DNA of 61,556 nucleotides from Anaerolineae bacterium (GTDB taxonomy: Bacteria > Chloroflexota > Anaerolineae > Aggregatilineales > Phototrophicaceae): NCBI GenBank assembly GCA_025454525.1, contig JALOOG010000013.1, positions 1 through 61,556 of the forward strand. The letters run 5' to 3'. A program made the position numbers and the translations under genes. The notes below the pieces were generated by a model. The model had not been told where the DNA came from and made no database searches. It saw only the letters and a program-made list of their open reading frames with translations. Shown in pieces: positions 1-61,556 of this stretch (positions are counted from its first letter, which is position 1; every line of letters begins with the position of its first letter).

Positions 1-28
1 CGGCGCGGGAGTCAACGCTTGATCAGGA

Positions 29-571
29 TCAGGGTTGCCATTGCTGGAGGTATTCAACGATCACGCTCCCCTCAAAGTTGTCTCCAGTCGCATTATTGCG
101 GACTCCGGGGTGGATCACCACCTCGGTAATACGATCGCCTTGAAAATTGGCCGTATCAAACAGACAGCGATATTGATACGGGATTGAGCCGTTGCCCGCT
201 TGAAAGTTATCGTAGTTACCACTGCCCGGCAAACGCCGACAGCGTTCGCTATTGGACGCATCTGCGCCATAAAAATCGAGCATCTGTTGATCGTAATAAG
301 CGACCACATCTTCAGCGGTGCTATTCGGGATCACATAATAGAGGCGGCGATTGGTGCTGTTCACATCCACCTGTTCGCGCAATTCCGCATTTGACGGCGG
401 CGTGATTTCGAGGGGTTGCCGTTGTGCCTGTTGATCCACCGACAAAACGACTAACCAAAAAACGAGAAAAGCGACCCCGGCGATCCCGGCAAACACAGAA
501 ATTTGGAATGCGGAAATGCCGCCCCCGGTATTTTTCCGGCGTTCTGCGGCGCGACGTGGTTCAAGTGTCAT
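29..571 (-). CDS. single-pass membrane protein of unknown function
   Basis: I do not recognise a family. The 180-residue product has a basic N-terminus (about residues 1-20), one hydrophobic segment (about 24-46), and then a hydrophilic, presumably extracytoplasmic domain. That domain contains a YYDQQM-like stretch and two cysteines (in SERCRR and YQYRCLF) that could form a disulfide. The start overlaps the stop of the upstream TPR gene by 4 bases (ATGA type), so it is the last gene of a translationally coupled run. The topology is predicted from hydrophobicity; function is unknown. Confidence 0.75.
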   Translation of the reverse strand: MTLEPRRAAERRKNTGGGISAFQISVFAGIAGVAFLVFWLVVLSVDQQAQRQPLEITPPSNAELREQVDVNSTNRRLYYVIPNSTAEDVVAYYDQQMLDFYGADASNSERCRRLPGSGNYDNFQAGNGSIPYQYRCLFDTANFQGDRITEVVIHPGVRNNATGDNFEGSVIVEYLQQWQP

Positions 572-1380
572 TCATGCCCCCTTATGATGCGTTCAAATTC
601 AAGTAGATCCAATGCAAGATCAGCCCCGTATGGGGTATGGCGAAATCGTTCGGCGGTTGCCTGCCAATAAGCGAAACCTTCCCCAACCAGCGCGATCGGC
701 GGGATCTCCGCTTGCCCCAAACGATACCGTAAATAGTGTACCATTAACCGACGCGGCGGATCATTCGCAACGGCGGGTAATTGTGACGCTTGATCAAGCG
801 CGCTCTTGGCCTGATCCTCTCCCCCTTGACGATAGAGAGCTTCGCCTAATTCCGCTTGTACGACGGGTGGCGCACCGCGATCTAACGCGCTACGGATCGT
901 CTCTGCTGCCTCGGCATACGCCCCTGATACCAACAGTGTACGACCAAACCCATACAAAGGAAAATGTTGATCCGGCGCAAGTTGCAACGCTTCTCGTAAG
1001 ATCATCGCGCTCTGATCCACCGCTCCCAATTGGCGATAGGTGTTGCCGAGTAAGGTGAGGGCCTTAAAATCCGCTTTGCCAGTGGCGCGCACCCCTTCTA
1101 ATTCTACACGGGCCGCCTCAAAATCCCCCGCTAAAAATTGCCGTTGGGCGCGTGTATAAGCCGTCACCATGCCACGATTCGCCCACAAAATCACCAGTTC
1201 TAAAACCAGAAACACCCCCCCAAAAGCCGCTAATGCACCTCCCCGACTCTCAACGGGTAATTGTGTGACGATCACAAACAAGATCACCAATAACACGATC
1301 GCGATCACAAACGCGAGTTGCGAGGCACGATCCCACACTTTAAATTGTTTGCGGACAATGTGGATCATCAAGCGGAGCAT
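568..1380 (-). CDS. membrane-anchored TPR protein (third of three paralogues)
   Basis: The product is 270 residues. Two hydrophobic segments lie near the N-terminus (about 22-40 and 48-66), followed by TPR-like helical repeats (GDFEAARVELEGV, AVDQSAMILREALQLAPD, GAYAEAAETIRSAL). The architecture matches the next two genes upstream: short N-terminus, two membrane helices, cytoplasmic or outer TPR array. TPRs are protein-protein interaction scaffolds; no catalytic motif is visible. It starts 3 bases after the preceding paralogue and overlaps the following gene by 4 bases, so all are probably one transcript. The partner is unknown. Confidence 0.8.
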   Translation of the reverse strand: MLRLMIHIVRKQFKVWDRASQLAFVIAIVLLVILFVIVTQLPVESRGGALAAFGGVFLVLELVILWANRGMVTAYTRAQRQFLAGDFEAARVELEGVRATGKADFKALTLLGNTYRQLGAVDQSAMILREALQLAPDQHFPLYGFGRTLLVSGAYAEAAETIRSALDRGAPPVVQAELGEALYRQGGEDQAKSALDQASQLPAVANDPPRRLMVHYLRYRLGQAEIPPIALVGEGFAYWQATAERFRHTPYGADLALDLLEFERIIRGHE

Positions 1381-1383
1381 GGA

Positions 1384-2271
1384 TTACCCTAGATTCCCCG
1401 CGTCAGCATCTAAGACGGCGTGATCGATCGCTTCGATCTCATAACGTAAGGATGAACCGTAGGCAGTGCCTTCTAATGCGCGTAAACCGGACTTCCAAAC
1501 GGTGAGGCCATCGCGGGCGCTCATCATTTTAGCGGCCGCTTTTACCGCTTTTTCGGTTTCACCCGCGCCTTGATAGGCTTGCGCGAGATGATAATACACC
1601 CGCACTGCATACATCGCGGGCATCGGGTACTCCGCCGCCTGTTTAAATGACGCGATCGCGGCGGTGGTGTCTCCGGCGAATTGTTGCACAAAGCCTAATT
1701 CGGCCCAAATGATCGGTTGATCAGGGGCGCGTTTAACGGCGGCCTGCAAGGCGGAGGCCGCTTCTTCATAAGCCGCTTGCAAACGATAGCCATTGGCTAG
1801 GGTCAAATAAGATCCGGGATCGTTGGGGAACATCTGTACGGCGCGATCAGCCGCTGCTTGTGCTTTGGCAAATTGTCCGGTATAGGCGTAAGCACTGGTC
1901 AAAAGCATCAATACATCGGCGTTGACCTTGCCTTCACGCAAAGAACGCTCTAACAACGGGATCGCATCGTTAAAGCGAAATTCTTCGATCAAACGGTACG
2001 CTTCCGCATATCCCGATCCCAACAAACGCGATTGACGTGCGATCAACAAGGCCACCAAAGCAAACCATAAGGTGAACATCGCCGCAGCCAAGCATAACCC
2101 CGCTAACGACAGTTGGATCACCGGTGAGATCCCGCTACCGGTGAGCGGTTGCGTTTGACGAGTGGCGAAAAATTCGATCAACAGGCCAAACACAAATAGG
2201 ATAAAGCCGAATAAGGCCAACCCACCACTGGTAAAAATCCCGATGTAAACCAATAAACGACGGCGACTCAT
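1384..2271 (-). CDS. membrane-anchored TPR protein (second of three paralogues)
   Basis: The 295-residue product has two N-terminal hydrophobic segments (about 8-33 and 48-72) and then at least three TPR units, with consensus-like stretches such as RFNDAIPLLERSLREGKVN, GQFAKAQAAADRAVQMFPND and YEEAASALQAAVKRAPDQP. A GGAGTTAGG sequence just before the ATG supports the start. It overlaps the upstream paralogue by 4 bases. The gene looks like a duplicate of its neighbours that has diverged strongly in sequence while keeping the plan. No enzymatic motif is seen; a scaffold role is inferred from the fold class. Confidence 0.82.
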   Translation of the reverse strand: MSRRRLLVYIGIFTSGGLALFGFILFVFGLLIEFFATRQTQPLTGSGISPVIQLSLAGLCLAAAMFTLWFALVALLIARQSRLLGSGYAEAYRLIEEFRFNDAIPLLERSLREGKVNADVLMLLTSAYAYTGQFAKAQAAADRAVQMFPNDPGSYLTLANGYRLQAAYEEAASALQAAVKRAPDQPIIWAELGFVQQFAGDTTAAIASFKQAAEYPMPAMYAVRVYYHLAQAYQGAGETEKAVKAAAKMMSARDGLTVWKSGLRALEGTAYGSSLRYEIEAIDHAVLDADAGNLG

Positions 2272-3263
2272 CCTAACTCCAACTCTGACAATTTCAGCGA
2301 TCCCGCGATCAACCGTTCAGCCAAGTCCACATCCGGCTGAATCACAGCGCGCAAGGTTTCGGCCTGCTCACTGCTTAAAATGGTCTGCCATTCTTGTAAT
2401 CCGGCCTGCTCTCGCTTTAAGGCCTGTAACGCTTGTGTGGCGGCCGCTTGATCCCCAAGCCGCAAATAAGCGCGGATCAAATACACCTGAATCAACAAGC
2501 GATGTCGCGAGTCCGGCACTTTGGCATTCAGCGAGGCCTGTAAATGTTCGATCGCATTGGGCGCATCCCCAAGCCGATCTTCGATCATGCCTAAATTATA
2601 CGCCGCCACCCATTCATCCGGGGCCAAAGCATACGCCTGCTGTCCGGCGGTCAACGCGGCGGGATAATCCCCCGCTTGCAAATGAACTTCAGCCAATCCG
2701 TTGTAAGCGACCGCCGACTCCGGGGCTAATTCGATCATCTTGCGATAATCCCGCTTAGCGCGCTCCAATTTCCCCCAAATACGCAAGATCTCCGCCCGAA
2801 AACGGTAATGTTTTGGATCGGCCGGCTCTTGTTTGATCAATTCATCTAACACCTGTACCGCTTGATCGTATTGATTTTTGCGAAGGTGTTTGATCGCTTG
2901 CTGATATTGCATCGGGCCGCGTGGATTAAATAAAAACAGCCCCGCCACGATCCACCCCAACGCCGCACCGATCAGCAACGGGAGAAATTGTGGCAAAAAG
3001 ACCACTCCTAACCCTAGCGCCAAGATCGCCGGGGTCAAAATGCCTAACCACCGTCCGCGCTCAAAAGACTCAAGCCGTGTCCAGAGGATCGCGGCCGCGC
3101 CGATCACAAAGGCCAACACCAAGAGGTTTTGTACCCCAGTGACCCACTCCGCGTCCACCGAATTTAATATCAAGCTGAACAATCCGGTTAAGACAAACAG
3201 GAGAAAGATCGCTCTTAAACGAGTCTCCCCTAACCATAACCGGAACTTGGTTAATCTGTTCAT
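2268..3263 (-). CDS. membrane-anchored TPR protein (first of three paralogues)
   Basis: Three to four hydrophobic segments (about residues 15-115) precede a TPR array. The array has clear consensus pieces: NQYDQAVQVLDELIKQEPAD, GKLERAKRDYRKMIELAPES and GDYPAALTAGQQAYALAPDE. An in-frame GTG lies 6 bases upstream, but the ATG at 3263 has a GGAG at proper spacing and is preferred (331 residues). It is the most TPR-typical of the three paralogues and leads the coupled trio. Its role is probably assembly or scaffolding at the membrane; the client is unknown. Confidence 0.82.
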   Translation of the reverse strand: MNRLTKFRLWLGETRLRAIFLLFVLTGLFSLILNSVDAEWVTGVQNLLVLAFVIGAAAILWTRLESFERGRWLGILTPAILALGLGVVFLPQFLPLLIGAALGWIVAGLFLFNPRGPMQYQQAIKHLRKNQYDQAVQVLDELIKQEPADPKHYRFRAEILRIWGKLERAKRDYRKMIELAPESAVAYNGLAEVHLQAGDYPAALTAGQQAYALAPDEWVAAYNLGMIEDRLGDAPNAIEHLQASLNAKVPDSRHRLLIQVYLIRAYLRLGDQAAATQALQALKREQAGLQEWQTILSSEQAETLRAVIQPDVDLAERLIAGSLKLSELELG

Positions 3264-3278
3264 GAACACTCCACATCA

Positions 3279-3902
3279 TTAGATCATCTTAAAGTCGGTG
3301 ACATTCCGAGCATATTGTTTCAATTGCACCGTTAAAGTAGCCTGTTCTAAACGCCATAACACCCGATCTCGGTTAAAGTAAGCGGCGTGCGCGATCGGCG
3401 GTAAGTGATAGTGCGTGCCTTCATCCTGCTCACGGAGATCACGCACTTGATACACGATCGGATGAAACGGCGGCGCTAATGGCATAAACGTATCGTGATC
3501 GTTCGATTGATCCACCAACGCGGTGAGATTCACCCAACCGGGCATCTGAATCGCCATGCCCTGATCCAACGGGATCTCTTGATAATCCGAGTCATGTGTC
3601 CACTGGAGGTAATCCTCAAACCGGACAAAGCGCTCACGGATCACCCGTTGACCCGTGTAGATCGCCAGATCGCATCGTTCAAACTGCCCGCCGCTTTCAG
3701 GTGAACTCCGCAAAACTTCGATGATCCGACTGTGACCCGATTGGAAGGATTGCGAGTCGATCCGAATAAACCACGATCGATCTGGCAATTGGTGGATGCT
3801 CCATTCTTCTTGAATCGGCGCGGGATACGTGGGATCAGTCAGTTGATAGATCCCACTGGCTAAAAACTTCTCACGCATCGTCACCGGATGCAAGTAACGC
3901 AT
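3279..3902 (-). CDS. conserved-looking protein of unknown function
   Basis: The product is 207 residues, soluble, without signal peptide or membrane segment. It is rich in aromatic residues and predicted beta strands (for example DRSWFIRIDSQSF). I do not recognise a family. It lies 6 bases downstream of the alaX-like gene and about 15 bases upstream of the TPR trio, so it is co-transcribed with both. Codon use resembles the neighbours. The coding call rests on its length, the tight operon packing and the absence of a competing frame. Confidence 0.7.
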   Translation of the reverse strand: MRYLHPVTMREKFLASGIYQLTDPTYPAPIQEEWSIHQLPDRSWFIRIDSQSFQSGHSRIIEVLRSSPESGGQFERCDLAIYTGQRVIRERFVRFEDYLQWTHDSDYQEIPLDQGMAIQMPGWVNLTALVDQSNDHDTFMPLAPPFHPIVYQVRDLREQDEGTHYHLPPIAHAAYFNRDRVLWRLEQATLTVQLKQYARNVTDFKMI

Positions 3903-3908
3903 CAGCGC

Positions 3909-4622
3909 TTAACCGATCTGGACGTAGATCCGTTTGTTGATCCCGCCCTTACTCTTGTAATCGGTGATTCGCAACGCCCCGATTTCTCTGGTATTCGCGA
4001 CATGCGTCCCCCCGTCCGCCTGAAGATCAAGCCCGACAATCTCCACGGTACGCACCTCGGTGATTCCGGCGGGTAACAGGTTGATCTTGGTGCGAATCAG
4101 ATCGGGAATTTGAAACGCGGTTTCACGCGGCAAAATCTGCACACGGACATCACGGGCCGCGGTGACTTCGGCGTTGATCTTCGCTTCGATCTCCGCTACC
4201 AAGTCTTTTTGCAAGCGCTCAAATTCAAAATCCATGCGGCCTTCTAACGGCTCCATATTGCCGCCTGTGACTTGCGCGCCATAATCACGCCACACCACCC
4301 CGCATAAGATGTGCATCGCGGTATGAGTCCGCATCAATGGATAGCGCCGTTCCCAATCGATCGCGCCGATCACCGTTTGACCCACTTCCGGCAAAGGAGC
4401 GGATGTGAGATCTAACAGGTGCAAATGACCCTTAGCAAACTTGGTGACCGGATAAACCCGATCGCCGATCGTGATCTGACCGTGGTCATGAGGTTGACCA
4501 CCCCCACCGGGGTAAAAGGCGGTGCGATCAAGCGTGATTCCGCCTTGATCGGGATCTACAGAGGTGATCACCGCGTCAAAGGTACGCAGATAACTATCGG
4601 TTTGATACAAGAGTTGTGTCAT
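3909..4622 (-). CDS. alaX: alanyl-tRNA editing protein, AlaX family
   Basis: A free-standing homologue of the AlaRS editing domain, which hydrolyses mischarged Ser-tRNA(Ala) or Gly-tRNA(Ala) in the cytoplasm. The N-terminal part has the AlaRS-C/AlaX signature FYPGGGGQPHD (about 37-47). The zinc site appears as HTAMH (about 99-103) and DGGTHV (about 205-210). In AlaRS and most AlaX proteins the latter is CGGTHV, so the cysteine ligand is an aspartate here. The length of 237 residues suits AlaX-M. It is followed at 6 bases by an unknown gene and preceded at 6 bases by a GNAT gene. Confidence 0.9.
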   Translation of the reverse strand: MTQLLYQTDSYLRTFDAVITSVDPDQGGITLDRTAFYPGGGGQPHDHGQITIGDRVYPVTKFAKGHLHLLDLTSAPLPEVGQTVIGAIDWERRYPLMRTHTAMHILCGVVWRDYGAQVTGGNMEPLEGRMDFEFERLQKDLVAEIEAKINAEVTAARDVRVQILPRETAFQIPDLIRTKINLLPAGITEVRTVEIVGLDLQADGGTHVANTREIGALRITDYKSKGGINKRIYVQIG

Positions 4623-4628
4623 GTCTGG

Positions 4629-5102
4629 CTACCTTGAGAAATTAATCCGCATTCGGATCATCATATCGCGACCACCGAGGCTTGTCCAAAACGCTTGAGC
4701 ATCGGCGTTCTTTGAGGCCACAAACCACTCTACATAACGGACTTGACGTTCTTGAAACCACGCCATGAGCGTTTCTACCAAATCCCGCCCGATCCCACGG
4801 CCGCGATACGGGGCATCCACGTAAATATCTGCTAAAAAACCGCCGATCTCCGGTTGAAACATCTCCGGCACGAGATCGACGATCACCCCTAACACATAAC
4901 CGACCACTTGACCGTCTTCCACGGCCACAAAAATACGGGTATGACTGTCATTCATGCGATCGCTTAGGCGTTGGGCATACAATCGCCCGCCGTTGGTGGC
5001 CGCATCCGGTAAATCGGGATCAAGGGCGCGGTGATAAGCGACCAATTTTTCCCACAATTGAGCGATCGCCTCGGTATCAGAGGCGGTAGCAAGTCGAATC
5101 AT
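4629..5102 (-). CDS. GNAT family N-acetyltransferase
   Basis: A 157-residue single-domain GNAT enzyme transferring an acyl group from acyl-CoA to an unknown amine. Motif A, the pyrophosphate-binding loop, is YRGRGIGRDLV (about residues 98-108), preceded by the typical strand ADIYVDAPYRG. The C-terminal FWTSLGG matches the usual A..FW..LGF end. It overlaps the upstream GNAT gene by 4 bases; the two differ in sequence and are probably an old tandem pair. The substrate cannot be read from the sequence. Confidence 0.88.
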   Translation of the reverse strand: MIRLATASDTEAIAQLWEKLVAYHRALDPDLPDAATNGGRLYAQRLSDRMNDSHTRIFVAVEDGQVVGYVLGVIVDLVPEMFQPEIGGFLADIYVDAPYRGRGIGRDLVETLMAWFQERQVRYVEWFVASKNADAQAFWTSLGGRDMMIRMRINFSR

Positions 5103-5575
5103 ACATTCATCCAGACTAAAGCGGCGGTATTCACCAGCGGATCGGGCAGTTCATTCGCCTCTTGCGCGCCTAAGGAGCGCCAAAACGCTTGTTCCACCGC
5201 ATGATAACGCGGTAACTGAAGCCAACGGCGTTGAATGGCGTGTTGATCAAACCAAGCACATATGGCCTGATAGAGGATACGCCCTAGTCCCGCATGATAT
5301 TGATGCGCGTCTAGGGTCAATTCCGCGATCCAACCTTGTCCTGAAGGCAATGGGCCTAACGGGGTTTGATCCACCCACCCTACGATATAACCGATCACTC
5401 GCTCCCCACTTTGCCCAACCAAAACACAGCCATACGCGGATTGAAGCGCCGCTTGCGGATCACTCAAGGGCATCGTAAGACGATGATCCGATTGTTGGAG
5501 CAGGACACGACGCTCTTGGCGTAAAAATTCGATCGCGGCGAGGTCGGCCAATGTGGCCGGGCGAGTTTGCACCAT
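5099..5575 (-). CDS. GNAT family N-acetyltransferase
   Basis: A 158-residue GNAT-like protein. The acyl-CoA loop is degraded relative to its neighbour: HAGLGRILY replaces the Q/R-x-x-G-x-G/A pattern but keeps the two key glycines. The C-terminal AFWRSLGAQ again matches GNAT ends. It is the first gene of the minus-strand run. Its start lies only about 80 bases from the start of the divergent membrane protein gene, so the short region near 5576-5655 must hold both promoters. The substrate is unknown. Confidence 0.8.
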   Translation of the reverse strand: MVQTRPATLADLAAIEFLRQERRVLLQQSDHRLTMPLSDPQAALQSAYGCVLVGQSGERVIGYIVGWVDQTPLGPLPSGQGWIAELTLDAHQYHAGLGRILYQAICAWFDQHAIQRRWLQLPRYHAVEQAFWRSLGAQEANELPDPLVNTAALVWMNV

Positions 5576-5583
5576 TTAAATCC

Positions 5584-5611
5584 TTGACTTCACAAAATGT
5601 GAGGATAGCAT
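5584..5611 (+). promoter_or_regulatory. candidate sigma-70 promoter for the large membrane protein
   Basis: TTGACT at 5584-5589 and TAGCAT at 5606-5611, spacer 16. It is placed correctly for transcription toward the gene at 5656. The divergent GNAT gene starts at 5575 on the other strand. Confidence 0.4.
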
Positions 5612-5655
5612 CAAGCGGTATGCAAAACAAGCGCCGACTAGCGATCGAGTCAACC

Positions 5656-7947
5656 ATGAGTCAACTAGAGTTAACGATACCGACGGATGATTATCCCTTG
5701 TGGATGCGACGCGCCCAACGTGGTTCTGATTGGGGGCTATGGTTGATCTTGGGGTTTGCCTTGTTAAGCGCTTGGGGCTTTTTGACCTCATCCGCGTTAT
5801 CGACCTCTAACGCCAACCTGAATCACGGGTATCTGGCGGCGGATTTTGCCCGTAGTTTACGGGAGGGACACCTCTATCCACGGTGGTCGCCCCATGCCCT
5901 AGGGGGATATGGCGCGCCGATCCCCAATTATATCCCACCGGGCGCGGCCTATAGTGTGGCCTTGATTGAGGTGCTGTTTACCAATGATACGACCGCCGCC
6001 ATGAGAGTGATCTATGTCTTAGCGATCTGCGCCGCCGGAATCGGGGTCTACAAGTGGGTATCACGGCGTGTCCATGCAGAAGGCGGCCTGATTGCGGCGC
6101 TGTTATACCTGTATAGTCCGTACTTTGGCCTCACTTTGCCGCATGTATTCGGCGATCTACCGGAAGTCTTGGCATTAGCGCTTTTGCCGTGTTTATTGTG
6201 GTCAATCACCCGTCAACTTGACCTGAACGCCCCTCAAAACATGGCATGGACGGCGCTTGCGACCGCCGCGATCACGCTCACGGAACCGCGTTTACTCCCG
6301 TCCGCAGCCGGATTCGTGTTGGTCTTGTTATGTTGGCATGGGTTTACCGCGCCTCATAAAGGGCGGATCATGCTGGTGATCATCAGTTTAGCGTTGGGGA
6401 TCGGGGCAGCGGCGTGTTATTGGTATCCGGTGATCTTTGAAGCGGATCTCATCCGTTGGTTTGATCCACCGATTCAAGCCTTTCCCTATCACTTGACTTT
6501 AGAAACGCTGTTTCGTCCCGTCCAACAGATCGATAGTGGCGCGTTGATCCCCGCCCCCCAATTGACCCTAGGGTGGCCATTACTGGCATTGACCGTCATC
6601 GGGGGGATGGCGATCCTCTGGCAACCGCTCCGCCATATTTTCGCCGCGTTGTTTTTAGCGTTGGGGAGCGCCTTGCTGTTCTTAAGTGTGATGTTATTTC
6701 CGACCGAGATCGCGTTATTAGGGACGATCACCCTGTGTTATGCGATCGGGAGTAGCGCGGTGATCTCATTCAAAACCCTACTCCCACGCCCTTATCAACA
6801 TCTGTTCCTACCGATCTTGGTGATCGTGATCTGGATTGCATCAATGCCGATCTGGTTGCTTTCGGATCAAGTTTATAGCCATGAAACCTATGACCCCGGC
6901 AATCAAATTCGCTATGAACAATTCGGACTCGGCCCGGCGGTGTTACCGTTAGGATCGCCGATCCCCAGCACCTTACCACCAAATTTTACGGTAGATCGGG
7001 AACTGATCAACAGCTATCAGTATGACTCGATCAATCGCATCGCCCCCGCCGAATTGATCCGATCAGGTCAGATCACGATCTTGTCGCAATATAGCCATGA
7101 AGCGCGTTTTCAGGTACGGATCGATCGCTCTGGGATGACCACCGCGCCGATTGAACGGCTCACCATGCAGATGAAATTAGCGCATTTTCCGGGTTGGCAA
7201 GCGTGGTTCGGCAATATCCCGATCAATGTCAATCAGAACCTTGAGACTGGTTTGATCACCTTGCGTCTACCGGAAATCCGTCAAGGGGAACTGATCTTAC
7301 GCTTCGAGTCCACGCCGACTCGCACCATCGCTTGGTTACTCACTTGGAGCGCTTGTGGCTTGATCGCGCTTGTGACATGGATACGCTCACAGCGATCAAG
7401 TGATTCCTTAGATCTCACGCAATACCTTACCCTCGCGCAAGTCCGCTTGATTACGTTGATCTTGGTGTATTTTGGGATGATCTTAGGGTTTAGCACGCTG
7501 CCGAATACCCCAATTCCATTGCGCGCCGCGCCGAATAGTGGGTTAATTGGGATCACCCCGTATGTAGCACAGAGCAACCTTGGCCTCCAATTGATCGGTT
7601 ATCAGACGGATCGCGATGATCCGACCGAGATCACCCTCTATTGGCGCACGATTCGCACCTTACCGGAAAATTATCAAATCCGGTTGGTATTAGAAAACGA
7701 GATCACGGGTGAGATCGCCCTAGAAGCACCCTTACGTCATCCCGGCGGGTATCCGATGCGACGGTGGTCAGCAGGTGGTTATGTGCTGGATCAATATCGT
7801 TTTACATCTTTCACGACTTTGCCGGCCGGAAGCTATCGTTGGCGGGTTTCGGTCTGTGGCGTGGTCAATTGCCTACAATTTTTTGAGCGATCCATGGGGC
7901 AAGGTCAAGAAGTCTTTTACTTGCCGCCGATCGTGCGAATTGACTAA
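5656..7947 (+). CDS. large polytopic membrane protein, PTPS-related / GT-C-like
   Basis: About 763 residues from the ATG at 5656, with many hydrophobic helices through about residue 425, a soluble segment, two more helices near residues 558-580 and 605-625, and a soluble C-terminal domain. The first loop has the pattern LREGHLYPRWSPHALGGYG followed by a Pro/Tyr-rich stretch. That pattern is typical of membrane proteins annotated as 6-pyruvoyl-tetrahydropterin-synthase-related and resembles GT-C glycosyltransferases. A lipid-linked sugar transfer role is plausible but not shown. In-frame ATGs at 5551 and 5620 exist; the first overlaps the divergent gene and lies upstream of the likely promoter. 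Confidence 0.8.
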   Translation: MSQLELTIPTDDYPLWMRRAQRGSDWGLWLILGFALLSAWGFLTSSALSTSNANLNHGYLAADFARSLREGHLYPRWSPHALGGYGAPIPNYIPPGAAYSVALIEVLFTNDTTAAMRVIYVLAICAAGIGVYKWVSRRVHAEGGLIAALLYLYSPYFGLTLPHVFGDLPEVLALALLPCLLWSITRQLDLNAPQNMAWTALATAAITLTEPRLLPSAAGFVLVLLCWHGFTAPHKGRIMLVIISLALGIGAAACYWYPVIFEADLIRWFDPPIQAFPYHLTLETLFRPVQQIDSGALIPAPQLTLGWPLLALTVIGGMAILWQPLRHIFAALFLALGSALLFLSVMLFPTEIALLGTITLCYAIGSSAVISFKTLLPRPYQHLFLPILVIVIWIASMPIWLLSDQVYSHETYDPGNQIRYEQFGLGPAVLPLGSPIPSTLPPNFTVDRELINSYQYDSINRIAPAELIRSGQITILSQYSHEARFQVRIDRSGMTTAPIERLTMQMKLAHFPGWQAWFGNIPINVNQNLETGLITLRLPEIRQGELILRFESTPTRTIAWLLTWSACGLIALVTWIRSQRSSDSLDLTQYLTLAQVRLITLILVYFGMILGFSTLPNTPIPLRAAPNSGLIGITPYVAQSNLGLQLIGYQTDRDDPTEITLYWRTIRTLPENYQIRLVLENEITGEIALEAPLRHPGGYPMRRWSAGGYVLDQYRFTSFTTLPAGSYRWRVSVCGVVNCLQFFERSMGQGQEVFYLPPIVRID

Positions 7948-8257
7948 GAAACCGAATCTTTCATGGGTTTATTAAGATCCCGACATCGGCGAAAAAAAGG
8001 GACAAATGTTACGACTTTTTCGCTCATCTGTGCTATCCTTTAGCTAACACGATCGCATAAGCAAGGTGTCGATGATGAAAACCGTGATCTGGTCAAATCT
8101 GGTGCTGTTCAGGAGTTGGTTTTTGAGCGCTCATCCACTCAATCTTACGATCAAGATAACCACGTTGCCGCTGTCGCCGAAATAATTTTTTCCGACCCGC
8201 CGTCACTACCGCCGCCATGCGATCAAACAGGGGTTGCAACATTCCGACAATTCAAGT
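7948..8257. other. gap between the membrane protein and the TPR gene
   Basis: This gene-free stretch holds dispersed repeat copy A and, just beyond it, the promoter at 8258-8286. No tRNA-like cloverleaf or strong terminator was seen. Confidence 0.6.
8001..8195 (+). repeat. dispersed intergenic repeat, copy A
   Basis: The first block at about 8001-8038 is nearly identical to 57142-57178, and the second at about 8140-8192 to 57270-57322; a divergent copy lies at 32046-32170. The middle part is variable. The first block could encode a short peptide starting MLRLFRSSV (ATG at 8006). A separate 37-codon frame with AAGGTG before ATG 8072 also exists, but reading frames are not shared between copies. 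I treat it as a non-coding or decayed mobile element. Confidence 0.6.
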
Positions 8258-8286
8258 TTGTTTTTGACGCAAGGGGAAAGTACAAT
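8258..8286 (+). promoter_or_regulatory. candidate promoter of the TPR-UroD-rsmD group
   Basis: TTGTTT at 8258-8263 and TACAAT at 8281-8286, spacer 17. The start would fall near 8293, giving a 5' leader of about 35 bases before ATG 8328. Confidence 0.5.
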
Positions 8287-8327
8287 AGACGACTTTCACC
8301 GCATAATCGCAAAGGATTTTTAAAATT

Positions 8328-8663
8328 ATGGACAATAATGTTGATTCCATGATCGGTAGAGGTTGGGCGGCGCATCGCGAAGGGCGTAATGGAGATGCGA
8401 TCGCAGATTTTGAAAAGGTCTTGCGGACAGATGCAAACAACGTAGACGCACATTACGGATTAGGGTTGGCCCATCGCGCTAACGGTTCGCTGGAGCAAGC
8501 CCGCGTCGCTTTGGAAAAGTCGTTAGAAGTGTGTCGTAAGAATTTGTCTGAACTTCGCGGTGAACGCAAAGAAAACAACCTCAGCACCTATGAGGATGAT
8601 CGTTATATGATGTTGATCCGCATGATCTCACAACGGTTAGACGAACTCAAAGCGCGTTCTTAG
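8328..8663 (+). CDS. small TPR protein
   Basis: The product is 111 residues and soluble. One and a half TPR units are visible (AAHREGRNGDAIADFEKVL, then VDAHYGLGLAHRANGSLEQA), ending in a charged helical tail. An AAAGGA lies about a dozen bases before ATG 8328. It is the first gene of a plus-strand group with a UroD-family gene, rsmD and an IrrE-like gene (spacings 6, 7 and -4 bases). It is probably an adaptor; no partner can be deduced. Confidence 0.82.
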   Translation: MDNNVDSMIGRGWAAHREGRNGDAIADFEKVLRTDANNVDAHYGLGLAHRANGSLEQARVALEKSLEVCRKNLSELRGERKENNLSTYEDDRYMMLIRMISQRLDELKARS

Positions 8664-8669
8664 GCCGGT

Positions 8670-9647
8670 ATGCACAAACGCGAACGCTTAGGGAGAACTA
8701 TCGCGGGAGAAGCAGTGGATCGCGCTCCGGTCGCGTTATGGCGCGCCTTTCCGGGCGATGATCAGCGCGCCCAAGATCTCGCACAAGCGGTGATCGCGTT
8801 TCAACAGACCTATGATTGGGATTTTGTGCATTTGATGCCTGCCCAAAATTACATGCTCATCGATTACGGGTTACAAGATGATTGGCAAGGTTCACCCCTT
8901 GGGGAACGGGTGATCTTAAAATCACCCGTCAAACGTTCGTTAGATTGGACGGAACTTCGCACCCTTGATCCCGAACGTGGTGAATATGGCAAGGTGTTAA
9001 CCTGTTTGCGGGGGATTTTGGGTGAAATGGACACCCCCGTGATCGTCACACTCGATAGTCCTTTAACCCAAGCGCAACGGTTGGTCGGGAAAACGCTCTT
9101 TTTGCGGCATTTGCGTAAATTCCCTGATCGGGTGATCACCGGACTGAACACGATCACCGAAAGCACATTACGTTATGTGGATGCGTTGCGATCATCGGGG
9201 ATCGCGGGGGTGTGTTATAGGATTGAACATGCCGATTACGAGGTGTTCTCCGAAAATGAGTACGATCTGATTGGGATGCCTTATGATCGGCGGATTTTAG
9301 ATCATTTACCGGAGAACTGGTGGTTTAACTTGGTGTCGTTACAGGGGCAAGCGCCGATGTTACGGTTTGTGAACAGCTTACGCTCACACGCGCTCCAATA
9401 CGAGGACGCGAGTAGCGCTTTTAGCAGTTTACGGACGGAATACAGCGGGGCTTTATGCGGAGGCTTGACGATCGAAGCCCACTTGTTATACGGGACCCCC
9501 ACTATTATCCGTAACGCGGTTCGTGATGTTATCGTAGAGATGAACGCACATCGTTTGATCGTTTCGGCCAGCGGTGCGATCCCGATCACCACTCCGATCT
9601 CGCATTTGCGCGCTGTCCGTGCTGCTGTAGACCTAATGAGGAAATAA
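8670..9647 (+). CDS. uroporphyrinogen decarboxylase (URO-D) family protein
   Basis: The product is 325 residues. The opening RERLGRTIAGEAVDRAPVALWR and the (beta/alpha)8-like spread of motifs match the URO-D superfamily, which includes HemE and the corrinoid methyltransferases MtaA/CmuA. The HemE fingerprint MRQAGRY near the N-terminus is absent (ALWRAFPGDD stands there), so this is probably not the haem-pathway enzyme. Its reaction is unknown. It lies between a TPR gene and rsmD in a tight group; no corrinoid protein is nearby. Confidence 0.75.
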   Translation: MHKRERLGRTIAGEAVDRAPVALWRAFPGDDQRAQDLAQAVIAFQQTYDWDFVHLMPAQNYMLIDYGLQDDWQGSPLGERVILKSPVKRSLDWTELRTLDPERGEYGKVLTCLRGILGEMDTPVIVTLDSPLTQAQRLVGKTLFLRHLRKFPDRVITGLNTITESTLRYVDALRSSGIAGVCYRIEHADYEVFSENEYDLIGMPYDRRILDHLPENWWFNLVSLQGQAPMLRFVNSLRSHALQYEDASSAFSSLRTEYSGALCGGLTIEAHLLYGTPTIIRNAVRDVIVEMNAHRLIVSASGAIPITTPISHLRAVRAAVDLMRK

Positions 9648-9654
9648 ACGAGTT

Positions 9655-10224
9655 ATGCCGTTACGGGTGATCGCGGGAAGCGCCAAAGGGCGAAAATTAA
9701 AGCTGGTGCCGGGTGAAGGCACACGGCCGATCATGGATCGTGTCAAAGAAGCGTTGTTTAGCATCTTAGGGCGTGAGATCTTTGACGCGGTGATGTTGGA
9801 TCTATTTGCAGGTACGGGCAGCGTCGGCATTGAGGCCTTAAGTCGTGGCGCGAGTCATGTCACCTTTGTTGATTCCGATCGGGCGGCGATCCAGACGATC
9901 CACGAAAACCTCAAAATCGCCAATGTAGCCGATCGGGCGCAGGTGCGACGCGGGGATGCGCTAGAATTGTTGAAACAACCGCCCCCCCGCCCTTTTGATC
10001 TGATCTTTATCGCGCCCCCTCAATACAAAGACCTTTGGATTCAGACGCTTCAGGCCCTTGAAAAAAATCATACGTGGATTCCGGCGGGTACGAATGTAAT
10101 TGTGCAGATTGATCCCAAAGAAAAACAAGATCTCGCGTTAAAATACTTAGAGACCACCGATCAACGACAATATGGCAAAACTCTGTTATTGTTTTTTGAA
10201 GCCAAAAACGCGGAGGAATCATGA
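9655..10224 (+). CDS. rsmD: 16S rRNA (guanine-N2) methyltransferase RsmD
   Basis: RsmD methylates the exocyclic amine of G966 (E. coli numbering) in 16S rRNA using SAM. The family opening RVIAGSAKGRKLKLVPG and the block TRPIMDRVKEALFSIL are clear. The SAM-binding motif is LDLFAGTGSVGIEALSRGA (about 49-67). The catalytic N-methyltransferase motif, normally DPPY, reads IAPPQY (about 121-126), so the Asp is an Ala. Length (189) is normal. It overlaps the next gene by 4 bases. Confidence 0.92.
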   Translation: MPLRVIAGSAKGRKLKLVPGEGTRPIMDRVKEALFSILGREIFDAVMLDLFAGTGSVGIEALSRGASHVTFVDSDRAAIQTIHENLKIANVADRAQVRRGDALELLKQPPPRPFDLIFIAPPQYKDLWIQTLQALEKNHTWIPAGTNVIVQIDPKEKQDLALKYLETTDQRQYGKTLLLFFEAKNAEES

Positions 10225-10646
10225 CAGTCGATCACTATGGACAACTTGAGTCTATTGCCAACGAATTGATGAAAGAATTTGATATAAAAGTCGCCCCTGT
10301 GCCAGTGGAAAGCATGTTACGCGATCCAAAACCGGGCATGTGGTCAAGCATGAACCTGAACCAATTGACAGGGAGCTTTTTTAGCATTCGAGATCAATAT
10401 TCACCGCGGATGTCAATGGCACGGTTGATCGCCCGCCTCTTGATCAATACCGAATGGGGTCAACAACGTGAGCTTAGCAAATTGATCACCGATGAAGACT
10501 CGCTACGAGCCTTTGCACGCATGGTGATCATGCCAAAGTCGCTGCTTCAAACGCTGTCATCGGGGGCAAAAAACGCGGTGACGATCCGCATGAATTTTGA
10601 AGTCCCAGAAGAGGACGCACAACAACGCCTGTTGGAGATCCTCTAA
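10221..10646 (+). CDS. degenerate ImmA/IrrE-like protein without HExxH
   Basis: The 141-residue product follows the ImmA/IrrE plan: PVPVESML near the N-terminus, then a helix SMARLIARLL where active members have the zinc-peptidase helix AHELGH, then EDSLRAFARMVIMP, matching the E..AN.FA..LLMP motif. The HExxH residues are replaced by R68-L-I-A-R72, so zinc binding and proteolysis are unlikely. It may be a binding or regulatory remnant. Family assignment is from motif pattern only. It is coupled to rsmD by a 4-base overlap. Confidence 0.6.
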   Translation: MTVDHYGQLESIANELMKEFDIKVAPVPVESMLRDPKPGMWSSMNLNQLTGSFFSIRDQYSPRMSMARLIARLLINTEWGQQRELSKLITDEDSLRAFARMVIMPKSLLQTLSSGAKNAVTIRMNFEVPEEDAQQRLLEIL

Positions 10647-10656
10647 CAAGCGGCTG

Positions 10657-10688
10657 TCTAGAGGATATGTTAGCGATGATCCTCTAGA
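10657..10688. terminator. bidirectional hairpin between convergent genes
   Basis: TCTAGAGGAT (10657-10666) pairs perfectly with ATCCTCTAGA (10679-10688) across a 12-base loop. The right arm is built from the last codons of cca. It sits between the two convergent stops and can fold in either transcript. Confidence 0.55.
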
Positions 10689-12055
10689 TAACTACGGGCC
10701 AAGAGCATCGCTTCATCCGACGTGGTGATCAGTCCTTGCGCTTGTGCTTCACGGATCGCGGTCAAAAGCTGTCCGATGATTTTGCCAGACTTCAGTTGCA
10801 AGGCTAATTTGAGCTGATGACCGTCTACTAACATCGGTGGACGGACGACCTGTTCATAACGCTCAAAATAAGCCTCAAATAACGTGCGTAACCGCTGCAC
10901 CCACAATAACCACTGATCTTGTTTTAATTCGGTGTGTTGCAACATCAGGTAACGGGCGGTCGCAAATAAACACACATCGACTCCGGTTTGATCCAACGGA
11001 TACCAAAAGCGATGAATAGCTAATGGGGTGAGCGGTTCACGAAAAATCGGATGATCTTGATGTGCGATCACAGTGCTGATCACATGACGTTCGGCATTGC
11101 TTAAACGCAAGTCCTCTAAGCGTTGGCTGCTCTCATCCGCTTGATAAAGCAACGCAGCCAACATCAGCACCGCACGATGATTGCGTTGTTCGGGATAATG
11201 GGTATCCATGCGCTGATTTAACGCCACCCGATAGCGATCCAATTGCATCACCAACATGCCAAACTCAAAATTGGCCGCTGTGTTATCGCTTCGAGTAAAG
11301 CTTAGCGCTGAAAACAACGTGTTCAGCTTGTCTACCAACAACAAAACCGCTTCACGACTCGCGGGGATCTCCGGCACGATCAACGGTAGCACACCGATCT
11401 TATCGGCGATCCGTAAGGCGCTAGTCGGACGCGATAATGCAAGGATTTTGAAAAATTCATCGCGAATCCGTTCACCGGAGGTATAGATTAAGCGCGGGGC
11501 TTGCAGTCGTATCTCTGTCAGGGTTTCTGGGGCTAAGCGGAAACTTAACTGCACGCTTTGACGAATGCCCCGTAAGACTCGAAGCGGATCGTTACTTAAC
11601 GCTGTCGGCGCACATAAGCGTAAGCGCTTGTTGATGAGATCGCCTTCACCATTCAACGGATCGATCACTTGGGTGAGATCGCCTTTGAGGTCGACGACGA
11701 TCGCGTTAATCGTAAAATCGCGATCTTGCAGATCGGCTAACAACGTTGTACCGCGAAAGCCGGCCACATCAATGTTCAATTTGCCCGTGGGTGTATCGAT
11801 CAAGACTCGTGCGACATCGCGTTCTGCATCCATGACAAACACATCGCCCTTAAAATGATTGGCGATTTGACGGGCCAGATCGCGTGCGCTACCCGAAGTG
11901 GTCAGATCAATATCTTTGATCGGGCGATGCAGATAAGCATCTCGCACCGCCCCACCCACGATATAGATCGCCACGTTTATGGCGATCGTGATCTCTTGCA
12001 GATCGTACACCCAATCTGACCACAATAACGGGCGTTTCGGCGGGTGTGGGATCAT
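10670..12055 (-). CDS. cca: tRNA nucleotidyltransferase / poly(A) polymerase family (class II, CCA-adding)
   Basis: A 461-residue class II nucleotidyltransferase that probably adds or repairs CCA at tRNA 3' ends. The nucleotide-binding loop IVGGAVRD (about 32-39) is followed by the metal-binding KDIDLTT (about 47-53), then RDFTINA (about 111-117) and the helical motif NDPLRVLRGIRQSVQL (about 153-168). The C-terminal half is helical with an HD-like region but no clear HD pair. It overlaps hpt by 4 bases. A poly(A) polymerase role or a split A-/CC-adding role cannot be excluded. Confidence 0.88.
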   Translation of the reverse strand: MIPHPPKRPLLWSDWVYDLQEITIAINVAIYIVGGAVRDAYLHRPIKDIDLTTSGSARDLARQIANHFKGDVFVMDAERDVARVLIDTPTGKLNIDVAGFRGTTLLADLQDRDFTINAIVVDLKGDLTQVIDPLNGEGDLINKRLRLCAPTALSNDPLRVLRGIRQSVQLSFRLAPETLTEIRLQAPRLIYTSGERIRDEFFKILALSRPTSALRIADKIGVLPLIVPEIPASREAVLLLVDKLNTLFSALSFTRSDNTAANFEFGMLVMQLDRYRVALNQRMDTHYPEQRNHRAVLMLAALLYQADESSQRLEDLRLSNAERHVISTVIAHQDHPIFREPLTPLAIHRFWYPLDQTGVDVCLFATARYLMLQHTELKQDQWLLWVQRLRTLFEAYFERYEQVVRPPMLVDGHQLKLALQLKSGKIIGQLLTAIREAQAQGLITTSDEAMLLARSYLEDHR

Positions 12056-12603
12056 AGTTGACTGGTATCCACCACGCCGATAAACGGTAGGTTGCGGAAT
12101 TTCTCATCAAGATCTAATCCGTAACCGAACACAAATTTGTCCTCGATCTCGAAGCCGATATAGTGGATCGGGATCTCGACTTCGCGCCGTGAGGCCTTAT
12201 TGAGCAGGGTACAAAGTTTGAGGCTGGCCGGGCGACGAGTCTCTAAAAGGTGCATCACCGATTGAAGGGTGTGACCGCTGTCGATAATGTCTTCAATGAT
12301 CAAGACGTGTTTATCGGTGAGATGAGTCGTTAAATCCATGTCGATACGGACATTCCGCGTCGTGGTGCGTGCGCCTTTGCCATAGCTAGAGACCGCCATA
12401 AAATCTACCTCATGTGGCACATGAATATGGCGTGTGAGGTCACACAAAAACATCACACCACCTTTTAGAATGCAGACCAAGATCAAATTGTCTAGGTCGG
12501 CATAATCACGGGTGATCTGTTCACCCAAGGCCTGTACTCGTTCTTGTAGCGTCACCTCATCGATCAAGATTTCGCTCAAATATTTTTTATAAGCATCGAT
12601 CAT
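12052..12603 (-). CDS. hpt: hypoxanthine phosphoribosyltransferase
   Basis: A purine salvage enzyme converting hypoxanthine or guanine plus PRPP to IMP or GMP. The PRPP-binding motif VLIIEDIIDSGHTL (about 98-111) is intact, as are the early DNLILVCILKGGVMF block (about 36-50) and the substrate loop FVFGYGLDLDEKFRNLP (about 156-172). The length of 183 is typical. An AGGA lies about 10 bases before the ATG. It is first in a two-gene unit with cca; bacterial hpt is often adjacent to tilS-ftsH, which is not the case here. Confidence 0.95.
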   Translation of the reverse strand: MIDAYKKYLSEILIDEVTLQERVQALGEQITRDYADLDNLILVCILKGGVMFLCDLTRHIHVPHEVDFMAVSSYGKGARTTTRNVRIDMDLTTHLTDKHVLIIEDIIDSGHTLQSVMHLLETRRPASLKLCTLLNKASRREVEIPIHYIGFEIEDKFVFGYGLDLDEKFRNLPFIGVVDTSQL

Positions 12604-12676
12604 AACGCTGATCCTAACGGTTCGATAAGCGTCTGAATTATAACCATTTATAACGAGAGAATCGATGCTTGATCGA

Positions 12677-13219
12677 TCAACGGAACAAAATCTGTACGGT
12701 TAAGCGCCCTAACACTAATTCATCCCCCTTACGGATCACGGTTGGGATGTTGGGATCAAGACGTTTTCCAGCTAAAAAAGTGCCATTGGTACTACGTAGA
12801 TCGGTGATATAGAGCCGATCACCCTCTAGATGTAATGAGGCGTGTTCACGCGAGACTCCCCGATCGGCCGCGCCATACGGAGTCAGATCAACGGTGGGAG
12901 CATTGCGTGATTTAAGATCAAAGCGGCCTAAGATAACGGGTTTGTGTTCTTGCATTTCTAACCGTTCAACCATGCCACGGATCACCAAGATCACTTCACG
13001 GTTGTCACCGAGTGAAGTCGTGCCACCTTGGATCGGCGCATTACCATAACGCCGAGGCAAGTTTTTGTTCGATAGCACGGCTGTATCATGCTTCTTAATC
13101 AGCGTATCGGAGCGAGTGTCATGGAAATCCACATTGTATTTATCCGCATCCGGTGACGTAGATGGAAGCTCCATCGTAGATTTTTCAGATTCATCTTGCG
13201 GTGGTGGAAAATTCGACAT
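12677..13219 (-). CDS. FHA domain protein
   Basis: The first about 85 residues are polar and apparently disordered (Ser/Asp-rich start). A C-terminal forkhead-associated domain follows, with ILGRFD, SREHASL and DLRSTNGTFL (about 95-178). FHA domains bind phosphothreonine peptides, so this protein probably reads Ser/Thr kinase output; no kinase is encoded in the window. It is divergent from the Hsp70 operon, with about 170 bases between the starts. A Thr-rich stretch (TTSLGDN) near residue 67 could be a phosphorylation site as in GarA-like proteins; that is speculative. Confidence 0.88.
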   Translation of the reverse strand: MSNFPPPQDESEKSTMELPSTSPDADKYNVDFHDTRSDTLIKKHDTAVLSNKNLPRRYGNAPIQGGTTSLGDNREVILVIRGMVERLEMQEHKPVILGRFDLKSRNAPTVDLTPYGAADRGVSREHASLHLEGDRLYITDLRSTNGTFLAGKRLDPNIPTVIRKGDELVLGRLTVQILFR

Positions 13220-13259
13220 GCCTAATTTCTTTATTTGTTTGATCGATGCTTAGTCGCTA

Positions 13260-13279
13260 TTGTAACACGTTTTTTACAA
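13260..13279. promoter_or_regulatory. inverted repeat between the FHA and Hsp70 genes
   Basis: TTGTAA (13260-13265) and TTACAA (13274-13279) form a palindrome with an 8-base centre, about 40 bases from the FHA start. It could be an operator for one or both divergent units. Confidence 0.35.
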
Positions 13280-13303
13280 GCGATTCCACCTGCAAAGTGT
13301 GGT

Positions 13304-13331
13304 TTGCCAAAAATCCCATATCCTTTAAAAT
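13304..13331 (+). promoter_or_regulatory. candidate promoter of the Hsp70-HEAT-WD40 operon
   Basis: TTGCCA at 13304-13309 and TAAAAT at 13326-13331 with a 16-base spacer, about 60 bases before the Hsp70 start at 13392. No CIRCE-type heat-shock operator (TTAGCACTC-N9-GAGTGCTAA) is present. Confidence 0.5.
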
Positions 13332-13391
13332 CTGGGGCGGCATTAAAATGAAGTTTCAATTTGGTTATAAACTGGCGGGGGTAAGCACTGC

Positions 13392-14993
13392 ATGGGGCAT
13401 AAACTGGCAATTGACTTTGGCACCACCAATAGCGTGATCGCGCATTGGCGTGTTGAGGGGGAAGAAACCGAGATTTTAGCAATCCCGACCCTAAGTTATT
13501 CGGGAGAAAAAGACCTACCAAGCGTTGTACCGTCGTTGTTATATGTCGCCGATGGTGCGGCCGGTGCGGTGATCTGTGGGCAAGCGGTGCGTGAACAGGG
13601 ACTCGACGCGCAACGTAATAATCGTCTCTTTCGCAATTTTAAGCGCGGGATCGTGGCCTCACCCGCACCAGAGCCGCGTCAAATTGACGGCAAATTGTGG
13701 GCGGATCGGGATGCTGGGCGTGAATTTGTGAAAAAAGTGATCCACAGCTTGCCCTTTAAAGACTCGGAGATTGAACAATTGGTCTTAACCGCCCCAGTGG
13801 CCTCGTTTGAGGGCTATCTACAATGGCTTAACGATGTGATCGATGACATCGCACCGGATAAGATTCGGGTGGTAGATGAATCAACCGCCGCTGCGCTAGG
13901 ATATGCCGTGACGAAACCGGGCGCGGTGGTACTGGTGTTTGATTTTGGGGGCGGGACATTAGATCTATCGTTGGTGCAGTTGCCAGAAAATCGGGAAAAA
14001 ACGGGCGGGTTTTTACAACGGTTACGTAAGGGCAATGCGAATCAACATACCGCGAAAGTGATCGCAAAGGCCGGGCGGATCATCGGGGGTAGCGACATCG
14101 ATCAATGGTTGATCGCCGAAATGTTAAAACGCACGGGTCAAACCCCACAATCGCTCGGTAATGAATATGCCACCTTGCTCACCCGTTGCGAACACGCCAA
14201 GATCTTACTTTCCACACAAGAAAAAGCCGATGTGAATTTTCAGGGCGAAAATCAAGCGTATACCGTGACGATCACTCGTGAAGAATTGGAAAAATTGTTA
14301 GAGGATAACGGGTTCTATACCACCTTACGCCGAGTGGTCGATAAGGTGATGCACGTTGCGCGCCAACGCGGGATTTTCAAAGAGGACATCCATTATGTGT
14401 TAATGGTCGGAGGCACATCGCTGATGCCGTCGGTACAACGCACCTTAGGGCAGTATTTTACCGATATGGCGGTGCGCGCCGATAAACCGTTTACCGCAGT
14501 GGCCGAAGGCGCGTTACAAGTGGCCGCGGGCTTTGGCCTAGAAGACTACTTGATCCATAGCTACGGGTTGCGTCATCTCAACGCCGAAACCGGTGAACAC
14601 GCTTATGATGAGATCATCCCAATGGGCAGTCGTTACCCCACCACCACGCCGATCGAAGTGGTATTAGGGGCAGCTCACGATCAACAAATCGAGATCGAAT
14701 TTGTGATCGGCGAAATTGACACCGAGTCGCTCTCGATGGTGGAGGTGAAATATGAGGACGGTCAAGCGGTGTTTGTGGCAAAAGGCGGTGATGTGGAACA
14801 GAAGATCATCCCGTTAAACGAGGCTGAAGCGTTAAAAGCGTTGGCAAAACTGCAACCGGCCGGTAAAGCGGGCGAAGACCGTTTAAAAGCGCAATTTTCG
14901 ATCAATGATCGTCGCCAATTGCGGTTGACCGTGATCGATATGCAAACCAACAAAGAAATCTTAAAAGATGTAGCGCTGGTGACGTTGCGCTAG
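13392..14993 (+). CDS. Hsp70 family protein (DnaK-like, non-canonical)
   Basis: The ATPase domain is complete. Phosphate-1 motif is AIDFGTTNS (about 6-14), the connect-1 region VVDESTAAALGYA (about 160-172), phosphate-2 VFDFGGGTLDLS (about 182-193) and the adenosine motif LMVGGTSLMPSV. At 533 residues it is shorter than DnaK (about 630). The part after residue about 390 is a beta-rich domain without the helical lid, the EEVD-type end or an obvious DnaK substrate pocket. No dnaJ or grpE is adjacent. It heads an operon with HEAT and WD40 repeat genes, so it is probably a specialised chaperone-like ATPase rather than the housekeeping DnaK. Confidence 0.9.
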   Translation: MGHKLAIDFGTTNSVIAHWRVEGEETEILAIPTLSYSGEKDLPSVVPSLLYVADGAAGAVICGQAVREQGLDAQRNNRLFRNFKRGIVASPAPEPRQIDGKLWADRDAGREFVKKVIHSLPFKDSEIEQLVLTAPVASFEGYLQWLNDVIDDIAPDKIRVVDESTAAALGYAVTKPGAVVLVFDFGGGTLDLSLVQLPENREKTGGFLQRLRKGNANQHTAKVIAKAGRIIGGSDIDQWLIAEMLKRTGQTPQSLGNEYATLLTRCEHAKILLSTQEKADVNFQGENQAYTVTITREELEKLLEDNGFYTTLRRVVDKVMHVARQRGIFKEDIHYVLMVGGTSLMPSVQRTLGQYFTDMAVRADKPFTAVAEGALQVAAGFGLEDYLIHSYGLRHLNAETGEHAYDEIIPMGSRYPTTTPIEVVLGAAHDQQIEIEFVIGEIDTESLSMVEVKYEDGQAVFVAKGGDVEQKIIPLNEAEALKALAKLQPAGKAGEDRLKAQFSINDRRQLRLTVIDMQTNKEILKDVALVTLR

Positions 14994-15014
14994 AAAGGCA
15001 GAGGAGACGGTTTT

Positions 15015-16154
15015 ATGGGGAAAAGCCAGATCACCGGACGCGAACCGCGGTTGGCTTCGGGATATACCAAAAAAGGGGAACGGCGTTTATCGCTCCGGCA
15101 CTTGGGGACGATGTTGAACTTGTTACCACCGGAAGCGGTCTCGCTAGACGCACTCGCAGCGGCCGTCCATAATGAAGAATTTTTCGTGCGCTTTAATGCG
15201 GCGAAACTGCTTTCACGGCGGGCCGATCGCGACTCGCGTTTGATCCTGCAAGATGTATTAGACAATGGGGATGTCCCGGCTCGGGCCAGTGTGGCACGTC
15301 ATCTTTACGGATTTTCATGGTTTGCAGCTGAACCGTTGATCCGTAAAGCGCTGAAAGACAAGGATTATCGCGTGCGTGAAGCGGCGATCTACGCGCTATG
15401 TGATTTACGGGAACTCAACGCCTATCAATTGATGGTCGAAGTCTTAAAAAATGAGGAAGATGATGTGCGTGCCGCGGCCGCGTGGGGCCTGCGCGATTGC
15501 CAAGACTCTGCGGCCGTGCCGGTGTTAGAGGTGGTGTTGCAAGCGCAAGATCCTGAAGTGCGGATCAAGGCTCTTGAAGCACTCGGCGCAAATGATACCC
15601 CGGAAGCGATGCCCGTGGTGCGTGATGCGATGAATGACCCAGAACCCGAAGTTAAATACGCGGCCACACTAAGCTTACTTGAATTGTCTGGAGAACGTTG
15701 GTTACAAGAACTCTCCGGCATCATCGGGCGCACCAGTGGCGTAACCTTGCAACAGGTGTTACGCGGGTTCTTCCATGCCACCAACTACTTGAAGATTGAT
15801 GTGGGTCGCACCAAAGCGGCCGATCTGATGATCGATGCGTTAGAAACGGCCCTTCTGGACACGATGCCCGAAGTCCGGCGGGCGGTGATCTGGCCGTTGG
15901 CATGGATGCGTCATGCGCGCACCCCGCAGATCCTCCGGAAAAGCTATAACATCGAATTGGATAGCGAGGTGAAAGCGGAGATCGTGCGAATTAGCACCAG
16001 TTTGATGTCGAGTCTCACCGGGGCCAACAGTGAAGAATTGGCAGCGGCCGACTACATCTTGCAAGATGCACTACAAAGCCAAGATCCCAAGATCAAAACG
16101 GCGGCCGAAGAGGCCTTAAGAAATCGTGAGTTCGCCGCGTCTGGAAAGACATAA
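15015..16154 (+). CDS. HEAT-repeat protein
   Basis: The 379-residue soluble protein is made of PBS-lyase-type HEAT repeats of about 31 residues: DYRVREAAIYALCDLRE, DDVRAAAAWGLRDCQD, DPEVRIKALEALGAND and EPEVKYAATLSLLELSG, in succession from about 115 to 225. HEAT arrays are binding scaffolds. It starts 21 bases after the Hsp70 gene with a strong GAGGAG, so the two are co-expressed and might act together. No cofactor-lyase residues can be recognised. Confidence 0.85.
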   Translation: MGKSQITGREPRLASGYTKKGERRLSLRHLGTMLNLLPPEAVSLDALAAAVHNEEFFVRFNAAKLLSRRADRDSRLILQDVLDNGDVPARASVARHLYGFSWFAAEPLIRKALKDKDYRVREAAIYALCDLRELNAYQLMVEVLKNEEDDVRAAAAWGLRDCQDSAAVPVLEVVLQAQDPEVRIKALEALGANDTPEAMPVVRDAMNDPEPEVKYAATLSLLELSGERWLQELSGIIGRTSGVTLQQVLRGFFHATNYLKIDVGRTKAADLMIDALETALLDTMPEVRRAVIWPLAWMRHARTPQILRKSYNIELDSEVKAEIVRISTSLMSSLTGANSEELAAADYILQDALQSQDPKIKTAAEEALRNREFAASGKT

Positions 16155-16180
16155 TCGTCTAAAGATCGAAGGGATGACGG

Positions 16181-17212
16181 ATGATGATCCGTTGGTTGTT
16201 ATGGCTAATGTTGCTGATCCCTGCTCCACAAGCGGGATCGGCGCTGATCTTATCGCATGAGGCGGTTGTCACTGCCGCGGCATGGAGTCCAGATCAAACG
16301 CAAGTGATCACCAGTGCCGAAAACGGCCTGATCACCTTATGGGACGCGCAAACCGGTGAATCAGGACGCACTTGGCAAATTGAAGGAACCAGCGCACGCG
16401 GTATCCTGTGGAGTCAAACGGGGACTAGCCTCTTAGCTTGGTCACAGGCAGGTGATGTCTGGGTGATCGAAGTCAACGCCGAAACACCCCGCTTGATCCT
16501 CAAACATGACGCGCAAGTGATCGGCGCAATCTGGAATCAAGACGAAACCGCGATCTTATCGTGGTCGATGGATGGGACTGCGCGCATCTGGGATAGCCAA
16601 TCCGGTGAAAACGTGATCACCCTGACCGGAAATGAGGCGATGACTCAAGCGTCTTGGAACACCGATGAAACGACGATCCAGACTTTTAATGACGACGGCA
16701 CGATCGCCTTATGGGATGCGGTGACAGGTGAAAATCAGTTCACCCAAGCTTTAGATGACACTACGGCCGGCGTGCAGTGGACACGCGATCAATCACAATT
16801 GATCGCATGGTCAAACATGGGATCCATTGAATTGTTAGACGCGCAACTGAACCCGGTGCAACGCTTTCAACATCGCACATTTGTCGATGGCGCGCTATGG
16901 AATCAAGATGAAACCGCGATTTTGGCTTGGTCAGCAGATGACACCGCCCGCGTGTGGTCTCCTGATGGGACGGAACGCTTACGGATGCGTCATAACGATT
17001 GGGTCAATGGCGCTCGTTGGAACGCCGATGAGAGCTTGATCCTCACTTGGTCATATCGCACCGTGTACTTGTGGGATCAAAACGGTCTGAATATTGCGAC
17101 TTTTTCCCATGACAGCTTGGTCAACGGCGCAATTTGGAATGCCGATGAAACCCGCTTGCTCTCATGGGGTTGGGATCAAACAGCGCGAATCTGGACGATC
17201 GCACCCAACTAG
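16181..17212 (+). CDS. exported WD40 beta-propeller protein
   Basis: The 343-residue protein has a hydrophobic signal-like N-terminus (MIRWLLWLMLLIPAP) and about seven WD40 blades. Each blade has an unusually uniform signature of the form A-x-W-N-x-D-E-T-x-I-L-x-W-S-x-D-x-T-A-R-x-W (clear near residues 120-145, 235-265 and 315-340). The uniformity suggests recent blade duplication. It is third in the Hsp70-HEAT operon. If the signal is cleaved, the propeller is outside the cell while its operon partners are cytoplasmic. Its stop overlaps the convergent gene by 4 bases. Confidence 0.85.
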   Translation: MMIRWLLWLMLLIPAPQAGSALILSHEAVVTAAAWSPDQTQVITSAENGLITLWDAQTGESGRTWQIEGTSARGILWSQTGTSLLAWSQAGDVWVIEVNAETPRLILKHDAQVIGAIWNQDETAILSWSMDGTARIWDSQSGENVITLTGNEAMTQASWNTDETTIQTFNDDGTIALWDAVTGENQFTQALDDTTAGVQWTRDQSQLIAWSNMGSIELLDAQLNPVQRFQHRTFVDGALWNQDETAILAWSADDTARVWSPDGTERLRMRHNDWVNGARWNADESLILTWSYRTVYLWDQNGLNIATFSHDSLVNGAIWNADETRLLSWGWDQTARIWTIAPN

Positions 17213-18927
17213 GATCGCAACCATTCGACTTCGATCCCGCGTTCACCTAGCGCTGCACGCAATGCCTCCCATTGATCTGGGCGCACGATCACGGCCATTT
17301 CACCTAAGCGCGCCCCCAAGTAACGGCGTAAGCTAGGTTCATTGAAGATCGCATCTAAGACTTCGCGGGCGGTGGTGCGTAACACCAAAAGTTCCTCTAA
17401 GGTGACTTGGGCTGTCGCACCGCCCTTCCAAGTCTCTAATAATTTGGTGATCACGGGCGGGATCGGCGTGATCATGCGTTTGACAAATGCGCCGATCTGT
17501 TCGGTGTTGATCCCTTGATCGGCGGCGCGTTGAATGCCGTGCGCGTCCAATTTGTAAAGATAAGGATCACCTTTGAGGGTGGCGGGTTTAGCCCAAGTGG
17601 TGAAACGGGTTAATTGAAAGCGATCTAGGCGTGAGGCTTTGCGTGTTACCAACAATGTCCCGTCATTCTGTACGGTGATCTTGTCCTCGACTTCAGTGGG
17701 TGTCGGAAAGGTTTGTTTGGGATCGATCACTGCACGCCCATAAGCACTTAAGCGTAATGCGTCCTCACCGAGATCGGTCAGCCCCAACCAATGTAGCGGG
17801 CCGGTGAGATAAAACTCTAACACCGCGCCTTCCACCGCATCCCAACTATTGAGGCCACGCAAATAATCGCCTTCATCGTTGCGGATGTACCAACTGTCAT
17901 AATCTCCGCCGGGGCGCTGAAAATTCGGATTTTTGACCTTCATCACATCGATAAAATCGTCTAAAGCCCACCACTCTTGCTTCGGGACATAATGCAACAT
18001 CAAGTCTAAGAGCGCTTGACGGGCCGCTACCGCGTCATACGTCCACCCAGACTCCGAGATCAGGCCCGGCGTGTGCCATAATTCGAGATAATCGGTGCTG
18101 GTGCGCCATGCGTCGATCAAGGCCTTGAGTTGTATCGCCCGCTTTTCGCCTAACCAACGCCGCGCTTCGGTACGATTCGGGTAAGCTTTGCCCGCTTGCA
18201 CATCGATCAGACCCGCGCTGATCCCGATCGCGACCATAAAGCGTAAACGGCGCTGATCTGCCACCAGCAAATGAGCCAATAGCGGTTGCGCGTCGTCAAG
18301 CGCATACGAAGGATCGATCAAGGGGGTTTCTAATTGTAGAAACGCTAACAGCGTAGTGAAATCGTCCACGATACTGGTATCCGCGGGGATCACACCTTCT
18401 ACATCCTCTAAGGGTAAAATCTGCACATGCGTCTCGGTAGGATGAGGGGTATTAGGGAGCGCGTCCAGTGCTTCGGCGCTATACCCCGTTTTTCGCAAAG
18501 GCAACACTGCGATCAAATCCGACGGCACATAGATCACCGGGCCGAGTCCACCTCCGACTTTATCGGTCGCTTGTGCGATCAAGCCCCGATAAAAGAGTGC
18601 TTCGGCGATGTTAGCGGGTTGTTCATGGGGTTTTTCGCGTTCGATCCGCCCTGCCCCCATTTTTCGGATCTCACCGAACATACCGTTAAACATGATCACA
18701 GGCAAACGGTGGCCTTTTGCACCCGCTAAAGATTGCAACGCACCCCGTTCTTGATCGCTAAGCCCATCGTAGACCTTTTCGGCACGGACGGGATCCAACA
18801 TGGCGATCATCAGTGCATCGATCAAGGCCACAGAGGTGAGATTAGCAAACGGAATCCCCCAACGTTTCGCGATGATCGGCAGTAAAACCTCATCCGCTTG
18901 ACTTAACATCGTTTGCAGATCCCACAT
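17209..18927 (-). CDS. helicase-associated (XPB/Helicase_C_3-like) protein without helicase motor
   Basis: About 572 residues. The N-terminal part has the pattern of the helicase-associated domain found at the start of bacterial XPB-like helicases (KPHEQPANIAEALFYRGLIA, YVPSDLIAVLPL). The C-terminal segment VQNDGTLLV ... DRFQLTRF ... KLDAHGIQRAADQGI ... IPPVITKLLETW matches the companion DNA-recognition/helicase-associated domain. Walker A and DEAH motifs are missing. It may regulate DNA repair or transcription, but this is inference. An in-frame ATG lies 18 bases upstream (18945); the inner ATG has AAAGG at good spacing. Confidence 0.7.
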   Translation of the reverse strand: MWDLQTMLSQADEVLLPIIAKRWGIPFANLTSVALIDALMIAMLDPVRAEKVYDGLSDQERGALQSLAGAKGHRLPVIMFNGMFGEIRKMGAGRIEREKPHEQPANIAEALFYRGLIAQATDKVGGGLGPVIYVPSDLIAVLPLRKTGYSAEALDALPNTPHPTETHVQILPLEDVEGVIPADTSIVDDFTTLLAFLQLETPLIDPSYALDDAQPLLAHLLVADQRRLRFMVAIGISAGLIDVQAGKAYPNRTEARRWLGEKRAIQLKALIDAWRTSTDYLELWHTPGLISESGWTYDAVAARQALLDLMLHYVPKQEWWALDDFIDVMKVKNPNFQRPGGDYDSWYIRNDEGDYLRGLNSWDAVEGAVLEFYLTGPLHWLGLTDLGEDALRLSAYGRAVIDPKQTFPTPTEVEDKITVQNDGTLLVTRKASRLDRFQLTRFTTWAKPATLKGDPYLYKLDAHGIQRAADQGINTEQIGAFVKRMITPIPPVITKLLETWKGGATAQVTLEELLVLRTTAREVLDAIFNEPSLRRYLGARLGEMAVIVRPDQWEALRAALGERGIEVEWLRS

Positions 18928-19048
18928 AATACCCGCCTTTGCCATGGACTTGAGTCGCTAGGGTTATTGTACACGGACAAAAGGTGTCATTCCACACTCG
19001 TTAAACATCTTTACTAGGCTTATGGTGATAAAAAGCATGGAGGTCACT

Positions 19049-19438
19049 ATGATCAACAAAATCGGGAATATCTTCATGAAACCGCTGTTATCGTCCTTCC
19101 TGCACTTTTTGGCCAGCGGACAGATCGTGCTGATCCGCTTTCAAGGGCGCAAAAGCGGCAAGATCTATGATACTCCGGTGGAATATCGCCAAGAAGGAGA
19201 TACCCTCACCTTCTTCACCCAAAAAAGTCGGTTATGGTGGAAAAATTTGCAAGGGGATGATACCTGCGTTGAGTTGCGTTTGCGCGGGAAAAAAGTTACC
19301 GCACGTCAACAGTTAATCTCGGATGACCCAGAGCAGATCGTGCGAGAAATTCGCTTATTACACCCGCGTATGACACTTGAGCAGGCCGAACAATTGGCAC
19401 CCAGTGTCGTCATGATCCAACTCAAATTACTCCCATAA
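19049..19438 (+). CDS. nitroreductase/quinone reductase family protein (deazaflavin-dependent type)
   Basis: About 129 residues forming a small split-barrel. The motifs GRKSGKIYDTPVEYRQEGD (about 31-49) and SRLWWKNLQGDD (about 59-70) match the DUF385/Ddn-like group, whose members bind F420 or flavin and reduce quinones or nitro compounds. ATG 19049 is chosen over 19022 because GGAGG lies five bases before it. It is a monocistronic gene between two minus-strand units. The cofactor is not decidable from sequence. Confidence 0.75.
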   Translation: MINKIGNIFMKPLLSSFLHFLASGQIVLIRFQGRKSGKIYDTPVEYRQEGDTLTFFTQKSRLWWKNLQGDDTCVELRLRGKKVTARQQLISDDPEQIVREIRLLHPRMTLEQAEQLAPSVVMIQLKLLP

Positions 19439-19471
19439 TCCGCCATAGTCGATTTTATCTGGATGATCCTT

Positions 19472-19501
19472 GTAGGGGTGAACCTGTGTGTTCACCCCTA
19501 C
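19472..19501. terminator. perfect 12-bp hairpin between convergent genes (REP-like)
   Basis: GTAGGGGTGAAC (19472-19483) pairs with GTTCACCCCTAC (19490-19501), loop CTGTGT. It lies 34 bases after the nitroreductase-like stop and 17 bases before the ABC gene stop. GTAGGGG..-type palindromes are common intergenic repeats in several phyla, so it may be a REP-like element that also terminates transcription. Confidence 0.6.
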
Positions 19502-19517
19502 GATCACCCTGTGTAGA

Positions 19518-21362
19518 TTACACCGCGATCCGATCTGACTCGGTTTTGACAGGCACCAAATTCAAGATCTCATCATATTCGCGTTCCAATTCTTGCCGGA
19601 ATTGTTGCGTATACAGGTTGTAGTAATGCCCGCGTTGACGCAATAACTCGCGATGTGATCCCATTTCTTCGATCTGACCATTGGCGATCACCACGATGCG
19701 ATCGGCGCGTTTGATCGTCGAAAGGCGATGCGCGATCACAAAACTGGTGCGTCCGGACATAATCTGCTCCATACCCTGTTGGATCAAGGCTTCGGTCAAT
19801 GTATCAACCGAACTGGTCGCCTCATCCATGATGAAGATCTCTGGATCGGCTAAGACGGCCCGCGCTAGGCTCAACAGTTGTTTTTGCCCCACCGAGAGCA
19901 GCACACCACCTTCACCCACTTCTTCCTCATACCCTTTGTCAAACTTGGTGATAAATTCATCAGCACCAGCCAATTTTGCCGCGTCTTCAACCTCTTGATC
20001 GGTCGCATCTAAACGCCCATAACGGATGTTATCGCGGATCGTACCGGAAAACAGATGCGGTGTCTGTAACACCATGCCGATCCGGGAATGGATCGCATGA
20101 AGCGGCATCGTGGTGTAATCTTGACCCCCGATCAAGATCCGGCCCGATCTTGGCTCATAGAAGCGACAGACCAAGTTAACGATCGTGCTTTTTCCGCCTC
20201 CGGTTGCCCCCACTAAGGCGATCGTCTCGCCTTGTTTGATGTGTAGGTTGAAGTCCTTCAAAACCGGTTTCTTGGGATCATAGTAAAAGTCAACGTGTTC
20301 AAACACGATGTCACCGCGCAATGTCCCCGGATCATAAGCATCGGTGCGATCCACAATTTCCGGTTGCGAGTCCATGAGTGAAAACACCCGCTCCGCAGAG
20401 GCGATTGCCTGCTGCATACTGGCATACACCCGCGCCAGATCTTGCACCGGCCACATCATGAAGGTGATATACGACACAAACGCCTGAATCCCGCCGATCG
20501 TCATCGCCCCGGTGGGGACTTGCAACCCACCGCCTAAGACCACCGCTCCCACGGCAAAGGCGCTAATGATCTGTACCATAGGCAAAAATAGCGCAGAGAG
20601 CCACGCCGCCCGATATGACGATCGGTACATATCACCCGTCAACTGGTTAAATTCGATCAGATTCGCGTTTTCGCGGCGTAAGGCCTTCACCACACGCACC
20701 CCGGTAATGTTTTCGTTCATCGTTCCGGTGATCTGAGAGTTTAACTTGCGCGTTTTACGATATTCCACCAAGATCCGTTGCTTAAACCACACAGCGACCG
20801 CTAACAAGATCGGCAAGGTCAACATCACCACGATCGCTAATTGCCAGTTGATCATGAACATAAAAAACAGCGCGGTGGTGATGTTCATCAGCGCCCAAGT
20901 TACATCCAATAAGCCCCAAGTCATCAGATCGGCGATCCGGCCCGGATCGGAGGTCATCCGTGACATAATCCAACCGACCGGAGTCCGATCGTAATACGAA
21001 AACGAGAGCGATTGTAACCGTGCAAACATCGTTTTCCGCATGTCATATTGGACACGATAGCCTAACACCCCCGTTAAGTAGATGAAGGCAAACACAAAGA
21101 AGATCTGTATGACCATCAATACGCCGTATTGCGTAAGGATGCTGATCAACGCCTCGCGATTTTGTCCGATAATGCCTTCATCCACGATCCGCTTACTTAA
21201 GAAGGTAAAATAGGACTCTAGGCTAGATACGACCATGATCGACACTAAAAACCCCGCGACCCATTTCCAGTGAGGTCGCAATTGCCCTAACAAACGTAGC
21301 AGGGTTTTCCCGTTAAACTGTGTGGTAAATTCTTCTTCCTCAAAGCGATGTTCGTCACTCAA
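19518..21362 (-). CDS. ABC exporter subunit (type IV, deviant signature motif)
   Basis: The 614-residue half-transporter has six N-terminal membrane helices (about 30-310) and a nucleotide-binding domain. Walker A is GATGGGKST, Q-loop MVLQTPHLF, Walker B IFIMDEATSSVD with the catalytic Glu, and H-loop VIAHRLST. The ABC signature is LSVGQ rather than LSGGQ. Its upstream partner has the complementary defect (Asp for Glu after Walker B), so the pair should form one normal and one degenerate ATP site, as in TM287/288 or BmrCD. Substrate is unknown (drug or lipid type). Starts overlap by 8 bases. Confidence 0.93.
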   Translation of the reverse strand: MSDEHRFEEEEFTTQFNGKTLLRLLGQLRPHWKWVAGFLVSIMVVSSLESYFTFLSKRIVDEGIIGQNREALISILTQYGVLMVIQIFFVFAFIYLTGVLGYRVQYDMRKTMFARLQSLSFSYYDRTPVGWIMSRMTSDPGRIADLMTWGLLDVTWALMNITTALFFMFMINWQLAIVVMLTLPILLAVAVWFKQRILVEYRKTRKLNSQITGTMNENITGVRVVKALRRENANLIEFNQLTGDMYRSSYRAAWLSALFLPMVQIISAFAVGAVVLGGGLQVPTGAMTIGGIQAFVSYITFMMWPVQDLARVYASMQQAIASAERVFSLMDSQPEIVDRTDAYDPGTLRGDIVFEHVDFYYDPKKPVLKDFNLHIKQGETIALVGATGGGKSTIVNLVCRFYEPRSGRILIGGQDYTTMPLHAIHSRIGMVLQTPHLFSGTIRDNIRYGRLDATDQEVEDAAKLAGADEFITKFDKGYEEEVGEGGVLLSVGQKQLLSLARAVLADPEIFIMDEATSSVDTLTEALIQQGMEQIMSGRTSFVIAHRLSTIKRADRIVVIANGQIEEMGSHRELLRQRGHYYNLYTQQFRQELEREYDEILNLVPVKTESDRIAV

Positions 21363-23286
21363 GGCTCAATTCCTTTTCTAATTCCTCGTCAATCCGAGAT
21401 TGCATATCGTAGATCCGTGCGTAAATGCCGTCGGGGTCGCGCAAGAGTTGATCATGTGTCCCCATTTGTGCGATTGTGCCTTGATCAAACACGATGATCA
21501 GATCAGCATTCATGACGGTCTGAATCCGATGTGCGATGATAAAGGTGGTGCGTCCGGGCATCAGCTGTTTGAGCGCGCTACGGATCGCCGCTTCGGTTTC
21601 GGTGTCTACGGATGAAGTCGCATCATCTAAGATCAAGATGCGTGGGTTCTTCAATAAAGTACGCGCCAAAGTAACCCGTTGTTTTTGCCCACCCGAAAGC
21701 GTCACGCCACGCTCACCGACCAAAGTGTTATAGCCTTCTGGAAAACTCAAAATCACTTGGTGAATCGCGGCGGCCTTTGCGGCAGCTTCCACTTCAGCCT
21801 CCGTTACATCACGTCCAACACTGTAAGTAATGTTTTCGCGGATCGATCGTGAGAACAAAAATGGCTCTTGCTGCACAACGCCGATGTTACGCCGCAAAAA
21901 ATCACGCGGATATTGATTCAACTCGATCCCATCAAGGCGAATACTGCCCTGTTTATATTCATAGAAACGATTCAACAAATTGGTGATCGTCGTCTTACCC
22001 GATCCGGTTGCACCCATCAGCGCGATCACCTGCCCCGCTTTGACGGTAAAGCTCACATTTTTTAACACAGGCAAGTTGGGATCATATTCAAATGAGACAT
22101 GATCGAATACCACCTCACCTTTGAGATCCGCCACAGGGGGCGCGCTGTTTTCTTCTAATGGTTCACGATCTTCGCGGATCACCTCGGCCACACGGTCATA
22201 CGACACTAAGCCCGTAGACATCTGCACGATGATCCGACCTAAGTTACGCATTGGGAAGATTACATAGACCAACATACCCGCGTAAGCCATATAATCGCCA
22301 ACCGTGAGCGCGCCATCTAAAACCATTAACGCGGCGATCAAATACCCGCCGATCAATTGAACCCCGGTGATCGCGTCGGTGATCGGCCAGTAAAACGAGT
22401 GCATGACCAACTCATCGCGCCCTAGCTCATAGTAGTGCCAATTTTCTTTCTCAAAGCGTTTGGTTTCATACGCTTGGCGGGCGAAGGCCTTCACCACGCG
22501 CACCCCTGTCAGGTTCTCTTGGAGACGGCTAGATAAGATCGCTTCTTGATTTTGTACCGCCTCATACCGTTGTGAGACCCGTTGGAAAAACCACAACGAC
22601 ACCCCAACCACCAACGGCACAACTAACGATGAAAACAACGCCAGTTGCCAATGGATCGCGGCGATCGCCGCAAAATTGATCAAGAATAACAAGACAATCC
22701 GGCCGACTCCGACTCCCTGTTCAGCGAAGAATTGGCGCACCGCGTCTACATCGGAGGTACTCCGTTGCAGTAGATCGCCTGTTTGATTTTTGTCATGATA
22801 AGAAAATGACAAACGTTGGATATGGTCAAACAGGTAATTTCGGAGGCGGTAAGCGATCCCTTCGGACGTGCGGGCCGCGGCACGTCCACTTAAAAAGGTA
22901 AACCACCCTTCCGCACCTGCTAAAAACACAAAACCCAACGCGATCAACACAAACACCTGTAACGGCGGCGTAGTGATCGGCAAGGTTTCGCTGAAAAAGC
23001 CAGCTAAAACGGGTTGATCGGTGGGCAAGATTGTATTCGGCAACGCATGTAAGAAGATCGTATTCGGTTGCAACAGGATGTTATCGACAAAATAGCGCAA
23101 CAATAACAGCGTGCCGGATTTTGCCAAAGCCGCAATGCCTAACGCAAGCGTCGCCCAAATATAGATCCAACGATACCCATACATCAAGCGCCATAACCCC
23201 AAAAGACGGTTTTTCGTCACGTCTTTTTTCAGGTCATAATCGGGTTGTTGCACCCCTTGAGGTGCCGTTAAAGTAGTTGTAGGCAA
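21355..23286 (-). CDS. ABC exporter subunit (type IV, degenerate catalytic carboxylate)
   Basis: About 643 residues, with six membrane helices (about 35-325) and a nucleotide-binding domain. Walker A is GATGSGKTT, signature LSGGQKQRV, H-loop FIIAHRIQT. Walker B reads ILILDDATSSVD, with Asp in place of the catalytic Glu. Together with the downstream partner it forms a heterodimeric exporter. A TTG at 23304 opens the frame, but TTG 23286 has GGAGAG eight bases before it and is preferred; the first ATG is inside the first membrane helix. The 450 bases upstream hold no other gene. Confidence 0.93.
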   Translation of the reverse strand: MPTTTLTAPQGVQQPDYDLKKDVTKNRLLGLWRLMYGYRWIYIWATLALGIAALAKSGTLLLLRYFVDNILLQPNTIFLHALPNTILPTDQPVLAGFFSETLPITTPPLQVFVLIALGFVFLAGAEGWFTFLSGRAAARTSEGIAYRLRNYLFDHIQRLSFSYHDKNQTGDLLQRSTSDVDAVRQFFAEQGVGVGRIVLLFLINFAAIAAIHWQLALFSSLVVPLVVGVSLWFFQRVSQRYEAVQNQEAILSSRLQENLTGVRVVKAFARQAYETKRFEKENWHYYELGRDELVMHSFYWPITDAITGVQLIGGYLIAALMVLDGALTVGDYMAYAGMLVYVIFPMRNLGRIIVQMSTGLVSYDRVAEVIREDREPLEENSAPPVADLKGEVVFDHVSFEYDPNLPVLKNVSFTVKAGQVIALMGATGSGKTTITNLLNRFYEYKQGSIRLDGIELNQYPRDFLRRNIGVVQQEPFLFSRSIRENITYSVGRDVTEAEVEAAAKAAAIHQVILSFPEGYNTLVGERGVTLSGGQKQRVTLARTLLKNPRILILDDATSSVDTETEAAIRSALKQLMPGRTTFIIAHRIQTVMNADLIIVFDQGTIAQMGTHDQLLRDPDGIYARIYDMQSRIDEELEKELSLE

Positions 23287-23304
23287 GAGGAAATCTCTCC
23301 ACAA

Positions 23305-23753
23305 AACACGGTTCAGTTATTTACGGACGGGGTGATAAAACGACGGCCAATCAGTGATCTACATCTACCAGTTTACAATCAAATTGCAGCATTGTAAAAA
23401 ATTTGAGTAGATTAAGCGCTGTGCCTAGTTAGGATAACATCAAACTGCTCCCGACAAATGAACTCTTATGAACCATTAGAGGCTATCGTGATAGTTACAG
23501 ACGTGTCTAGGATACACTATCTTTTCCCATTTTGTAAACGACCTCTTTTGAAAAAATTCAATTGGAAAATCCGAAATGGCGAAATGTTAAAAAATGTTAG
23601 GTAAAAAACCCATCTAATTTTAAAATTCCCGTTGCTTCATTTAACGGATTATCCCTATTCTGTTAAACCAGTCTGGTTAGTATCCATAGCTGGAAACAGA
23701 TTGTTTTCGCAAGACTTTTCCAACATTGGATACCTTACAGGAGAAAAAAACGT
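23305..23753. promoter_or_regulatory. AT-rich divergent control region between the ABC exporter and pstS
   Basis: No gene was found here. The right half contains TGTTA at 23585 and 23595 (10-base direct repeat), a 6+6 palindrome AACCAG-T-CTGGTT at 23666-23678, and an AGGAG ribosome site about 10 bases before pstS. The TGTTA repeat could be a PhoP-type box, but it does not match the E. coli Pho box and no proof is available. No clear promoter for the exporter was found. Confidence 0.4.
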
Positions 23754-25148
23754 ATGTTGAAAGTCAAGAATTGGGTACTCTTCCTCATGCTGGCGCTGCT
23801 CATCTCGGTAAGCGGTGTGATGGCCCAAGAAGAACCGACCGGGACGATTGTAGACATCGCCGTGGGTGATGAAAACTTCTCGACCTTGGTGGAACTGGTG
23901 ACTGCCGCTGGCTTGGTGGACGTGTTGAGCGGCGAAGGCCCCTACACCGTGTTTGCCCCCACCAATGAAGCGTTCGCGGCCCTGCCTGCGTATGTGGTTG
24001 AATACCTTAGCACCGACACTGAACTGCTCACCCGCATCCTGACCTACCATGTCGTCCCGGGTGCCGTGATGTCCACCGACATCACCGAAGACATGATGGC
24101 GACCACGGCGGAAATGTCCACCGTTGGCGGCGAAATGATGGAAAGCCAACTGACCGTCAACGTCACCGATGAAGGTATCATGGTAGACGGCGCGATGGTT
24201 GTGACCCCGGACATCATGGCCACCAATGGCGTGATCCATGTGATCGATGCGGTTCTCGTCCCCGCGATTGAATTGCCAGAAGTAGATCCGTTGAGCGTCA
24301 CCGGTGACCTGATCACCGCGGGTAGCTCCACCGTAGGCCCCTTGAGCGCCGCGATCGTGAGCCAATTCACCGATGAAGGTTACGCAGGTCAAGCTTCTGT
24401 AGACATCGCCGGCACCGGCACCGGTTTCACCCGCTTCTGCGAAGCTGGCGAAACGGACATTGCCAACGCGAGCCGCCCGATCCGTCAAGAAGAAGCGGAC
24501 AAATGTGCCGCCTTGGAAACTCCCCGTGAACCGATCGCCTTCACTGTGGCGACCGATGCGTTAGCGGTGGTGGTGAGCGAAGAAAACGATTTTGCAATTG
24601 ACCTGACCACTGAAGAAATCGCGGCGTTGTTCTCAACTGCCACCAACTGGTCTGATGTCCGCCCTGAATGGCCGGCCGAACCGATCACCCGTTACACCCC
24701 CGGCACCGCCAGCGGTACCTATGACTACTTCATTGACGAAATTTTCGACGGCGATGAAACCCTCCTGCAAAATGCGGCCAACGTGAACCAAAGCGAATTT
24801 GATGAACAATTGGTGGCCGGTGTCTCTGGCAACCCCTTCGCCATCGGTTTCTTCGGCGCGGCCTACTACTTAGCCAACGAAGATGTGTTGAATGAAGTGA
24901 GCATCAACGGTGTCGCCCCCACTCTCGAAAATTCGTTGAACGGTGAATACCTGTTAGCGCGCCCGATCTTCATCTACACCTCACCCAACATTCTCACCGA
25001 AAAACCCCAAGTAGCGCAATTCGTGAGCTACTACCTGCAAAATGCGCCCGAAGTTTCGGCCGAAGTGGGTTACTACCCGGCGAAACCGTGGGAACAAAAC
25101 TTGTCGAACTTGTTGATCCTGCCGTTCGTCGCTGGCGAAGGCATGTAA
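23754..25148 (+). CDS. pstS: FAS1-PstS fusion: phosphate-binding protein with N-terminal fasciclin domain
   Basis: The 464-residue protein has a signal peptide (about 1-24, ending GVMA-QEE; no lipobox). A FAS1 domain follows (about 31-170) with FSTLVELVTAAGLVDVL, YTVFAPTNEAF and NGVIHVIDAVLVP. The rest is a PstS-type phosphate-binding protein (about 180-460), with ITAGSSTVGPL, IANASRPIR and TPGTASGTYDYF as the phosphate-contacting loops. FAS1 domains are adhesive cell-surface modules, so the fusion may hold PstS at the envelope. Codon use is more biased (GAA, ACC, CTG) than in neighbours, as in highly expressed genes. First gene of pstSCAB. Confidence 0.93.
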   Translation: MLKVKNWVLFLMLALLISVSGVMAQEEPTGTIVDIAVGDENFSTLVELVTAAGLVDVLSGEGPYTVFAPTNEAFAALPAYVVEYLSTDTELLTRILTYHVVPGAVMSTDITEDMMATTAEMSTVGGEMMESQLTVNVTDEGIMVDGAMVVTPDIMATNGVIHVIDAVLVPAIELPEVDPLSVTGDLITAGSSTVGPLSAAIVSQFTDEGYAGQASVDIAGTGTGFTRFCEAGETDIANASRPIRQEEADKCAALETPREPIAFTVATDALAVVVSEENDFAIDLTTEEIAALFSTATNWSDVRPEWPAEPITRYTPGTASGTYDYFIDEIFDGDETLLQNAANVNQSEFDEQLVAGVSGNPFAIGFFGAAYYLANEDVLNEVSINGVAPTLENSLNGEYLLARPIFIYTSPNILTEKPQVAQFVSYYLQNAPEVSAEVGYYPAKPWEQNLSNLLILPFVAGEGM

Positions 25149-25174
25149 GCTAAGTTCGTTCGATGTAAGACCTT

Positions 25175-25206
25175 AGAGGAGAGCCGTGTGGACTCTCCTC
25201 TTTGTT
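25175..25206 (+). terminator. hairpin between pstS and pstC (partial terminator)
   Basis: AGAGGAGAG (25175-25183) pairs with CTCTCCTCT (25193-25201), loop of nine, followed by TTG. The short U-tract suggests partial termination, allowing more pstS than pstCAB mRNA, a known arrangement for binding-protein transporters. Confidence 0.65.
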
Positions 25207-25299
25207 AAGAAACGTTAAAATTAACGGTCAACCATATTCTTTTGCGTTATGATCCGCTATCATCACGGTTCGTTGTTCAGAAGCTCTTGAGGAAACTTT

Positions 25300-26751
25300 A
25301 TGGAGTCCAAACTCGAAATCGAGCGGCAGTATAGCACCTCTGCCAAAGCTCAATTCCGCGCCGCCGAAGGGGAGGTTCGCCTCCAACGTCGGTTGCGTCT
25401 TGGTGAGGAGGTCATCCGCGCAATCTTATTGTTCTGTGGGGTTGTGTCGATCTTCACCACCATTGGTATTATTTACGTATTGACCACAGAATCCGCTCGA
25501 TTTTTAAACGCCCGCGCATGGGTATTTAGCAAAGCCCCTGTTGTCGCTGAAACCTCCACCGCCACCCTAGAGCAAACCATCCCCGTGGGTGAAAATGTGT
25601 TGGTGGTCAATTTTGACAGCGAGACGATCCCGTTTGCAGATCGACAACTGATCCAGATCAACGATGAGATCATGCGAATCGAATCGCGAACTCGGCGCAC
25701 TTTAACGGTTCAACGCGCTCAAGAAGGCACAGCGGCGGGCGTGCATAATGCCAACGCGGAAGTATTTATCGTTAACGAAGTCCAAGTCAAGCCGACTGCC
25801 CCAGTCGGGATCAACGACACTCAAGTGCAAATTCCAGCTTATGCCGCGGCCGAATTTGCCGTCAACGATTTGATCTTGATCGGTCAAGAGGTGATGCGGA
25901 TCACGGCGATCAGTGAAACCGCTTTGACGGTGGAACGCGGTTTAGAAAATTCACCGATTCGGGAGATTCCGATCAGTGAAACGATTAATTACGCTGATCA
26001 TCCCGGGTTTATCGAATTTTTTACCACCACCAATTGGCAACCCTCAGTCGGTGAATTTGGGGTATTACCCCTAGTCACTTCGACCCTGATGACCAGTATC
26101 GTCGCCTTATTCGTCGCAATCCCCATGGGATTAGGCGCGGCGATCTATTTAAGCGAATACGCACCGCCCAACGTCCGTAACACGCTTAAGCCGATTTTGG
26201 AAGTTTTGGCCGGTGTACCAACGGTGGTCTATGGGTTCTTTGCCTTAACGTTTATGACCCCGTTGTTAAAGGCGATTTTTGGTGATCAAGTGCAATCCTT
26301 TAACATGCTTTCGGCGGGATTAGTCGTTGGGATCTTGATCACGCCGCTGATTAGCTCTATGTGTGAAGACGCGATCAGCGCCGTTCCCCGTGCATTACGT
26401 GAAGCCTCTTATGGTCTAGGCGCGACCAAATTTGAAACTACGATCAAGGTGGTGCTACCGGCCGCGCTCTCTGGGGTGTTAGCGGCGATCATCGTCGCAA
26501 CCTCGCGGGCAGTGGGTGAAACAATGGTGGTTGCATTAGCAGCAGGGCAAGGCCCAAATTTCACCTTTAACCTGTTCCAAAGCGCCGAAACCATGACCGG
26601 CCATATCGCCCGGATTAGCAGCGGTGACATCAGCCAAACCAACATTGCTTATGATAGCATTTTTGCGATCGGGATGTTGTTGTTTGTCTTAACGCTTGTC
26701 CTCAATTTGATCAGCAGTTATGTGTCGGAACGCCTACGGGAGCGGTATTAA
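25300..26751 (+). CDS. pstC: phosphate ABC transporter permease PstC with extracytoplasmic insertion
   Basis: The 483-residue permease is far longer than the usual about 300. A basic N-terminus and TM1 (about 41-61) are followed by a loop of about 190 residues, then the normal permease core (from about 255), including the EAA-type loop [21 protein letters not shown]. The loop holds two copies of one module: 117-144 and 191-218 share 12 of 28 residues (L-I-x-I-x-x-E-x-M-R-I ... L-T-V-x-R). This EIM..TLTV.R pattern is familiar from phage and surface proteins. In PstC this loop is extracytoplasmic. A GAGG ribosome site precedes the ATG. Confidence 0.92.
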
Positions 26752-26753
26752 CC

Positions 26754-28112
26754 ATGACATCAAAGATCGAAAATGGGGTTTATCGGACAAATATTGCGAA
26801 GCGCCATGCGCGTGGCGCAAGGATGAGAAATTTCTTTTTCTCATCGCTAATCATCTCGTTTATCGCGTTGATTGTGTTGGTTTTGACGATCCTCAATCAA
26901 GTATTTGGGTTGGTTGCCGTTGAATACGCGATCACCCCCTCAGATTTATCGGAACGCCCACTAGAAGAATTAAATACGCAAGAGTTGGTCGAGGTTCTAG
27001 AGACTCAAGGCGGGGTTGGCCCGTTGCGCGTGTTGATGCGTGACTCGTTAAGTCGTGTTCCCACCGAACAATTTACCAGTGCGCCTTTAAGCGAAGTCTT
27101 ACGCGGTAGCCAACTCCCTGAAGGATCTGCCAACAAAACAGTGCGCGATCTCACGCCCGACGAAATCGCACAAATTCTCGCTACCAATCTCTCAAGCCAA
27201 GCGGTTTTAGAGCGGATTCGGCAAGACATTTTAAAGCCTTCCGTTCAAGCGACATGGACATTTGTCGAAAGTGTGTTTAACCGTGAGCGCATCGAGATCA
27301 CGGTAGAAGATCGTTTCCCTGATGCGGTGATCGAATGGCGCTCTTGGTTAAATCTCGATTTTGTGGTGTCCTCACAAAGCACCAACCCCGCTGAAACCGG
27401 AATCGCGCCTGCATTATTAGGCTCACTCTGGCTGATGGGGATTACGATCCTTATCGCATTCCCGTTGGGAGTGGGTGCAGCGATCTACCTAGAAGAATAT
27501 GCCAAAGACTCTTGGTTGAACAAACTGATTGAAACCAATATCCGCAACTTGGCCGGCGTGCCATCGATCATCTACGGGATGTTGGGCTTAGCGATCTTTG
27601 TGCGTGCGCTTGAACCGATTACCAGTGGTGCGGCCTTCGGTTTGGTCAGCGAAAACGGACGCACAATCATCTCCGCCGCGTTAACGCTCTCACTGTTGAT
27701 CTTACCGATTTTGATCATCAACGCCCAAGAAGCGTTACGCGCTGTGCCGTCTACCATCCGTGAAGCAAGCTTTGGGCTAGGCGCTACCAAGTGGCAAACG
27801 ATCTCACGCCAGATTCTACCGGCCGCTCTTCCGGGCATCATGACCGGAACGATCCTCGCGCTTTCGCGTGCCGTGGGTGAAACCGCCCCGTTGATCGTGG
27901 TCGGCGCGGCCGCTTATATCAATGCCAATCCAGATAACCCCTTTGTGAAATTTACTGCGTTGCCGATCTTGGTCTATAACTGGACGGGTGATCCCAACGA
28001 TCAATTTCGGAACATCGCCGCGGCAGCGATTATCGTCTTGTTGATCGTGCTGCTTACCATGAATTCTACCGCGATTTTCCTACGGAATCGCGCTGTGAAC
28101 AGGAGAGTTTAA
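26754..28112 (+). CDS. pstA: phosphate ABC transporter permease PstA with long first outer loop
   Basis: At 452 residues, against about 290 in typical PstA. The N-terminus is basic; TM1 spans about 27-50. A hydrophilic, helical stretch (about 55-215) precedes the normal core, which begins near [17 protein letters not shown]. The cytoplasmic EAA loop [21 protein letters not shown] is intact. The inserted stretch has several acidic amphipathic segments and does not resemble the PstC modules. It starts two bases after the pstC stop. Function of the loop is unknown. Confidence 0.92.
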
Positions 28113-28116
28113 TCCA

Positions 28117-28932
28117 ATGGCTGAAAAAGCTAAAATACAAGCCAACTATGCGCTAGAGGCTGATAACGTCGATATTTACTACGGAAGCTATCGCGCCGTG
28201 AAAGGGGTGAGCCTCGGCATTGAAACGAAAAAGATCACCGCTTTTATCGGGCCATCCGGTTGCGGTAAAAGCACCGTGTTACGCGCCTTTAATCGCATGA
28301 ATGACCTTGTTCCCGGTGCGCGGGTAGAAGGTGAGATCATCTACCGCGGTCAAAACCTGTATGGGAGAGATGTCGATCCGGTGGAGGTACGTCGTCGGAT
28401 CGGAATGGTGTTCCAAAAGCCGAATCCGTTTCCCAAGAGCATCTACGATAACGTGGCCTATGGCCCACGCATTTTAGGGATGCGCGATCGTCGCACTTTA
28501 GATGAGATCGTCGAAACCAGCTTACGGCAAGCGGTGTTGTGGGATGAAGTCAAAAATGATCTGAAAAAATCCGGTTTAGCGCTCTCTGGTGGGCAACAAC
28601 AACGGTTGTGTATTGCCCGTACTTTAGCCGTTGAGCCGGAAGTGATCTTAATGGATGAACCCTGCTCCGCGCTTGACCCGATCGCCACACAACGCATTGA
28701 AGAACTGATGCGCGATCTCTCTAGCACCTATACGATCATCATCGTCACCCACAACATGCAACAAGCGCAACGAGTCTCCGATTACACCGCGTTTTACAAC
28801 ATCCGTAAAGCGGAAATTGAAGGCAAAGAAACCCGTTGGGGTGAATTGGTAGAATTCCAACCGACCGATCAAGTCTTTAGTAACCCGATGCAAGAAGAAA
28901 CCGCCGATTATATCTCCGGCCGTTTTGGTTGA
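28117..28932 (+). CDS. pstB: phosphate ABC transporter ATP-binding protein PstB
   Basis: The 271-residue ATPase energises PstCA. It carries Walker [12 protein letters not shown] (about 44-54), Q-loop [18 protein letters not shown], signature [10 protein letters not shown], Walker [14 protein letters not shown] and H-loop [12 protein letters not shown]. All are canonical for PstB. It begins four bases after pstA with AGGAG. No phoU and no phoR/phoB follow; the operon ends in a terminator. Confidence 0.96.
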
Positions 28933-28943
28933 TCAGCCCACAG

Positions 28944-28975
28944 GGGGTGCAAACTCGCACCCCTTTTTATTTTTC
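28944..28975 (+). terminator. rho-independent terminator of the pst operon
   Basis: GGGGTGC (28944-28950) pairs with GCACCCC (28957-28963), followed by TTTTTATTTTT. It lies about 12 bases after the pstB stop. Confidence 0.85.
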
Positions 28976-28984
28976 CCCAAAACG

Positions 28985-30130
28985 TTAACGATACAGTTCC
29001 CATACAAATTGCATCGCACGCGCAATCTGGGTACGGTTTAATTCATTCACTGAACGCGGGATCACCAGAAATTCAATCGGATTGCCTCGCTGTTCGATCT
29101 CTTGCGCTCGCTCTACCCCTACCGTGGCAAAATCTGCATATGCGCCATACATCACGAAATAAACGAGATCGGGCGCATCCGTCGGAGGTAAACGGACATC
29201 CGTTGCATTCACCGTGATCACCGCGGCCACTTGATAATATTCGGCCGCATAGAGGCTGGCGATCTCCCCGCCTTTGCCATACCCAAAAATCACCGCCCCT
29301 AACGGATCTGCCGTGACTTCGGCGCGCACCTCCTCCAGAATTTGATCAATTTGGGGTGTGACATACTCGTTATAGGGTTCAGGGTATTCGCCAAAATTCG
29401 GCACAACCAACACCACGTTATGCTGATTAGCGGCTTCGGCAAAAAACGGGATCAATTCCTCTGCACGCTGAAATTGATCACCTAACACCACCAAGATCCC
29501 CCACCCAGGCGCGGGCATCGGGTTGATCGGCACGAATAAGTAGTAATCTATCCCGTCTTTTAGGCGTAACTGTTCGCGCCATGCGCCTAACTCTAAAGAA
29601 CTCCGGTAGAGATCAAAAACATTGGTATTGGCAAACAACAAGCCCATCATCGCGATCAAGATCAGTAAAAACAGCACCCGTAAGGGGTTAAACTCACGGG
29701 CGCGTTTTTGCCATCCACCATGATCGGCGCGGAGGTTTTGTCCGTATTGTTGGGCGTTGATCAAGGCGCGAATCGCTTCATCGGGTTTAAGTCCCGTGGC
29801 TGAAGTAGCGACTTTGAGCGCGATCTGATCTTCTGCAAAAGTCGGATCAAGCGTTAAAGCTTTGCCTAAGGCTTTAGCGGCCTCTGACAGACGCTGCTGC
29901 TTGTAAAATTGCAACATCTGCACGTAATATTCAGCGGCCCGATCTAACTGTAAGGGATCGTCTTTTTCTAAGCGGATCACCGCTTTTTGAGCCAATTCAC
30001 GCAATTCGATCACCGAGTCTTGAGCCGCTAAGACACGCAAAAATGGCAACGCGCTTAAGTCATGTTGCCGAACCGCGGCGATGATCGCTTGGCGGCGTTG
30101 TTGAGGATCGGGGTGTTGAAAATCAGCCAT
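28985..30130 (-). CDS. HEAT/TPR-membrane protein with alpha/beta-hydrolase-like domain lacking the nucleophile
   Basis: The 381-residue product has helical repeats at the N-terminus (HEAT-like 1-60; TPR-like 64-98, LSEAAKALGKALTLDP). One membrane helix follows (about 149-168), then a C-terminal domain (about 195-380) resembling alpha/beta hydrolases of the DUF3530 kind. The elbow reads G283-Y-G285-K-G287, so the serine of GxSxG is a glycine and hydrolysis is unlikely. The outer domain may bind rather than cut a ligand. It lies 32 bases downstream of the secreted repeat protein, separated by a GC hairpin. Confidence 0.65.
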   Translation of the reverse strand: MADFQHPDPQQRRQAIIAAVRQHDLSALPFLRVLAAQDSVIELRELAQKAVIRLEKDDPLQLDRAAEYYVQMLQFYKQQRLSEAAKALGKALTLDPTFAEDQIALKVATSATGLKPDEAIRALINAQQYGQNLRADHGGWQKRAREFNPLRVLFLLILIAMMGLLFANTNVFDLYRSSLELGAWREQLRLKDGIDYYLFVPINPMPAPGWGILVVLGDQFQRAEELIPFFAEAANQHNVVLVVPNFGEYPEPYNEYVTPQIDQILEEVRAEVTADPLGAVIFGYGKGGEIASLYAAEYYQVAAVITVNATDVRLPPTDAPDLVYFVMYGAYADFATVGVERAQEIEQRGNPIEFLVIPRSVNELNRTQIARAMQFVWELYR

Positions 30131-30141
30131 GAGTCCAATGA

Positions 30142-30159
30142 GAGGGGGTCGCCCCCCTC
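30142..30159 (-). terminator. GC-rich intergenic hairpin
   Basis: GAGGGGG (30142-30148) pairs with CCCCCTC (30153-30159), loop of four. It directly follows the stop of the secreted repeat protein on the minus strand and precedes the next ATG. There is no U-tract, so it may be a processing or attenuation site. Confidence 0.5.
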
Positions 30160-30162
30160 ACC

Positions 30163-31923
30163 CTAAGAACCTTGACGGAAAGCGGGTTCGCTGATCCACA
30201 CATCACGCGAAAAACGCGAAGCGCTTTCGATGATCAGGTCATTCCGATACCCATAAGGCAATTGATACACATTTAAGCCGTTAAACACCGAGATCACCGG
30301 CTCAAATACCCCGGTGGTACTGTTAAACACGCTGTTAACAGGTTCACAAGCCGTCTGATTGGTGTCTGAACAGATCTCTAAGGTGACTTGTACCGCCGCC
30401 GCACCCTGTACATCCAACAGATAACGCACGCGAATATTGTTCCATGAAACTAACGTTTTACCCTCTTCTTCGATCTGAATCGGGCTACGAGTTGGGATCG
30501 GCGTGGATTGATTCAGCAACAAAGCCAACGGGCCGTCTCCTGTCGGTGTGGGTGTCGGGCCGGGGCCATTGCACCAGCTGGCATCACAGAAGGTCAACGG
30601 GCGGCGACCTTCTAAGGTGTCTAAGGTGCGGAATGCGTCCTCTGACAATGTAGTGAAGCGGCGATCAATAAACACCGCGAAACCTTCTCCGGTCACAAAC
30701 ATCATGTTAGAGGTATTGAAGTTGCGATACCATGCCCGGAACTCGGTATCAATGGGCATCACCCCCATGTATTGCAAGGCCGCCACATCTAAATAGGCAA
30801 AGGCATAACGTGAACGTCCGCGTAAACGCTCATCTTCCGGCGCATCGATCACATCTTCTTCCACCGGAATCGGCGGATTTTCGTACAGATCATTGGCAGC
30901 ACGCTCATATTGTAGACACACCGCTTGACGGTTGGTAACATCTTGCACTTCCGGTAAGGGAAGCGGTGCAACCGTTTGATTGACCAACGTCACTAAAATT
31001 TGTACCATCGGCTCACACCGATTCGCGAGGTTATCGCCTTGCCAACCAGTGGGGCGAACCCCTGCGCCTAAGGTTTGATCCGCTAACGATTCAAGGTTAA
31101 AACGCAAGTTGCTGTAGGTTTGCGACGGTGAACCTTGTACCGTCCCTGACCACCCTTCTGGCCGTTCACCGAAACCCAGACGATCATCCGTCAAGCGCTC
31201 TAGATCGGTGAACAATTCAGTCGTAAAGGTGGAACTGGTCGCATCGCGATTACCAATCCAGCCAGAAGGCCGTGTCTCTAGTCCCAACAATTCATCGGCC
31301 AACCGCTCTAGATCCCCCCGTAAACCCGAAAGTAAACTTTGTGTCGTCTCTGGGGTGGAGATCTGATCCGACACTGGTGGGAACAATTCATCGGTGATCT
31401 CATCACGCACCGACGCACAATAATTGATCACCGAGTCCGGAGTTTCGGGACGGGTGTTAAACTCAATGTCTAAGATCCGTAAGATGTTCTGGATCGTGCG
31501 GCTACACCGGAACACCGGACGCGCACCAACCCACCCTTCCGGGCGCAGATCGGGATCGCCATAGACTTGATCGGCGATCAACTCGATGTCATGGCGCACA
31601 TTGCGGGCCAGCAATTCTGCATTAGCGGTGGTTGCACCGAACCATTCTGGCGGGCGAATCCCTAACCCGAACACCTCATCAGCGAGTTGTTCTGTGTTAA
31701 ACCAGAGATCCGCGGTGAACTTGGTTGAAGTCACATCTTCATTGACGATCCACGAAAACGGACGCGATCCGCTATAAACTTCATCGGCTAAGGTATTGAG
31801 ATCCGACTCTAAATTAAGCAAAAATAACTGAAACAAATTCGCTTGCGGCGCGGGGGATGCCCATACGATGCCCGCTACCACAAGTAGAAGCGTGGTCAAC
31901 ACCGCTAAAAATCGTTTGCTCAT
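30163..31923 (-). CDS. secreted protein with six DLExLADE..RPxGW repeats
   Basis: About 586 residues from ATG 31923, which has AAAGGAT five bases before it. A signal peptide is clear (FLAVLTTLLLVVAGIVWASPA). The N-terminal half holds six copies of a motif of the form (D/N)-L-E-x-L-A-D-(E/Q)-x-x-G-x-x-x-R-P-x-G-W-x-G, for example DLERLADELLGLETRPSGW and NLESLADQTLGAGVRPTGW. Single-Cys regions between repeats suggest disulfides. A Pro/Thr linker (GPTPTPTG) leads to a beta-rich C-terminal domain. The family is not recognised. Next to the hydrolase-like membrane protein; both may act at the surface. Confidence 0.75.
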   Translation of the reverse strand: MSKRFLAVLTTLLLVVAGIVWASPAPQANLFQLFLLNLESDLNTLADEVYSGSRPFSWIVNEDVTSTKFTADLWFNTEQLADEVFGLGIRPPEWFGATTANAELLARNVRHDIELIADQVYGDPDLRPEGWVGARPVFRCSRTIQNILRILDIEFNTRPETPDSVINYCASVRDEITDELFPPVSDQISTPETTQSLLSGLRGDLERLADELLGLETRPSGWIGNRDATSSTFTTELFTDLERLTDDRLGFGERPEGWSGTVQGSPSQTYSNLRFNLESLADQTLGAGVRPTGWQGDNLANRCEPMVQILVTLVNQTVAPLPLPEVQDVTNRQAVCLQYERAANDLYENPPIPVEEDVIDAPEDERLRGRSRYAFAYLDVAALQYMGVMPIDTEFRAWYRNFNTSNMMFVTGEGFAVFIDRRFTTLSEDAFRTLDTLEGRRPLTFCDASWCNGPGPTPTPTGDGPLALLLNQSTPIPTRSPIQIEEEGKTLVSWNNIRVRYLLDVQGAAAVQVTLEICSDTNQTACEPVNSVFNSTTGVFEPVISVFNGLNVYQLPYGYRNDLIIESASRFSRDVWISEPAFRQGS

Positions 31924-32045
31924 GCCACATCCTTTGATAACCGGCGGTACGATGACATCCCCAATTATACACATCTACCGTGAAACGAAAACCGACTCCC
32001 CTCCAAGTGAGGTAATCGCTTCAAAAGACCTCACCGAAAAGTCGG

Positions 32046-32170
32046 CACAGATGTTACGAGTTTTCCGTTCATCTGTGCGATGATTCAGCGAATATAACTC
32101 GTTTTTTAAGAGTATCGGATGACACTCTAGTTGATTTTCTCGCATTCTCAATGTTAATCTTACAATCAAG
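32046..32170 (+). repeat. dispersed intergenic repeat, copy C (divergent)
   Basis: ATGTTACGAGTTTTCCGTTC and following CATCTGTG match the first block of copies A and B with scattered changes. TTAATCTTACAATC near 32153-32166 corresponds to the start of their second block. Here the first block is a perfect inverted repeat, CACAGATG (32046-32053) with CATCTGTG (32070-32077). The peptide frame stops after ten codons. Confidence 0.5.
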
Positions 32171-32301
32171 CTTATGATGTGATCACCGCTTTGTTTTGAT
32201 GATCCTAACATAACCAATATTTCGTTTTTCAAAAAGATCAGTCTTGGACTCATCAAAGGCTTAGGCCGCATTCGTGTAAGACTTAGAGACTTTGTTTAGA
32301 T

Positions 32302-32311
32302 TGTAATTACA
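32302..32311. promoter_or_regulatory. TGTAATTACA palindrome upstream of csbD-like gene
   Basis: A perfect 10-base palindrome 30 bases before the start codon. Near-identical sequences occur at 34660-34669 and 37976-37985, also in control regions. It is a candidate transcription-factor site. Confidence 0.35.
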
Positions 32312-32341
32312 GTACATGCAACCACACAAGGAGCTTGAACT

Positions 32342-32560
32342 ATGGCGGATAACAAAGGTCTCTGGAATCAAATTGCGGGCAATTGGAAACAATTCACCGG
32401 TTCTATCAAAGAACGTTGGGGCGATCTGACCGATGATGAGATCACCCAATTGGAAGGAAAACGGGATCAATTGGCTGGCAAGATCCAAGAGCGCTACGGC
32501 ATCACTCAACAAGAGGCCAATCGTCAGATCGATGAATGGGCAGATAAACTCAAGTTCTAA
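32342..32560 (+). CDS. CsbD family stress-response protein
   Basis: The 72-residue small hydrophilic protein matches the CsbD pattern: WNQIAGNWKQFTGSIKERWG, then LTDDEITQLEGKRDQLAGKI and a final helix. The family is induced by general stress in many bacteria; molecular function is unknown. AAGGAG lies at 8 bases before the ATG and a strong terminator follows, so it is monocistronic. High expression is likely. Confidence 0.92.
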   Translation: MADNKGLWNQIAGNWKQFTGSIKERWGDLTDDEITQLEGKRDQLAGKIQERYGITQQEANRQIDEWADKLKF

Positions 32561-32565
32561 GGTCA

Positions 32566-32600
32566 AAACGCGGCTCATCTCTGTGAGCCGCGTTTTTGTT
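32566..32600 (+). terminator. rho-independent terminator of csbD-like gene
   Basis: AAACGCGGCTCA (32566-32577) pairs with TGAGCCGCGTTT (32584-32595), loop TCTCTG, followed by TTGTT. Confidence 0.88.
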
Positions 32601-32689
32601 AGGGGTTGACGACAATGGCTTGTCAGGGGGGGGGTTTTGCGAGACACTACAGGGGACAAAACAACCATTCAGAAAAGGCAAATAGAGCA

Positions 32690-33343
32690 ATGAGACTCAA
32701 TTGGAGACTTTGCAGCGTCCTGCTGATAATGGGGTCGATCAGCGCGTGTGGTGGGAATGAAGGCTCAACGACCGAACCACTCCCGACGGTGGTGAATGCC
32801 AATAGCACCGATCCGGCCCCGACAATGGACACATCGGTGACACTGGTCTTACCCCCGACGATCACGATCTTACCCCAAGACACCCCGACCCCAGAGATCA
32901 CCATTGAAGGCGCACTCCCAATTCCGGGGCCGCGAACCTTAGTCGCATCACAAACCGAAGACCCGAATGCCAATGTGCCGTTTACGCAAATCACCTTAAT
33001 TCGTACTGAAGGGCCGATCTTCGGTGGATCCCCCCAACCCCCACTGAACATCGAAATTCAGGCGAACGGCACGGTGACTTATGGAGAGGCCAGCGGGCAA
33101 TTAGCGCAAGCAGAAATTGATCAGATCAACACCTTGATCCGTGAGGTCAACTTCTTTGGGATGCAAAATAACTTCATCAGTGAAGCACCCGTAACCGGAT
33201 CGGATGAATATGTGTATCAGTTGACGATCTTACGAGGTGAACAAGAGCGTTTGATGACCGCTCGTGATGGCTTCTTGCCGCAAGAATTACGGGATATGTT
33301 GGCTTATATCCTGAATGCGACCCAACGGGCGACATCATCCTAA
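32690..33343 (+). CDS. putative lipoprotein, emfourin-like domain possible
   Basis: About 217 residues from ATG 32690. The signal peptide ends in a lipobox, MGSISAC-G, so it is probably lipid-anchored. A Pro/Thr-rich linker (about 25-95) is followed by a compact domain (about 100-215). The pattern of that domain (a strand with RTEGPIFGG, then GQLAQAEIDQINTLIREVNFF, then TGSDEYVYQLTILRG) weakly resembles emfourin-type protease inhibitors; this is a low-confidence guess. It overlaps only an RNA leader of the next gene. Confidence 0.7.
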   Translation: MRLNWRLCSVLLIMGSISACGGNEGSTTEPLPTVVNANSTDPAPTMDTSVTLVLPPTITILPQDTPTPEITIEGALPIPGPRTLVASQTEDPNANVPFTQITLIRTEGPIFGGSPQPPLNIEIQANGTVTYGEASGQLAQAEIDQINTLIREVNFFGMQNNFISEAPVTGSDEYVYQLTILRGEQERLMTARDGFLPQELRDMLAYILNATQRATSS

Positions 33344-33344
33344 T

Positions 33345-34598
33345 ATGAGCGATCAACCTACATTTGAAGTCGAATTGACGGCAATGGCACATGGTGGGAG
33401 CGCCTTGGGGCGTTATCAAAATCGCACTGTGTTTATCCCCTATACGATCCCAGGTGAGCGGGTCTTGGCACGGATCACCTCGGAAAAAGCGCGGGTGATT
33501 TTCGCGGAAGGGGTCAAGTTGATCGAAGCATCGGCGGATCGAGTCTATCCGGTTTGTCCGCATTTTGGGCCGGGGCGTTGTGGGCGCTGCCATTGGCAAC
33601 ACATCGATTATCAAGCTCAATTGTTGCTCAAACAAGATGTGATGAGCGATCAATTGGCACGAGTCGGCGGCCTAGATGATGCAACCATTGAACAGATCAT
33701 CCGGCCGATCCTCGCAAGTCCAGAAGAATGGTACTATCACCACCGGATCACCTTACAAGTGACCGGGGCGGGCGATCTGGGTTATCCGAGTGCATCCGGT
33801 GAAGCGGTGTTTCTGATCCAAGAATGCCATATCATCCGGCCGGAATTGGTGGATTTATTCACTCAATTTGATTTTGATGTCACCGGAATCGATCGGCTTC
33901 AGTTGCAATTGGATAGTGAAGGCGCGCACATGATCATCCTACACATTCAGGATGAGGAACAAGTGCCGGAATTGCAAACCGATTTAACCACCAGCATCAA
34001 TGTGTTGTTGCCAGAAGATGAACCGATCAACCTTGTCGGGGATTCATCGTTACGTTACACGATCGGCGATCGGGTGTTTCGGGTGACAGCAGGGTGCGAG
34101 TTTCGATCGAATCTATCGCAATTGCCACGCTTGATCGAGGTGGTTTTAGGTCAATTGGCATTAACCGGAACGGAAAACGTTTTAGATCTATACGGGGGAG
34201 TCGGCGTATTCAGCGCGTTTATAGCGGATCAAGCGCGCCGAGTCACATTGATCGAACGGTATCCCCCTGCCCTTACCGATGCGGAAATTAACCTCGCCGC
34301 TTATGAACATATCGACTTGATCGAAGGCCCGATTGAAGACGTTTTGCCAGAATTAGAAGATCGCTATGACGCGGCGATCCTAGATCCACCAGCTGAAGGG
34401 CTAAGTTTAGCGGTGCTGGATCAGGTGAAAGCGTTGAAGATCCCGCGTTTAGTCTATATCAGTGCTGATCCGGCCACTTTTGCACGCGATGCGAAAAAAT
34501 TGATCGCCCATGGCTATCAATTATTACAAGTGCAACCCATCGATCTCGCACCTCAAACCTACGAAATCCATGCAGTGTCATTGTTTAAGTTAGGCTAA
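33345..34598 (+). CDS. TrmA/RlmD-family RNA methyltransferase homologue lacking the catalytic Cys
   Basis: About 417 residues. An N-terminal TRAM domain (about 1-60) is followed by the iron-sulfur cysteines C-x7-C-x2-C (PHFGPGRCGRCHWQH) and a fourth in QECHII. A SAM-binding core follows with VLDLYGGVGVFS. Active uracil-5-methyltransferases have DPPR-G and S-C-N-P-x-T; here these read DPPAEG and ISADPATFARD, so the nucleophilic Cys is Ala. The fold and cofactor site are kept but the normal C5 chemistry should be impossible. The start is one base past the lipoprotein stop (ATG 33345). Confidence 0.85.
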   Translation: MSDQPTFEVELTAMAHGGSALGRYQNRTVFIPYTIPGERVLARITSEKARVIFAEGVKLIEASADRVYPVCPHFGPGRCGRCHWQHIDYQAQLLLKQDVMSDQLARVGGLDDATIEQIIRPILASPEEWYYHHRITLQVTGAGDLGYPSASGEAVFLIQECHIIRPELVDLFTQFDFDVTGIDRLQLQLDSEGAHMIILHIQDEEQVPELQTDLTTSINVLLPEDEPINLVGDSSLRYTIGDRVFRVTAGCEFRSNLSQLPRLIEVVLGQLALTGTENVLDLYGGVGVFSAFIADQARRVTLIERYPPALTDAEINLAAYEHIDLIEGPIEDVLPELEDRYDAAILDPPAEGLSLAVLDQVKALKIPRLVYISADPATFARDAKKLIAHGYQLLQVQPIDLAPQTYEIHAVSLFKLG

Positions 34599-34602
34599 AA
34601 TC

Positions 34603-34631
34603 TTGACATCCCTAACGACTATTGTTAGACT
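34603..34631 (+). promoter_or_regulatory. promoter of the cold-shock gene
   Basis: TTGACA (34603-34608) and TAGACT (34626-34631), spacer 17. The start would be near 34638, giving a leader of about 78 bases before ATG 34716. Confidence 0.65.
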
Positions 34632-34644
34632 TAGATAATCTTAA

Positions 34645-34680
34645 TGTTTCATGAGAGTCTGTAATTACTTTCATGAAACA
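34645..34680 (+). promoter_or_regulatory. inverted repeat in the cold-shock leader
   Basis: TGTTTCATGA (34645-34654) and TCATGAAACA (34671-34680) are perfect complements around a 16-base loop that contains TGTAATTACT. It lies at the start of the predicted mRNA leader and could be an RNA thermosensing hairpin or a protein operator. Confidence 0.5.
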
Positions 34681-34715
34681 CCTCCTTTTACACAAACACA
34701 GCAGGAGAAAGTATC

Positions 34716-34931
34716 ATGGCAGCGAGGGCGCAGGGAGTCGTTAAGTGGTTTAGCAATGAAAAAGGGTACGGGTTCATCCGACAGGAAGACGGGACGGATG
34801 TCTTTGTACATTATTCAGCGATTCAGTCAAAGGGGTATCGCTCATTGGCTGAGGGGCAAAGTGTCACCTTTGAGGTGATCGAAAGCGAAAAAGGCAAACA
34901 AGCAAGTAATGTGCTTTTGGTAGAAGCTTAA
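34716..34931 (+). CDS. cspA: cold-shock protein (CspA family)
   Basis: The 71-residue single cold-shock domain binds single-stranded RNA/DNA and melts mRNA structure. RNP1 is KGYGFIRQ (about 17-24) and RNP2 is DVFVHYSAI (about 28-36). AGGAGA lies before the ATG. A predicted leader of about 78 bases with a strong inverted repeat is consistent with the leader control seen in csp genes. The paralogue number in this genome is unknown; the symbol marks the family. Confidence 0.95.
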
Positions 34932-34954
34932 AACCCAGTCGCTAAATTTTAACG

Positions 34955-34995
34955 TTGATCAGCGGTATGATCCCCTATAATGAAATGCCGCTGAT
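34955..34995 (+). promoter_or_regulatory. promoter of the IMPase-like gene with flanking inverted repeat
   Basis: TTGATC (34955-34960) and a perfect TATAAT (34976-34981), spacer 15. ATCAGCGG (34958-34965) and CCGCTGAT (34988-34995) are complementary and bracket the -10 box, an operator-like arrangement. Confidence 0.5.
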
Positions 34996-35033
34996 TAACT
35001 GGCATCAAGCCACCAAAGTTAAAGGATAGCGCC

Positions 35034-35846
35034 TTGGATTTAAATTTACAGGAGATTCGCCGGATCGCGGAGGAGATCGCATTAAATACGGCCCCCGTGT
35101 TGATGGATTACTATCAAAAACCGCTGCAATACACCAGCAAAACCTCGAAAGTCGATATTGTCACCGAAGCCGATAAAGCCAGCGAAGCGCGCATTGTAGC
35201 GCTATTGCAACAGCATTTTCCCGATCATCACATTGTGGGTGAAGAAGGCGGAGGCATGGGAGCGCCTGCTGAAACGGCCCGTTATTTTTGGTATGTTGAC
35301 CCCTTAGACGGCACGGTCAACTTTGCCAACCATATCCCGATGTTTTCGATCAGCTTAGCCCTCACCGATCGAGAGCGGCGGCCCTTAGTAGGAGTGGTCT
35401 ATCATCCGGTCGCGCATGAACTGTATAGCGGCGCGATCGGGCATGGGGCAACGCTCAACGATACGCCGTTACGCGTTTCCCAAGCGACTGAATTGATCAA
35501 TTCGGTGGTGGCCAGTGGTTTCCCCTACTCCAAAGCGATTGATCCCGATAACAATATACGTGAATGGGGTGAATTTGTCACACGGACACGCGGTACACGC
35601 CGCATGGGATCGGCCGCACTAGATATGTGCTATGTGGCGGCCGGACGCTATGATGGCTACTGGGAACAGAAATTGCACCCTTGGGATTACTTAGCAGGCG
35701 CGGTCTGTGTGCAGGAGGCCGGCGGCCAAGTCACCGATTACACGGGCAAGGATGACCCGTCAATCTATCAGCACGGTCGGATCGTTGCGAGTAACGGACA
35801 CATCCACGACGAGATGATCGCGTTGCTCGCATCAACCGCTAGTTAG
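35034..35846 (+). CDS. inositol monophosphatase family protein
   Basis: The 270-residue metal-dependent sugar phosphatase shows the family's binding residues: VDIVTEADKASE (about 41-52), GEEGG (about 70-74), DPLDGTVNFA (about 90-99) and HPWDYLAGA (about 216-224). Substrates in this family include inositol-1-phosphate, histidinol phosphate and PAP. The start is TTG 35034, preceded by AAAGGA at seven bases. The stop overlaps the convergent FHA gene by 8 bases. Confidence 0.9.
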   Translation: MDLNLQEIRRIAEEIALNTAPVLMDYYQKPLQYTSKTSKVDIVTEADKASEARIVALLQQHFPDHHIVGEEGGGMGAPAETARYFWYVDPLDGTVNFANHIPMFSISLALTDRERRPLVGVVYHPVAHELYSGAIGHGATLNDTPLRVSQATELINSVVASGFPYSKAIDPDNNIREWGEFVTRTRGTRRMGSAALDMCYVAAGRYDGYWEQKLHPWDYLAGAVCVQEAGGQVTDYTGKDDPSIYQHGRIVASNGHIHDEMIALLASTAS

Positions 35847-36528
35847 ACCGGAACAAGAGCAACGTCGCTCCCAAAGCGATCACATCTCCGTCATTGAGCA
35901 ACCGCCCTTTCTCGTTGACGGGGGTGTTATTGACCGTAGTGCCATTGGAACTGCCAAGATCCACAATCATCCACCGATCTTCAACACGGGTCACTTTGGC
36001 ATGAGGACGCGAAACCGACGGATCATATAAGCCGATCTGCCATTGATGATTTACAGTGGCACGGCCGATCAAAAATTCATCACGATTCAGATCGATCGTC
36101 TCACCTTCTTGGGGGCCGGTGGTGATCACCAATTTTCCGCCACCGCTATTGAGCATCGCCGCGATAAACGTGCCGGTTTCGCGGGCGCGTTGCACATCCT
36201 CATCGCTCACCACCGCCGAAAACAACAATTTTGGCACAAACAAGCGGATCTCATCCCCAGAAGCTAACGGAAATGCGTCCCCGATCTGTTGATCGTTCAC
36301 AAACGTGCCGTTAGCGCTACTCAGGTCGTTAAGCATAAACACCCCTTCACGGTAATTGATCACCGCATGTTGGCGCGAAACGTGCTGTTCCGGAATATAA
36401 ATATCATTGCTAGAAGCGCGTCCGATCGTCACGGTTGCGCCTTCTGTCAAAACATATTCCATGATCTCCCCGCTTTCGGGATGCTGCCATGTGATTTTCG
36501 CGATTCCTTGCATCACTTGTTGACTCAT
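35839..36528 (-). CDS. protein with two tandem FHA domains
   Basis: The 229-residue protein consists of two forkhead-associated domains. The first (about 22-100) has VTIGRASSND, VSRQHAVI and LSSANGTFVN; the second (about 130-225) has FLIGRATV, VSRPHAKV and LGSSNGTTVN. Both keep the Arg, Ser-Arg-x-His and Ser-x-Asn-Gly residues for phosphothreonine binding. A linker separates them. It could bridge two phosphorylated partners; no kinase is in the window. Confidence 0.92.
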   Translation of the reverse strand: MSQQVMQGIAKITWQHPESGEIMEYVLTEGATVTIGRASSNDIYIPEQHVSRQHAVINYREGVFMLNDLSSANGTFVNDQQIGDAFPLASGDEIRLFVPKLLFSAVVSDEDVQRARETGTFIAAMLNSGGGKLVITTGPQEGETIDLNRDEFLIGRATVNHQWQIGLYDPSVSRPHAKVTRVEDRWMIVDLGSSNGTTVNNTPVNEKGRLLNDGDVIALGATLLLFRSN

Positions 36529-36677
36529 AACACTTTCTACCCGTCCCGTTGATACACATCCTTTAGATTATGCCGCAATTTGCATCAGACGGGAAATAGG
36601 GTTTATGCTGATCTAAGTGACACAGGCGACACCGCCCACAACCTTTATGAGCTTTTCTAGCGTTAGAAGGATCAAAC

Positions 36678-37205
36678 ATGCGCGTACATTTGACCGAGAT
36701 CGAATTGATCGAAGGAGACATCACTCATCAAGACGTAGATGCCATCGTCAACGCCGCAAATTCATCCCTATTAGGCGGCGGGGGCGTGGACGGCGCGATC
36801 CATCGGGCGGCAGGCAAGGGATTGTTAGAGGAATGCCGTCGGTTAAACGGATGTCAAACCGGAGATGCTAAAATCACACAAGGGTATCTGCTTAAAGCCC
36901 GGCATGTAATTCATGCGGTGGGGCCAGTTTATGAGCGCAATAACCCGATCGTGCCTCAACAATTGGCGAGTGCGTATCGGCGTAGCTTAGAGGTCGCATT
37001 TGCACAGGGGATCACCACGATCGCCTTTCCGGCGATCAGTACGGGGGTGTATGGGTATCCGATGCGTGAAGCGGCGGAGATCGCTCTCCAGACGGTGATC
37101 GCATTTGTGCAGACGCAAGAACAGATCCGCTTGGTGCGATTTGTATTGTTCGGAAAAGCGGCGTTGATGACCTTTTCAGAGGTGCTTGAAACGTTAGCCC
37201 GCTAA
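36678..37205 (+). CDS. macrodomain protein (ADP-ribose / O-acetyl-ADP-ribose hydrolase type)
   Basis: The 175-residue MacroD-type domain has [20 protein letters not shown] (about 12-31), the catalytic-loop [14 protein letters not shown] (about 33-46) and the phosphate loop [12 protein letters not shown] (about 116-127). These residues bind ADP-ribose and remove it from proteins or deacetylate O-acetyl-ADP-ribose. AAGGA precedes the ATG. It is monocistronic with its own terminator; no ADP-ribosyltransferase or sirtuin lies nearby. Confidence 0.94.
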
Positions 37206-37212
37206 CATAAAA

Positions 37213-37240
37213 ACAAGGGGCCAATAGCCCCTTGTCTTGT
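37213..37240. terminator. bidirectional terminator between macrodomain and marR genes
   Basis: ACAAGGGGC (37213-37221) pairs with GCCCCTTGT (37227-37235), loop of five, with CTTGTT after it and AAAA before it, so it can serve both convergent genes. Confidence 0.75.
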
Positions 37241-37254
37241 TAAACAGGCTTGCC

Positions 37255-37710
37255 TTAGATTTGTTCGGGTTCAAGCGATTGTAAACCGGAAAGCACCCGT
37301 TGGAAGGCCTTGAAGTCCGCATCAGAGAACAACTGCTCAATGCGTTCATCTACGCGGGAGGTGGTTTCCATCACCACTTCACGGCATTCTTCGGCCTTGC
37401 TGGTCAAATAGATACGCACAGCGCGGCGATCACCGGGATCGGGGCGACGTTCGATCAATTCTTTGTCTTGGAGTTTATCCAAATTCGGGGTGAATGAGGT
37501 CGCGGCACGTCCGACGGCACGGGCTAATTCCGACGCATGTTGACCATCCCGCTCAAACAGCGCACGCAGGATGTACATTTCAATCACGCTTAATCCGGTC
37601 GCTTGCATTGAGTGACGGAAGATCTGATCCACATTCCGGAGCGCAATATCCAGATTGCACCAGATCGAACCATTAAAACGTAAATTGACATTGGGTTTGT
37701 TCGTGTTCAT
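37255..37710 (-). CDS. MarR family transcriptional regulator
   Basis: About 151 residues from ATG 37710, which has AGGTGG six bases before it; a GTG nine bases upstream is less likely. The winged-helix core is typical: SVIEMYILRALFERDGQHASELARAVGR, then FTPNLDKLQDKELIERRPDPGDRRAVRIYLT, with the D-x-R-x-x-x-V/I-x-L-T wing. MarR proteins are dimeric repressors responding to phenolics or oxidants. A CTGTAATTACAG palindrome lies 265 bases upstream and could be an operator of this or another regulator. Confidence 0.93.
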   Translation of the reverse strand: MNTNKPNVNLRFNGSIWCNLDIALRNVDQIFRHSMQATGLSVIEMYILRALFERDGQHASELARAVGRAATSFTPNLDKLQDKELIERRPDPGDRRAVRIYLTSKAEECREVVMETTSRVDERIEQLFSDADFKAFQRVLSGLQSLEPEQI

Positions 37711-37719
37711 TTTGACCAC

Positions 37720-38322
37720 CTAACTAAAATATGAATAGATTGAGTAGATACGTTTGCTGACAGCTTCAGCCCGCCATAGTAACAACTTGGTAAGTACACA
37801 TTTAAACGTTTACACAATTTCTAGGTGTGTTCCATGGATTACTTTGCGACTGCCCACGTATAGTATGACACCCCTATAACGAAATTGCAACGCTTAAAAT
37901 CATCCTCTGATACCTTCTAAGGGTGATCTTACGCTCATTTTGAAAAATGAGAAATTCCGCTCACCTCCGTAAAACTGTAATTACAGCTTTCATTTTAGCC
38001 GTTATTGTCACCATTTTAAAGCCTAAATATATGAAATGGTTAAACGGATAATCAGAAAACTATAAACAAATCGCCTTACGCATCGTTTGAAAGTCATGTA
38101 CCGTCGTGTTAGAACATTGTCATCGCATCCGTATCTATTATTTATCATTTATACCACCAAGATGTCGTATTGGCTATAGGGAAATGTTAAGAAATTGTCT
38201 GAGTTGACTAAGCGTCAAATGAGAAAAGTAAAGAAGTGGACAATTTGTTCTTAGGCTGGCCATGATTTTTGCGTTCAATAATCGCCAATTAAATTAGAAA
38301 GTAAACCCCAAAATGGACAATT
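37720..38322. other. AT-rich gene-free region between marR and nuoN
   Basis: About 600 bases, clearly richer in A+T than its flanks. GATC is almost absent (one seen), unlike in the genes. The only clear element is the palindrome CTGTAATTACAG at 37975-37986. No open frame, tRNA or long repeat was found. It probably contains the marR promoter and perhaps an unrecognised small RNA. Confidence 0.5.
37975..37986. promoter_or_regulatory. CTGTAATTACAG palindrome upstream of marR
   Basis: A perfect 12-base palindrome in the AT-rich region. Its core is shared with sites at 32302 and 34660. Confidence 0.35.
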
Positions 38323-38350
38323 AAAAAGAGAGGATCACTCCCCTCTTTTT
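38323..38350 (-). terminator. terminator of the nuo operon
   Basis: On the minus strand AAAAAGAG (38350-38343) pairs with CTCTTTTT (38330-38323), a 12-base loop with further partial pairing, followed by AATT. It starts 16 bases after the nuoN stop. Confidence 0.75.
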
Positions 38351-38365
38351 AAATCACAAGCGATG

Positions 38366-39889
38366 TTATCGCGGGAACATGGTCGCAAGGTTCACGGTAT
38401 TGACTAAATTAGTCGCTAACACAGGCAACAAGCCGAGGATCAATGTACCCGCAAACGAGGCATAGATCGCCCAGTTCACATATTGGCTTGCGCCGGGTAA
38501 CGCTTCACCTTCATCACCCACGGCCGCTTCATTTTCACGCAAGTACATATTCACGATGATTCGCACGTAATAATACGCGCTGACCACACTGGTTAACACA
38601 CCGATGATCGCCAAGGGGATCAGACCTGCCTCTAAAGTGACTTGGAACACCAACCATTTCCCAATGAATCCGGAAGTGGTCGGAATACCGATCAAGCTCA
38701 ACATAAAGAAGGCCATTAGGAACGCTAACAACGGTTGACGACGCGAAAGTCCGATAAAGTCGTCTAAAGTGACATTCGATCCATCGGTTTTTTCTAAGAC
38801 CATCGCCACAGCGAACGCGCCTAAGTTGGTGAAGGTATAAGCCAACAAATAGATCAAGGCGGCTTGTGCGGCTGAGTCACCTAGGCCGGCCGTGCCGGCC
38901 GCAGCTACGGCCATCAAGATATAGCCCGCGTGTGCGATCGATGAATAAGCCAACATGCGTTTGACATTGGTTTGTGCGATCGCCACAAAGTTCCCAAGAA
39001 TCAAAGTTGCAGCCGCGATCAACCATAACGTCGTTTGCCATACCGCGATCGTGCTTTCAGGTAAGGCTAAAGCAGGTAATGCGATGATCATCACACGCAA
39101 AAACGAGGCGAACCCGCCTAACTTGGCAACCACACTCATATAAGCGGTGACAGGAGTCGGCGCGCCTTCATAAACATCGGGTGTCCACATATGGAAGGGG
39201 ACGACCGCTACTTTAAAACCTAAGCCTACGACAAGTAAAGCTGTTCCAGCCAGTAAATACAAGCTAGAGGCGCTTTGTGTGGCGAGAATGCCCTCTACAG
39301 AGCTAAAAATTTCCGTTAAATTGGTCGTACCAGACGCACCATAGATCAACGCCGCCCCATACACCAGAAACGCACTAGAAAACGCGCCTAAGATGAAATA
39401 TTTCATGCCGCTTTCTTCTGAGCGCGCATCGTTGGGACGGAAGGCCGCCATGATATATAGCGGGATGCTCAACAACTCTAACGCCACAAAGATCACCACT
39501 AAGTCATTCGCGGCAGCCATGAACATCGCGCCTGTCGCAGAGAATAACAAGAGGATGTAATACTCTCCCCGCTCCATCTGGTGACGTTTGAGGTAATCAA
39601 TGCTCAACAAGATTGAGATCGCGGTCGCTACAATTACGGCGATATTGGAAAAGCCCGTGAATTGATCGGCGATAAACATGCCTTCAAGCGCGGTCGTGCT
39701 GCTATTGTAGGCAAACAGGTTAAAGATAAAACTGACCGCTAAACCGCCTAGCGCAAGCCAAGCGGTCAGGTATTTACGGTTTTTCGGAAGGAACAGATCC
39801 ACCAATAACAGCAGACACGTCCCTAAAGCGAGTGAGATCGCCGGGAAGGCCGCGCTAAGGTTTAACTGCTCCAGAGTTGGAATGTCCAT
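38366..39889 (-). CDS. nuoN: NADH-quinone oxidoreductase subunit N
   Basis: A 507-residue antiporter-like proton-pumping subunit of complex I, with about 14 membrane helices. Family motifs include FMAAANDLVVIFVALELLSIP (split here as helix 5), the pump-region lysine in GLGFKVAVVPFHMWTPDVYEG, and AYSSIAHAGY. Length is normal and no insertion is seen. AGGAG precedes the ATG at eight bases. It is the last gene of the operon, followed by the terminator. Confidence 0.96.
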   Translation of the reverse strand: MDIPTLEQLNLSAAFPAISLALGTCLLLLVDLFLPKNRKYLTAWLALGGLAVSFIFNLFAYNSSTTALEGMFIADQFTGFSNIAVIVATAISILLSIDYLKRHQMERGEYYILLLFSATGAMFMAAANDLVVIFVALELLSIPLYIMAAFRPNDARSEESGMKYFILGAFSSAFLVYGAALIYGASGTTNLTEIFSSVEGILATQSASSLYLLAGTALLVVGLGFKVAVVPFHMWTPDVYEGAPTPVTAYMSVVAKLGGFASFLRVMIIALPALALPESTIAVWQTTLWLIAAATLILGNFVAIAQTNVKRMLAYSSIAHAGYILMAVAAAGTAGLGDSAAQAALIYLLAYTFTNLGAFAVAMVLEKTDGSNVTLDDFIGLSRRQPLLAFLMAFFMLSLIGIPTTSGFIGKWLVFQVTLEAGLIPLAIIGVLTSVVSAYYYVRIIVNMYLRENEAAVGDEGEALPGASQYVNWAIYASFAGTLILGLLPVLATNLVNTVNLATMFPR

Positions 39890-39909
39890 GAATGGCGCTC
39901 CTAGCGTGA

Positions 39910-41496
39910 TTAGGGTGCTTCAGAGACGCTCGCGGCGTTTTCGACCACGATTTCGTCAATGTGCGGTTGGACATAGTTCACGATCGCCTCGGTGCTGGTG
40001 TCCATGGTGTTAAAGAAACCGACAGGTTGCAAACCAATCCAGAAGATCAACACCAAGATCGGGATCAAGACGGCGATTTCTTGCCAGTGCATCGGCTCAA
40101 GGTGCTTATTTTCCTCTTTATCCAGTTCACCCAAGTAAACTTTTTGGAACATGGCTAAGGTATATACCGCCGCTAAAATCACGCCCAAAGTAGCAAACAA
40201 GGCAAAGAAGAAGCCTAAGACCTCGCTCCCGAACGCGCCCATCAGGATCGTAAACTCACCGACAAAGCCGTTTAAGCCCGGTAGACCCATGCTGCTTAAC
40301 GAGACGATCAAGCTGATCGCACCGAATAACGGGAGCGCTTTCCAGATCCCGCCATAAGCGGCCATCAATTTGGTGTGACGGCGTTCATAGAGCATCCCGA
40401 CCAGCAAGAACAAGCCACCCGTGCTGATACCATGGTTGATCATTTGCAAGGTTGCGCCCTGTAAGCCTTGTGCGTTGAGTGCAAAAATGCCCAACACCAC
40501 AAAACCCATGTGACTCACCGATGAATAAGCGACCAATTTTTTCATGTCCACTTGGGCATAGCTCACCCACGCGCCGTAGATGATCCCAATCACAGCTAAA
40601 CCACCGACCACGGGGGCCCATGCAACCGACGCTTCTGGGAACAGCGGTAAGCAGAAACGCACAATGCCGTAAGTCCCCATTTTCAGCAAGACACCCGCTA
40701 GGATCACCGATCCGGCGGTGGGCGCTTGAACGTGAGCATCCGGTAGCCAGCTATGGAACGGCCACAGCGGCACTTTAATCGCAAAGGCGATCAAGAAGCC
40801 AAGGAATAAGAATGATTGGGTGCTAAACAGTCCGTCAAATGGGAAGCTGACTGCCCCACTCTGCACGGCGTTTACGATCTCCGGTAAAGCGAAAGTGCCG
40901 GCTTGTGTACCGACATACAACATCGCCAATAACATCAAGATAGAGCCGGCCATGGTGTAGAGGAAAAATTTGACCGCGGCATACACGCGATTTTCACTGC
41001 CCCAAATGCCGATCATGAAGTACATCGGGATCAAGGTGACTTCCCAGAAGATATAGAAGATCACCAAGTCTTGCGCGACAAATACGCCGATCATCGCCCA
41101 TTCCAAGAGAAGCATGAAGCCATAGTAGAGCGCTTCACGGCCGCGTTCATGGATCACATGAGAACGGAAAGACGCAAAGACCGCGATCGGGGTGATCACA
41201 GTCGTTAACAACACCAATAACAAACTGATGCCATCAATCCCGACATAGTAGCTGATGCCGTATTGGGGGAGCCAATCATTGCGTTGCACCAATTGGAGCG
41301 CGGGATCGGCCGAGTTGTAATTGGCCCACATCAATAACGACGCAAAAAAGGTCAAAATGCTAAAGGCAAAAGCGACCCATTTAAAGTTTTCACGGTTCTT
41401 TTCTGCATCTAGCAGCGCCATTCCCGCAATGATCGTCAGCCCAACCATCGGTAGAAACAGCGTCACGGTGGTCAGTGACAAACCTGTATTTTCCAT
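39910..41496 (-). CDS. nuoM: NADH-quinone oxidoreductase subunit M
   Basis: A 528-residue antiporter-like membrane subunit. Visible motifs are the Glu-containing helix FYIFWEVTLIPMYFMIG, the lysine helix AFAIKVPLWPFHSWLPDAH, and VAYSSVSHMGFV. These carry the conserved charged residues of the proton channel. Length is usual for the family, unlike NuoL and NuoJ. It lies between nuoL (6 bases) and nuoN (20 bases). Confidence 0.96.
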   Translation of the reverse strand: MENTGLSLTTVTLFLPMVGLTIIAGMALLDAEKNRENFKWVAFAFSILTFFASLLMWANYNSADPALQLVQRNDWLPQYGISYYVGIDGISLLLVLLTTVITPIAVFASFRSHVIHERGREALYYGFMLLLEWAMIGVFVAQDLVIFYIFWEVTLIPMYFMIGIWGSENRVYAAVKFFLYTMAGSILMLLAMLYVGTQAGTFALPEIVNAVQSGAVSFPFDGLFSTQSFLFLGFLIAFAIKVPLWPFHSWLPDAHVQAPTAGSVILAGVLLKMGTYGIVRFCLPLFPEASVAWAPVVGGLAVIGIIYGAWVSYAQVDMKKLVAYSSVSHMGFVVLGIFALNAQGLQGATLQMINHGISTGGLFLLVGMLYERRHTKLMAAYGGIWKALPLFGAISLIVSLSSMGLPGLNGFVGEFTILMGAFGSEVLGFFFALFATLGVILAAVYTLAMFQKVYLGELDKEENKHLEPMHWQEIAVLIPILVLIFWIGLQPVGFFNTMDTSTEAIVNYVQPHIDEIVVENAASVSEAP

Positions 41497-41502
41497 AACC
41501 TT

Positions 41503-44151
41503 TTATCTCCCAATTGCAGGTAACAACATCAAAAGCACCACGGCTACCACGCCGACCAACAGCGCAATAGCGTAAATCCGTACATAACCCGTCTGGGAGC
41601 GGCGCAATTGCCCGCTAAACCATTGGGTGACACGCCCAACCCCATTTACGATCCCGTCAATAATGCCAAGATCAAACGGTTTGCTCAACAACTGCCCGAT
41701 CGAGTTGAAGCCTTTCCAGATCACCGTGTCATGGAAGTAATCATGGAAGAAGTTCCAATCAACCACGTTAGCAAGGAAATTTGAGGCACGGGTATAGGGC
41801 ATGATAAACACCGCATTGTAGATCTCATCCCAGTACATGCGACGGTTAGCAATGCGCCAAATATCGCGGCTGTTGGCATCCACTTCCAACGGGTCTTTGT
41901 TATCCGCATTGACAGCACGGCCACCCCCATAGAGGAGACGTGCTAATACCAACGCACCGATCCCGATCGCTAAGGCGGTTAAAGCGACAATCGGGTTAAA
42001 CGGCGGCGCGGGATGTCCGCGGGCGATGCTAAAATCCAAGAAATCGGATAAAGCATGGCCGCCGAATGTGCCATAAAAGCCAAAACTGAAGATGTTGGCA
42101 AGGCCGCTTGGGATGTTGATGAAACCGACAAACAAGCTGAAGAACGCTAAGATCATGAGCGGGACGGTGATCTGCCAAGGGTTCTCAGAGGCGTTTTCAG
42201 CCGCTGGAGTACGCGGTTTGCCATGGAACACCATTTCGATCTGACGACCCATGTAAAACGCGGTCATACCGGCCGCGACGATTAAGAACCCTAACGCGAT
42301 CACGCCGCGCAAGTCCCCATCCCCAAGGAACAACTTCCACGCATCCGCGAGGATCTCGTCTTTTGACCAGAAGCCAGCAAACGGATAGATCCCGGCAAGG
42401 GCCAGCGTCCCGATCAAGTATGTCCAATAGGTGATCGGCATTTTTTGGCTAAGGCCGCCCATATTTCGCATATCTTGGGGATCAAATGGGGTTTCATGAT
42501 GTGCGTCGTGTGCATCAGCATGTTGTGAGACAGCCGGATTATGATCACCAAGGCTATGATCATCGTGTTCCCCATGCGCGTGATCATGATGTTGACCGTG
42601 ATCATCGTGGCGGCCATGGCCATGATCGTCATGTCCGTGTCCGTGGTGATGTCCGTGTTCGACACCATGGATCACCGAACCGCTCCCCAAGAATAACAAC
42701 GCCTTGAAAAAAGCGTGGGTGATCATGTGGAACATAGCCGCAGCATACGCCCCCATCCCCACCGCGGCCACCATAAAGCCTAATTGACTCACGGTGCTAT
42801 AAGCGAGGACGCGCTTGATGTCGAATTGTCCGATCGCGATAAACCCGGCAACGATCGCGGTTGTCGCACCGACAATTGTGATGATCAACGAGGTGATCTG
42901 GAAGCCATCGATCGTGGCATAGTACAAGAACACATTAGAGCGCACCATGATATACACACCCGCCGTAACCATCGTAGCGGCGTGGATCAAGGCACTGACT
43001 GGAGTTGGGCCGGCCATCGCGTCCGGCAACCACACAAATAACGGAATTTGCGCGGATTTACCCGCCGCCCCCAAGAGTAAGAACAAGGTGATCAAGATCA
43101 ACACGGTGTGAATATCTAACGAAAACGGCCCAAAATCGATCATCCGTCCGCGAGTTTCAGCGATCCCATCCTCACTGATTACACCTGTTTCAAGCGTTTC
43201 GCCGTCTTTCAGCTTGGCTAAGGCGATCGTTTGATTGAACACACCCAATTGGGAAAAAGTAAGATGACTGTTGTCATAGTACACGGGGGCAGCGGCATGA
43301 CCGTGTTCTTCCCCTTCAGCACCATGCGCTTCGCCTTCGCCTTCGCCTTCGCCGTGTCCATCGCCTTCGCCTTCAGTTTCTTCGGCGATTAAGATAATTT
43401 GCGATCCTTCGTGTTCGCCTGAACCTTCTTCGCTGTGATCATCGCCTTCACCGTGATGATCATCTCCAGAGCGGAGATTTTCCATCGCGGTCACATTAGC
43501 GACTTCAGTCGGTTTGTAAAAGTCCAAGGTGCCGAACGTCCAGAAGATCAAGAAGATCGCCATTAACACGCCAAAATCGCCAATCCGGTTAGCGATGAAC
43601 GCCTTACGGGCCGCGTTAGCGTTGCGCCAACCTTCACCGCGGGTTTTATCCCACCAGAACCCGATCAACAGATACGAACACAAGCCCACGCCTTCCCAAC
43701 CGACAAACATCATCAGGAAGTTATTCCCCGTGACGAGGGTATACATGAAAGCGAGGAACATATTCAGATACGCAAAGAAACGCGGAAAACGTGGATCGCC
43801 GTGCATATACGACGAGGCGTACAGGTGGATCAACGTCCCCACAAACGAGATAAACACCAACATCGACACGCTTAACGTATCGACGCGCTGATTCCAACCG
43901 ATCTCCACACCAGCCGACGGGATCAAGATCCAACTGTTTAAAAACGGTGGGTTGATCACAGCCGCTTGGAATGAATTGGCGTTCAGGTAGCTTAGGAGTG
44001 CTAAGGCTACTGGGAACGTCAAGCCTGCGGCAACCGTGCCGATGATCGCGCTATAGCGTTCACCGAGGCGATTCCCCCAGAAAAAGTTGATAAAAGCCCC
44101 GATTGACGGAAATAAGATCATCAAGGGCGCAAGATAAGCGAGGTTTTGCAT
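41503..44151 (-). CDS. nuoL: NADH-quinone oxidoreductase subunit L with two charged, His-rich insertions
   Basis: About 882 residues, against 610-650 normally. The antiporter core is intact: FVGWEGVGLCSYLLIG, GAAGKSAQIPLFVWLPDAM, THAFFKALLFLGSGSV and FAGFWSKDEIL keep the pump Lys, His and Lys-Asp. Insertion 1 (about 215-337) is Asp/Glu/Gly/His-rich. Insertion 2 (about 497-560) has 21 His among about 56 residues, interleaved with Asp and Gly. They lie before helices 7 and 12, equivalent places in the two inverted five-helix modules, so they should face opposite sides of the membrane. ATG 44151 with GGAAGG is preferred over TTG 44160. Confidence 0.95.
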   Translation of the reverse strand: MQNLAYLAPLMILFPSIGAFINFFWGNRLGERYSAIIGTVAAGLTFPVALALLSYLNANSFQAAVINPPFLNSWILIPSAGVEIGWNQRVDTLSVSMLVFISFVGTLIHLYASSYMHGDPRFPRFFAYLNMFLAFMYTLVTGNNFLMMFVGWEGVGLCSYLLIGFWWDKTRGEGWRNANAARKAFIANRIGDFGVLMAIFLIFWTFGTLDFYKPTEVANVTAMENLRSGDDHHGEGDDHSEEGSGEHEGSQIILIAEETEGEGDGHGEGEGEGEAHGAEGEEHGHAAAPVYYDNSHLTFSQLGVFNQTIALAKLKDGETLETGVISEDGIAETRGRMIDFGPFSLDIHTVLILITLFLLLGAAGKSAQIPLFVWLPDAMAGPTPVSALIHAATMVTAGVYIMVRSNVFLYYATIDGFQITSLIITIVGATTAIVAGFIAIGQFDIKRVLAYSTVSQLGFMVAAVGMGAYAAAMFHMITHAFFKALLFLGSGSVIHGVEHGHHHGHGHDDHGHGRHDDHGQHHDHAHGEHDDHSLGDHNPAVSQHADAHDAHHETPFDPQDMRNMGGLSQKMPITYWTYLIGTLALAGIYPFAGFWSKDEILADAWKLFLGDGDLRGVIALGFLIVAAGMTAFYMGRQIEMVFHGKPRTPAAENASENPWQITVPLMILAFFSLFVGFINIPSGLANIFSFGFYGTFGGHALSDFLDFSIARGHPAPPFNPIVALTALAIGIGALVLARLLYGGGRAVNADNKDPLEVDANSRDIWRIANRRMYWDEIYNAVFIMPYTRASNFLANVVDWNFFHDYFHDTVIWKGFNSIGQLLSKPFDLGIIDGIVNGVGRVTQWFSGQLRRSQTGYVRIYAIALLVGVVAVVLLMLLPAIGR
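43330..43376. repeat. hexanucleotide tandem repeat inside nuoL
   Basis: TCGCCT-type units repeat about six times with one interruption, encoding a Gly-Glu run of insertion 1. Such short repeats can change copy number by slippage, always in frame here because the unit is six bases. Confidence 0.7.
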
Positions 44152-44156
44152 CAGCT

Positions 44157-44456
44157 TCAACCTTCCATTTGATGCAGCTCATCAATGTTGATGCTCTGCT
44201 TGGTACGGAAAATCGCAACGATTAACGCTAAACCGACCGCGACTTCCGCCGCCGCGACGGTGATCACAAAAAACACAAATAAATGACCTTCAAGACCGCC
44301 CCATTGACGGGCAAAAGCCACTAGCGCGAGATTTGAGGCATTCAGCATCAGCTCAACCGACATAAACACCAAGATCGCGTTACGTTTGAGCAACACCCCT
44401 AACACGCCCATCGAAAACAGGACGGCACTTAAGATAATATACGCATCAATAGCCAT
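44157..44456 (-). CDS. nuoK: NADH-quinone oxidoreductase subunit K
   Basis: A 99-residue, three-helix membrane subunit. The conserved glutamates are visible in VFMSVELMLNASNLAL (helix 2) and in VAAAEVAVGLALIVAIFR (helix 3), which form part of the proton path. Length is normal. AAGGAG precedes the ATG. Its stop overlaps the possible TTG start of nuoL. Confidence 0.97.
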   Translation of the reverse strand: MAIDAYIILSAVLFSMGVLGVLLKRNAILVFMSVELMLNASNLALVAFARQWGGLEGHLFVFFVITVAAAEVAVGLALIVAIFRTKQSINIDELHQMEG

Positions 44457-44468
44457 AGATCAGACTCC

Positions 44469-45830
44469 TTAATCGCCCACCGGGTCTTGTGTCGGTTGGG
44501 GAAGTTGCGGCGCATTGGTGGATACATCCGTACCCGTTTGAGCCGCGATCACACTGGTCAACGGGCGACTCACCTTGCGGCGCGTGGCGCGGGAAGGCTT
44601 GGGTTGCGAGTCTTCACGATGCGTCAAGACGATTACACCGACCATCGCCGCTAACAACAACAAGGCCACCAATTGTAACGGGAGCAGGTAATCGATAAAC
44701 AACAAACCACCCACCGATTCAGGTGTACCAAAATTGGGGGCTGCGTCTCCAACCAAGTTTCCACCGTCGATCAGATCAGCGCGCACTTGACCGCTCACCG
44801 CATCAGTTTCGGCAGCCAACACTTGCAGCTTAGAAACGCCGCGTTCGATCTCAATATCCGGTAAACGATAGAGCAACGCATCTTCAGCCAACGTATTCCG
44901 GTATTCTTCTTCACGTCCCGCTTCAATCACCCGCCATTCATAACGGCCTTCGGGGATCTCAACAGATGCAGAGTCGCCTTGTGCCAAGTTAGATACGAGG
45001 ATGTCAAGGTTACGGCTGTCATCAAACAAGATCGAATTTACGCGCACGATGCTGATCGCCCCAACTCCTGGGAAAGCGTTGTAGACGGTCACACGGCCAT
45101 TACGACGTTGGACGGGCGTAAAATCGTCATTTAACGTGTCCACGACCAAGGCATGATCCGCTGTGGGACGCACAATCACCGTAAGTGATGACTGTGGCGC
45201 TAAGCTGATCGCACTGGTCAGCAACGGAGTCGCATCACCCGCTGCATGTATCGCGATCGTGTGATCTCCGGCTGGGACTTCGGTGAAATCAGTGGCGTGA
45301 CCCGCTTCAATGTCATCAGCGAATAATTCACCATTCACATACAGGTCAACATGGGTGACGACAGGTTGCGTCGCTTCCCCTTCCATTGCGACCGTTTCAG
45401 TCTCTTCAGTGCCTTCGATCGCGGCGTTGAGTAAGCGTAATTGCGCGGTTGCGTTGACCGGTTCCGGGGTGGTTTCCGCTTGTCCAGCAAACAGGATCAC
45501 CAAAGACAACATGATCACCAACGATAATACCAACGCCAGCGCCGCCCCACCGACCCATGGATAGGTGCGAACCGACTCCCCAACGGGCAAGCGTTCCGCG
45601 CCAAGCAACATGATCACGAAAAGGAACAACACCATGATCGCGCCTGCATAAACGGCGATCTGCACCATCGCCAAAAACGAGGCTTCAAGAATCAAATAAA
45701 GCACCGCGACACAGATAAAGTTGACGATCAGCCATAAGGCACTGTGAACCGCGTTTTTTGAGCCGAGCATCATCGCGGCGGCAAAAACCGCGAAAATCCC
45801 GACGATTCCGAATAAAACATTTTCTATCAT
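44469..45830 (-). CDS. nuoJ: NADH-quinone oxidoreductase subunit J with inserted DUF4397-like domain
   Basis: The 453-residue product is over twice the usual about 180. The NuoJ core is present: helices 1-4 (to about 115, including VQIAVYAGAIMVLFLFVIML) and helix 5 (about 379-403, LLPLQLVALLLLAAMVGVIVL area). Between them lie about 250 extra residues. They include VDLYVNGELFADDIEAGHAT and VPAGDHTIAIHAAGD (about 161-200), matching the DUF4397 pattern, then a second related half (about 245-305). The basic tail after helix 5 predicts a cytoplasmic C-terminus, so the insert is extracytoplasmic. AGGA precedes the ATG. Confidence 0.93.
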   Translation of the reverse strand: MIENVLFGIVGIFAVFAAAMMLGSKNAVHSALWLIVNFICVAVLYLILEASFLAMVQIAVYAGAIMVLFLFVIMLLGAERLPVGESVRTYPWVGGAALALVLSLVIMLSLVILFAGQAETTPEPVNATAQLRLLNAAIEGTEETETVAMEGEATQPVVTHVDLYVNGELFADDIEAGHATDFTEVPAGDHTIAIHAAGDATPLLTSAISLAPQSSLTVIVRPTADHALVVDTLNDDFTPVQRRNGRVTVYNAFPGVGAISIVRVNSILFDDSRNLDILVSNLAQGDSASVEIPEGRYEWRVIEAGREEEYRNTLAEDALLYRLPDIEIERGVSKLQVLAAETDAVSGQVRADLIDGGNLVGDAAPNFGTPESVGGLLFIDYLLPLQLVALLLLAAMVGVIVLTHREDSQPKPSRATRRKVSRPLTSVIAAQTGTDVSTNAPQLPQPTQDPVGD

Positions 45831-45849
45831 TAGATTTGCGTCCTGTATG

Positions 45850-45883
45850 GGCGTTTGTGCAAAACTTTGTGCAGTTTAACACA
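45850..45883 (-). repeat. direct repeat upstream of nuoJ
   Basis: On the minus strand TGCACAAA occurs twice, 12 bases apart, between the hairpin and the nuoJ ribosome site (plus-strand GTTTGTGCAAAACTTTGTGC near 45853-45872). Possible internal regulatory site. Confidence 0.35.
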
Positions 45884-45886
45884 AAG

Positions 45887-45916
45887 AGCGCCAGAGTTCA
45901 AAGTTTCTCTGGCGCT
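45887..45916 (-). terminator. intercistronic hairpin between nuoI and nuoJ
   Basis: AGCGCCAGAG (45887-45896) pairs with CTCTGGCGCT (45907-45916), 10-base loop. It lies 21 bases after the nuoI stop in a 106-base gap, the widest in the operon. No clear U-tract follows, so a processing or partial termination site is likely. Confidence 0.55.
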
Positions 45917-45936
45917 GTCTGAGCGAACACTTGCGC

Positions 45937-46431
45937 TTATTTCGGGTTTTCCATGTCAGGAATCGACCGATTAAACGCGCCCGGTGCGACCTGTTGCGGT
46001 GTGTCTTGGCCGCCGGCCGGAACGGGGTCAATCAACATTTCTTTGGTAAAGATCACATCACGGCGATCCGTAAAGCTTAACTGATGTTCATGCCCCAATT
46101 CGATCGCTTGCGTGGGACAAGCATCTTCGCAATAACCACAGAAGATACACCGTAGCATATTGATCTCATAGGTCTTAGCGTAACGTTCACCAGGGCTATA
46201 ACGTTCCTCGTCGCTGTTTTCGGCCGCTTCTACCCAGATCGCATCGGCGGGACAAGACGCGGCACATAACGAACAGCCGATGCACTTCTCTAAGCCGTTA
46301 TCATAACGACGGAGATGATGACGGCCCTTGTAACGTTGTTGGAACGGGCGCACCTGTTCAGGATATTGCAAGGTCACCGATTCTTCTAAGACGTGCTTAA
46401 ACGTCGTGGCAAACCCTTTAATTACATTCAT
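45937..46431 (-). CDS. nuoI: NADH-quinone oxidoreductase subunit I
   Basis: The 164-residue ferredoxin-like subunit carries two [4Fe-4S] clusters (N6a/N6b). Both cysteine sets are complete: CIGCSLCAASCP (about 51-62) and CIFCGYCEDACP (about 96-107). GAGGA precedes the ATG. It is the last gene before the intercistronic hairpin. Confidence 0.97.
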   Translation of the reverse strand: MNVIKGFATTFKHVLEESVTLQYPEQVRPFQQRYKGRHHLRRYDNGLEKCIGCSLCAASCPADAIWVEAAENSDEERYSPGERYAKTYEINMLRCIFCGYCEDACPTQAIELGHEHQLSFTDRRDVIFTKEMLIDPVPAGGQDTPQQVAPGAFNRSIPDMENPK

Positions 46432-46458
46432 CGTCTAAAATCCTCACCCCTACCCTGA

Positions 46459-47997
46459 CTACTGTGCAATCTTACCGCTTGGATCGGCGGGAGAGCGGTC
46501 TTCGGCCGCAACGGGCTTATTATCACTCGCTTCCGGTTCATCACCGGCCAATTGACCCAACCGCTCCAATAAATTTATTGTGCCGGAAAATAACACAAAC
46601 GGGACGGCCAATAACCCACCGACCGCTTGTAACACCATATACCCTAATCCCACCCGTTCTCCAGTGATCATCGGGTCAGATTCAACATCAGGTTCTTCTT
46701 CCACCGTGGCCGGATTCGGACGGCTTAAGAAGGCCAATCCACCGAACACCACGACCGCAAACGCGATCCCAGAGATGATCATATAAGCAGTCGGGCCGAA
46801 CGCATCCGCGATCACCACGGCTACGGCCGTCCAACACACCGCCAACAACGAGAGCGGTAACAACACCTTCCAACCGAACGACATCAAACGATCATAACGC
46901 AAGCGCGGCAAGGTCGCACGAATCCAGACCAAACCGATCAAGAACAAGACCACTTTGCCGATCGTAACCAGTGGCCCGACAATCGGCGCGCCGTTTTCAA
47001 GTCCGAAGCCCGTGCCGTATCCCCCGAAGAACATCGCAGCCGCGATCATGCTCACCGCGATCATGCCAAGGTATTCGGCCATCATGAACATCGCGAATTT
47101 CATGCCACTGTATTCGGTCATAAAACCTGCCGTGAGTTCCTGCTCCGCTTCTGGAAGGTCAAACGGGGCGCGATTGGTTTCGGCGATCAAAGCGATGATC
47201 AAAATGCCCGCCGCTAACGGATTCTGAAATACAAACCAATTGAGGAACAATCCGCTTTGCGCGTCGATAATATCGCGCACGCTCATACTAGCCGCGATCA
47301 TCACCGGCACGATCATCGCCAAGCCAAGGCTTAACTCGTAACTGATCATCTGGGCCGAAGCACGCAACCCGCCTAACATAGCGTATTTGTTATTGCTGGC
47401 CCACCCTGCTAACGCGATCCCATACGTACCGACACTGGTGATCGCCAATAACCATAACACCCCGACCCCGGGATCGGCGATACCCATCGGAACGCGATAC
47501 CAGTTGCCATCAAACCACGGGATCGTAATCGGTGGCCCTAACGGGATCACCGCCATCACGATCAAGGCCGGAACGGTCTTGAGCATCGGTGAGATCAGGT
47601 AAACTGTGCGATAAGCATCGGCGGGCATGATGTCTTCTTTGAAGATCAATTTCAATCCATCTGCCGCCGGTTGTAATAACCCCCATGGGCCGACGCGATT
47701 GGGGCCGCTCCGTTGTTGAAACCACGCGATAAACTTACGCTCTAACAAGGTGGTATAAGCAAACCCCGTCACCACGATAAACGTAAAGATCGCGGAGTAC
47801 AGGATCGGGTGCAAGACCGAACATCCTTGCGAGTCCTCGCACAGGATCGGGTTGTTAAAGCCGCCGGAATTGATCATACCAATCAAACCGCCGATGATCG
47901 TCACGGTGATCAAACCTAACAAGATCACCACCGCTAACCCGCCTAATACTAAGGCGGGCATCAACGGCACTCCAAACACTCTCCGATTCGTTACCAT
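46459..47997 (-). CDS. nuoH: NADH-quinone oxidoreductase subunit H with C-terminal extension
   Basis: The quinone-site membrane subunit. Core motifs are QRSGPNRVGPWGLLQPAADG, LKLIFKEDIMPADA and APFDLPEAEQELTAGFMTEY, the last with the acidic residues of the E-channel. At 512 residues it is well above the usual 330-430. After the core (about residue 400) come two more hydrophobic segments (about 403-424 and 451-475) and a polar Asp/Glu/Pro tail. The role of the extension is unknown. It begins three bases after nuoG. Confidence 0.95.
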   Translation of the reverse strand: MVTNRRVFGVPLMPALVLGGLAVVILLGLITVTIIGGLIGMINSGGFNNPILCEDSQGCSVLHPILYSAIFTFIVVTGFAYTTLLERKFIAWFQQRSGPNRVGPWGLLQPAADGLKLIFKEDIMPADAYRTVYLISPMLKTVPALIVMAVIPLGPPITIPWFDGNWYRVPMGIADPGVGVLWLLAITSVGTYGIALAGWASNNKYAMLGGLRASAQMISYELSLGLAMIVPVMIAASMSVRDIIDAQSGLFLNWFVFQNPLAAGILIIALIAETNRAPFDLPEAEQELTAGFMTEYSGMKFAMFMMAEYLGMIAVSMIAAAMFFGGYGTGFGLENGAPIVGPLVTIGKVVLFLIGLVWIRATLPRLRYDRLMSFGWKVLLPLSLLAVCWTAVAVVIADAFGPTAYMIISGIAFAVVVFGGLAFLSRPNPATVEEEPDVESDPMITGERVGLGYMVLQAVGGLLAVPFVLFSGTINLLERLGQLAGDEPEASDNKPVAAEDRSPADPSGKIAQ

Positions 47998-48000
47998 TCG

Positions 48001-50478
48001 TTAATCTACCTTACTTACTCTACCGAGAGTCATCGTCATCGGAACGGCCTCTGTTGTCAAATGGCGCGGCAAAACGATACTGCCTTCCGGCGCGCCGCCG
48101 TTAACATGCGCTTTCACGCGGACACGCATCGTATCCGCCACAATTTCTACCACATCTCCGCTCTTGATGCCCAATTTAGCAGCATCGGCGCTATTGATCT
48201 CGGCATACGGCATCATGACACGCGGGTGCATCAAGGCACTCGGCAAGAACGTGCGCTCACGGTTGTATAACACGGTAGTCGGCACGATCAACATTTGACC
48301 CGCTTGTGAACGCGGCGCGTTGACCAATTCCACGGGCGCGGTATTGATGGCTTCCCCACTTTCGGCGGTTGTTTTCAGTTGCACACCCAAGCCACCGCGA
48401 TTTTGATAAGCGGTACCGCCGTAATAGAGATCGCGTCCGCCCACATCAGGGAATTGCCGTTTGACATTGGAGATCTCTTTATAAGTCACCCCTGCAAACG
48501 CCGGGACGTTTTTAGCGATGTCTGCCATGACGGTTGCGGCCGAAAGTTTCGCCTTGCCACGTCCCAATTTTTCACCCAACCGCGATAACACTTGCCACGC
48601 GGGTAACGCATCGGCGATCGGGCCTTGCGCGGTATAGAAACGTTGGACACGACGTTCACCGTTGGTAAAGGTGCCGTCACGTTCGGCGAAACTTTGGATC
48701 GGGAGGATCGTATGTGCCTCGTGGCTCAAAGTCTCATCAGCAAACAGGGTCAAGTTGATCACAGTTTCGACTTCATGCACCCATTGCGACGCGCTAGGAT
48801 CATCATGATAGAGATCCGCTTGGGCCACAATCAACACTTTCGGCGGGTTGATCATGATGTCTTGCGTATTTTCGGGGGTAAAGCCCATGTAATACTGTCC
48901 CATGCCATTCGGGCCGGGGAAAGTCGAAAGTAAGCCGTTGTTCGGTTTACCCACATGGCCGGTTTCAATCAAGAAGTTAGCAGCCGCTTGCATCAAAGCG
49001 CGGCTACCGTCTAAGCTAAGGCCTTCCGCTCCCGTTAAGATGATCAGGTTATTCGCTTGTGCCAGTTGTTGCGCGAGATCCGGGTTTTCGGCGCGGAGAT
49101 TGCTCAAGAAATGCGCCGCCATTCCGTAATCATAGCGTAAACAGGCCGTCGCAAAGTCTTCCATACGGGTATGACGTGCGTTCGCCACGGCCAAGAATAC
49201 GCCGCGTTCTTTCGCCAATTTGAGACGTAAGCGCCAGATCGGGACTTCTTCTTCAAGGTCACTGGCGATGATCAACACCGCGTCCCCTTTGCCCAAGTCG
49301 CCTAGATTCGATCCCACGCCGACTCCGACTTGTGCGACCAGATCCGCCCCCGCATGGGTGATCGGCCACGCGCCTAAGCGGGTCGATCCAACCGCGGACA
49401 TCACTTCACGCAAGGCCCACAGATCTTCATTGCTCATCTGACTGCCCGCGATCGCAGCCACGTCTTTTCCGGCCGCTTTGAGGATGCTTGCCACCGATTT
49501 AAGCGCTTCTTCCCAAGTGGTTTGCATCAATTGACCGTTGGCATTGCGGATCATCGGGGATTGTGCGCGGTTTTCGCTCCGGGTGAAGTGATGACCAAAA
49601 CGCGCTTTATCGGAGATCCAGATCTCATTAACTGACTCGTTTTGACGAGGCATCACGCGCTTGATCATCGCCTTGCCACCAAAATCACGATCAAGACGAA
49701 TGCTTAAGCTGATATTGGAGCCGGCCGCGTCAAACGGATCGATACTAGGCACTTCCGTGAGTTCCCATGGACGCGCCCCAAACCGGAAATCGGCGGTGGT
49801 CAGCGCCCCCACCGGACAAATGTCGGTGGTATTGCCAGAGAAATAGGTATCGAAACCGGGGTTACTGTTGGTGATGATCTGAAGGCGGCGGCCGCGTTCA
49901 TGGAAGGCCAAGACATCATCGCCCACCAATTCATCTTGAAAGCGCACGCAACGCGCGCATTGAATACAGCGTTCTTCATCCAAGTAGATCAGATCGCCCA
50001 ACGGGACATGCTTATCAAGGTGTTGTTTGTCTTGAAACTGCATCCGACTCATGCCGGGTCCGTGTTCCATCGTCAAATTTTGCAACGGGCATTCACCACC
50101 CTTATCACAGATCGGACAGTCTAATGGGTGACTGGTGAGCAGAAATTCGATCACATTTTGACGGGCTTGATCGACTTCGGCGGTATTGGTACGGATCACC
50201 ATGCCATCGGTGACTCGTTGAGTACACGCTGTCTGAAGTTTCGGCATCCACCGGACTTTAGGTTGGCCGTGTTCGTCTAAGACGACTTCCCCGGTAGCGC
50301 GGTCTTTTTCGATCGCGCCTTGTTGTACCAAACACATCCGGCACATGCCAACGGGTTCCATTTTAGGATGATAGCAAAACACGGGGATGTCATTATCCGC
50401 GTGCCACTTTGCCGCATCCACCAAGTTCATCCCTGCTGGGACATCATACTCGCGATCATCAATATAGATTTTGACCAT
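48001..50478 (-). CDS. nuoG: NADH-quinone oxidoreductase subunit G
   Basis: About 825 residues from ATG 50478. The N-terminal ferredoxin part has a [2Fe-2S] site (CYHPKMEPVGMCRMC), the Cys/His cluster (HPLDCPICDKGGECPLQ) and the [4Fe-4S] site (ERCIQCARC ... TDICPVGAL). A molybdopterin-oxidoreductase-like domain follows (about 240-815) without visible Mo-binding Cys, as is normal in NuoG. The family's N-terminal FeS residues are complete. GAGAG lies upstream of the ATG. Confidence 0.95.
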   Translation of the reverse strand: MVKIYIDDREYDVPAGMNLVDAAKWHADNDIPVFCYHPKMEPVGMCRMCLVQQGAIEKDRATGEVVLDEHGQPKVRWMPKLQTACTQRVTDGMVIRTNTAEVDQARQNVIEFLLTSHPLDCPICDKGGECPLQNLTMEHGPGMSRMQFQDKQHLDKHVPLGDLIYLDEERCIQCARCVRFQDELVGDDVLAFHERGRRLQIITNSNPGFDTYFSGNTTDICPVGALTTADFRFGARPWELTEVPSIDPFDAAGSNISLSIRLDRDFGGKAMIKRVMPRQNESVNEIWISDKARFGHHFTRSENRAQSPMIRNANGQLMQTTWEEALKSVASILKAAGKDVAAIAGSQMSNEDLWALREVMSAVGSTRLGAWPITHAGADLVAQVGVGVGSNLGDLGKGDAVLIIASDLEEEVPIWRLRLKLAKERGVFLAVANARHTRMEDFATACLRYDYGMAAHFLSNLRAENPDLAQQLAQANNLIILTGAEGLSLDGSRALMQAAANFLIETGHVGKPNNGLLSTFPGPNGMGQYYMGFTPENTQDIMINPPKVLIVAQADLYHDDPSASQWVHEVETVINLTLFADETLSHEAHTILPIQSFAERDGTFTNGERRVQRFYTAQGPIADALPAWQVLSRLGEKLGRGKAKLSAATVMADIAKNVPAFAGVTYKEISNVKRQFPDVGGRDLYYGGTAYQNRGGLGVQLKTTAESGEAINTAPVELVNAPRSQAGQMLIVPTTVLYNRERTFLPSALMHPRVMMPYAEINSADAAKLGIKSGDVVEIVADTMRVRVKAHVNGGAPEGSIVLPRHLTTEAVPMTMTLGRVSKVD

Positions 50479-50539
50479 AGCTTCTCTCATCAACTAAACG
50501 TCGTCGCTGACGTGTAAATTTATAAAAGGTGGGGTCATT

Positions 50540-50917
50540 TTACCGATTTTTTAAGCGATGTGCGCGTTCGAGTCCACGTTGAGCGCGATCGCGCATCACT
50601 TGCGCCAAAACCCCCCAAGTTTCCGACTTTAATCCCGCCTCACCTAAGCGGAGTGCATGTTGAAAATCGCTGACCGCTTGATCGATCAATCCAGCCTCTA
50701 GGTGCAATTCACCGCGCAACACATAACCGGACGAAAGTTCCCCGTTCTGTTCAATGGCGCGATCTAGCATAGCAAGGCGGCGCGTGAGACTTTGAGTGCG
50801 TTCGGCGGCGGTGGGAAACCAACGGCGGCGAAACCGCTCCCAAGCGTTATTTTCAACGCGAGAGGGTGACGGATCACCCTCTCCGGCGCGGGTATCGTGT
50901 ACCTGCTCAGTCATCAT
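50540..50917 (-). CDS. small TPR protein inside the complex I operon
   Basis: The 125-residue soluble protein has a polar N-terminus and two TPR-like units (TRRLAMLDRAIEQNGELSSG, LHLEAGLIDQAVSDFQHAL). It is not a known Nuo subunit. Its ATG overlaps the nuoF stop (TAATG) and nuoG follows after about 60 bases, so it is made with the NADH-module subunits. An assembly chaperone or accessory subunit is an attractive guess; nothing in the sequence proves it. Confidence 0.8.
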   Translation of the reverse strand: MMTEQVHDTRAGEGDPSPSRVENNAWERFRRRWFPTAAERTQSLTRRLAMLDRAIEQNGELSSGYVLRGELHLEAGLIDQAVSDFQHALRLGEAGLKSETWGVLAQVMRDRAQRGLERAHRLKNR

Positions 50918-52278
50918 TAGTCACCCGCGGGGACTAATCCGGTTTTTTCTGTGCCACGACCTGCGCGGCCTTGGGCCGCTCCACCTGCACGTTTTGGTGC
51001 GGCGACGGCCTTTTTCTCTTGTTTGAGGGCCGGATCAACATAGCGCTTAAATTCATCGGGGAAGTGTTTGATCGTAGCGATGATCGGGTTGGCGGCAAAG
51101 TCCCCCAACGCGCACAAAGTAACCCCTTGCATATTTTTCGCCACGTTTAAGATCAAGTCCACATCCGACGGCGCACCGTCCCCAGTGATGATCCGATCTA
51201 ACACCTTGTCGATCCAATAAGTGCCTTCACGACACGGCGTGCATTTGCCACAGCTTTCATGTTTGAAGAACTTGGCCATTTTCGACGCGGCCCAAGCAAT
51301 ATCGATGCTGTCATCCAACACGATCACCGAAGCAGAACCTAACACCGTGCCGATTTTGTCCATATCCTCATAGGTCAATGGGGTGTCTAAAACTTCATCT
51401 GTGGCCGGCACGATTGGGCCAGAAGCACCAGAAGGTAAAATCCCCTTGATCCCGCGTCCGTCTGGGATACCACCTGCGTGATCGTAGATCAATTCGCGGA
51501 AGGTGATGCCCAATGGCAATTCATAGTTGCCGGGCTTGACGACATTGCCGCTCACGCAAAATACTTTGGTACCGGGGCTTTTTTCCGTACCAAAAGCGCG
51601 GAAAGCCTCCGGGCCTTCATAGAGGATAAACGGCACATTGGCTAACGTCTCGACATTGTTCACCACCGTCGGCTCACCATAGAGTCCGCCGCCTTTTTGC
51701 GCGGGGAACGGTGGACGGACGCGCGGTTGACCTAATTTGCCTTCTAAACTGTTAAGCAAGGCGCTTTCTTCACCGCAAATATACGCGCCCGCGCCGAGAT
51801 GCGTATACACCTCACACGAATAAGTGCTACCGAGGATGTTTTGCCCCAAGTAACCCGCTTTACGCGCCTCTTCGATACATTGATCCAATTGGGTAGCCAG
51901 ATCCCAAAATTCACCACGCAAGTAGATATAGACCGCTTTCGCTTGGATCGCATAGGCGCAAATCAACGCGCCTTCGATCAACTGATGCGGGTTGTTCTCC
52001 ATAATTTGACGGTCTTTAAACGTGCCGGGTTCACTCTCATCCGCATTCACCGCGACATATTTCACCGGCTCATTTTTGGGGATAAAACTCCATTTCACCC
52101 CCGTCGGAAAGCCCGCCCCGCCCCGCCCGCGTAAACCAGACGCTTTGACGGTGTTGATTACTTCATCGGGGGTCATGCCTAAGGCTTTTTTCAATCCGGC
52201 GTAACCCGCGTTGTTGACATAAACATCCAATTCGCGGATGTTTTCGACTTCATGTTCACGGAACAAGATATGCTTCAT
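50917..52278 (-). CDS. nuoF: NADH-quinone oxidoreductase subunit F
   Basis: The FMN- and NADH-binding subunit. Motifs are SGLRGRGGAGFPTGVKW (about 48-64), GAGAYICGEESALLNSLEG (about 166-184) and the N3 cluster ESCGKCTPCREGTYW (about 340-354). The core ends near residue 415; a basic, Ala/Gly-rich tail of about 35 residues (AAPKRAGGAAQGRAGRG) is extra. TTG 52287 opens the frame, but ATG 52278 has AGAGG at a suitable distance. Confidence 0.96.
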   Translation of the reverse strand: MKHILFREHEVENIRELDVYVNNAGYAGLKKALGMTPDEVINTVKASGLRGRGGAGFPTGVKWSFIPKNEPVKYVAVNADESEPGTFKDRQIMENNPHQLIEGALICAYAIQAKAVYIYLRGEFWDLATQLDQCIEEARKAGYLGQNILGSTYSCEVYTHLGAGAYICGEESALLNSLEGKLGQPRVRPPFPAQKGGGLYGEPTVVNNVETLANVPFILYEGPEAFRAFGTEKSPGTKVFCVSGNVVKPGNYELPLGITFRELIYDHAGGIPDGRGIKGILPSGASGPIVPATDEVLDTPLTYEDMDKIGTVLGSASVIVLDDSIDIAWAASKMAKFFKHESCGKCTPCREGTYWIDKVLDRIITGDGAPSDVDLILNVAKNMQGVTLCALGDFAANPIIATIKHFPDEFKRYVDPALKQEKKAVAAPKRAGGAAQGRAGRGTEKTGLVPAGD

Positions 52279-52304
52279 AATCGTCAATCCTCTAACAATA
52301 AGAC

Positions 52305-52808
52305 TCAGCGACTACCGTTGACTTGCTGGTTAACCTCGTTACGCCACTGTTCGATCAACACCTTCATCTTGTCCATGTCGAGGTTTTCGGCAAAGTGGAA
52401 ATTGCATTGCAACATCGGCGCTTTGTCACACGCGGCCAAACACATCACATGCTCTACAGTGAACATCCCGTCGGCCGTGGTGCCGCCTTCCTCAACTTCA
52501 AGATACGCTTTTAAGTCCTCATGGAACTGATCCGCCCCGCGCAATGCACATGGCAAATCCGTACACACCTGTAACCAATATTTGCCTTTGGGTTTTTCCG
52601 AATACATCGTGTAAAAGCCCGCGATCGATTTGACTTGCGTCGCATCCATATCGCAGATCTCCGCCACTTGATCGATCCCTTCCGGACTCACCCACCCGTA
52701 TTCCTCTTGGGCGATATACAACAAGGGCATCACGGCCGAACGTTTATCCGGATACTTGGACAAGGTGTGGGTGATGCGATCTTGATATTTTTGCTGAAGC
52801 TGATTCAT
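52305..52808 (-). CDS. nuoE: NADH-quinone oxidoreductase subunit E
   Basis: The 167-residue thioredoxin-like [2Fe-2S] subunit. YGWVSPEGIDQVAEI and SIAGFYTMYSEKPKGKY are family blocks. The cluster ligands are C-x4-C in CTDLPC and C-x3-C in CLAAC. AAAGGA lies seven bases before the ATG. Between nuoD and nuoF. Confidence 0.96.
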   Translation of the reverse strand: MNQLQQKYQDRITHTLSKYPDKRSAVMPLLYIAQEEYGWVSPEGIDQVAEICDMDATQVKSIAGFYTMYSEKPKGKYWLQVCTDLPCALRGADQFHEDLKAYLEVEEGGTTADGMFTVEHVMCLAACDKAPMLQCNFHFAENLDMDKMKVLIEQWRNEVNQQVNGSR

Positions 52809-52827
52809 CCGTCTTTTCCTTTAGCCG

Positions 52828-54090
52828 TTAACGGTCACAATCGCCCAATACAATGTCCACACTGCCGATGATCGCCACCACATCCGCGATAAAATGATTC
52901 TTGGTGATCATCGATAACGCGCTGATATGGATCAAGGACGGAGTTTTAAAGTGAACACGGCGCGGTTTATTGCCGCCCGTCCCATGCAAATAGCAACCGA
53001 TCTCACCACGCGGGCTTTCAATCGCCATGTACACTTCGGCATCTGGCGCAGAGAAGCCTTCTGTCCACAATTTGAAGTGGTGGATCACCGCTTCCATGCT
53101 CTGCCCTAATTCAGAACGAGGGGGCGGGACAAATTTGCGGTTATTAGAGCGGAATCCCCCGCTGGCTTGGGTGAGATGTTTGAGCGCTTGCCGGATGATG
53201 CTCACACTTTCGCGCATCTCGCGCACCCGCACGATATAGCGATCATAAACATCCCCATGTTCACCCAACGGCACATCAAACGAATAATGGCCATAGGTCA
53301 GATAAGGGGAAGTTTTGCGAATGTCCCAATTGACTCCACTAGCACGTAAGCTGGGGCCGGTGATCCCATAGGCTAAGGCCACATCCGGCTCAATCACGCC
53401 GATCCCTTGTGTGCGATCGATCCATACTGGGTTGTTGGTCAAGAGTCGTTCGTAATCGTCAATTTTAGCGGGAAAGTAATTTAAAAACGTCTCTAAAGCG
53501 GGTAAAAATTCTTGCGGTAGATCACGCCACACCCCACCCGGACGAATATACGATCCCATCATGCGTTGACCGGAGAGCATCTCGAACATATCGAGGATCA
53601 TTTCGCGCTCACGGAAGCAATACAAAAACACGCTCATCGCGCCCATATCGATCGCGTGCGTCCCTAACCAGACCAAGTGACTGTTGAGGCGCGTCAATTC
53701 TAAGCAGATCGTGCGGATCACTTGAGCGCGTTCTGGCACATCCAGATCGGTCAATTTTTCGATCGCCATGCAAAACACCATGTTATTCGACATGGGCGCA
53801 AGATAATCCATGCGATCGGTAAGCGTCACCCCTTTTTCATAGGTTTTGGCTTCAATATTCTTCTCAATGCCCGTGTGCAGATAGCCTACGTCTGGGATAC
53901 AGGAGACAATCTCCTCACCATCTAATTCCAATAGCAACCGTAACACGCCGTGGGTGCTGGGATGATGCGGCCCCATGTTGAGCATCATCGTTTCGCCAGT
54001 CAAGGCGCGTTCCGAAACTAGCCCTTTGAGTTCACTTAAGTCACCCTGCCATTCATTTTGGGCAGCGGTGGTCATCGCCATGTTTGCCAT
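52828..54090 (-). CDS. nuoD: NADH-quinone oxidoreductase subunit D
   Basis: The 420-residue 49-kDa-type subunit at the quinone site, related to NiFe hydrogenase large subunits. Family blocks include LNMGPHHPSTHGVLRL (about 38-53), GYLHTGIEKNIEAKTY, LVWLGTHAIDMGAMSVFLY and the end FIADVVAIIGSVDIVLGD. Separate from nuoC, not fused. A second ATG three codons in is possible. Confidence 0.96.
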   Translation of the reverse strand: MANMAMTTAAQNEWQGDLSELKGLVSERALTGETMMLNMGPHHPSTHGVLRLLLELDGEEIVSCIPDVGYLHTGIEKNIEAKTYEKGVTLTDRMDYLAPMSNNMVFCMAIEKLTDLDVPERAQVIRTICLELTRLNSHLVWLGTHAIDMGAMSVFLYCFREREMILDMFEMLSGQRMMGSYIRPGGVWRDLPQEFLPALETFLNYFPAKIDDYERLLTNNPVWIDRTQGIGVIEPDVALAYGITGPSLRASGVNWDIRKTSPYLTYGHYSFDVPLGEHGDVYDRYIVRVREMRESVSIIRQALKHLTQASGGFRSNNRKFVPPPRSELGQSMEAVIHHFKLWTEGFSAPDAEVYMAIESPRGEIGCYLHGTGGNKPRRVHFKTPSLIHISALSMITKNHFIADVVAIIGSVDIVLGDCDR

Positions 54091-54103
54091 CGTCCACGTT
54101 CCC

Positions 54104-54643
54104 CTATTTCTGACCCTTGACTTTATGTTTCATGATTTCTTCTACATTGAACGAGAACTGAATGGTTTCATACCCCAACGGGTAATCGCGCCGATGTGGG
54201 TGGCCATTCCAATCATCCGGCATCAACAACCGCCGCGGATCAGGATGTCCCTCAAAAATAATGCCCATCATGTCCATGATCTCGCGCTCTAACCAATTGG
54301 CCGCGGGCCAGATCTGGATAATCGTCGGCAGTGAAGGCGATTCTTCTTGGACATACGCCTTGATCCGTAAACGACGGTTATACAACAACGAATAGAGATG
54401 ATACGCCACTGCGAAACGCCCCGGACGATGCCCATAGTCCGGGTAATAATCTACCGCGCTGATGTCTGACAAAAAGTTGTAGATCAGCCCCGTGGTATCA
54501 CGCAAAAATTGCATCACACGCACGATCTGTTCACTATCGATCACGATCGTAACTTCATCGCGAAATTCGATCACTTCTTGGATCACATCCGGGAAATAAG
54601 TTTTCAGTGTCACCACTGGATCAAGCGCTTGCGCTATGTTCAT
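54104..54643 (-). CDS. nuoC: NADH-quinone oxidoreductase subunit C
   Basis: The 179-residue 30-kDa-type subunit of the peripheral arm. The signature WPAANWLEREIMDMMGIIFEGHPD and RRLLMPDDWNGHPHRRDYPLG (in two adjacent blocks, about 112-155) is diagnostic. Length is normal. It begins three bases after nuoB. Confidence 0.96.
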   Translation of the reverse strand: MNIAQALDPVVTLKTYFPDVIQEVIEFRDEVTIVIDSEQIVRVMQFLRDTTGLIYNFLSDISAVDYYPDYGHRPGRFAVAYHLYSLLYNRRLRIKAYVQEESPSLPTIIQIWPAANWLEREIMDMMGIIFEGHPDPRRLLMPDDWNGHPHRRDYPLGYETIQFSFNVEEIMKHKVKGQK

Positions 54644-54646
54644 GAT

Positions 54647-55132
54647 TTATTTCGCCCATTCGTTAATACGTTCGCCGCGAATCTTCTCATGCAACGTCAA
54701 GATCCCGTGCATCAATTGTTCTGGACGCGGCGGACACCCCGCGATGTACACATCTACGGGCAGGATCTCATCCACCCCTTGCACCACCGCGTAATTGTTA
54801 TAGACTCCGCCCGATGAAGCGCAATCGCCCATCGCGATCACCCACTTGGGATCGGCCATTTGATCGTAAAGTTGACGCACGACCGGGGCCATCTTACGAG
54901 TCACGCGCCCGGCCACGATCATCAAATCGGCTTGACGCGGACTAGCTCGGTTTAATTCCATGCCAAAGCGGGCCAAGTCATAATTGCTGGCTTGGGTACT
55001 CATGTATTCGATCGCGCAACAAGCCAAGCCAAACAACAGCGGCCAAGTCGCACCCGTGCGCGCCCAATTGATCGCTGTCTCCAGAGTCGTGGTGACGACT
55101 CCTAAGTTCCCTAACTTTTGTGTTACTCCCAT
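54647..55132 (-). CDS. nuoB: NADH-quinone oxidoreductase subunit B
   Basis: About 161 residues; carries the terminal [4Fe-4S] cluster N2 next to the quinone site. Ligands are the adjacent pair in [10 protein letters not shown] (about 36-45), the Cys of GDCASSGG and that of [13 protein letters not shown] 55132 overlaps the end of nuoA by about 10 bases and is preferred over the longer frame starting at 55153, which lies wholly inside nuoA. Confidence 0.96.
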
Positions 55133-55485
55133 TCTAGCGCACCCTTCTTCCACTCATATACTAAGCCAATGGTCAAAATTAAGGTAAACAGCCCCATCAC
55201 GGCGAGTCCATACACCCCAAGATCGCGCAACACCAGCGCGAACGGGATAAAAAAGATCACTTCAACATCAAACAAGATGAACAACACCGCAACCAGATAG
55301 AATTTTACCGGTAACCGGCGTGTCCCCGGCCCGATCGGTTTCATGCCGCTTTCATACGGCGCAGTTTTACGCATTGTGGGATGATGCGGCCCAAAGATGC
55401 GTGAGATCACTAAGATGATAAACGTTAACAGAATGGTGATGATGATAAACGGCAGTATTGGCGCGAATTCTTGCAATGCGGTCAT
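55123..55485 (-). CDS. nuoA: NADH-quinone oxidoreductase subunit A
   Basis: About 120 residues with three membrane helices. The core [20 protein letters not shown] and [17 protein letters not shown] are diagnostic. The frame is open to 55566, but that start would sit on the promoter; ATG 55485 with CCGAGG upstream is preferred. First gene of the 14-gene operon. Confidence 0.95.
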
Positions 55486-55505
55486 GCGATTTAACCTCGG
55501 TTTAG

Positions 55506-55525
55506 TTTGTTCTTTTTGGAACAAA
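55506..55525 (-). promoter_or_regulatory. hairpin in the nuoA leader
   Basis: TTTGTTC (55506-55512) and GAACAAA (55519-55525) are complementary around six bases, inside the predicted 5' leader of the nuo transcript. It could be an operator or an RNA stability element. Confidence 0.4.
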
Positions 55526-55537
55526 TGAAGTAGATAA

Positions 55538-55566
55538 AGGTTAGCATACCCCCTACCTATTGTCAA
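55538..55566 (-). promoter_or_regulatory. promoter of the nuo operon
   Basis: On the minus strand TTGACA (55566-55561) and TAACCT (55543-55538) with a 17-base spacer. The start would lie near 55530, giving a leader of about 45 bases. Confidence 0.6.
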
Positions 55567-55628
55567 CTTAAATTCACTTTACACAGGCGATCTAGAGTAC
55601 CTTAAAAAACGTTAAACGCAAAACATTT

Positions 55629-56744
55629 TTAACCAAATTTAACCCCTTTGCGTTGAAGTTCATAAGCCCTTTGATGTAATTTTAAAATGTCCTCCACCAC
55701 CAGCTCCCGATTTTGGGCATGTAAGAAAGCGTTTTGTGGCGTTTCCACCCCAACGCTAAACATATAATGTGACCCCGGCACTACCCGAATATTCGACACT
55801 GGAAACTCCATCTTCGATAACAGATCCATCATACCCGTTAACCCGACCAAGCGATCTTTATGTCCTAACATCACCCGACAAAAATCCCAACTATGGGCGA
55901 TCTCCCAGTTGTTCAAGCGGCCCATTGCCAAGAAAGTCGCCCCAGTGATCCCGCGGGGAGTCTCATCATATTGACGGCTATGCAGATCTTTGACATAGGT
56001 ACTTGCGCCTTCACACAAACTCCGAACCATCGTGGGTTTGATCGTTTGACCGATAAAATCCAAGCCCCGAAGCCGCTCTAAGATCCCAATCCCGATCCCT
56101 AACGTGGTAAAGAAAGCCCGATACAACTCATCTTCTAATAACAACGCGGGCGCTAACGCAAAACGGGTTTGTTCACCGAAACGCCAGTGCATCGGGTTCA
56201 GGTAGAACAACATCGCCCCGCCCATACTATGCCCAACAAAGTTGATCACTTTAAGCGTAGGATCGCCCGGTTGACGGCGGATCTTGATCAGATCAACCCA
56301 TGCTTGAAGGGTATTCATCGCAGCCGGCGGATTACACGCATCTAAATCGGGGGTGTGATCATTGAGGATCGAGGCACCAAAGCCATTATGATCCACCGAT
56401 AATGCGATCATGCGGCGGTTTTCTAAAACGGTCATGCCGGGCAGGTCTTCCCAAATGTGATGATTACCGGTCCAACCATGGATAAACACGATGTACCCTT
56501 GCGCTTGTTGTAGGTTGGTGATCAACAATTCATCCGGCGTTTCAAAGTCCTCTGGCCATGTCATTTGCCAGAAAAAATCCTTAAGTCCCGCCTGTTGTAA
56601 GAAGTATTCGCCTTCCTGATAGGGGATATATCCCTTTCGCATCAGATCCAAGACACTGTAATCAGCGGTATAGGTATACGGGACTCGCCCAACATTGCGT
56701 CGGAGATACCCCGTTACCCAAGCAATTGGCGAAGCTGTGGCCAT
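55629..56744 (-). CDS. alpha/beta hydrolase
   Basis: The 371-residue soluble hydrolase. The oxyanion-hole motif is IVFIHGWTGNHH (about 84-95), the nucleophile elbow FVGHSMGGAM (about 168-177), the acid probably the Asp in GHKDRLVG (about 302) and the His in PGSHYMF (about 333). It is like lipases and esterases of this superfamily, with an N-terminal extension of about 80 residues but no signal peptide. Monocistronic upstream of nuo on the same strand, with about 60 bases between its stop and the nuo promoter. Confidence 0.85.
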   Translation of the reverse strand: MATASPIAWVTGYLRRNVGRVPYTYTADYSVLDLMRKGYIPYQEGEYFLQQAGLKDFFWQMTWPEDFETPDELLITNLQQAQGYIVFIHGWTGNHHIWEDLPGMTVLENRRMIALSVDHNGFGASILNDHTPDLDACNPPAAMNTLQAWVDLIKIRRQPGDPTLKVINFVGHSMGGAMLFYLNPMHWRFGEQTRFALAPALLLEDELYRAFFTTLGIGIGILERLRGLDFIGQTIKPTMVRSLCEGASTYVKDLHSRQYDETPRGITGATFLAMGRLNNWEIAHSWDFCRVMLGHKDRLVGLTGMMDLLSKMEFPVSNIRVVPGSHYMFSVGVETPQNAFLHAQNRELVVEDILKLHQRAYELQRKGVKFG

Positions 56745-56827
56745 AAATCGATCCTTTTCGCGTTAGGGTACTGTTTAGAAATTTTAACGCAAATTGGCGC
56801 AACGGGGAAAAAGCAGGTTTTGTAATC

Positions 56828-56880
56828 TTAGAAAAATACCCTATCTCATGGTTGGGGGAGGGCTAGGATAGGGTTTTAAG
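56828..56880. repeat. hairpin repeat unit 1
   Basis: ACCCTATC (56838-56845) pairs with GATAGGGT (56867-56874). The sequence AGAAAAATACC ... GGGCTAGG is shared with units 2 and 3. Confidence 0.65.
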
Positions 56881-56946
56881 TTAAGTTCACAAAGCTTTAA
56901 AAATAGGTTTTAATGGTTCACAGTAGTTCTTTCTCCGCTCTTCCTC

Positions 56947-57100
56947 AGTAACCTCAGAAAAATACCCCACCACTAGATACGACGGATCAGCCCATGCCAC
57001 GCACGCCAGTTCCCTATGCATGGGTGAGGGCTAGGGTGGGGTTGGACGCAAAAGACTTTCCTGAGATGACTTCTGCGTCCTCTATGGGTCAAAGCTTTTC
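56947..57100. repeat. hairpin repeat unit 2
   Basis: ACCCCACC (56964-56971) pairs with GGTGGGGT (57035-57042). The interior shares GACGGATCAGCCC, CACGCACGCCAGTTCCCT and the downstream TTTCCTGAGAT..CTTCTGCGT with unit 3, so about 150 bases are duplicated. Confidence 0.75.
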
Positions 57101-57141
57101 CCATACCAATTTCCACAACTCATAAAAAATCGAAAAATACA

Positions 57142-57335
57142 GACAAATGTTACGACTTTTTCGCTCATCCGTGCTATCATCCACTCAGGATGCACCAAAG
57201 GAGATTCACATGAATACGCACGTTCAACGTATTTTAGTCTTTTTGTCTTGGCTCTTTGATGCTGCTTTTCAATCTTACGATCCGCCTAACCCCGTTGCCG
57301 CTGTCGCCGAATTAAATTTTTCCTTAGTCACCGCC
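57142..57335 (+). repeat. dispersed intergenic repeat, copy B
   Basis: Near-identical to copy A in two blocks (57142-57178 and 57270-57322). An AAAGGAG precedes ATG 57210, opening a frame MNTHVQRILVFLSWLFDAAF; in copy A the corresponding frame is shifted. It is flanked by hairpin units 2 and 3. Confidence 0.6.
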
Positions 57336-57363
57336 ACTACCACCGCCAACTCACAGACAGAAG

Positions 57364-57525
57364 CAACCTCAGAAAAATACCCCACCCATGGAGACGGATC
57401 AGCCCGTGTCACGCACGCCAGTTCCCTCCCCATGTATGGGCTGAGGGCTAGGGTGGGGTTGGACAGGAGAAACTTTCCTGAGATTACTTCTGCGTTCTCT
57501 GTGTCCTCTGTGGTTTAAAGCGTTT
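57364..57525. repeat. hairpin repeat unit 3
   Basis: ACCCCACCC (57379-57387) pairs with GGGTGGGGT (57451-57459). It is a direct repeat of unit 2 about 415 bases away, in the same orientation, with small indels. Confidence 0.75.
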
Positions 57526-57552
57526 AACGGAAACTTTGCTATACCTACTTCT

Positions 57553-58518
57553 CTACATTTTCAGACGGGCGATCGGGAAAGTGTTAAAACCCGCCTTCTG
57601 AAGAAAGGTCTGTGCGGCGGGATTAGCCCGTTCAGTGTTGACTAACAAGGTCATCAGGTTCAAATCAAGGGCGCGTTGCATCACCGCTTTGAGTAAAGCC
57701 GTCCCGATCCCACGCCGCCGATATGATGGCAACACCGCTAGATCGTTAATCCATCCGTAATGCTCTGTCAGTGCATGAACGATCGAGAACACCGCCCCAC
57801 CGATGATCAAGTCCGGTTGTACATCTAACGTTGCCACAAAAATTTGTAGGGTAGGCATTTCACGGGCGCGGATCAACGCTTTGTCCCAATCAGCGGATTG
57901 TAGCGCATGATTGATCGGCATCATGCGGATCAATTCGATGATCTGTTGTGCGTCACGCGGAGCGGCCGGGCGAATGCTGAAAAATGATTCAATCGGTGCG
58001 ATCCGTTCTCCATTTAATCGATGTTCTTGGGTCATCAACCACCGCGCCAACACTTCCCGATGCGTGCGAAACGGCAAGATCGGCAATTCCCCCAACGGGA
58101 ATACACGCGCCTCGGACGCATCATCGCCCGCTTGCAATCGTCCACCGATCGGTCGGGCGCGATAAAAGATCATAATGCCGCTGGCCGGAGGACCTTCTGG
58201 GTAAGAATTTACATCTAACAGTTCAAGGATCTCTACTTGGAGTCCGGTTTCTTCTTCTGCCTCGCGGATCGCGGCCTCTTCAAGTCGCTCATCTGCTTCA
58301 ACATAACCGCTAGGGAATGTCCATTCGCCTTGATGTGGTGGACGGGCGCGTTTGATCAACACCAAACCGCCGTCCATTTCGATCATCACGCCCACGGTAG
58401 GGACGGGATTCACATAATGGACATAGCCACAATTCGGACAAGTCGGCCGCATCCGGCCACCTTCTTCAGCGATCACCAATTTATGAGTACAAATCGGGCA
58501 GTAAATCGGCACGGCCAT
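57553..58518 (-). CDS. zinc-ribbon Nudix hydrolase fused to GNAT acetyltransferase
   Basis: The 321-residue protein has three parts. A zinc ribbon (CPIC ... CPNC, about 8-30) and a Nudix domain with the box GYVEADERLEEAAIREAEEE and TGL (about 71-93) resemble NudC/YfcD-type pyrophosphohydrolases, which cut nucleoside diphosphate-X compounds. A GNAT domain follows (about 180-321) with LAVLPSYRRRGIGTALL and the end AAQTFLQKAGF. Both active-site motifs look intact. Either a natural bifunctional enzyme or a fusion of neighbours; the substrates are unknown. Confidence 0.9.
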   Translation of the reverse strand: MAVPIYCPICTHKLVIAEEGGRMRPTCPNCGYVHYVNPVPTVGVMIEMDGGLVLIKRARPPHQGEWTFPSGYVEADERLEEAAIREAEEETGLQVEILELLDVNSYPEGPPASGIMIFYRARPIGGRLQAGDDASEARVFPLGELPILPFRTHREVLARWLMTQEHRLNGERIAPIESFFSIRPAAPRDAQQIIELIRMMPINHALQSADWDKALIRAREMPTLQIFVATLDVQPDLIIGGAVFSIVHALTEHYGWINDLAVLPSYRRRGIGTALLKAVMQRALDLNLMTLLVNTERANPAAQTFLQKAGFNTFPIARLKM

Positions 58519-58575
58519 CAGCTTGATCCGGTTCTGGGGCGCATCAAGCTGCGCCCCACTGATTGATCGATCGGA

Positions 58576-60165
58576 TTACATCTCTAGATAATCGCGTAGT
58601 TGTCGGGAGCGGGTTGGATGCCGCAATTTGCGTAAGGCCTTGGCCTCAATTTGACGGATGCGCTCACGAGTCACGCCAAAATGTTTTCCGACTTCTTCTA
58701 AGGTATGATCTTGGCCATCGATCAGACCGAAACGTAACTCTAACACCTCACGCTCCCGATCGCTCAACACGGCCAAGGCCGCACGGATCTGATCCTTGAC
58801 CAATTGACGAGTCGCCGCTTCCACAGGCCCTAACACTTTATCATCCTCAATAAAGTCACCCAGTAGGCTACTGTCTTCTTGGCCGATCGGCATCTCTAAG
58901 CTCACCGGCTCTTGGCTAATCCGCATGATCTTACGGACTTTTTGAGCGGCCCGGCGTAACTTGCGATTCAAGCTTGGGTCAAGTGGGATGCCGTTTTCGC
59001 GTAAGAGTTTGATCGCTTCGGTCTCATCTTTGGTCAAGAAGTCCATATCCAAGGCCACTTGTTCGGCACTCGGTTCAGCGCCGTATTTTTGCAACAATTG
59101 GCGTTGCACGCGCATCAATCGGTTGATCGTCTCGACCATGTGAACCGGAATACGAATCGTGCGCGCTTGATCGGCAATCGCCCGACTGATCGCTTGACGA
59201 ATCCACCAAGTCGCATAGGTGCTAAACTTAAAGCCTTTGGTATGATCAAATTTGGCCACTGCTCGCAACAGGCCGATATTGCCCTCTTGGATCAGATCCA
59301 AAAAGTTGATCCCGCGTCCCATGTAGCGCTTTGCCACGCTCACCACCAAACGTAAGTTGGCACGGGTGAGCGCTTCAGCGGCCATCACTGATTTTTGTTC
59401 GATCTTCTCAAATAAGTCTGGCAATTCATCGATCATGTCCTCATTCGAGAACAGCCATTGTTGAAACACCTCTTTCGACGGGAGTTTGTTGGTTTCGCGA
59501 TGATGTTTACGAAGCGCCATTTGTAACTCTATCGGCAACAAGTAGAGGCCTTGCAACGTATTAAACAGATGTTGCGCGAGTTCTGTCCAGGCTTCATCGC
59601 GTCCCCAATCACGCCGACGCAAATAATTTCGCACATAAGAACGCGAACTTTGATCCCAGTTATCGGCGATCAATTGCGCTTCATCGATCAACGACCGTAG
59701 TTCCGGTTGTTCTTGCTCAAATTTTTTGGCTAAACGGGTGACATCCGCCCAATTTTTAACGATAAAGTCGTAAGTTGATTGTGTCACTTCGATCGGTTGG
59801 GGTAATCCGATCGTGTCCTGATCATTTTCCACCGCCGAAAGCTTGTCATTTAATTCTTGCAACAAACGCTCCGCCGCCACTTGGGTACTTAACCAGATCT
59901 CGCGATTCCCGTCTAACAACGGGACTTGCCCGATCTCTTTAAGGTACATTCGCACTGGATCATCGGCTAACGATACCGCGTCTAAGCGTGCGGTTTCTTC
60001 GTTAAGCGCCTCTTCATCAATCTCCTCTAGATCCTCTTCATCGGGTTCATCATCAAGTAACTTACCCGATGCCAACGGAGGCACAGCGAGATCTTCATCC
60101 TCATCTATCTCGAATTCTTCGTCTTCAAATTCAAATTCGTCGTTTAATTCGTCTTTATTACTCAT
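58576..60165 (-). CDS. rpoD: RNA polymerase primary sigma factor RpoD
   Basis: About 529 residues. A very acidic N-terminus (about 5-60) precedes region 1.2 ([16 protein letters not shown]). A long non-conserved spacer leads to region 2 with [34 protein letters not shown] and [18 protein letters not shown], then region 3, and region 4 with [16 protein letters not shown] and [17 protein letters not shown]. All DNA-contacting motifs are those of a housekeeping sigma-70. ATG 60165 with AAGGGA is preferred over TTG 60171. It follows dnaG after about 50 bases. Confidence 0.97.
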
Positions 60166-60214
60166 CAGCAATCCCTTATAAGGATAGGAAAAACCATTTT
60201 AACCAGTGGCGCGA

Positions 60215-61556
60215 TCAAATAAAATGCTTGCTTAAACGTTGTAGTTCTCGTTGAATCAAATTGAGTGCGCGGGTGATCAAGGCGAAATGCTGGAGATAAA
60301 CGCTGACATCATCCCCACTTGCTAAGATCTCACGTTGCAAAAATTCTAATTCTTGGCAATCCCGTTGTAAACGCTGTTGGCGTAGGCGCAACATCTTATC
60401 GATAAATTCCGTTGACCCATCCAGCACCGCGATCCGGCGTTCAAAGTTTTTCCATTGATTAACTCTATCCCCTTCCATACGTCCCTGCAAACGCTGTTGG
60501 GCATATTGCGATTCTTCGATCACTAGGCGCGTGGCCAAGTCAAACAGCGGCGACTCTAGGTTTTCCCGTAAAAAAACCTCAATTTCCAACTCATCTTGCG
60601 ACAAGGCCTGTTTAAACATCTGGATCAAAGCGCGAAAATCGTGATGCTGAAAATCTTCCACGTCTAACTCACCGAGTCCGGTCTGTTCTAACAGCGCGGT
60701 ATCTCGTGGAGCGTTGCGTGCCAATTCCCGGAATTTGCGATTAATCAGGTAAAACCAATCCGGTTGACGTAACAACAAACGCACACAATGGACTTCTAAC
60801 GGGATTTCCCGTTGTGCGATCTTCGGTGACGCTTTTTTAGCGGTCGGAGGTGTCAACACCAGATCCGAAAAATCCGGCTCATATGCAACATCATCCGGCG
60901 GGGTGAGGCTGTCATAATTGATCGGGGGGGCCTCTGGTGGGACATCATCATTACGGATCACCGGTGTCAGGACAGGCGGACGCGGTTTACGGGCTTCTTC
61001 TTGGCGCTGTTCATGTGACCATTCTAACAGGGTACGCTCATTGATCCGCAAGCGTTGGGCCAACTTCTGTAAGTTATCCTGTAGATACAGGTCATTTTGT
61101 GAGGCCCGCAAAATCGGCAATAAACGCCGCGCCACCGCTTCACGCTCTAATAACGTCGGATTCGGCGGTAAGTGCGCGGTTTCAACTTCGATCACATAAT
61201 CTGAGACGGGTGTCGCGTTCGCGATCAATTCCCCCCATCGTTCAGGCGACTCGCGGATCAGATCATCCGGGTCTTTCGCGCCGGGGATCTGCAAGATGCG
61301 AACATCCACCGAAAGCCGGCCGGCCCAATCAGCTTCTAGCGTTTGACGGGCGACCTCTAGGCTTCGCATGGTCGCATTTTGCCCAGCCGCATCGGAGTCT
61401 AAAGCTAGGATGATCTTTTTAGCCCAACGCGGCGCAATCAATTTGAGTTGCGTTTCAGTGAGTGCCGTCCCCATTTGGGCCACCACCTGCTGGAAGCCCG
61501 CTTGTTGCGCGGTGATCGCATCCACATAGCCTTCCACGATCACCACCGTCTCTTGA
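60215..61556 (-). CDS. dnaG: DNA primase DnaG, C-terminal part (cut by the window edge)
   Basis: The frame runs off the end of the window. The visible 447 or so codons start inside the TOPRIM domain: VVIVEGYVDAITAQQAGF with the catalytic Glu, then LALDSDAAGQNA with the metal-binding Asp pair, then PGAKDPDDLIRE. The rest is the helical C-terminal region that binds DnaB. The zinc finger and the N-terminal RNA-polymerase fold are outside the window. It is upstream of rpoD, the classical dnaG-rpoD pair. Confidence 0.96.
   Translation of the reverse strand, partial: QETVVIVEGYVDAITAQQAGFQQVVAQMGTALTETQLKLIAPRWAKKIILALDSDAAGQNATMRSLEVARQTLEADWAGRLSVDVRILQIPGAKDPDDLIRESPERWGELIANATPVSDYVIEVETAHLPPNPTLLEREAVARRLLPILRASQNDLYLQDNLQKLAQRLRINERTLLEWSHEQRQEEARKPRPPVLTPVIRNDDVPPEAPPINYDSLTPPDDVAYEPDFSDLVLTPPTAKKASPKIAQREIPLEVHCVRLLLRQPDWFYLINRKFRELARNAPRDTALLEQTGLGELDVEDFQHHDFRALIQMFKQALSQDELEIEVFLRENLESPLFDLATRLVIEESQYAQQRLQGRMEGDRVNQWKNFERRIAVLDGSTEFIDKMLRLRQQRLQRDCQELEFLQREILASGDDVSVYLQHFALITRALNLIQRELQRLSKHFI

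Follow-up and report, generated by a model that had tools for sequence, protein, structure and literature searches.

Complex I has highly conserved core subunits, and what has been added to it is mostly viewed as separate accessory subunits. The locus described here raises the question of what a large extra segment might be doing inside one of these core subunits, NuoJ, one of the E-channel subunits along with NuoA, NuoK and a portion of NuoH (passages of PMC10212512). The window, that is, the whole stretch of DNA analysed, comprises 61,556 nucleotides of contig JALOOG010000013.1 from an Anaerolineae bacterium of the order Aggregatilineales, hereafter the order. An earlier note on this DNA had proposed that NuoJ carries a DUF4397-like domain in a loop outside the cell.

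The nuoJ gene and the limits of its insert

The nuo cluster of the window (38366..55566, reverse strand) has the order A B C D E F (small ORF) G H I J K L M N as judged from open reading frames and Pfam, with nuoN at the 38366 end and nuoA at the 55566 end. All 14 nuo genes are present, every product matches Pfam families of complex I or the matching iron-sulfur and antiporter families, and the gene order of the cluster is similar in relatives. The nuoJ gene (44469..45830, reverse strand) is one open reading frame that encodes a complex I subunit J of 453 residues and is flanked by nuoK (44157-44456) and nuoI (45937-46431). Its product matches Pfam Oxidored_q3 over residues 18-120 with an E-value of 6.8e-36 and 123.6 bits, for a cut-off of 33.2. 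Residues 1-117 (45480..45830, reverse strand) hold the TM1-TM4 core, including the conserved TM3 segment, according to the Oxidored_q3 match, hydropathy and AlphaFold2 (AF2), and residues 367-453 (44472..44732, reverse strand) hold a pre-TM5 segment, TM5 and a basic, presumably cytoplasmic tail, which realign with insert-free NuoJ. Hydropathy places helices at 5-23, 30-48, 58-76, 96-114 and 385-403, none of them within the insert, and AF2 gives core helices at 2-23, 27-47, 52-80 and 91-117. Positions 60, 61, 63, 64, 66, 67 and 71 are identical in all 71 rows of an alignment in which one row is a duplicate and one lacks the insert. The five transmembrane helices and conserved TM3 of a NuoJ are thus found by hydropathy, AF2 and invariant columns, and in these features, as in the gene order K-J-I and the 14-gene cluster, the protein resembles NuoJ/ND6/Nqo10 (Oxidored_q3), from which it differs in that its TM4-TM5 loop is longer by about 245 residues. 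With regard to automatic naming, none of the listed NCBIfam models scores this NuoJ up to its own cut-off, the best reaching 121.1 bits where the NuoJ equivalog cut-off is 192; since the matches split around the insert, this is read as a limit of automatic naming that leaves the identity of the protein unaffected.

The insert was delimited by comparison with six insert-free NuoJ of the same order (L051-L056, 180-225 residues), whose BLAST pieces end at 81-126 and resume at 346-367 of the window protein, and by a multiple alignment with insert-free NuoJ, which has a gap between about 126 and 367. It was taken as residues 118-366 (44733..45479, reverse strand), a segment that is absent from insert-free relatives and predicted to be extracytoplasmic, and that lies between helices 4 and 5 much as the range of 116-370 first proposed. 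The match to DUF4397 (PF14344) covers residues 156-261 (45048..45365, reverse strand) with 57.0 bits, an E-value of 3.7e-15 and a gathering cut-off of 30.6, and was returned at the same spot by the genome search, so that the family assignment of the earlier note holds. Oxidored_q3 and DUF4397 are both matched at E ≤ 1 in each of the 25 proteins of alignment A1, and DUF4397 scores above its cut-off in NuoJ of all 11 further genomes. Profiles of the first and second halves of the insert align with a probability of 96% and an E-value of 3e-9, which makes the insert a tandem repeat and bears out the kinship that had been suspected for its second half. The first predicted beta-sandwich repeat spans residues 127-238 approximately (45117..45452, reverse strand; AF2 strands at 128-235), and the second, homologous to the first, spans residues 243-362 approximately (44745..45104, reverse strand; AF2 strands at 244-362).

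A misassembly, a frameshift or a fusion that joined two genes is excluded, since the fetched loci supplied 69 distinct NuoJ sequences with the insert and 134 of the 154 genomes of the order have it; the G+C content is unremarkable (0.539 in the insert, 0.51 and 0.567 in the flanks). The presence of an extra domain inside NuoJ is thereby confirmed.

Two other features of the cluster were considered for co-gain with the insert. NuoL (41503-44160) has 885 residues, of which 42 are histidines, and carries loops rich in histidine, aspartate and glutamate at about 215-300 (judged by eye) and at 497-556, which are possibly metal-binding. Insert-free relatives also have a long NuoL, with shorter and less extreme loops, and co-gain was rejected. 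The small ORF between nuoF and nuoG (50540-50917, 125 residues; TPR matches below cut-off, E 0.016) occurs in many relatives and gave no match in the loci of G035, G036, G131, G145 and G150. Since it is present in G011 and in the insert-free G034 and absent from the insert-bearing G131, its co-gain was likewise rejected.

Predicted fold and side of the membrane

In the AF2 model of the whole NuoJ, built from 21 sequences, the mean pLDDT is 74, with ten-residue blocks at 89-96 over residues 161-260 and at 81-94 over residues 281-340. Residues 122-366 modelled alone reach a pLDDT of 87.4 and a pTM of 0.86, with beta strands and one helix of at least four residues. Structure prediction thus yields a folded domain, and the insert is predicted with confidence to fold as two beta-sandwiches. 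Foldseek against the PDB is led by eight PepT1/PepT2 chains (E 7.9e-9 to 2.1e-7), below which cell-adhesion proteins and family 41 carbohydrate-binding modules appear among others, at E 3e-5 to 5e-4 and TM-scores of at most 0.27; given these two kinds of match, the ligand could as well be a glycan as a protein. VIA-align superposes the insert model on the extracellular domain of PepT2 (5a9i_A) with Z 15.1, 180/194 residues aligned, an rmsd of 3.1 and 12% identity. Ranks 1-7 are all PepT (Z 13.8-15.1), the next fold scores 11.9 through the second repeat only, and the whole-NuoJ model has the same best match, PepT2, at Z 15.0. The second repeat only is matched by 8jl4_A (titled 'membrane proteins', 11.9) and by HGSNAT (11.3), and the first only by the PepT1 domain 5a9d_A (Z 11.7). 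AlgF, of alginate biosynthesis (6czt, 6d10), offers one domain per repeat, its N-terminal domain matching the first (Z 9.5, 81 aligned, rmsd 3.3) and its C-terminal domain the second (Z 9.7, 89 aligned, rmsd 2.5); unlike the insert, it lies outside the core subunits of membrane enzymes. Rows at Z ≤ 8 hold assorted folds, many of them beta-sandwiches.

In sequence, the insert-only profile gives weak matches to PepT1 (E 0.051) and AlgF (E 0.091), and the whole-NuoJ profile a weak match to PepT (E 0.007). No solved structure is significant with the insert profile, and no NuoJ or ND6 chain in the PDB list, where the longest listed chain has 252 residues, matches the insert by sequence. PepT appears to be the nearest solved fold found, with a likeness at the level of the predicted fold and weak similarity in sequence. 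As modelled, the insert has the layout of PepT1/PepT2 (SLC15A1/2; 5a9i, 7s8u, 7nqk), namely a membrane protein with an extracellular loop (here a predicted location) that holds two tandem Ig-like beta-sandwiches, with a Z-score of about 15; it differs in its carrier protein, in being bacterial rather than animal, and in the low identity and non-significant insert-only profile already given.

The outer side of the membrane is suggested by charge, hydropathy and paired cysteines. The net charge of the insert has a median of -22 in 69 sequences (range -41 to -5) and likewise in 25, the C-terminal tail has a net charge of +3 (median of 25) and is more positive than the insert in 25 of the 25 proteins of A1, and no hydrophobic helix is found in the insert by hydropathy. 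Cysteines number zero in 45 of the 69 distinct inserts and exactly two in the other 24, where they stand 4-8 residues apart, which fits disulfides outside the cytoplasm. The pairs lie at three different positions of the insert by group (L028, L048-L049, L061, L068 and others), and this use of different places in different groups suggests that disulfides were gained separately. The earlier placement of the loop outside the cell is, at the level of prediction, supported.

The genome of the window holds, besides the stretch in nuoJ, 14 other DUF4397 matches elsewhere, and the three of these proteins that were looked at all start with signal-like segments (judged by eye). The NuoJ pair shares with exported DUF4397 (PF14344) proteins the domain family, the tandem repeats and the predicted extracytoplasmic location, whereas the three looked at are free-standing, with signal-like N-termini, and the NuoJ pair sits inside a multi-pass core subunit. 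These three exported proteins carry -5 to -14.5 charges per 100 residues versus -10.7 for the insert, and this comparable acidity of exported proteins led to the rejection of the insert as a special proton antenna.

By analogy with the PepT fold, we tentatively favour the reading that the tandem DUF4397-type pair inserted between TM4 and TM5 of NuoJ in the NADH-type enzyme, outward by prediction, is a docking or tethering module that is dispensable for pumping. The insert would fold independently and leave the pumping core unchanged; the module would bind another protein or the cell envelope; and this binding would position complex I or gather partners, as has been proposed for the tandem Ig-like domain of PepT1/PepT2. 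The foldability of the insert alone, its PepT-like form and the conserved core argue for such docking, as do its predicted outer side, the constraint on its sequence and its retention in genomes with no further DUF4397 match. Passages of PMC4597091 describe the extracellular domain of PepT as removable and as binding trypsin via a di-acidic motif, and there is no reason for expecting the same binding in the NuoJ insert.

The subunit and the loop that carry the insert would place it next to the E-channel. From position alone, the module could be regulatory, with outside binding that shifts TM4/TM5 of NuoJ and through them governs the TM3 bulge and the E-channel, and passages of PMC10212512 make the conformation of NuoJ TM3 central to coupling models. 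However, neither a ligand nor a conserved pocket came to light, and the position of TMH4 varies among species, perhaps without catalytic effect (passages of PMC7614202), so that this reading is considered extremely improbable. A conversion of NuoJ, in most of the order, into a surface receptor that binds an extracellular or envelope partner, both placing complex I in the membrane and feeding back via TM4/TM5 on the E-channel, is very unlikely as well, if slightly less so.

The main rival of the docking module, although judged unlikely, is a built-in accessory subunit, in which the module packs against adjoining membrane subunits at their outer faces and lends stability to the arm. It owes this standing to the accessory subunits that mitochondria have on the intermembrane-space side of ND6, to the neighbours of NuoJ TM4 and to an ovine hairpin. 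According to passages of PMC8762328, NDUFS5 and NDUFA13 contact ND6 on that side in mitochondria, TMH4 of Yarrowia and bacterial ND6/NuoJ lies between TMH16 of ND5, TMH1 of ND4L and TMH6 of ND2, and bacterial NuoJ TM4 adjoins NuoL TMH16, NuoK and NuoN; passages of PMC7614202 describe a smaller beta-hairpin between TMH4 and TMH5 of ND6 in ovine complex I. The mitochondrial loop thus also bears additional structure on the same membrane side, in the form of a short hairpin and separate accessory subunits, in contrast to the two covalently inserted domains predicted for NuoJ here.

Distribution, history and constraint

The insert is a widespread trait of one order. The 134 insert-bearing genomes, a count that includes G003 by frame length alone and in which some matches span only part of the insert, belong to five families (93/98 genomes of f1, 16/18 of f2, 5/5 of f3, 10/10 of f4 and 10/11 of f7). 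Short insert-free NuoJ occur in ten genomes of the order, namely G011 (f2), both members of f5, the single member of f6 and six of the nine members of f8. NuoJ of G013 is truncated at a contig end, and nine genomes (G037, G052, G076, G080, G093, G137, G146, G148 and G149) gave nothing better than E 4e-13. A survey of the class (396 genomes, 350 with a match; 37 in the order) returned at least 35 full-length matches, all in the order, and in a survey of the phylum (400 genomes, 372 with a match) the full-length ones among the matches listed came only from the two sampled members of the order. Across the 704 Chloroflexota genomes outside the order, part of which have no NuoJ match, no full-length match was found among the matches listed. 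Phyla beyond Chloroflexota were sampled through the best 80 of 578 relatives from named genomes; 20 of these 80 span the insert, and they are titled Anaerolineae, Anaerolineaceae, Anaerolinea, Chloroflexi or Chloroflexota (for instance, Anaerolineae bacterium CFX9). Three long frames outside the order contain NuoJ with a match to the core only (G189:C59, 736 residues; G734:C4, 338; G770:C289, 380) and are possible cases of other fusions or insertions.

Ten genomes were opened at a second NuoJ, which in every one of them is part of a second complex I cluster that comprises A, H, J, L, N and at least two M-like genes. A match to K was obtained in nine of the ten, H and M are in pieces in G035, and the 14-20 kb fetched yielded none of B, C, D, E, F, G and I. 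The second-cluster NuoJ has 174-201 residues in all ten, seven of which carry the insert in their canonical cluster, so that among the genomes opened the insert is specific to the NADH-type cluster. These membrane-arm loci (L169 on contig C135 of G000, and L170-L178) resemble the extended '2M' complex I known from the literature.

A tree built by quick search from NuoH, I, K, L and M in concatenation (71 rows, with SH-aLRT support only) gathers all insert-bearing rows in one clade of 41 rows with support 100. The sister of this clade is f5+f6, with f8 outside, both groups being without the insert. Within the clade only G011 lacks the insert. It groups with the eight other f2 rows at a support of 99, its terminal branch is long (0.47), and a 13.8-kb contig of this genome carries genes A to L with a NuoJ of 204 residues. 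The presence of the insert requires a minimum of two changes, and since the relations of the five families are not resolved in it, the tree by itself fits two gains as well as a single gain with a loss. The identical insertion site and the alignability of the inserts favour one gain; most simply, the insert was gained once in the ancestor of the five families and lost once, the loss in the single long-branch genome G011 being probable. This genome, which keeps genes A to L, makes the insert apparently dispensable, as the docking module would be, and its probable natural loss counts against a stabiliser of the membrane arm.

The rate of change of the insert points the same way with regard to the stabiliser. 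In the 13 closest pairs, whose insert dS lies between 0.17 and 0.63 and nine of which have no sequence in common, dN/dS amounts to 0.05-0.27 for the insert and 0.00-0.09 for the core, with the insert above the core in 11 of the 13. A wider set, in which 193 of 2415 pairs passed the filter, has medians of 0.29 for the core and 0.83 for the insert; most of its pairs are saturated or poorly aligned, and the 13 closest pairs were therefore relied on. L153 (Frankia), a long frame without the insert, belongs to the wider set and is outside the 13. As judged from these coding sequences, the insert is under purifying selection that is looser than that on the core. Its identity to the insert of the window is 22-37% in alignment A4, and only three positions are invariant among 21 sequences, which suggests that there is no tight conserved interface of the kind that a stabiliser would present.

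Fast evolution, probable loss and the lack of a partner found would also agree with a tolerated passenger, in which case a domain once slipped into a loop that permits it and has stayed with no selected role beyond harmlessness. This is quite improbable in view of the retention of the insert in 134 of 154 genomes and five families, of dN/dS values well under 1 in close pairs, and of the genomes in which the insert is the sole remaining DUF4397 match (11 genomes of five genera). Against the docking module, in turn, it weighs that the purifying selection on the insert could come from folding alone.

Partners sought and meaning of the module

DUF4397 was found in 149 of the 154 genomes of the order and is a single match in 14. 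Comparison of coordinates places the single match in NuoJ in 11 of the 11 insert-bearing genomes among these (G004, G083, G084, G085, G090, G097, G099, G114, G117, G126 and G131; five genera), eight of which are at least 90% complete with at most 5% contamination; in the other three (G076, G146 and G153) no insert-bearing NuoJ was found. In the 11 genomes, the NuoJ module thus outlasts other DUF4397 domains, and since no other was found there, its partner cannot be another DUF4397 protein. Retention of the module in these 11 genomes is also what a built-in stabiliser would lead one to expect. A companion DUF4397 gene near nuo was sought and rejected, as 101 of 101 insert-profile hits have a NuoJ core in the loci fetched before a later set. 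The docking module that we favour has against it that neither a companion gene nor a partner was seen in the loci fetched.

A quinol-oxidising complex, either cytochrome bc or alternative complex III, was considered as the partner, the module then serving as a supercomplex contact that docks complex I to it. A cytochrome b family match is present in 144 of the 154 genomes, and G011, insert-free inside the insert clade, has no such match and carries ActD of alternative complex III; both observations speak for the contact. However, six of the ten genomes without a cytochrome b match carry the insert (G005, G007, G009, G015, G016 and G051, 80-93% complete), which led to the rejection of cytochrome bc as a strict partner, and five insert-free f8 genomes have a match (G145, G147, G151, G152 and G153). 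ActD was found in 26 of the 154 genomes, that of the window not being among them; a general partnership with alternative complex III is unlikely, and in most genomes the partner would be another one. Overall, the supercomplex contact seems distinctly unlikely, about as much so as the passenger. With regard to the cytochrome b matches themselves, many in f1 (e.g. G000:C178:8006-8536), f3, f4 and f7 lie in frames of approximately 570-660 residues, besides shorter ones, and those listed for f2 lie in frames of approximately 410-500 residues.

In the open-licence literature, no paper with both NuoJ and DUF4397 and no description of a complex I with such outer domains on NuoJ was found, in agreement with the earlier note, and a term search of the main text of a 2025 genome census of complex I (PMC12361115) returned none of NuoJ, insertion and DUF. 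The earlier interpretation of the NuoJ insert is supported. A core subunit of the E-channel region appears to carry two folded, predicted outer domains across five families of one order. The insert-free sister families and one probable loss offer a natural comparison, with, without and lost, for attachments to the outer face of complex I. Furthermore, a layout of the PepT type, with Ig-like domains in tandem within an extracellular loop, would here be seen in an unrelated, energy-converting enzyme.
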